A stretch of DNA of 21,932 bases, from positions 1 to 21,932 of the IMG/VR virus record IMGVR_UViG_3300027733_000227; one strand, written 5' to 3'. Position numbers and translations under genes: made by a program. Of this stretch, positions 1 through 21,932 are shown piece by piece. The DNA comes from a virus. The notes below the pieces were generated by a model. That model did no database searches, was not told the origin of the DNA, and was given only the letters and a program-made list of their open reading frames with translations. Numbering within the stretch: the first letter of the stretch is position 1; every line of letters begins with the position of its first letter.

Positions 1-3000
1 GGCGGCAACAATTACATTACAGGCTCAACCGCTTCAAACTTCCTTAAATTTGGGACCTCTGGATCGGTTGCCCTGACGATTGGTTCCACCGGAGCCGCCA
101 CCTTCGCGGGCGCAGTGACGGTGAACGGCACCCTAACCACTGGCGAATATGCAGTGGATAAAGCATTCTACTTAGGCTTTAACAATGTTGCGAACGAGAA
201 ACTCGACATCATTCTTCCTAATGACTGGTTCTGGGGCACATTTGAGGTAACTCTATCGTCATCGTACAATTACCAGAATGCTCCGGGGGTAATAGCAAAA
301 AAATTCGGTCTCGGTCTCGGCCCCAATAATGCTCAATACGTAAACTCGGCTAGATACACGGAGGTCATGGGCAACACTCCAGATAACTTTGCCATATCTG
401 ACCTGACGTGGGATGCCGTTAACTCAAGGTATAAAATTCAGATCGTCCATAGGACAGCTACCGCTAACGCTGCGTATATTTCGATTCGTGGGCTTGTTTC
501 AAGTAGCTCAATGATTAAAAATATACAGGCAGGTTCGGTTTACACTACCGACACCACTGTTTTTGCCTACCCCACTGTTTCATTTCCCGGCAACATCATT
601 CTCGCCTCCACTGCCGCCAGCTCCTCCGCGAGCACAGGAGCCCTGCAAGTCGCAGGCGGTATTGGGGTAGGAGCGGCGAGCTATTTCGCGACGACCTTGC
701 AAGCTGGGACACAGCTTATTTCCCCCAATTTTGCTTCTCCATCGAACGGCACTGCTATTACTTTCGACAATGGCGGAACAAATGTGGGCTCTTGGTCTAC
801 AACTCGGCTATATGTAAACGGCAGTGTTGGTATCGGAACGACAGGACCATCTGTAAAATTACATATTTATGGTGCTGATCAAAAAATGCAAATACAATCA
901 TCTGCAGATACTTCTGCTGTTACGATTGGTCAATGGGATGGTGTCACAAATCGTATTGAATCTTCTGTACGTAAATTATTCATTACTTCTTATGCTGGTG
1001 GTTTGTCACTCGGGGTTTCTGGTTCTGAAAATTTACACATTAATACTGCTGGCAACGTTGGCATCGGAACAACAAGTCCAACTTATAAACTTGATGTAGC
1101 AGGAGGAGTTAAAATTGGAGGCGAAGAAACGTTGCCATCGGCTATTGGGTCAATGTATCTGAGCTACAATAGTGCTATCAATAGAATCTATTACGGAGAT
1201 GGTACGGGATACGACCTCCGGTTTTCAAAACGGGGTGCGAGCACCACGACAGATTTCGTTACATTCAAAGATAACGGCTATGTTGGTATCGGGACAGCGA
1301 GTCCGGATGGTAATCTTCATGTGGTTACAGCGGGCTCAGGTACATGGAATAGGTTTGTGGTAACAGCAACCTCTCTTTGGGGTGACAGTGGCACACAATA
1401 TGTTACCATTGGCGCAGGTGGTGCGAGTGGCATAATGATGTTTAATCCCCATGTAGTATGGCAGTCGGCGAGCGCATCGGCAGGGATACGTATGGGAAGA
1501 AGTGGCGGAGTAAATGGCGGTGCATATTACGATATTGGCACGAGAGCTAGTGACGCATGGTCGATTCAGAAAAATGCTTCAGAGACAGGGCTATTTTACA
1601 TAAACTCAGCAGGTAGCATCGGTATTGGCACATCGAGTCCGGTAGCTAAGTTAGATGTTCTCGGAAACATGAAAGTGGGAGCAGGCACTTATAGCCCTAT
1701 TCCAACAAATGCTCTTCACGTTCAATATGGAAATTATAACGACACCACTAATACAGCTCAAATAAATCTTGTTGGCGGCGTCGGTGACAACGGAAATGTT
1801 GTAGGTTTTACTCTTGGGTCTATAAAAACTAATGGGGTTGGTAGCGGCGCAAGGTTTACGCTGAATGAATTGGTTTGGAGCGGAACAGCGTTTACTCAAG
1901 GGAATACTGACCTGACTGTTTTAAGCGGTGGTAACGTTGGTATCGGAACAACGAGTCCGGGAGCCCTCCTAGAAATCGGCACTAATGCCTCCACAACAAC
2001 AGGTCTCATTGTTCACGGCGGCGATGGCGGTTCTGGTACAACCATTGCTAACTTCGTGAAAAATGGAGGTGGATCAGCGGCTTATGTACGAGGTGATGGC
2101 AGAGTTGGTATTAATACGACTCAACCAATTGCATCGCTGGATAACCAAGGTTCTTCCGGCACATACAGGCAGCGCGGAATATCAACCTTAGTCACCGATA
2201 TGTTTGGTGCTAGTGCAGCGCAGGCGAAGCGCTTTGAGATTGCAAGAGTCACTATTGATTATAACGATTGGAATAATGTTGGCCCTATAGAAGTTGAAAT
2301 ATATGAGAAATATTTTACTCAAGGATTAAGAAAAAAATACTCTATTTATTATGGATATGTAAGTAGCTCAGGAGCCAACTTAACCGAAATGACAGGCCTT
2401 GGAGCAAATAACTTTCAAGTAACGATTGGTTCAGAAGTAGTCATTAGCGGAGATCTTAGATACATTCCAATCTACGTGGATGTTAGATATTATACACAAG
2501 TTACAGTTGCACTAAAAACAAACAGGGAACTGTCAACTTCAAATCCTCCAGAAAACGGTGCAATTTGGGTTAATAATGCTCCAACAGGAACAAACATTTC
2601 CGACTTCACGGCTGACAATTTAGTTTATGTTGGGAATATTATGGGGGGAGATAGTACGTTCAGTACAGGCTATGTTGGTATTGGGACAACGAGTCCGAGT
2701 TATAAACTTGATGTCGCTGGAGCCGCAAATACTATCGCCGCAAAAATTGGAGCTGCAAGTCAATATTTAACAATTGGATCGTATACGCCAAATTCAGCTG
2801 GAGCAACTCTTGGATACAACACAACTCAATACCTCGGGCTTAATGCTTTCTTTGGAGTTCTTGTTGGGCGCACTTATGTTAGTAATAATTCTACCGCACC
2901 AGCAGACGGAATGGCTATTCAAGGAAATCTTGGAGTTGGAACTGTATCTCCTGGCGGCAAATTAGAACTGAATTTTACTGCTGCTACAGGCGCTACTGCA

Positions 3001-4095
3001 CTTATCCTAAGAACATCCGACAGCAGTGGAAATGGAGCAATTCGTTGGCAGAATAATGCAGGTACAAACCAAGCCGGAATTGGTAGTAATTTTAATGTTT
3101 CTGATGCTGGAGCTATTGAATTTATAAACGGAGCTACTACGAATGTTATATTTCGTTCGTCTGGCAACGTTGGCATCGGGACAACGAGCCCTAGTCAAAA
3201 ATTAGAAGTAGGAAACTTCCTTGACGCTGTTACGAATAAAATAACCGTTTCTGCTAGGTACGAATATGAGCCCGAGTTTAATTTTAGATTAGGTCAATCT
3301 GGAACTGGCTATGATTGGATAGGCGCAGTTATATCATCAGGCGATGATGGCAGTTACAATGGTAAAATATCCTTTAAGACTGCTAATGGAGGCAGAGATA
3401 CGCCAACTACCAAAATGGTTATTAAGGCAAGTGGTAACGTTGGTATTGGAACAACAACTCCAAAGGGAGTACTTGATCTTAATTTTGGAGCTTATGCGAA
3501 CCCAGTTGGACTAACTGATGTTTCAATTGGGGCTTTAAGAATGTCTGGCAATGGTGGATTGACCGCCATTTCCTCAAGGCAATTCGACTCGATCAACCAA
3601 CCCGCAGGAGGAGATATACAATTCCTAAATCTTTATTACAATGGATCTACATACAATTGGTATGAAAGAATGCGTATTCGAGCGGATGGCAACGTTGGTA
3701 TTGGAACAGCGAGTCCTGCTTACAAACTTGATGTATCTGGTTCTATCGCCGACTCAATCGGCAATATTCGCATATTACCTCAAAATTCTCAATCTGCTGC
3801 TTATACCACAGTTCTTTCAGATTCTGGCAAACATATCTTGCACCCATCTGCCGATACAACAGCTCGTACAATTACAATAGATAGTAATGCGAATGTTGCT
3901 TACTCAATAGGAACTGCAATTACTTTTATAAATCAAAATGCTGCTGGTGTGCTTACAATCGCTATTACAAGTGATACAATGCGTTTAGCTGGCGCTGGAA
4001 CAACTGGAAGTCGCACACTTGCTGCAAACGGTGTTGCTACCGCAGTTAAAATCACTTCAACAGAGTGGATTATTTCTGGCACTGGACTAACATAA
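1..4095 (+). CDS. Large tail fibre protein with VGIGTTSP-type repeats, 5' end outside window
   Basis: The frame is open from base 1, so the gene begins upstream; a GTG at 115 is only an internal valine. The visible 1364 residues hold an N-terminal stalk rich in Gly, Ser, Thr and Ala, a globular beta-type segment (about residues 50-180), a second stalk (about 200-270), and then eleven units of the pattern V-G-I-G-T-T-S-P-x-x-K-L-D-V, separated by spacers of about 40 to 175 residues. The longest spacer (about residues 717-890) looks like a separate globular domain. The last 118 residues (3739-4092) form a distinct module with Q-N-S-Q-S-A-A-Y near its start and S-G-T-G-L-T at the very end. Such repeats are known from trimeric beta-structured phage fibres and adhesins. 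The likely role is receptor binding at the tail tip or side. The gene ends with tandem TAA TAA, and the next gene starts one base later, so translation is probably coupled. Base composition changes sharply near 830. Fibre identity is secure; the receptor is unknown. Confidence 0.88.
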   Translation, partial: GGNNYITGSTASNFLKFGTSGSVALTIGSTGAATFAGAVTVNGTLTTGEYAVDKAFYLGFNNVANEKLDIILPNDWFWGTFEVTLSSSYNYQNAPGVIAKKFGLGLGPNNAQYVNSARYTEVMGNTPDNFAISDLTWDAVNSRYKIQIVHRTATANAAYISIRGLVSSSSMIKNIQAGSVYTTDTTVFAYPTVSFPGNIILASTAASSSASTGALQVAGGIGVGAASYFATTLQAGTQLISPNFASPSNGTAITFDNGGTNVGSWSTTRLYVNGSVGIGTTGPSVKLHIYGADQKMQIQSSADTSAVTIGQWDGVTNRIESSVRKLFITSYAGGLSLGVSGSENLHINTAGNVGIGTTSPTYKLDVAGGVKIGGEETLPSAIGSMYLSYNSAINRIYYGDGTGYDLRFSKRGASTTTDFVTFKDNGYVGIGTASPDGNLHVVTAGSGTWNRFVVTATSLWGDSGTQYVTIGAGGASGIMMFNPHVVWQSASASAGIRMGRSGGVNGGAYYDIGTRASDAWSIQKNASETGLFYINSAGSIGIGTSSPVAKLDVLGNMKVGAGTYSPIPTNALHVQYGNYNDTTNTAQINLVGGVGDNGNVVGFTLGSIKTNGVGSGARFTLNELVWSGTAFTQGNTDLTVLSGGNVGIGTTSPGALLEIGTNASTTTGLIVHGGDGGSGTTIANFVKNGGGSAAYVRGDGRVGINTTQPIASLDNQGSSGTYRQRGISTLVTDMFGASAAQAKRFEIARVTIDYNDWNNVGPIEVEIYEKYFTQGLRKKYSIYYGYVSSSGANLTEMTGLGANNFQVTIGSEVVISGDLRYIPIYVDVRYYTQVTVALKTNRELSTSNPPENGAIWVNNAPTGTNISDFTADNLVYVGNIMGGDSTFSTGYVGIGTTSPSYKLDVAGAANTIAAKIGAASQYLTIGSYTPNSAGATLGYNTTQYLGLNAFFGVLVGRTYVSNNSTAPADGMAIQGNLGVGTVSPGGKLELNFTAATGATALILRTSDSSGNGAIRWQNNAGTNQAGIGSNFNVSDAGAIEFINGATTNVIFRSSGNVGIGTTSPSQKLEVGNFLDAVTNKITVSARYEYEPEFNFRLGQSGTGYDWIGAVISSGDDGSYNGKISFKTANGGRDTPTTKMVIKASGNVGIGTTTPKGVLDLNFGAYANPVGLTDVSIGALRMSGNGGLTAISSRQFDSINQPAGGDIQFLNLYYNGSTYNWYERMRIRADGNVGIGTASPAYKLDVSGSIADSIGNIRILPQNSQSAAYTTVLSDSGKHILHPSADTTARTITIDSNANVAYSIGTAITFINQNAAGVLTIAITSDTMRLAGAGTTGSRTLAANGVATAVKITSTEWIISGTGLT
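826..3735 (+). repeat. Eleven dispersed 42-bp coding repeats (VGIGTTSPxxKLDV units)
   Basis: In-frame units start at 826, 1057, 1282, 1618, 1936, 2104, 2674, 2929, 3169, 3439 and 3694. The best conserved DNA core reads GTTGGTATCGGAACAACGAG, with mostly third-position differences among copies. Several copies are preceded by a Gly-Asn codon pair. The units at 2104 and 2929 are the most diverged. Spacing ranges from 168 to 570 bp, so this is domain punctuation rather than a simple tandem array. Confidence 0.9.
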
Positions 4096-4099
4096 TAAC

Positions 4100-5023
4100 A
4101 TGGCAGCAATTTCACAGATTTTATTTGGGTTTGTTGCGTCTATTGCAACTAGTGTTCAAAAAGCTATTTTTGGATATGGAAGTCCTTCCGGTAGCGTTTA
4201 TACGGCAATAACCAACCTTGTAAGCAATACAGGTGTTGTCTCAACCGATACAGCGGGCGTCGGTACGGCAAGAACTGGTATTGCAGCGGCTAGTTATGGC
4301 GGCGACAAAGCAATATTTGGATATGGATTCGGGAGTAGCGGCAATCTTTCAATTACAAATCTTGTTAGCAACACTGGCGTTATAACAACCGAGGTGTATG
4401 GTGTTGGTACAGCAAGAAATGCTTTAGCAGCGGCGGGTTATGGTACTGACAAAGCTATATTTGGATATGGATTTAATGGCAGTACAGGCGTATCAATAAC
4501 TAATAAAGTAGGCAACACGGGCGCTGTGGTTACTGATACAGCTGGCGTTGGAACGGCGAGGAATGGTTTGGCAGCAGCGGGTTATGGAAGTGATAAAGCA
4601 ATATTTGGATACGGATATTCATCCGTGGCTGTATCAATAACTAATAAAGTAGACAATACGGGCACTGTGGTTGCTGACACATCTGGCGTTGGAACATCGA
4701 GATATTATTTAGCAGCAGCGGGTTACGGAACCGATAAAGCAATATTTGGATATGGAAATACCGGTAGCGTAACTGCAATAACCAACCTTGTTAGTAACAC
4801 TGGCGTTGTATCAACTGATACAACAGGAGTTGGAACATCGAGATCTGAATTGGCAGCGGCTGGTTACGGAACAGACAAAGCTGTATTCGGGTATGGATAT
4901 CTTGGTTTCGCCCGCGCTTCAATGACCAACCTCGTAAGTAATACGGGGGTTGTGTCAACTGATACAACGGGCGTTGGAACAGCAAGGCTGGGTCTAGCGG
5001 CAGCGGGTTATTCATTATCATAA
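4100..5023 (+). CDS. Kelch-like six-repeat protein, probable fibre-associated beta-propeller
   Basis: The product has 307 residues. After a 20-residue hydrophobic leader-like start, it consists entirely of six repeats of 47-49 residues beginning at residues 21, 70, 118, 166, 213 and 260. Each has K-A-I-F-G-Y-G at the start, N-x-V-x-N-T-G in the middle, G-V-G-T-(A/S)-R later and A-A-A-G-Y-G-(T/S/G)-D at the end. Repeat length and the G-Y-G and paired-glycine pattern resemble Kelch-type propeller blades, so a six-bladed propeller is a reasonable model. The gene lies one base after the fibre gene and has no clear Shine-Dalgarno sequence, which suggests coupling. Its position points to a fibre tip or adhesin role, perhaps glycan binding. 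Function is inferred from context; the repeat structure is certain. Confidence 0.75.
   Translation: MAAISQILFGFVASIATSVQKAIFGYGSPSGSVYTAITNLVSNTGVVSTDTAGVGTARTGIAAASYGGDKAIFGYGFGSSGNLSITNLVSNTGVITTEVYGVGTARNALAAAGYGTDKAIFGYGFNGSTGVSITNKVGNTGAVVTDTAGVGTARNGLAAAGYGSDKAIFGYGYSSVAVSITNKVDNTGTVVADTSGVGTSRYYLAAAGYGTDKAIFGYGNTGSVTAITNLVSNTGVVSTDTTGVGTSRSELAAAGYGTDKAVFGYGYLGFARASMTNLVSNTGVVSTDTTGVGTARLGLAAAGYSLS
4160..5020 (+). repeat. Six tandem ~144-bp coding repeats (Kelch-like blades)
   Basis: Repeats begin at 4160, 4307, 4451, 4595, 4736 and 4877, each opening with a Lys-Ala-(Ile/Val)-Phe-Gly-Tyr-Gly codon run. They are 147, 144, 144, 141, 141 and 144 bp long. Repeats 1, 5 and 6 share T-N-L-V-S-N-T-G-V-V, while repeats 3 and 4 share T-N-K-V, which suggests recent internal duplication. 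Confidence 0.93.
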
Positions 5024-5032
5024 TTGTTTATT

Positions 5033-5650
5033 ATGGCATCGAACTTAAATTCTGAATTCAATTATAAATACCAAGTCATTGGTTCAACTCCTTGGGAGAA
5101 ACTAAAGACCCTAAAAGGGTTCCTCGTTGGGCGAAAACGCGCAGCGGTATTAGAGCGCGTTTCGGAGCTAAAGCATAAAGCAAAACTTGAAGAATATAAA
5201 CATCTTTTAACTGTACCAGCATTACCGCACGTTCTTCTAAACCTTGAGGCTGAAATCGTAGAAACTGAGTCATTCTTAGAAGACCAAAAACACGCCTTTG
5301 AATTAAATCGAACTGAGATAAAAATTTTAGAGAAACTTATCGCTGAACTATACGAAATTTGCGAACCTACACGAATAAATGGATATACCGACGATCAGAT
5401 GTTTGAAGCAAATGCGAATCTTGAGTTCACGGTTACTGTAGGACGCGAATTGCAATCTGAGATTATTGCGTATGGTCGCCCTAGTCCAGCTAAACTATTA
5501 AATGCTATGAGCAATCCTCAAACCTTGCAAATGCTGTCTTCAGTAGGATTAATTCCGATGGGAACTACATTACTAACAGCAGGTAGCAAAGAAGATTTTC
5601 TTAAATTAGCAGATGGCGTAGCTCCAGATTATAAAAAACTTATTCAATAA
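5033..5650 (+). CDS. Helical fibre-associated structural protein of unknown function
   Basis: The 205-residue product begins M-A-S-N-L-N-S-E-F-N. A TTG nine bases upstream, directly after the previous stop, is in frame, but the ATG at 5033 is preferred. The middle (about residues 25-110) is charged and rich in Leu, Glu and Lys, with long predicted helices or coiled coil. A G-R-P-S-P-A-K segment near residue 143 marks a change to a less charged C-terminal part. There are no enzyme motifs, signal peptide or membrane segment. It sits between the Kelch-like gene and a small W-D-E-A gene at the end of the fibre operon. A fibre chaperone or fibre-attached protein is plausible, but I do not recognise a named family. 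Confidence 0.7.
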   Translation: MASNLNSEFNYKYQVIGSTPWEKLKTLKGFLVGRKRAAVLERVSELKHKAKLEEYKHLLTVPALPHVLLNLEAEIVETESFLEDQKHAFELNRTEIKILEKLIAELYEICEPTRINGYTDDQMFEANANLEFTVTVGRELQSEIIAYGRPSPAKLLNAMSNPQTLQMLSSVGLIPMGTTLLTAGSKEDFLKLADGVAPDYKKLIQ

Positions 5651-5660
5651 CAAAAACATC

Positions 5661-5885
5661 ATGGTAAACATATCAACAATTTTCGAAACGCCGCCAACCC
5701 CCGAGCAGATTGCAGAAAATCGCGCCAATGCGTTATCTGCCAACCACCCACCGTCATGGGTGTGGGACGAAGCTGCCGTTAGCTTTGTACCACCCGTAGC
5801 ATGGCCAACTGATGGACTTCCCAAACTCTGGGATGAAGCTTCTCAATCGTTTATACCATTTCCGGGGTTTCCAACAGGTGTTTGA
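5661..5885 (+). CDS. Small tail-fibre-region protein with two W-D-E-A motifs
   Basis: The 74-residue product has an N-terminal helix-like part (P-E-Q-I-A-E-N-R-A-N-A) followed by two copies of a short unit containing W-D-E-A-x-x-S-F-(V/I)-P, separated by P-T-D-G. Pro- and Trp-rich double motifs of this kind are familiar in small proteins next to marine phage fibre genes, but no function is established to my knowledge. It starts ten bases after the preceding stop and is the last gene before a terminator, so it belongs to the same transcription unit. Composition and context make it real despite its size. Confidence 0.68.
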   Translation: MVNISTIFETPPTPEQIAENRANALSANHPPSWVWDEAAVSFVPPVAWPTDGLPKLWDEASQSFIPFPGFPTGV

Positions 5886-6002
5886 GCATCAGTAGGGTTG
5901 ATTTAAAAATAACAAGTCTCCCCGAAGCAAAGCTCGCCTCAACGAGCAATAAAAAACCCCCGATTTCTCGGGGGTTTTTAGTTTATATTATTTTATAATA
6001 TA
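5886..6002. other. 117-bp convergent intergenic gap
   Basis: This is the gap between the end of the left plus-strand block and the end of the minus-strand block. Besides the terminator hairpin at 5952-5979 there is an AT-rich tail next to the minus gene. I see no open frame or other signal. Confidence 0.75.
5952..5979. terminator. Perfect bidirectional Rho-independent terminator
   Basis: A 12-bp perfect stem (AAAAACCCCCGA at 5952-5963 with TCGGGGGTTTTT at 5968-5979) closes a 4-nt loop, TTTC. The plus strand ends in a T-run. The minus strand also ends in a T-run, because the left side is an A-run. It lies exactly between converging genes ending at 5885 (plus) and 6003 (minus), so it should stop both units. 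Confidence 0.93.
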
Positions 6003-7202
6003 TTATGTATTGCCAGCAGTAGTCAAACCCGCTGTTACTCCAGCGAATATTCCATTCAGCGCGTCTGTGGGACTGCCAATTTGGGTGGTAAATACGAGAT
6101 CAACTTTTTTATTATCTCCAATTGAACTGGAGAAATTTTCGCTTACAATTTTGCACCCTCTTACAGTGTAAGCAATTTTACTAGTTTTTGTAGAGTCTGC
6201 AAATTGGAATGTTAAAGTTTTGGACGCGTCGGAGACGAGAAGGTTCATAAGATTTGCACCCGCTGATCCTCCTGCGTCGTCTTTAAGATCAGCAACATTT
6301 GCACTTACATTAACTGTGACCTCAAGAGGGAAATCAACAACCTTTGTGTAGCCAAACGCATTTCCAATTCGCTGTAATGTGGTTCGTTTAATTGGAACTT
6401 CAATAGAGAATGATTGAATATGAGCTGCTGTGTTCGAAGCGTTATCAGCGGTTGGCAAGTCAGTCAATAAGCCTTCTGAAAGGCTCATATATATATCGCC
6501 TGGGCGTAATGCAGAAAGCCCTAAGCTTCCACTTACGGGGGCTGGTAGTTGGAATTGCAAATTACCAGTTGCGTTATTTTCTGTTGTGGTTCCGGGTACA
6601 GTTCCAGAGGAACCAGATACAACATTAATATTTGAACCTTCTACAGTCACAGAAACTGTTGGAATTGAACCTACAGAAGCTTCTACTGAGTAATTTGTTA
6701 CGTAACCGTTTCCAATTCCGATTGTATTTGAATTTGCAGAAATGTTAGCTAGTGTCGCTCCGTTCGCATCTACGCCTTCGGGAGAAGTGAAAATAAAGTA
6801 ATTTCTTCCTGAAACGGTATGACCACCGCCAACTGGGATTCCGTTAACAGTTGTTGCGGTATCCGCGTTAATTAATCCGCTCAAAAAGACGTTGTTGCTC
6901 ACGCTAGCTAATCCTGTGGAAGTAGCTCCAGTAACAAACCCAAGTAGTCTTTCATTTGTTCCGTCGTGAAGGTAGTATGTAAAATCAAGATTTACAGTAG
7001 GAGCTTCAAGAATAATAGCATCTATACGAGCAAGGTTGCCGAATTGATTGATATCTTGACGAGATACATTAAAGCCGTAACTGGCTGATTGAACACGGTG
7101 AAGTTGACCGATGTCCGTGGCTGCGTGCGTGCCAGTTGGATTTACAGTTCCAGTAGTGACAAACAAAGCGTCTGATTGGTAAATTACTCTATTACGTGGC
7201 AT
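6003..7202 (-). CDS. Major tail tube-like protein
   Basis: The 399-residue product starts M-P-R-N-R-V-I-Y. It is beta-rich, with no membrane or enzyme motifs. Its pattern recurs in the 590-aa and 259-aa proteins encoded at 19500 and 17732: V-N-L-D-F-T-Y-Y-L, then I-G-I-G-N-G-Y-V-T-N-Y, then P-G-D-I-Y-M, S-F-S-I-E-V-P-I-(K/E)-R and a final S-S-S-I-G-D segment. As the last gene of a neck-type block, it is the best candidate for the subunit that polymerises into the tail tube. It is preceded by a 51-bp gap and has no clear Shine-Dalgarno sequence; the gap shares a 9-mer with the upstream region of the block's first gene. Tube assignment is inference from paralogy, order and composition. Confidence 0.68.
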   Translation of the reverse strand: MPRNRVIYQSDALFVTTGTVNPTGTHAATDIGQLHRVQSASYGFNVSRQDINQFGNLARIDAIILEAPTVNLDFTYYLHDGTNERLLGFVTGATSTGLASVSNNVFLSGLINADTATTVNGIPVGGGHTVSGRNYFIFTSPEGVDANGATLANISANSNTIGIGNGYVTNYSVEASVGSIPTVSVTVEGSNINVVSGSSGTVPGTTTENNATGNLQFQLPAPVSGSLGLSALRPGDIYMSLSEGLLTDLPTADNASNTAAHIQSFSIEVPIKRTTLQRIGNAFGYTKVVDFPLEVTVNVSANVADLKDDAGGSAGANLMNLLVSDASKTLTFQFADSTKTSKIAYTVRGCKIVSENFSSSIGDNKKVDLVFTTQIGSPTDALNGIFAGVTAGLTTAGNT

Positions 7203-7253
7203 AGTTTAAAGGGTTTGAAATACTTTACATTTTTTTATCTATAAATGGAATAA
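7203..7253 (-). promoter_or_regulatory. Intergenic leader of the tail tube-like gene with shared TGTAAAGTA element
   Basis: On the minus strand, this 51-bp AT-rich gap reads TATAGA (7243-7238), an A-rich 8-nt spacer and TGTAAAGTA (7229-7221). The gap before the first minus gene has TATAGA (9149-9144), 3 nt and the same TGTAAAGTA (9140-9132). An extra promoter or processing site in front of the highly expressed tube gene would make sense. The role is inferred. Confidence 0.3.
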
Positions 7254-8084
7254 TCAAGATCTTGGGTATCTGTATTTAATAATGTCAAAATCCATAAATC
7301 CAATATATGATCTAGACGTTCCTTTTGAGTCTTTGAACTTTGAAACCGCAACATCATCAATGAAAAGTTCTGCCGAAGAACCATTTACATTTTCAAATGT
7401 GTATGGGGGCGTTTTAACATCGCCAAATTCATTCAAGGGATATTGCGTAAAATCTTTTTGTTTAAACGTTCTATTCTTTGAATCGGCGAATAAAGAAAGA
7501 GCGCCGTCTAAGCTGTAAGGGTCATTAGCGAAAACGACGCACTTCATATAAACTTTACTCTCGTCTTCTCCGCCGAATGCAAACGGCGTATTAATTAATG
7601 ATTCTGAATTGATGTAAATTGCTGGCAACGCGTTGTCGTATGGCTCCAAGTAAGTTGAACTGTTCCAAGGAATCTTTTCTTTTGATTTTAAACTATGATC
7701 TAAAATCAAGTCTTCTTCGTTTTCGTTTGATAAATAAATATTAAAATCTTTTACCGCAAAGCTTCCAGTTACAATTGCTCCTGTTGCTATTCCAGAATAA
7801 ACTGCTCTTCCGTTAATGAAATCAATATGTTTATTGTTTCCTCTTGGGGAGAAAACGGAGTTAACGTAAACTCCACTTGGAACGTTAGCGCCAGTTATGG
7901 TTGAGTCGTAAACCCACTGTTTGTAAGCGCTACCGAAAACCTTATACCCGTTTGGTAATCTAGCGTCAGAATAATAATGCAACTTTCCAGTTTCATTGCT
8001 GTAAGCTTCGCCTTTGTCTAAAAGGTGATGATCTAACCATAACGCAAATGAAGTTGCGACATTATGTAGGTATTGAGGTTTCAT
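7254..8084 (-). CDS. Neck/tail structural protein of unknown function
   Basis: The 276-residue product starts M-K-P-Q-Y-L-H-N-V. Its first 23 bases overlap the end of the preceding minus gene. The N-terminus (A-T-S-F-A-L-W-L-D-H-H-L-L) looks helical, and the rest is beta-rich with many Tyr, Asn and Asp. No catalytic motif or membrane segment is seen. It lies between a tail-completion candidate and the tube protein, where tailed phages often encode a tail terminator, but it is larger than typical terminator proteins. I do not recognise the family. Confidence 0.6.
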   Translation of the reverse strand: MKPQYLHNVATSFALWLDHHLLDKGEAYSNETGKLHYYSDARLPNGYKVFGSAYKQWVYDSTITGANVPSGVYVNSVFSPRGNNKHIDFINGRAVYSGIATGAIVTGSFAVKDFNIYLSNENEEDLILDHSLKSKEKIPWNSSTYLEPYDNALPAIYINSESLINTPFAFGGEDESKVYMKCVVFANDPYSLDGALSLFADSKNRTFKQKDFTQYPLNEFGDVKTPPYTFENVNGSSAELFIDDVAVSKFKDSKGTSRSYIGFMDFDIIKYRYPRS

Positions 8085-8670
8085 TTAATTGTGAGAATTT
8101 TTGTTCGTACTTTGCCAAAATCATGCTGATATATTTTATATTTTTAAATCTATTTTTTTTTCTTAATTTCGAGCTGGTTTGAACAGCAGTTCCAGATCGC
8201 GAGCTATCGAGTTGGCCATCTTCACTGTAAAGGTATTGGCCGATACCAGATATTCCAGTTTCGATACCTTTAGCCCAAGAACGGCCTGGCGCCCAAGGCA
8301 TTGGACTCGCAGCCCAAATATCTTCTTTCGCAGGCATGAAAATTAACCAATTAGCGCCGCCTTCTATTAAGCCATTGAATCTAATAGTGGTTTTGTTAAA
8401 TTCATCTAATACTGCTTCTACGGGGTCTTCTCCAGCAGGAAACCCAATATAAGAAAACAAATTTCCATTTCCGCCTAATGCACCGCTAATATTTTCAGCT
8501 GTTGGGCCATTTTTTATTTCTACTGTAACAGGGTGATTTAAAAACTCCATTATCATTTGCCGCTTTACAGATTCGAAGTTTTTTATTACTATCTTTTCGA
8601 ATTGTGGCCTAAGCGCGCTAGCGCTATCCGCGCCTATTTTTTTTAAAATATCTCGTGGAATTTTCGCCAT
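8062..8670 (-). CDS. Tail-completion / neck protein candidate (HK97 gp10-type position)
   Basis: The 202-residue product begins M-A-K-I-P-R-D-I-L-K-K and has an amphipathic helical N-terminal part, a Gly-rich middle (S-G-A-L-G-G-N-G-N-L-F), a Trp-rich segment (W-A-P-G-R-S-W-A-K-G-I-E) and a strongly basic stretch near residue 170 (K-L-R-K-K-N-R-F-K). Its start lies one base beyond the preceding gene's stop, and its end overlaps the next gene by 23 nt, so the genes are translationally linked. Position directly after the joining-protein candidate fits a gp10-like neck or tail-completion role. The evidence is mostly order and size; the family is not recognised with certainty. Confidence 0.55.
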   Translation of the reverse strand: MAKIPRDILKKIGADSASALRPQFEKIVIKNFESVKRQMIMEFLNHPVTVEIKNGPTAENISGALGGNGNLFSYIGFPAGEDPVEAVLDEFNKTTIRFNGLIEGGANWLIFMPAKEDIWAASPMPWAPGRSWAKGIETGISGIGQYLYSEDGQLDSSRSGTAVQTSSKLRKKNRFKNIKYISMILAKYEQKFSQLNETSIPT

Positions 8671-8671
8671 G

Positions 8672-9127
8672 TTATTCGTTTATCGGAGTTAAAACAAATG
8701 AATAATATCTTGGGCCAAAGATTCCATTTGGCTTATAGTCGGAAACTATATTGTATCTTCTATTATCGAATTCAATCTTTTTAGCTTCTTTTAAGTAAGG
8801 AAAAGCGTCGGTGCCAACTTTAATTTTAACAGTTCCTTCTGGGTACATCATTCTTTGCTGATCAACTGCTGCGGGATAAATGCCTTTTCGATTTGAAACG
8901 TAACTGATTTTAGCTTTAAAAGTGTAAGATTTGCTAATATAAGTTGGATTGTTCGCTGCTGAATTTGTATCTGCTCCATAAAAGCCATTGTAAGTTGAGG
9001 AAGTTGTAGCAACAACTATTTCTGGATTCATGATAACTGTGATGTAACGAGCGAACGTTTCGAAAACATCGTCGAAAATGCCGTTAATGTAATCCTTCTG
9101 AGAAGATGAAATATACGAAGTCGCCAT
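8672..9127 (-). CDS. Head-tail joining (head closure) protein candidate
   Basis: The 151-residue product is the first gene of the minus block. It begins M-A-T-S-Y-I-S-S-S-Q-K-D-Y. The C-terminal half shows alternating strands ending in K-I-E-F-D-N-R-R-Y-N-I-V-S-D-Y and Y-Y-S-F-V-L-T-P, a pattern reminiscent of small beta-barrel head-closure proteins, where a late strand reads 'xYxI' before a final strand. Size and place before tail-completion and tube candidates agree. No enzyme motif is seen. The upstream region holds an exact TATAAT but no good -35 box. The assignment is tentative. Confidence 0.5.
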   Translation of the reverse strand: MATSYISSSQKDYINGIFDDVFETFARYITVIMNPEIVVATTSSTYNGFYGADTNSAANNPTYISKSYTFKAKISYVSNRKGIYPAAVDQQRMMYPEGTVKIKVGTDAFPYLKEAKKIEFDNRRYNIVSDYKPNGIFGPRYYSFVLTPINE

Positions 9128-9179
9128 ATTTTACTTTACACTTTCTATAGTTAAATTATTATATAGTAAGGTAAAAGGT
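9128..9179. promoter_or_regulatory. Divergent promoter region between minus and plus late blocks
   Basis: The 52-bp AT-rich gap separates two divergent starts (9127 minus, 9180 plus). For the plus unit, TTTACA (9135-9140), 16 bp and TATTAT (9157-9162) form a sigma70-like pair with one mismatch in each box. For the minus unit there is an exact TATAAT (9163 down to 9158) without a recognisable -35. The two -10 boxes overlap, so the directions may compete. An AAGG 8 nt before the plus start (9168-9171) can serve as Shine-Dalgarno. Confidence 0.5.
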
Positions 9180-9476
9180 ATGACTGGCAAGGAATATTTT
9201 AACGATAGGGTAAAGGTAAACACCTCTGATCTATTCAAGAGGATGCTTATCATTTTGGAAGACATTAAGCATGAGCATGATAGGCAATTCGCTCTTTTAT
9301 ATTCCTCCGCTCCAGATTCATTTAAACCAGTTGTGAAACAGGCCCATTACCTAGACGAAGAAAAAATGACGCTTTATAGAAAGCGCGTTTTAGACATGGG
9401 AAATGAAGCTATCCGAAAGATTGTTTCTGAAATGGATAGCTCAAGAGTAGAATTCCATCACACATTTAAACAATGA
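9180..9476 (+). CDS. Small helical protein, first gene of the tape-measure operon
   Basis: The 98-residue product starts M-T-G-K-E-Y-F-N-D-R and is rich in charged residues and predicted helix throughout, with no membrane segment or known motif. The ATG lies 8 nt after an AAGG. Its stop overlaps the next start as ATGA (4 nt), showing tight coupling. It sits in the region before the tape measure gene where tail assembly chaperones are usually encoded, so an assembly role is possible. I do not recognise the family. Confidence 0.62.
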   Translation: MTGKEYFNDRVKVNTSDLFKRMLIILEDIKHEHDRQFALLYSSAPDSFKPVVKQAHYLDEEKMTLYRKRVLDMGNEAIRKIVSEMDSSRVEFHHTFKQ

Positions 9477-10216
9477 AAGAACTATTTAGCTACACAATCA
9501 AGGTAAACAAGGAAGTTGAAAAGACCGAGACTAAAGAGGAGAACGGTCAAACAATAACCGTTACGCAAAAGATCAAAGAGGACGTGCCTGTAAAGATCAT
9601 TATCAAGCAACCTTCTCGTAAAAATCTTGAGGACGCTGAACTGCAATTTAGCATCGAAATGTCGAACTGTATCAAGAAGGGTATTTTGACAAAGGGCATG
9701 TTAACTAAAAAATATACTGATACTGGCGGCGTTTTATCAGAAGACGACGCTAAAGAACTGGTAGCTCTTTATAATAAAATTACTCAATTAGAGAATGACA
9801 TACTTCGATTAAATTCGAAAAATGAACTTGATAGAGAAGCTGAAGCTAAAGTGATTAGCGAAATCACAACTCTTAGAATGAGAATGGTTCAAGTAGAATC
9901 AAGTTACAGATCGCTGTTCGACAATACGGCTGATAACATTGCGCAAAATAATGTTATTCGCTGGTTCTGTTTGCACATGGCTCATTCTCAATTTATCCCT
10001 GACGGAAATATCGAGCCAATGTTTAAAGGCTCAACAACAGAACAGAAGCTCGAAAGCTTGCATCAAATGGACGAAGATGAAAATGAAATTTACAAAAAGG
10101 CTTATCGTAAATTAGCAACGTTTATGTCTTTCTGGTTCTTTAGTAAAAATGCGAAACATGAAGACTTTAAAAAGCTAGACGATGACATCGAAACAGGAAA
10201 GTTTGACCAGCAGTAA
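9473..10216 (+). CDS. Tail assembly chaperone candidate (upstream partner)
   Basis: The 247-residue product starts M-K-E-L-F-S-Y-T-I-K-V-N. The N-terminal 60 residues look like a beta-rich charged domain, followed by long helices (a coiled-coil-like segment about residues 100-150) and an acidic C-terminus ending G-K-F-D-Q-Q. In long-tailed phages, the two genes before the tape measure usually encode tail assembly chaperones, often joined by programmed frameshifting. This gene overlaps the next by 35 nt in the +1-shifted frame. Chaperone identity is inferred from position, not from a recognised domain. Confidence 0.55.
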   Translation: MKELFSYTIKVNKEVEKTETKEENGQTITVTQKIKEDVPVKIIIKQPSRKNLEDAELQFSIEMSNCIKKGILTKGMLTKKYTDTGGVLSEDDAKELVALYNKITQLENDILRLNSKNELDREAEAKVISEITTLRMRMVQVESSYRSLFDNTADNIAQNNVIRWFCLHMAHSQFIPDGNIEPMFKGSTTEQKLESLHQMDEDENEIYKKAYRKLATFMSFWFFSKNAKHEDFKKLDDDIETGKFDQQ

Positions 10217-11183
10217 ACTATTCTTAACGTTCAACGAAATTGTAAAGGGCTACTCCAAGAAGAAATTCAAGGGTAGCTCTATTTTTATTAAGCACCTCGG
10301 GGTAAATGAAAAAGCTTTTTTCGATTATCGTTATCAAGAGTATCTAGCATATGCTTTATCTTTAGGTATTCTTTCAGAAGACGATGCTTTAAAAAAAGCG
10401 TCTGAAGAAGGTTTTTGGTCTCAAAAAGAAGAAGATGAAATAACTGATTTAAACAAGTACATTGATCGGTTAATTTTAACTAAAAAGAATTTTATTCGTA
10501 AGCTCGAAATAGAAGCTATCAATAAGCAGATTGACGAAGAGCGCCAAAAGTTAGTTAAAAAAATCTCCGATAGAAAAGACATTATCGGCAAAACGGCAGA
10601 AGAGTATGCAAGTAACAGATCGAGCGATTACATTATATACGAATCTCTATTTAAAGACGAAAATTTTAAAGAGCGCGTGTTTTCTGAGTCTGAATTTGAA
10701 GAAATGACTTATGAAGATTTAGTTGAGTATATTTTGTTTTTTAATGAATACATGAACGAGTTTAAAGATTACAACTTGCAAAAAATTTCATTGTTGGACT
10801 TTTTTCATCCGTATTATCTTGTTTTAGATCAGCCTATGCAGTTTTGGGGCAAGCCAATGGTTCAGCTTACTGATTTTCAAGTTAGAGTCACTATTTACGG
10901 AAAGATATTTAAAAATATATTTGAGACTACAGAAAATATTCCAGACGAAATAAGGCAAAATCCAGACAAGCTTTTCGAATATACAGACAGGTCAAAAGCT
11001 AAAAAGAACTTTGAAGGTAAGCAAAAGAACAAAGATAAAGCTAGCGGAGAAGCTGTTTTCGGAGCTACAAAAGAAGAAATGGCAGAAATGAAAACGCCGG
11101 GATCAAAAACTATCAACGAGGTGATGAAAGGAAAGAAAACGATGACTATGGAAGAGCTTATGAAATTACATGGCGAAGGTTAA
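10182..11183 (+). CDS. Tail assembly chaperone candidate (downstream partner)
   Basis: The 333-residue product starts M-T-S-K-Q-E-S-L. An in-frame TAG at 10176-10178 means the frame opens only one codon before this ATG, so it is either initiated here by coupling or reached by a frameshift. Features: G-I-L-S-E-D-D-A-L-K-K-A near residue 67, a very charged helical middle, an aromatic patch (F-F-H-P-Y-Y about residue 207) and a Lys-rich tail with T-M-T-M-E-E-L-M-K-L-H. It is followed by a 33-nt gap and the tape measure gene. Position supports an assembly chaperone or tape-measure-binding protein. There is no enzymatic motif. Confidence 0.52.
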   Translation: MTSKQESLTSSKLFLTFNEIVKGYSKKKFKGSSIFIKHLGVNEKAFFDYRYQEYLAYALSLGILSEDDALKKASEEGFWSQKEEDEITDLNKYIDRLILTKKNFIRKLEIEAINKQIDEERQKLVKKISDRKDIIGKTAEEYASNRSSDYIIYESLFKDENFKERVFSESEFEEMTYEDLVEYILFFNEYMNEFKDYNLQKISLLDFFHPYYLVLDQPMQFWGKPMVQLTDFQVRVTIYGKIFKNIFETTENIPDEIRQNPDKLFEYTDRSKAKKNFEGKQKNKDKASGEAVFGATKEEMAEMKTPGSKTINEVMKGKKTMTMEELMKLHGEG

Positions 11184-11212
11184 CTTTTGAGTGTAAATAT
11201 CTCAAAAGGTTA
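11181..11212 (+). promoter_or_regulatory. Hairpin overlapping the tape measure Shine-Dalgarno
   Basis: TAAC (11181-11184) plus TTTTGAG (11185-11191) can pair with CTCAAAA (11201-11207) plus GTTA (11209-11212), with one bulged G and a 9-nt loop. The right arm contains AAAAGG (11204-11209), the only Shine-Dalgarno-like run 7 nt before the ATG at 11217. The left arm starts with the stop codon of the upstream gene. Ribosomes finishing that gene would open the stem, so the element could couple and limit tape measure translation. Confidence 0.5.
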
Positions 11213-11216
11213 AAGG

Positions 11217-14200
11217 ATGGCACAAGGTATATCAATTCCAGTAGTTCAGTCTGGCTTAGAAGCCTCTATTCAACAAGGAGCTAGAAATGTTGGCACAATC
11301 AACATCAACGCTTCTGTTGATCCTTCTGCGTTTAAAAATTTAGCGCAGCCTCTCGGGCGCGTGAGCGGCCTCGCGACCGAGTTTGAAAAGTCAATTGCAG
11401 CTTCGAATGCTCGCGTTTTAGCTTTCGGAGCTTCGGTGGGAATTATTAATGGCGTTCAAAACGCTTTCTCGACTCTAGTTCAAACGGGAATCGAAGTGCA
11501 AAAAACACTTGCTGACATTGGCGCTATTAGCGGAAAGAGTGGGCAAGAATTATCAAAGTTTGGAGATTCGCTTTTTGAGATTGGAAAAACGACTGGCCAA
11601 ACATTTCAAACAGCTTCTCAAGCTGCTCTTGAATTTTCGCGTCAAGGCTTAACTGTAGAGCAAACTTTAAAAAGAACGAGCGACGCTTTAACTTTAACAA
11701 GGTTCACAACGTTAAGCGCCTCAGAAGCGGTTGACGTTTTAACTGCCGCAGCAAATTCATTTAGCGAAACTGGAATTACAACCGCTCAGATTATTAATAA
11801 GCTAGTTGCGGTTGACACTAAATTTGCTGTTTCGGCAGAAGACCTTGCTAAAGGTCTCGCGCGTGCGGGCTCAATTGCTCAAGAGGTCGGAGTTAATTTC
11901 GACCAATTAAATGCTGCGGTTACAGTTGCTCAAGAAAGAACAACGCGTGGAGGCGCTGTTATCGGCAATGCTCTTAAAACAATTTTTACTAGAATAAGAA
12001 GCGACGAAACTGTTCAAGCTTTAAGAAATGTTGGAGTTGAATCTTTGGACGCTCAAGGTCAGCTAAAGGGGGCTATTCCTTTGCTAGAAGAGCTTTCGAA
12101 AAAAATGCAGGGTTTGTCAGGAGGAGAAAGAATTCAAATTCTTGAGGCAGTTGCTAGTAAGTACAACATTAACATTTTGTCTGCTTTGCTTAATGATTTA
12201 GGCGACGCTAATAGTAAATTTGGACAAGCTGTGCAGGTGTCAGCTGGAGCTGGCAACCAAGCTTACGAAAGACAAATAGAGCTTAATAAAACTCTTGCAG
12301 CCCAAATTAATAACGCAACAGTTTCGGCAACTCAATTGTTTAATAAACTATCTGAAATTGGAGTTACAGAAAATTTAAATAGTTTATTATCATTCGTAAA
12401 CGATTTACTTAGTGGCTTTAATAAGCTTTTGGACTCGGGAAGTGTTGGCGGCGACATAGCTAAGGGATTAATCAAAGGTATTTCTGATGTATTTTTTACT
12501 GTTGGTTTACCTATACTAGCTGCAATATTTGCAAAGCTTACAGCTGATATCGCGAAATTTGGCGTTGAATCTTTAAAAACAATTTTAGGAATTAATCAGC
12601 AAGTTAGAGAGCGCCAAGCTCTTGAACAAGCAGTTGTCAATACGCTCATTAGAGATCAAGAAGTAATGGCGAGCATTTTGGCTTTGAGCGGGAACCGCGC
12701 AAAGCAAGAAGAGTATTTGTTGGGCGTTTACAACCGTCAATTAACCGCTTTGCAGCAAGTTCAAAATATCGCATCGTCAGTAACTCCCGCATTAATGGCG
12801 GGCGGATTAAGCGCAACAAGCGGGCAAGTCAAAAAACGTGGTGCTGGAGGTTATCTTCCATCTCAAGAAGCTGCGGATGTTCGTCGAGGAGTTGGCGGGG
12901 CAAGCGCATCTTCTAAAGTAGTTTCTATTCCTAATTTTGCTTTTGGCGGCGGCAAACGCGGCACAATGATTGCAAATACGAGCGAATACGTTGTGCCGAA
13001 TTTTGCTAATGGAGGTTCAGCCATCTTTAATCAAGACATGGCAAGAGCTTACGGGTTGCCAGCGGGCGCGAAAAAGATTTCAGCAGCAGGGGGCTACGTT
13101 CCAAATTTCAATCGTTACGTTTACGATGCTGACAGAATTGAGCCTGATAAAAATTCTTTATTAAAAGCTATATTAGCGTCGAGAGCTAAAAAGAATCTTA
13201 TAGTTGGTCCCGCTGGATCTGGCAAATCAACATACGGCGCTTCGCTTGGTTCTTTCATAACTAACCCTAATCAGTTGGCCGACGCTACTGAAGTTGATAT
13301 TCTTTCTGGCGCAGCGAGAACAAAAGACGGCGGAATGTCCAAAAACTTTCAGCAAATTGCAGACGCTGTAAATTTATCAGGCGGAAAAATTTCATATTTA
13401 TATACGGGCAATATGGATATTCTTTCTCGGAGAAGAGGAAGAATTGATACTGGCCCGCAAGAAGGTGATTTAAGAAGCGAAAAACAAATTGCAGGATCAA
13501 TGTATGCTCCTCTTAATCAATTTGATTTTATTTCAAAAGTAAAAAGTAGCGCCAAAAATTTTGAAATGATTCGCGGGGCAGGGGGCTATATTCCTAATTT
13601 TGCAGATCAATATACAATTAGAGCAGGAGCAATGTCTGCAATTGGAAAATCAGGAATTAAGTTTCCTGAAGAGTGGAAAAGTACCGGAGGCTCAAACACA
13701 AAAAAGGATCAAGCAAATGCAGCGTTAGCGGAAGTAAATGCAGAAAGGTTAGCGTCTGGACAAAAACAATTATCGTTTAGTGATTTATATACTTCTCAAC
13801 CGCTGGCATCGAAAAAAGATGTAATTAAAAATGCAAATCAATATGCAGAAGCGCGTGGCGTCGCAATGCTTTTGCCAAATATAGAAGAAGGTATAGCTGC
13901 AAATAACATAGGTAAAGCTGGTGTAGTTCCAAGTACAAAAAATCGGACAATAGCTCCATATGTAAAATTTAAAGCTTTTGGATTGACTAGCGCCTCAGCT
14001 ACAAAACAAAAAGATGTTCCGAAAATACAAGAGAGAATTTCAAATGCTATTGCGAATGAAGCTTATGATATCGTTAATCAATTTGATCCAATAGCTGGGA
14101 AGCAGCCTTTCGATGAAGTTGGATTTAAAAAATTCTTTTTAAGTAAAGGTGGTGCTGCTGGGGCTGTTGGCGCAGCTGCTGGATCAACTTTTGAAGCAGC

Positions 14201-17200
14201 TGTAGATTATGCATTTAATCCAAGCGAAGCAGAATCTGGTGCAAAAGGCGGAACCACTTTCGATGTCAATAAAATTAGTCCAACATTAAGAAAAGTTTTT
14301 GGAAATGTGCCAGATGATATAATTAGAGGAGATTATAAAATAAGTTCAGCGCAAACGCAAAAATTTGCAGATCAAATTATATTAAATGGACTTTATGATT
14401 TAAAAGACACAGCTGCTTCAGGATATATCCCAAATTTTGCTAAAGGTAGTCCATTAGAAGACGCCATTCAACGCGAAATGGCTGCTGGGTTAGATCCGAG
14501 CCAAATCCGAGTAACAAAAGATGGAAAATTAAAAAACTCACAAAATCCAAATGGATTTGCGGTTATTAATACTAGAGATGAGCCTAATGGAAAGATACCA
14601 AATTTTGCTAGCGGAGGAAGACCGGATGGTCCAGCAGACCTCAGGAGAGCAGAAAGAAGAGCGGCAGAGCGGCAGGCAGAGCAAGACACGGAAGATATTA
14701 GATTAGCTACGCTATCAGCTGGTGGATCTCTACCTACGCAAGCAGTTAGCGGATCATCAGTTAGATATGAAGCTGGAGCCTCACTTTCCGCCTCCTTTCA
14801 AGATTTAGATGATAAAACAAAACAGGCGTCGTATGGTCTTGATAAATTATTTTATGCGACCGGAGCACTAATGACGATAAATGCGACTTTAGAGCAGACA
14901 TTTAAAAATACAAATGGAGGAGTAAAACTTTTTGGAGATGCGGTTTCAATGGTCTCTAAAGCCGCTCAAGCAGCCGCAACCGGAGCTTTGTTAGGTGGTC
15001 AAGTAAAAGAGATGACAAAAGGTATGGTTGGTGCAGGAGGTGCAAGAGGACTTATCGGAGCGGTAGGGGCAGCGTCTCCGCAAATTGCAATCGCTACAGC
15101 AATAGGGGGCGCGCTAATCGATTCGATAGAAAGCTCGTGGATGAGTTCTATAGAAGGCGAGTCCGCAAAAGCTGCTGGACAAAAACAAGCAGAAGTTTTT
15201 ACTAAAACTGGTGATAAACAAACTATAGAAGATAGAGGGAGGGTTCTTCGTAGTAGAATTTTCAAGCAAGGAGGGGGAGACGACCAAACGAATGCAGAAT
15301 ATGACGCTATCAGCAAAAAACTCAAAGAAATCAACGAAGAGGAAAATAAGAGAAAAAAAACTGCCGATGAAATAGCCAAAAAAACACAAGAAGAAGCCCA
15401 AGAAATTAATAAAAGAGTTGCGTTAACCACTAAATTGAATGAAATTTCATTAGCCTTTAACGAAGGCGAAAATAAAGCTTTTATAGCAAGAGCGGTGGCT
15501 CAAGGTAACGCTTTGAAAAATCAAAACAAGTTAACAGAATTACAGAAATTCGCAAGCGACGAGTCGATAAGAGAATTAGAATTTCAAGGAAGATTAAGAA
15601 CATCAAAATCGCAGGGTATTCAAGACTTGATAAAAGAACTGTCTCAAAAAGGAGCTTTAGCTACTGTAGACGAACAGGCGTTAAACGTTCTTCTTGACAA
15701 AGCTAGAGCTTCTGGAGATTTTCTTTCAATAGAGAAGGAAGTTGCAGCTCTTGCAATAAGAGCTTCCGCCGGATCTCAAACTGCGATATCAAACGCCAAA
15801 GCAAAAAATACTATTGAGCGGAATAACTTAACGACACAGGAAGAGGCTAGAAAATTTCTAGCAGAACAGGCTAAATATACCGATATACAAAAAGCCGCAT
15901 TACAAAGTGTTTTTAATATACAAACAAAAATAGCAGGGATGGATCGTGAACGAATCAACGCCATAAAACAGGCCGCAGCTGAAATGAAAAATCTTAAAGC
16001 AGATTCTGAAGTTTCAGCGATAGAAGCGGACCAATCTGGTCTCCCTCAAACAAGAGCACGAAAAGCGGCGTTGGCTACCGCAAAATTCAGTCAATTCGAA
16101 ACTTTTGAACGCAGCAAAATCCCAGAGAAAGCTACGGCAGATCGAAATATTATTCTAGAAAAATATAGAAATACAGCGGAAACGGCGCTTAGTGCAATTA
16201 CTAATCTATCAGTAGAAGATAGAAATTCTATAGCATTGAAAATTGCTCAGGCAAAAAGTATCGAAGATGTGACTGAGGCGTATAGGGCGGCTCAGATATC
16301 AGCGACAAAGACTATAGAGCAGCAAGCATTGCTTGGTATGGCTAATAATATGGTGAAGCAAGCTGAAGATGATGCGGCTGACGCTCTAGACAGGAGAAGC
16401 ACTGCGGAAGGCTATTTGATCGCCCAGATGGAAAATAAAATAACGCTCCAGAGAATAGCTGCTGAGCAGTCTGCAAAAGAAGCTGAAAGTCCATTTCAAA
16501 CAGGGATGAAAGCAGCTACGGATCAACTTATAGTTGAAGCTGATATTTTTCAAAACAAATTAGGAGGCGAAACAGTAACTTTATTTAGAGATGGTTTAAG
16601 AGATGCGATGGGTGCGGCGATTTCTCAAACAGGTGACCTTGGAGCCGCACTGCAAAATGTAGCTATGGGCTTTTTGAAAACTATGCAGAATGCATTTTTA
16701 CAAAATGCGGCAAACAACATAACAATTGCAATGGGGGCAAAGTTTGCTAAAGGTGGCGTTGTAAGTGGAGGTAGCGGATATCGCGATGATGTTCCCGCGA
16801 TGCTCACTGGCGGCGAATTCGTAATGAGAAAATCAGCAGTGCAAAAATACGGCGCTTCTAATCTTGAAAGAATGAATAGTGGAGGAATGTTCGTTCCCGG
16901 AACTCGTGGAGGAGGAGCGATTTCTGGAGAAAATGATTTGAGAGCTTTCGCGAATCAATCAACAACAAGCGGAGCAACGGACGTTTTAAAAGGCAGCAGA
17001 AGTTCCGCATTCATTAATCTTGAAGATGAAAGCCAAAAATTATCTAGGTACGCTTTGTTAGGAGACGACACGATTAATCAAGAAGTTCGCGGCGCTAAAA
17101 TGCAAGCTTTTGATATATTAAAAAATAAATCTGATTTTGAAAAGCAACAGAAAGAGGCGGAAAAGCAACAAAAGAAAGCTTTGATGAGACAAATGATAGG

Positions 17201-17732
17201 AACTGTTGCGGGGGCTGCGCTAAGTTATGGGGCGGGGAAATTGAATCCACAAGTAGGCGCAGGACAAGGAAAAAGTATTCTGGATGCCTCGGGTAAACCT
17301 AGCTTAATGATGTCTCCTGTATATGTGAAGGGAGCTTACGGAGGCATGATTCGCCGCTACGCTTCAGGTGGCCCAACAGACGATATCCAAGCGATGCTAA
17401 TGAGCGGCGAATACGTTATGAATCGCGGCGCTTCTCGCAAGTACGGCAAGCAGTTTCTCGACTCAATGAATCAAGGCCGCGCTCCAAGATTCGCGGATGG
17501 CGGCGAAACTACACCTTCCGCCCCAACTACAACAACAGAGTCTAACGTTAAAGGGATGGGTGATGTTAACATTAATATTAATGTTACTGGCCAAACCTCG
17601 CAAACAGAAACTCAAGGAAATTCAAGTCAGGGCGGCATAGATTACAAGAAAATGTCAGAGAAGATCAAGATGGTAGTAATGGAAACCTTAAATGAAGAAA
17701 AGCGTTTAGGAGGATCTCTTAGAACTAGATAA
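11217..17732 (+). CDS. Tape measure protein (TP901-type) with embedded enzyme-like modules
   Basis: At 2171 residues this is by far the largest gene. Residues about 85-330 match the TP901/PhageMin_Tail core: many Ala/Ser/Thr helices, with T-R-G-G-A-V-I-G-N-A-L-K-T-I-F-T-R near residue 243. Hydrophobic stretches at about 425-441 and 1265-1310 suit channel formation during DNA ejection. Residues 543-1131 carry repeated P-N-F-A motifs (569-575, 589-597, 625-631, 789-796, 1069-1075, 1127-1131) that bracket three modules, including a Walker A at 664-672. Residues about 1360-1830 are long charged helices. Two C-terminal copies of D-D-(V/I)-x-A-M-L-x-x-G-E-(F/Y)-V-M lie at 1857-1870 and 2055-2068. 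Start: ATG at 11217, 7 nt after AAAAGG. The stop overlaps the next start as TAATG. The tape measure role is very secure; the roles of the inserted modules are not known. Confidence 0.95.
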   Translation: MAQGISIPVVQSGLEASIQQGARNVGTININASVDPSAFKNLAQPLGRVSGLATEFEKSIAASNARVLAFGASVGIINGVQNAFSTLVQTGIEVQKTLADIGAISGKSGQELSKFGDSLFEIGKTTGQTFQTASQAALEFSRQGLTVEQTLKRTSDALTLTRFTTLSASEAVDVLTAAANSFSETGITTAQIINKLVAVDTKFAVSAEDLAKGLARAGSIAQEVGVNFDQLNAAVTVAQERTTRGGAVIGNALKTIFTRIRSDETVQALRNVGVESLDAQGQLKGAIPLLEELSKKMQGLSGGERIQILEAVASKYNINILSALLNDLGDANSKFGQAVQVSAGAGNQAYERQIELNKTLAAQINNATVSATQLFNKLSEIGVTENLNSLLSFVNDLLSGFNKLLDSGSVGGDIAKGLIKGISDVFFTVGLPILAAIFAKLTADIAKFGVESLKTILGINQQVRERQALEQAVVNTLIRDQEVMASILALSGNRAKQEEYLLGVYNRQLTALQQVQNIASSVTPALMAGGLSATSGQVKKRGAGGYLPSQEAADVRRGVGGASASSKVVSIPNFAFGGGKRGTMIANTSEYVVPNFANGGSAIFNQDMARAYGLPAGAKKISAAGGYVPNFNRYVYDADRIEPDKNSLLKAILASRAKKNLIVGPAGSGKSTYGASLGSFITNPNQLADATEVDILSGAARTKDGGMSKNFQQIADAVNLSGGKISYLYTGNMDILSRRRGRIDTGPQEGDLRSEKQIAGSMYAPLNQFDFISKVKSSAKNFEMIRGAGGYIPNFADQYTIRAGAMSAIGKSGIKFPEEWKSTGGSNTKKDQANAALAEVNAERLASGQKQLSFSDLYTSQPLASKKDVIKNANQYAEARGVAMLLPNIEEGIAANNIGKAGVVPSTKNRTIAPYVKFKAFGLTSASATKQKDVPKIQERISNAIANEAYDIVNQFDPIAGKQPFDEVGFKKFFLSKGGAAGAVGAAAGSTFEAAVDYAFNPSEAESGAKGGTTFDVNKISPTLRKVFGNVPDDIIRGDYKISSAQTQKFADQIILNGLYDLKDTAASGYIPNFAKGSPLEDAIQREMAAGLDPSQIRVTKDGKLKNSQNPNGFAVINTRDEPNGKIPNFASGGRPDGPADLRRAERRAAERQAEQDTEDIRLATLSAGGSLPTQAVSGSSVRYEAGASLSASFQDLDDKTKQASYGLDKLFYATGALMTINATLEQTFKNTNGGVKLFGDAVSMVSKAAQAAATGALLGGQVKEMTKGMVGAGGARGLIGAVGAASPQIAIATAIGGALIDSIESSWMSSIEGESAKAAGQKQAEVFTKTGDKQTIEDRGRVLRSRIFKQGGGDDQTNAEYDAISKKLKEINEEENKRKKTADEIAKKTQEEAQEINKRVALTTKLNEISLAFNEGENKAFIARAVAQGNALKNQNKLTELQKFASDESIRELEFQGRLRTSKSQGIQDLIKELSQKGALATVDEQALNVLLDKARASGDFLSIEKEVAALAIRASAGSQTAISNAKAKNTIERNNLTTQEEARKFLAEQAKYTDIQKAALQSVFNIQTKIAGMDRERINAIKQAAAEMKNLKADSEVSAIEADQSGLPQTRARKAALATAKFSQFETFERSKIPEKATADRNIILEKYRNTAETALSAITNLSVEDRNSIALKIAQAKSIEDVTEAYRAAQISATKTIEQQALLGMANNMVKQAEDDAADALDRRSTAEGYLIAQMENKITLQRIAAEQSAKEAESPFQTGMKAATDQLIVEADIFQNKLGGETVTLFRDGLRDAMGAAISQTGDLGAALQNVAMGFLKTMQNAFLQNAANNITIAMGAKFAKGGVVSGGSGYRDDVPAMLTGGEFVMRKSAVQKYGASNLERMNSGGMFVPGTRGGGAISGENDLRAFANQSTTSGATDVLKGSRSSAFINLEDESQKLSRYALLGDDTINQEVRGAKMQAFDILKNKSDFEKQQKEAEKQQKKALMRQMIGTVAGAALSYGAGKLNPQVGAGQGKSILDASGKPSLMMSPVYVKGAYGGMIRRYASGGPTDDIQAMLMSGEYVMNRGASRKYGKQFLDSMNQGRAPRFADGGETTPSAPTTTTESNVKGMGDVNININVTGQTSQTETQGNSSQGGIDYKKMSEKIKMVVMETLNEEKRLGGSLRTR
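13110..13574 (+). other. Embedded module A: P-loop (kinase/zeta-toxin-like) domain in the tape measure
   Basis: Residues 632-786 lie between G-G-Y-V-P-N-F and G-G-Y-I-P-N-F-A. They contain an exact Walker A, G-P-A-G-S-G-K-S-T (residues 664-672, bases 13206-13232), preceded by the hydrophobic strand N-L-I-V. Further on are a second strand-like run, K-I-S-Y-L-Y, and an arginine cluster, S-R-R-R-G-R, which could be a phosphotransferase lid. The N-terminus begins R-Y-V-Y-D-A-D-R. Size and order suit a small P-loop kinase such as the zeta-toxin group. P-loop binding is strongly suggested; activity and substrate are unknown. Confidence 0.65.
13605..14414 (+). other. Embedded module B: possible PD-(D/E)XK nuclease-like domain in the tape measure
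   Basis: Residues 797-1066 lie between two G-Y-I-P-N-F-A motifs. The N-terminal half is helical and Ala-rich. The C-terminal half has G-S-T-F-E (E993), T-T-F-D-V (D1016) and G-D-Y-K-I (D1039, K1041). This order and spacing resemble the helix-one Glu, the strand Asp and the (D/E)xK of PD-(D/E)XK nucleases. Nuclease fold is a hypothesis from these motifs; the first ~180 residues are unassigned. Confidence 0.4.
14442..14591 (+). other. Embedded module C: short conserved-looking segment in the tape measure
   Basis: Residues 1076-1125, between G-Y-I-P-N-F-A and K-I-P-N-F-A, include P-L-E-D-A-I-Q-R-E, S-Q-I-R-V and N-T-R-D-E-P. At about 50 residues it is too small for a typical enzyme. It may be a linker domain or the remnant of a cassette. 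No function can be assigned. Confidence 0.4.
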
Positions 17733-18511
17733 TGGCAAAATTATCAACAGCTAATTATGATGCTGAAGTTTTTCTCAGTGGCTATAAGATTTTTGGAGTC
17801 ACTGACGTTAATTTCGGCTACTCCTTGCCCGTTGATCATTTAAATGTAATCGGGTATAATAAATTTCGCACGTTCACTTCTGGCCCGCCCCAATCATCTT
17901 TAAGCATACAAAAGTATCTTTCGCCAAATGATTTGATTTTAAATTTCACGGGAACAACAGCAATTAGCGGCGGATTGTTTTATAATTCTTCTTCTACAAA
18001 TTTTGGCTTCACTTCTGGTTATTTAAATTCATTTTCCGTATCTTGCGCAGTTGGGAATTTCCCAAGTTTAAGCGCTGACTTTTCACTGTATGGCAACGTT
18101 GGAAGTGGATTAATTTCAACAACAGTGAACCAAACTGGCACCTTAAAGGTCGTAAGGCCAAAAGATATTTTAATTGAATGTGACGGCACAGGCACTAACA
18201 GAATAGAGTCTTTTACATACAACGTAGAGTGCAATAGACAAGCGTTTTACCACCCAACGGGCAGCTCGCCAATGGAAGTTGTTACTTCGCGGCCTTACAA
18301 AGTAACTGCTCAATTTTCTTTGGGAATCGACGATTACGAATCGAAAAGACTTTTTGATTATATTATTGATTCAAACAAAAGAAATATTAGTATAACTATA
18401 GGCTCATTAGCAACATTCACAATGTCGAATATGGAATTGATAGGAGAAACAATAAATTCTTCAGCAACTGATGACGCGATAATGACTCTCAATTATCAAG
18501 GATTTTTATAA
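17732..18511 (+). CDS. Tail tube-like / distal tail protein (short paralogue)
   Basis: The 259-residue product starts M-A-K-L-S-T-A-N-Y-D-A-E-V-F-L. It is beta-rich and shares a pattern with the minus-strand tube-like protein and the 590-aa protein: a strand L-I-L-N-F, then G-Y-L-N-S-F-S-V-S-C-A-V-G-N-F-P-S-L, then P-K-D-I-L-I and an S-F-T-Y-N-V-E-C-N-R strand. It is the first gene after the tape measure (TAATG overlap), where siphophages usually place a distal tail or tail-tip tube-fold protein. It lacks the large insertions of its two relatives, so it may be the minimal form. Confidence 0.65.
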   Translation: MAKLSTANYDAEVFLSGYKIFGVTDVNFGYSLPVDHLNVIGYNKFRTFTSGPPQSSLSIQKYLSPNDLILNFTGTTAISGGLFYNSSSTNFGFTSGYLNSFSVSCAVGNFPSLSADFSLYGNVGSGLISTTVNQTGTLKVVRPKDILIECDGTGTNRIESFTYNVECNRQAFYHPTGSSPMEVVTSRPYKVTAQFSLGIDDYESKRLFDYIIDSNKRNISITIGSLATFTMSNMELIGETINSSATDDAIMTLNYQGFL

Positions 18512-19500
18512 TGTCATTTTTCTACGATAGAGATCAAAATGTTACAGGAACGATTCCCGCGTCGTTCACATTTACTCCTTCGTATGGAATGCAAGTTTCT
18601 TTTAGTTCAGAATTGTCTAGTTTTGAAGCGATAGATAATTATATCTACACTATGCCAAAAGGCTTAAATCATTTGCAAATGCAAATATCAATGCCGTTTG
18701 AAAATCGCAAACAAGAACAAGCTAGGCAAATTCTTGGGTTTTTTGAAGGTTTGCAAGGAACTGGGTCGTTTTTATACACAGATGCGGCTCAAATATACAA
18801 ACCGTTTAACTGCTTTGTAAATACAATCGATAACACTTACAATGAAAATGATTTGCACAACGTTAATGTTAGCGCTAGCACCGATCAAATTTCAACATTG
18901 CTAAATTGGAATAATTCTTTAATAACTGGAAGTAATATAAGGGGCGATTGGGTTTCTGGCGCGGGCGGGCAATTTACAAGTTATTCAAAATATGACGTTG
19001 CAAGATACACTGGAAATGCAACTTACGCAAGTAACACTGGCAATTTATATGATTCTTTTTATTACTGCACTGGAGCTTTCACGTGCGATAACTCTAGCGC
19101 AATCGGAGTGGTGAATACTATACCCAACAGTCAAAAGTGGACGCGCGAATTTGAATTTCAACCCACTTATTCGTCGCAAATCTCTAAAGAAACTGCAGTA
19201 ATAAAAAGCGAATTACCTTATTCTTTTACAAGGCGAACTAATTTTGGCCTGCACTCTAATACTCTAAAAAACTTTAAATTAGATTTTAAAGGAATATCTG
19301 ACGCTGAAGCGAGATGCATTCTTCACTTTTTGATTGCAAGGCAAGGGTATAGAAAATTTCAGTACAAGTTTCCCAAGATATACAATCAATATAAATATTT
19401 CTATGCGCCGCAATGGGAGCATACCTTTGTTTATAAAAACGTAAACGACATATCAGTTACGTTATCGGAAGACCCGCTCGGGGCAAGGAGAATTTACTAA
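18511..19500 (+). CDS. Minor tail protein, lambda gpM-like, with duplicated domain
   Basis: The 329-residue product starts M-S-F-F-Y-D-R-D. Residues about 24-122 and 215-320 look like two copies of one domain: a strand-rich start, A-R-Q-I-L-G-F-F with G-S-F-L-Y-T in the first, and A-R-C-I-L-H-F-L with R-K-F-Q-Y-K-F in the second, each ending in a V-N-V or I-S-V-T-L strand. The second half, with a Trp before a final strand ending S-E-D, resembles the gpM-type minor tail family. The linker (about 125-210) is rich in Ser, Asn and Tyr. It starts by TAATG overlap after a tube-like gene and ends the same way, so it is part of the distal tail operon. Family assignment is moderate. Confidence 0.6.
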   Translation: MSFFYDRDQNVTGTIPASFTFTPSYGMQVSFSSELSSFEAIDNYIYTMPKGLNHLQMQISMPFENRKQEQARQILGFFEGLQGTGSFLYTDAAQIYKPFNCFVNTIDNTYNENDLHNVNVSASTDQISTLLNWNNSLITGSNIRGDWVSGAGGQFTSYSKYDVARYTGNATYASNTGNLYDSFYYCTGAFTCDNSSAIGVVNTIPNSQKWTREFEFQPTYSSQISKETAVIKSELPYSFTRRTNFGLHSNTLKNFKLDFKGISDAEARCILHFLIARQGYRKFQYKFPKIYNQYKYFYAPQWEHTFVYKNVNDISVTLSEDPLGARRIY

Positions 19501-21272
19501 TGGCTAGACAATATATATCTTACGGAATGGAAGCTATGTTTGTTGGGCCAAGTGGAGCTATGCGAGCGCCGAGTGATGCATCTGAGGTTGCTAAATTAGA
19601 TTTCATTCAATCTTATGATTTTTCTTTCGATGTTGAACGTGCCGCTTTAAAACAAATTGGAAGCCCCTATCTTGCAACTAGACAAACTCAACTTGCGCCA
19701 GATGTTAATTTAAATTTACAATATTATTTAAATAGAGGCTGGAATGAAAAGTTTATAGGAATGGGCGTTGGCGTTACAACTGACGGCTACAACAATCCAT
19801 TCTCAACTATTTTCTCATCCAATCAAGATAGGAATTTTTATGTTGTAATTGCTAAAGATAATGGCAAAGATTTAAATGCGGATACAAGTTTGAATGAGCA
19901 TAATGTTCTCGGAATCGGAAATGTTTATCTAACTAACTATGAGCTTAGCGTTGGTTTGAATAGTTTAGCTACTGTTAATCTTTCTTTCGTTGGGGCTAAT
20001 GCGGAAATTTCTCAGGTGAGTTCTGCGACTTTTGAAAATCCAGCGTTATTCGTAACTGGATCTGGCACAGAAGTAATTACTAATCAATCGATTGGAATTT
20101 TGGATGCTTCGAGAAGTTCAATATACATGACAGGTTATAGCGGGCTTTTTGCTGGCGGATGCCCGCATGGTGGATGTCAAATAACCGCAACAGCGGAAGC
20201 GTCTAATGCTTTAAAATTAGGTTTTGATTTTGATAATTTTCAATCGCTTTCTATTTCAGTTCCTATAGAAAGAAAAGCTCTTTATGGTTTTGGCAACAAT
20301 CACCCATTTCATAGAAAAGTGCAGAAGCCAATTGTTGGCACTTTAAGCATAGATTCCTTAGTGGATTCTTTTAGCGCGGAAAATTTAATGACAACATTTA
20401 ATCAGGAAGATGTTTCCATTAGTGGATATTTCTTTGATATAGTTTTTTCAAACTACGCAAAAGTTAAAAAGTTTGGAGTGAAAGTTAATAACGCAAGATT
20501 AGATTCATATTCTATAGGGTCAAAAATTGGAGATCGTTCAGTGATTTCTACTTCTTGGTCTTTTGAGATTAACGAATCAACTGGAATTTTAATGTCAGGG
20601 TCTTACGCGCCTACAGCTACAACGGCTGGATTTATTACCGAAGCTATTGGTCGTGATGCGTTGACTCAAGGTACAGCGGCTCCAATATTTGGATCTTCAG
20701 CGGCCACTTATAATACATCAAATGATAACGCCCCATCTAACGCTGGCTGGACATTAATTATTTCAGAGTCTCAAGATGATAATTATTTTGCTCTAAATAC
20801 TCTTCATAATATTTATATATATGGCGCTAGCTACAATACGATTTATCCCGGTAGTAATACTTATATAACTATGTCAGGTGGAAGCACCACATATTATTCT
20901 CTTAATTTTACTAATCCATTATTACCAGCTATTCAATTAGGATCAGCGGATAATAGTTGGCAAAGAGTTTGGATCAAAACCGAAAGCGACAAAACTAGAA
21001 TAAGGTATGAAGGAACTAGTGCCACAAGCGGTACACCTGGTAATCCAAATATTGTTTATGAAATAACGTTTTTTAAAGCAGATGCTTTTTTTCAATATAT
21101 AGAAGTTAGATTTGGCAGTCATTTCCGAACCGCAGGAGTTTTTGGCGTACAAAATGGAATTGGCTCATATGTCAACGGAGGTACAATAACTCAAAATCAA
21201 AGCTATGTTATCAGAACGGACATTAATGGAAATAACCCAACAATACTCGCTGGATATTACGTCTCAACATGA
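19500..21272 (+). CDS. Tail tube-like protein with C-terminal adhesion-type domain
   Basis: The 590-residue product starts M-A-R-Q-Y-I-S-Y-G-M. Residues about 1-360 follow the same plan as the minus-strand tube-like protein (V-N-L-N-L-Q-Y-Y-L, L-G-I-G-N-V-Y-L-T-N-Y, S-S-I-Y-M-T-G, S-L-S-I-S-V-P-I-E-R, S-Y-S-I-G-S). A cysteine pair C-P-H-G-G-C lies in an insertion near residue 221. The last ~210 residues are a different beta-rich domain (W-Q-R-V-W-I-K, R-I-R-Y-E-G, S-G-T-P-G-N-P-N-I-V-Y-E, Y-I-E-V-R-F-G) that looks like a lectin-like or adhesion module. It may decorate the distal tail and bind the cell surface. TAATG overlap at the start, ATGA overlap at the end. Confidence 0.62.
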   Translation: MARQYISYGMEAMFVGPSGAMRAPSDASEVAKLDFIQSYDFSFDVERAALKQIGSPYLATRQTQLAPDVNLNLQYYLNRGWNEKFIGMGVGVTTDGYNNPFSTIFSSNQDRNFYVVIAKDNGKDLNADTSLNEHNVLGIGNVYLTNYELSVGLNSLATVNLSFVGANAEISQVSSATFENPALFVTGSGTEVITNQSIGILDASRSSIYMTGYSGLFAGGCPHGGCQITATAEASNALKLGFDFDNFQSLSISVPIERKALYGFGNNHPFHRKVQKPIVGTLSIDSLVDSFSAENLMTTFNQEDVSISGYFFDIVFSNYAKVKKFGVKVNNARLDSYSIGSKIGDRSVISTSWSFEINESTGILMSGSYAPTATTAGFITEAIGRDALTQGTAAPIFGSSAATYNTSNDNAPSNAGWTLIISESQDDNYFALNTLHNIYIYGASYNTIYPGSNTYITMSGGSTTYYSLNFTNPLLPAIQLGSADNSWQRVWIKTESDKTRIRYEGTSATSGTPGNPNIVYEITFFKADAFFQYIEVRFGSHFRTAGVFGVQNGIGSYVNGGTITQNQSYVIRTDINGNNPTILAGYYVST

Positions 21273-21478
21273 ATATAAAATATAAATATGACATAAGCGA
21301 CATTGAAAACGATTTTTTAAAAATTACATTTTTTAATGAAAGTAATTTAGAGCATATAGATTCTATTAAGATATTGAGAAACGCTAATGGCGATATCGAT
21401 GTGGCAAAAGTAGATCAGCAAGTTAATGAATTATTCCAAAGAGTGCTCGATAAAAAAAGTCTTGCTATCCATATTTAA
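21269..21478 (+). CDS. Small protein of unknown function in the distal tail operon
   Basis: The 69-residue product starts M-N-I-K-Y-K-Y-D-I-S-D and overlaps the preceding gene by ATGA. It shows a short beta-rich start and a C-terminal helix (V-D-Q-Q-V-N-E-L-F-Q-R-V-L-D-K-K). There is no signal peptide or known motif. Overlap with the previous gene and a 14-bp gap to the next fibre-type gene support a real coupled gene, perhaps a chaperone or tail-tip cofactor. Confidence 0.58.
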   Translation: MNIKYKYDISDIENDFLKITFFNESNLEHIDSIKILRNANGDIDVAKVDQQVNELFQRVLDKKSLAIHI

Positions 21479-21492
21479 TCTAAAACATATAT

Positions 21493-21932
21493 ATGTCTAC
21501 AGGAAGCAAAACAATCGCAGAGCTGCCAGAGGTCCAAATCCTAGACGATAAGGATCAGTTTTTATTTTTTCAAAACTCTACTAAGAAGACAAAGCGTATT
21601 ACTAAGGGTAATATGGCGAATAGTGGTGGAGGGTTAAGGGGAAGGTTTATTGATGCAGCTACGGGAAATGATGTTGGGTTTTCCTCGGCTACCGCTGTAG
21701 CTAACGCGGCAACAGCATTATCAACAGCTCAGGGCGCTCAAACATCAGCTAATGGAAAAGCTAAAGTTTATTATCAAAGCGCAGAGCCAACCGGAGGTTC
21801 ATATAACGAAGGAGATCTTTGGTACGACACGGACGACAATTATAAACTTTATGTGAGAACGGGAGGAGCTTGGGTTGCGAGTTTCGGCCCGATGCTTAAA
21901 TTAGACGGAAATAATAATGTTTCTGGTCTTCA
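21493..21932 (+). CDS. Tail fibre/tip protein, N-terminal part; 3' end outside window
   Basis: An ATG at 21493 opens a frame that stays open for 146 codons to the end of the window. It begins M-S-T-G-S-K-T-I-A-E-L-P. A short helical Ala/Thr-rich stretch (A-N-A-A-T-A-L-S-T-A) precedes a common phage fibre module: A-E-P-T-G-G-S, then G-D-L-W-Y-D-T-D-D-N-Y-K-L-Y and G-G-A-W-V. The end (L-D-G-N-N-N-V-S-G-L) fits a continuing fibre stalk. It is the last gene seen in the tape-measure operon, and its product is likely a tip or central fibre. Confidence 0.8.
   Translation, partial: MSTGSKTIAELPEVQILDDKDQFLFFQNSTKKTKRITKGNMANSGGGLRGRFIDAATGNDVGFSSATAVANAATALSTAQGAQTSANGKAKVYYQSAEPTGGSYNEGDLWYDTDDNYKLYVRTGGAWVASFGPMLKLDGNNNVSGL

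What the first reader, a model, noticed from the sequence alone, without database searches (positions are those of the whole stretch)
12843..14609. Tape measure protein with enzyme-like cassettes separated by GY(I/V)PNFA motifs
Seen directly: three segments (about 155, 270 and 50 residues) lie between recurring P-N-F-A motifs within a TP901-type tape measure. The first has an exact Walker A and the second an E...D...DxK pattern. Known: tape measure proteins line the tail tube, and some are processed or ejected with the DNA. Inference: this could be a modular cargo bay, in which interchangeable effector domains travel in the tail and enter the host, with the motif as a processing or docking border. 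That would be a delivery system similar in logic to polymorphic toxins, in a place where enzymes are not expected.
Basis: partly seen in the sequence, partly recalled or inferred. Interest (0 to 1): 0.85.

Follow-up and report, generated by a model that had tools for sequence, protein, structure and literature searches.

The report
Phage tail ruler carrying swappable enzymes
The protein that sets the length of this virus's tail holds a bay of plug-in enzyme domains separated by a short repeated motif; close relatives exchange these domains at the motifs, which suggests that this large group of uncultured bacterial viruses carries enzymes inside its tails and delivers them to the host with the DNA.

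Summary
The window's tape measure protein (TMP, 11217-17732) has six PNF motifs at aa 572-1130, bordering a P-loop kinase-like cassette and a cassette with a PD-(D/E)xK active-site signature. IMG/VR scans gave 250 non-redundant ORFs with two or more motifs, nearly all TMPs where testable, and 373 cassettes in 87 sequence clusters. These include SNase and GNAT (significant Pfam hits) and probable HAD, zincin and ParB-like domains. Near-identical phages exchange cassettes: window versus L005 is 96% identical in DNA up to motif 4, unrelated in the next cassette, 90% identical between motifs 5 and 6. In 73 pairs with N-parts at least 80% identical, median identity is 85% for the N-part, 24% for the nuclease cassette and 82-94% for the border modules. 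Active-site residues are near-invariant (K 147/147), dN/dS medians are 0.1-0.35, and scaffold length is independent of cassette content. No match was found in 50,697 phage records. Best reading: a polymorphic effector bay carried in siphovirus tails. Modularity is shown; virion carriage, host entry, activity and the motif's role are inferred. The nuclease fold was not confirmed by structure search.

The parts
11217..17732 (+). Tape measure protein gene (2171 aa) that holds the cassette bay
   Evidence: PF10145 E=7.8e-26 at aa 121-311; PHROG tape measure families
11577..12149 (+). TMP N-terminal domain (PF10145), aa 121-311
   Evidence: the same family is over its cut-off in 35 of 35 related contigs
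12471..12527 (+). Hydrophobic, transmembrane-like segment ahead of the bay, aa 419-437
   Evidence: hydropathy; 80 of 96 related TMPs have one within 300 aa before the bay
12930..13112 (+). N-side border module with motifs 1-3 (PNFA aa 572, PNFA aa 594, GYVPNFN aa 626-632)
   Evidence: conserved between TMPs whose cassettes differ
13113..13583 (+). Cassette 1, P-loop kinase-like domain, aa 633-789; Walker A GPAGSGKS at 13206-13229
   Evidence: AF2 pLDDT 86; Foldseek adenylate kinases and zeta toxin; Walker A residues invariant in 17 of 17
13584..13604 (+). Motif 4, GYIPNFA, aa 790-796; an exchange edge
   Evidence: homology to L005, L117, L387 and L044 ends at 13603, 13603, 13614 and 13607
13605..14420 (+). 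Cassette 2, PD-(D/E)xK-like nuclease, aa 797-1068; putative active site E993, D1016, D1039, K1041
   Evidence: active-site columns near-invariant in 147 sequences; AF2 pLDDT 83; no fold match
14421..14441 (+). Motif 5, GYIPNFA, aa 1069-1075; an exchange edge
   Evidence: homology to L005 resumes at 14416
14442..14588 (+). C-side border module, small conserved domain (NPNGFAVINTRDEPNG), aa 1076-1124
   Evidence: found in 179 of 250 ORFs; kept when the nuclease cassette is swapped
14589..14609 (+). Motif 6, GKIPNFA, aa 1125-1131; an exchange edge
   Evidence: homology to L005 ends at 14611
14610..16582 (+). Lys/Glu-rich scaffold region after the bay, also replaced between window and L005
16583..17732 (+). 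Conserved C-terminal part of the TMP with GEFV/GEYV repeats
   Evidence: 93.9% identical to L005 from 16583 on
9473..11183 (+). Two overlapping genes upstream of the TMP (9473-10216, 10182-11183), placed like tail assembly chaperones
   Evidence: position and overlap only; no family match

Best explanation
The middle of this siphovirus-type tape measure protein is a cassette bay. Shown by sequence: domains of about 100-400 aa sit in line between copies of A-[AS]-x-G-[YF]-[IV]-P-N-F-A; they are gained, lost and replaced at these borders between near-identical phages; they keep active-site residues and evolve under purifying selection. Inferred mechanism: the cassettes are carried in the tail tube as part of the TMP, are ejected with the TMP ahead of the phage DNA, and act in the host at the start of infection as nuclease, kinase, acetyltransferase, phosphatase or protease effectors. 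The nuclease slot is the most variable, as expected if it is in an arms race with host or rival-phage immunity. The border motif most likely works at protein level, as a hinge and docking or cutting element that lets a domain be built into the tape without changing the length-setting scaffold.
For: Modular exchange at the motifs. Many unrelated families, including SNase and GNAT. Kinase-like fold. Invariant nuclease active site in otherwise divergent sequences. Purifying selection. Scaffold length independent of bay length. TMP identity of the carrier. Motif-independent check: 20 of 20 kinase cassettes are bracketed by motifs. Few hydrophobic segments inside the bay. Tape measures reach the inner membrane during injection (PMC13190303), and TMP-derived effectors are loaded in contractile systems (PMC13277306).
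Against: No experiment shows carriage or delivery. The nuclease has no fold match. HAD, zincin and ParB-like names are motif-based or marginal. No inhibitor gene that varies with the nuclease was seen in the 13.6 kb shared by window and L005, so how the producing cell survives an active nuclease is unexplained. The region after motif 6 is also exchanged, so variability is not confined to the bay. A folded domain of about 30 kDa in a tail lumen is sterically demanding, and three TMP copies may have to fit.
Confidence: 0.65

Rival explanations
1. The cassettes act during envelope passage rather than in the cytoplasm, or act as ligands and decoys without catalysis, for example to avoid host proteins that bind tape measures; variability then reflects escape from recognition.
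For: Host defence SNIPE associates with tape measures, and phages escape by changing them (PMC13190303).
Against: Active-site residues are near-invariant and the recognisable types (SNase, GNAT, P-loop kinase) have intracellular substrates.
Confidence: 0.12
2. The nuclease cassettes are selfish homing elements that spread by cutting the TMP gene of co-infecting phages, and the other domains are passengers.
For: Nuclease genes lie at boundaries of genetic exchange in phages (title and abstract of PMC10448857); most TMPs carry one nuclease-type cassette.
Against: Many cassettes are not nucleases; they lie in frame without intein-like splicing blocks noticed; kinase and other cassettes move without a nuclease change; motif codons vary.
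Confidence: 0.08
3. The cassettes are cut from the TMP in the infected cell and work there late in infection (host DNA breakdown, anti-defence), not after injection.
For: TMP is made late; a border motif could be a cleavage site.
Against: It does not explain why the enzymes stay fused to a tail protein rather than being separate genes; no direct test either way.
Confidence: 0.1
4. The segments are ordinary fast-evolving linker of a tape measure, and the enzyme patterns are chance.
For: Tape measures are variable proteins; many cassette families have no recognisable relative.
Against: all contradict it.
Confidence: 0.03

Closest known systems
Polyvalent proteins (Iyer et al. 2017, PMC5512222)
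   Same: Several unrelated enzyme domains in one polypeptide thought to be injected with the DNA; overlapping domain types (GNAT, ParB-like, metallopeptidases)
   Different: The carrier here is the tape measure itself, domains are separated by a shared border motif and swapped one at a time; that paper does not mention tape measures
TMP-related effectors of contractile injection systems (Sle1, Tme; PMC13277306)
   Same: Tape-measure-like protein packaged in a tail tube with a variable effector part
   Different: Those belong to sheathed bacterial nanomachines, with the variable part at the C-terminus; here the carrier is a phage TMP with several internal slots and no sheath gene was found
Polymorphic toxins, including MuF toxins of temperate phages (PMC5576092)
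   Same: Constant delivery part with an exchanged enzymatic module
   Different: Cassettes are internal and multiple, not one C-terminal toxin; no immunity gene found beside them
Mycobacteriophage TM4 tape measure with peptidoglycan hydrolase motif (cited in PMC13277306)
   Same: Enzyme domain inside a phage tape measure
   Different: That enzyme acts on the cell wall; here the recognisable types act on nucleic acids, nucleotides or proteins, with many alternatives per slot
Phage P1 DarA/DdrB-type ejected antirestriction proteins (PMC12810830, PMC5512222)
   Same: Proteins carried in the virion that counter host defence
   Different: Separate head proteins, not part of the tail ruler

Membership tests
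Tape measure protein (TP901/PhageMin_Tail type) | PF10145 N-terminal domain | tested here: met
   E=7.8e-26; over the cut-off in 35 of 35 related contigs
Tape measure protein (TP901/PhageMin_Tail type) | Length sets tail length | not testable with these tools
   No particle; scaffold length is independent of cassette length
Siphovirus (no contractile sheath) | No tail sheath gene in the genome | tested here: inconclusive
   No PF04984 in 25 contigs up to 203 kb; contigs may be incomplete and other sheath families were not searched
Polyvalent proteins | Several enzyme domains of unrelated activity in one polypeptide | tested here: met
   Kinase-like plus nuclease-like in the window; SNase, GNAT and others in relatives
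Polyvalent proteins | Injected with the DNA | not testable with these tools
   Needs virion and infection experiments
Polymorphic toxins | Variable toxin module at the C-terminus of a constant carrier | tested here: not met
   Variable modules are internal, aa 633-1068 of 2171
Polymorphic toxins | Adjacent immunity gene that changes with the toxin | tested here: not met
   Window and L005 differ in the nuclease, but the rest of the shared 13.6 kb outside the TMP is collinear; a distant gene cannot be excluded
TMP-related CIS effectors (Sle1/Tme) | Encoded in a contractile injection system with sheath | tested here: not met
   No PF04984 in 25 related contigs
PD-(D/E)xK nuclease | E, D and (D/E)xK active-site residues | tested here: met
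   G 146, E 143/D 4, D 146, D 92/E 55 and K 147 of 147
PD-(D/E)xK nuclease | Restriction-endonuclease-like fold | tested here: inconclusive
   Model pLDDT 83 but no significant Foldseek match
P-loop kinase-like fold | Walker A in an alpha/beta P-loop fold | tested here: met
   Walker A residues invariant; Foldseek probability 0.97-0.99 to adenylate kinases and zeta toxin, though TM-scores are modest (0.37-0.51)
Intein or homing endonuclease | Splicing blocks or a homing endonuclease family match | tested here: inconclusive
   No intein or homing-endonuclease family among Pfam matches of the window cassettes or cluster representatives; no dedicated test made

The most novel reading that the evidence does not exclude
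A widespread class of uncultured siphoviruses uses the tape measure protein as a multi-slot effector magazine: a protein-level border motif lets many kinds of enzyme be loaded into the tail and delivered ahead of the genome, making the tail itself a polymorphic injection system with a rapidly turned-over nuclease slot.
Probability: 0.55. Interest if true: 0.93.

Novelty: new variant of a known kind. Interest (0 to 1): 0.85.

Why it matters
It would show that a structural ruler protein doubles as an interchangeable payload carrier, explain part of why tape measures vary so much, and give a catalogue (87 sequence clusters, most without a named family) of probable early-infection effectors from phages with no cultured member found here. 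It also gives a testable bridge between phage tape measures, polyvalent proteins and the TMP-derived effectors of contractile injection systems.

Tried and rejected
Pfam on the window segments alone: only weak AAA hits for the kinase, none for the nuclease. PDB profile search for the nuclease: best hit E=0.003 to an insecticidal protein with no active-site agreement, treated as chance. Foldseek against PDB and viral models for the nuclease: nothing significant. PDB profiles for HAD-like and protein-kinase-like cassettes, and single queries for zincin-like and ART-like cassettes: nothing, so HAD and zincin remain motif-based leads and the protein-kinase and ART readings are not claimed. Search for isolates by tblastn with the kinase, the borders and three other bays: no significant match in 50,697 phage records. 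Genome hits of the motif were mostly single copies. The idea that bay length trades against scaffold length was rejected. The idea that the bay lies between two membrane segments is not claimed: only 40 of 96 have one on both sides. Paper searches found no prior description of the motif or of such cassettes in tape measures; only an open-access library could be searched.
Full report
OBSERVATION. The window is a 21.9 kb linear virus fragment. Its tape measure protein (TMP) is 2171 aa, 11217-17732, with PF10145 at E=7.8e-26. PNF occurs six times, at aa 572, 594, 629, 793, 1072 and 1128, where composition predicts 0.014 copies of PNFA. The three segments, the Walker A and the E...D...DxK pattern are all present as described.

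THE MOTIF IS A VIRAL, MULTI-COPY ELEMENT. The same GYIPNFA scan over 257 Gb of bacterial and archaeal genomes gave 107 stretches, of which only four loci had two or more motifs in one ORF. After removing contained duplicates there are 250 ORFs with at least two motifs and 867 motif copies. The consensus extends to A-[AS]-x-G-[YF]-[IV]-P-N-F-A; the [AS] two residues before the G (89%) was not part of the search pattern. 167 of 169 ORFs with enough upstream sequence carry the window's TMP N-terminal domain by an iterated profile. In 35 contigs chosen across the cassette types, PF10145 is over its cut-off in all 35. The contractile sheath family PF04984 was not found in 25 of these contigs, up to 203 kb long, so they are probably siphoviruses.

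THE SEGMENTS ARE DIFFERENT DOMAINS. 373 inter-motif segments of 100-420 aa fall into 87 phmmer clusters. This is an upper bound on families, since profile comparison links six or seven small clusters to the main one. The largest cluster (166 members) includes the window's cassette 2. In a 147-sequence alignment its active-site columns are G 146, E 143/D 4, D 146 and (D 92/E 55)xK 147, while in a 36-sequence subset mean column identity is 18%. This is the PD-(D/E)xK signature. The AF2 model is good (pLDDT 82.7), with the E in a helix and DxK in a strand followed by helix and strand, but Foldseek found no match in PDB or in viral models. The nuclease name therefore rests on the active site. The window's cassette 1 family (21 members) is P-loop kinase-like: AF2 pLDDT 86, Foldseek probability 0.97-0.99 to adenylate kinases and 0.99 to zeta toxin 6epi, with modest TM-scores. 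Other cassettes match SNase (1.9e-9) and GNAT (7.3e-8) in Pfam and a marginal ParB_N (0.006). HAD-type residues (DxDxT, T, K, VD) are invariant in six aligned sequences, and two cassettes have HExxH (by eye).

CASSETTES ARE EXCHANGED AT THE MOTIFS. Window and L005 TMPs are 95.9% identical in DNA over the first 2387 nt of the gene, through cassette 1 to motif 4. Cassette 2 is then unrelated in DNA, the 196 nt from motif 5 to motif 6 are 89.8% identical, the following Lys/Glu-rich part differs, and the C-terminus is alike again. Over the 13.6 kb that the two contigs share (5908-19483) these are the only non-homologous blocks. Homology between the window and three further relatives (L117, L387, L044) also stops within about 10 bp of the end of motif 4. 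L195/L126, L200/L145/L213 and L408/L004 show replacement, loss and gain of cassettes beside well-conserved neighbours. Across 73 TMP pairs with N-parts at least 80% identical, median identities are 85% (N-part), 94% (N-side module), 24% (nuclease cassette) and 82% (C-side module). As a check that does not depend on the motif, a scan with the kinase profile alone retrieved 20 loci, and in all 20 the kinase lies between two motifs at a nearly fixed distance.

THE CASSETTES ARE MAINTAINED AND ADDITIVE. dN/dS medians are 0.17 (kinase cluster), 0.30 (nuclease cluster) and 0.11-0.35 for other clusters. In 62 complete TMPs the motif region spans 50-1089 aa while the scaffold (N plus C parts) shows no correlation with it (Spearman 0.04, p=0.74). 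Hydrophobic segments are nearly absent inside the bay (0.06 versus 0.87 per 1000 aa), and one usually lies ahead of it (80 of 96). 115 of 147 TMPs with an N-part contain at least one nuclease-type cassette, commonly followed directly by the 56-aa border module.

MECHANISM. From established knowledge, tape measures fill the tail tube and leave it ahead of the DNA. Recent work places a tape measure at the inner membrane during injection (PMC13190303) and describes TMP-related effectors loaded in contractile injection systems (PMC13277306). The simplest reading is that these phages load enzymes into the tail by building them into the tape. Shown: modularity, exchange at motifs, conserved active sites, purifying selection, TMP identity. 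Inferred: presence in the virion, entry into the host, activity there, and the motif's role as hinge, docking or cutting site. Motif codons vary (identical nine-base cores in 31% of within-gene pairs, against 15% expected from pooled codon usage), so the motif is kept as protein; the excess over expectation leaves room for some DNA-level homogenisation.

COMPARISON. Polyvalent proteins (PMC5512222) share the logic of many activities in one injected polypeptide, but that paper does not mention tape measures. Polymorphic toxins share the constant-plus-swapped design but differ in module position and in the lack of a nearby immunity gene; that membership test fails, so the claim is 'works like', not 'is'. 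No significant match to the bays tested was found in 50,697 sequenced phage records, so the group appears to be known only from metagenomes. Paper searches found no earlier description, within an open-access library only.

Noticed in passing
window 9473-10216 and 10182-11183: Two genes overlap in different frames just upstream of the TMP, as lambda-type G/GT tail assembly chaperones do; a +1 or -2 programmed frameshift is possible near 10190-10210.
   Followed up: partly
window 14612-16582 versus L005: The long Lys/Glu-rich region after motif 6 is also replaced between near-identical phages, with similar length, so exchange in this TMP is not limited to the bay.
   Followed up: partly
window 6003-7202 (-) and 19500-21272 (+): The two proteins look alike at their N-termini by eye although they lie on opposite strands, and 17732-18511 weakly matches a tail tube family; possibly several tail-tube-like paralogues.
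   Followed up: no
window 1-5023: Two repetitive proteins: 1-4095 with many VGIGTTSPSYKLDVAG-like repeats (fibre-like), 4100-5023 with KAIFGYG...ITNLVSNTG repeats.
   Followed up: no
L427 (bay with 10 inter-motif segments) and L169 (5143-aa open frame): Extreme members: in L427 two cassette families each occur twice in one TMP; L169 has a very long TMP frame.
   Followed up: no
window TMP aa 576-605 and C-terminal repeats at about aa 1842-1900 and 2041-2095: The border module (TMIANTSEYVVPNFANGG) resembles, by eye, the C-terminal TMP repeats (AMLTGGEFVMRK, AMLMSGEYVMNR, FADGG), which may hint at the origin of the border motif.
   Followed up: no
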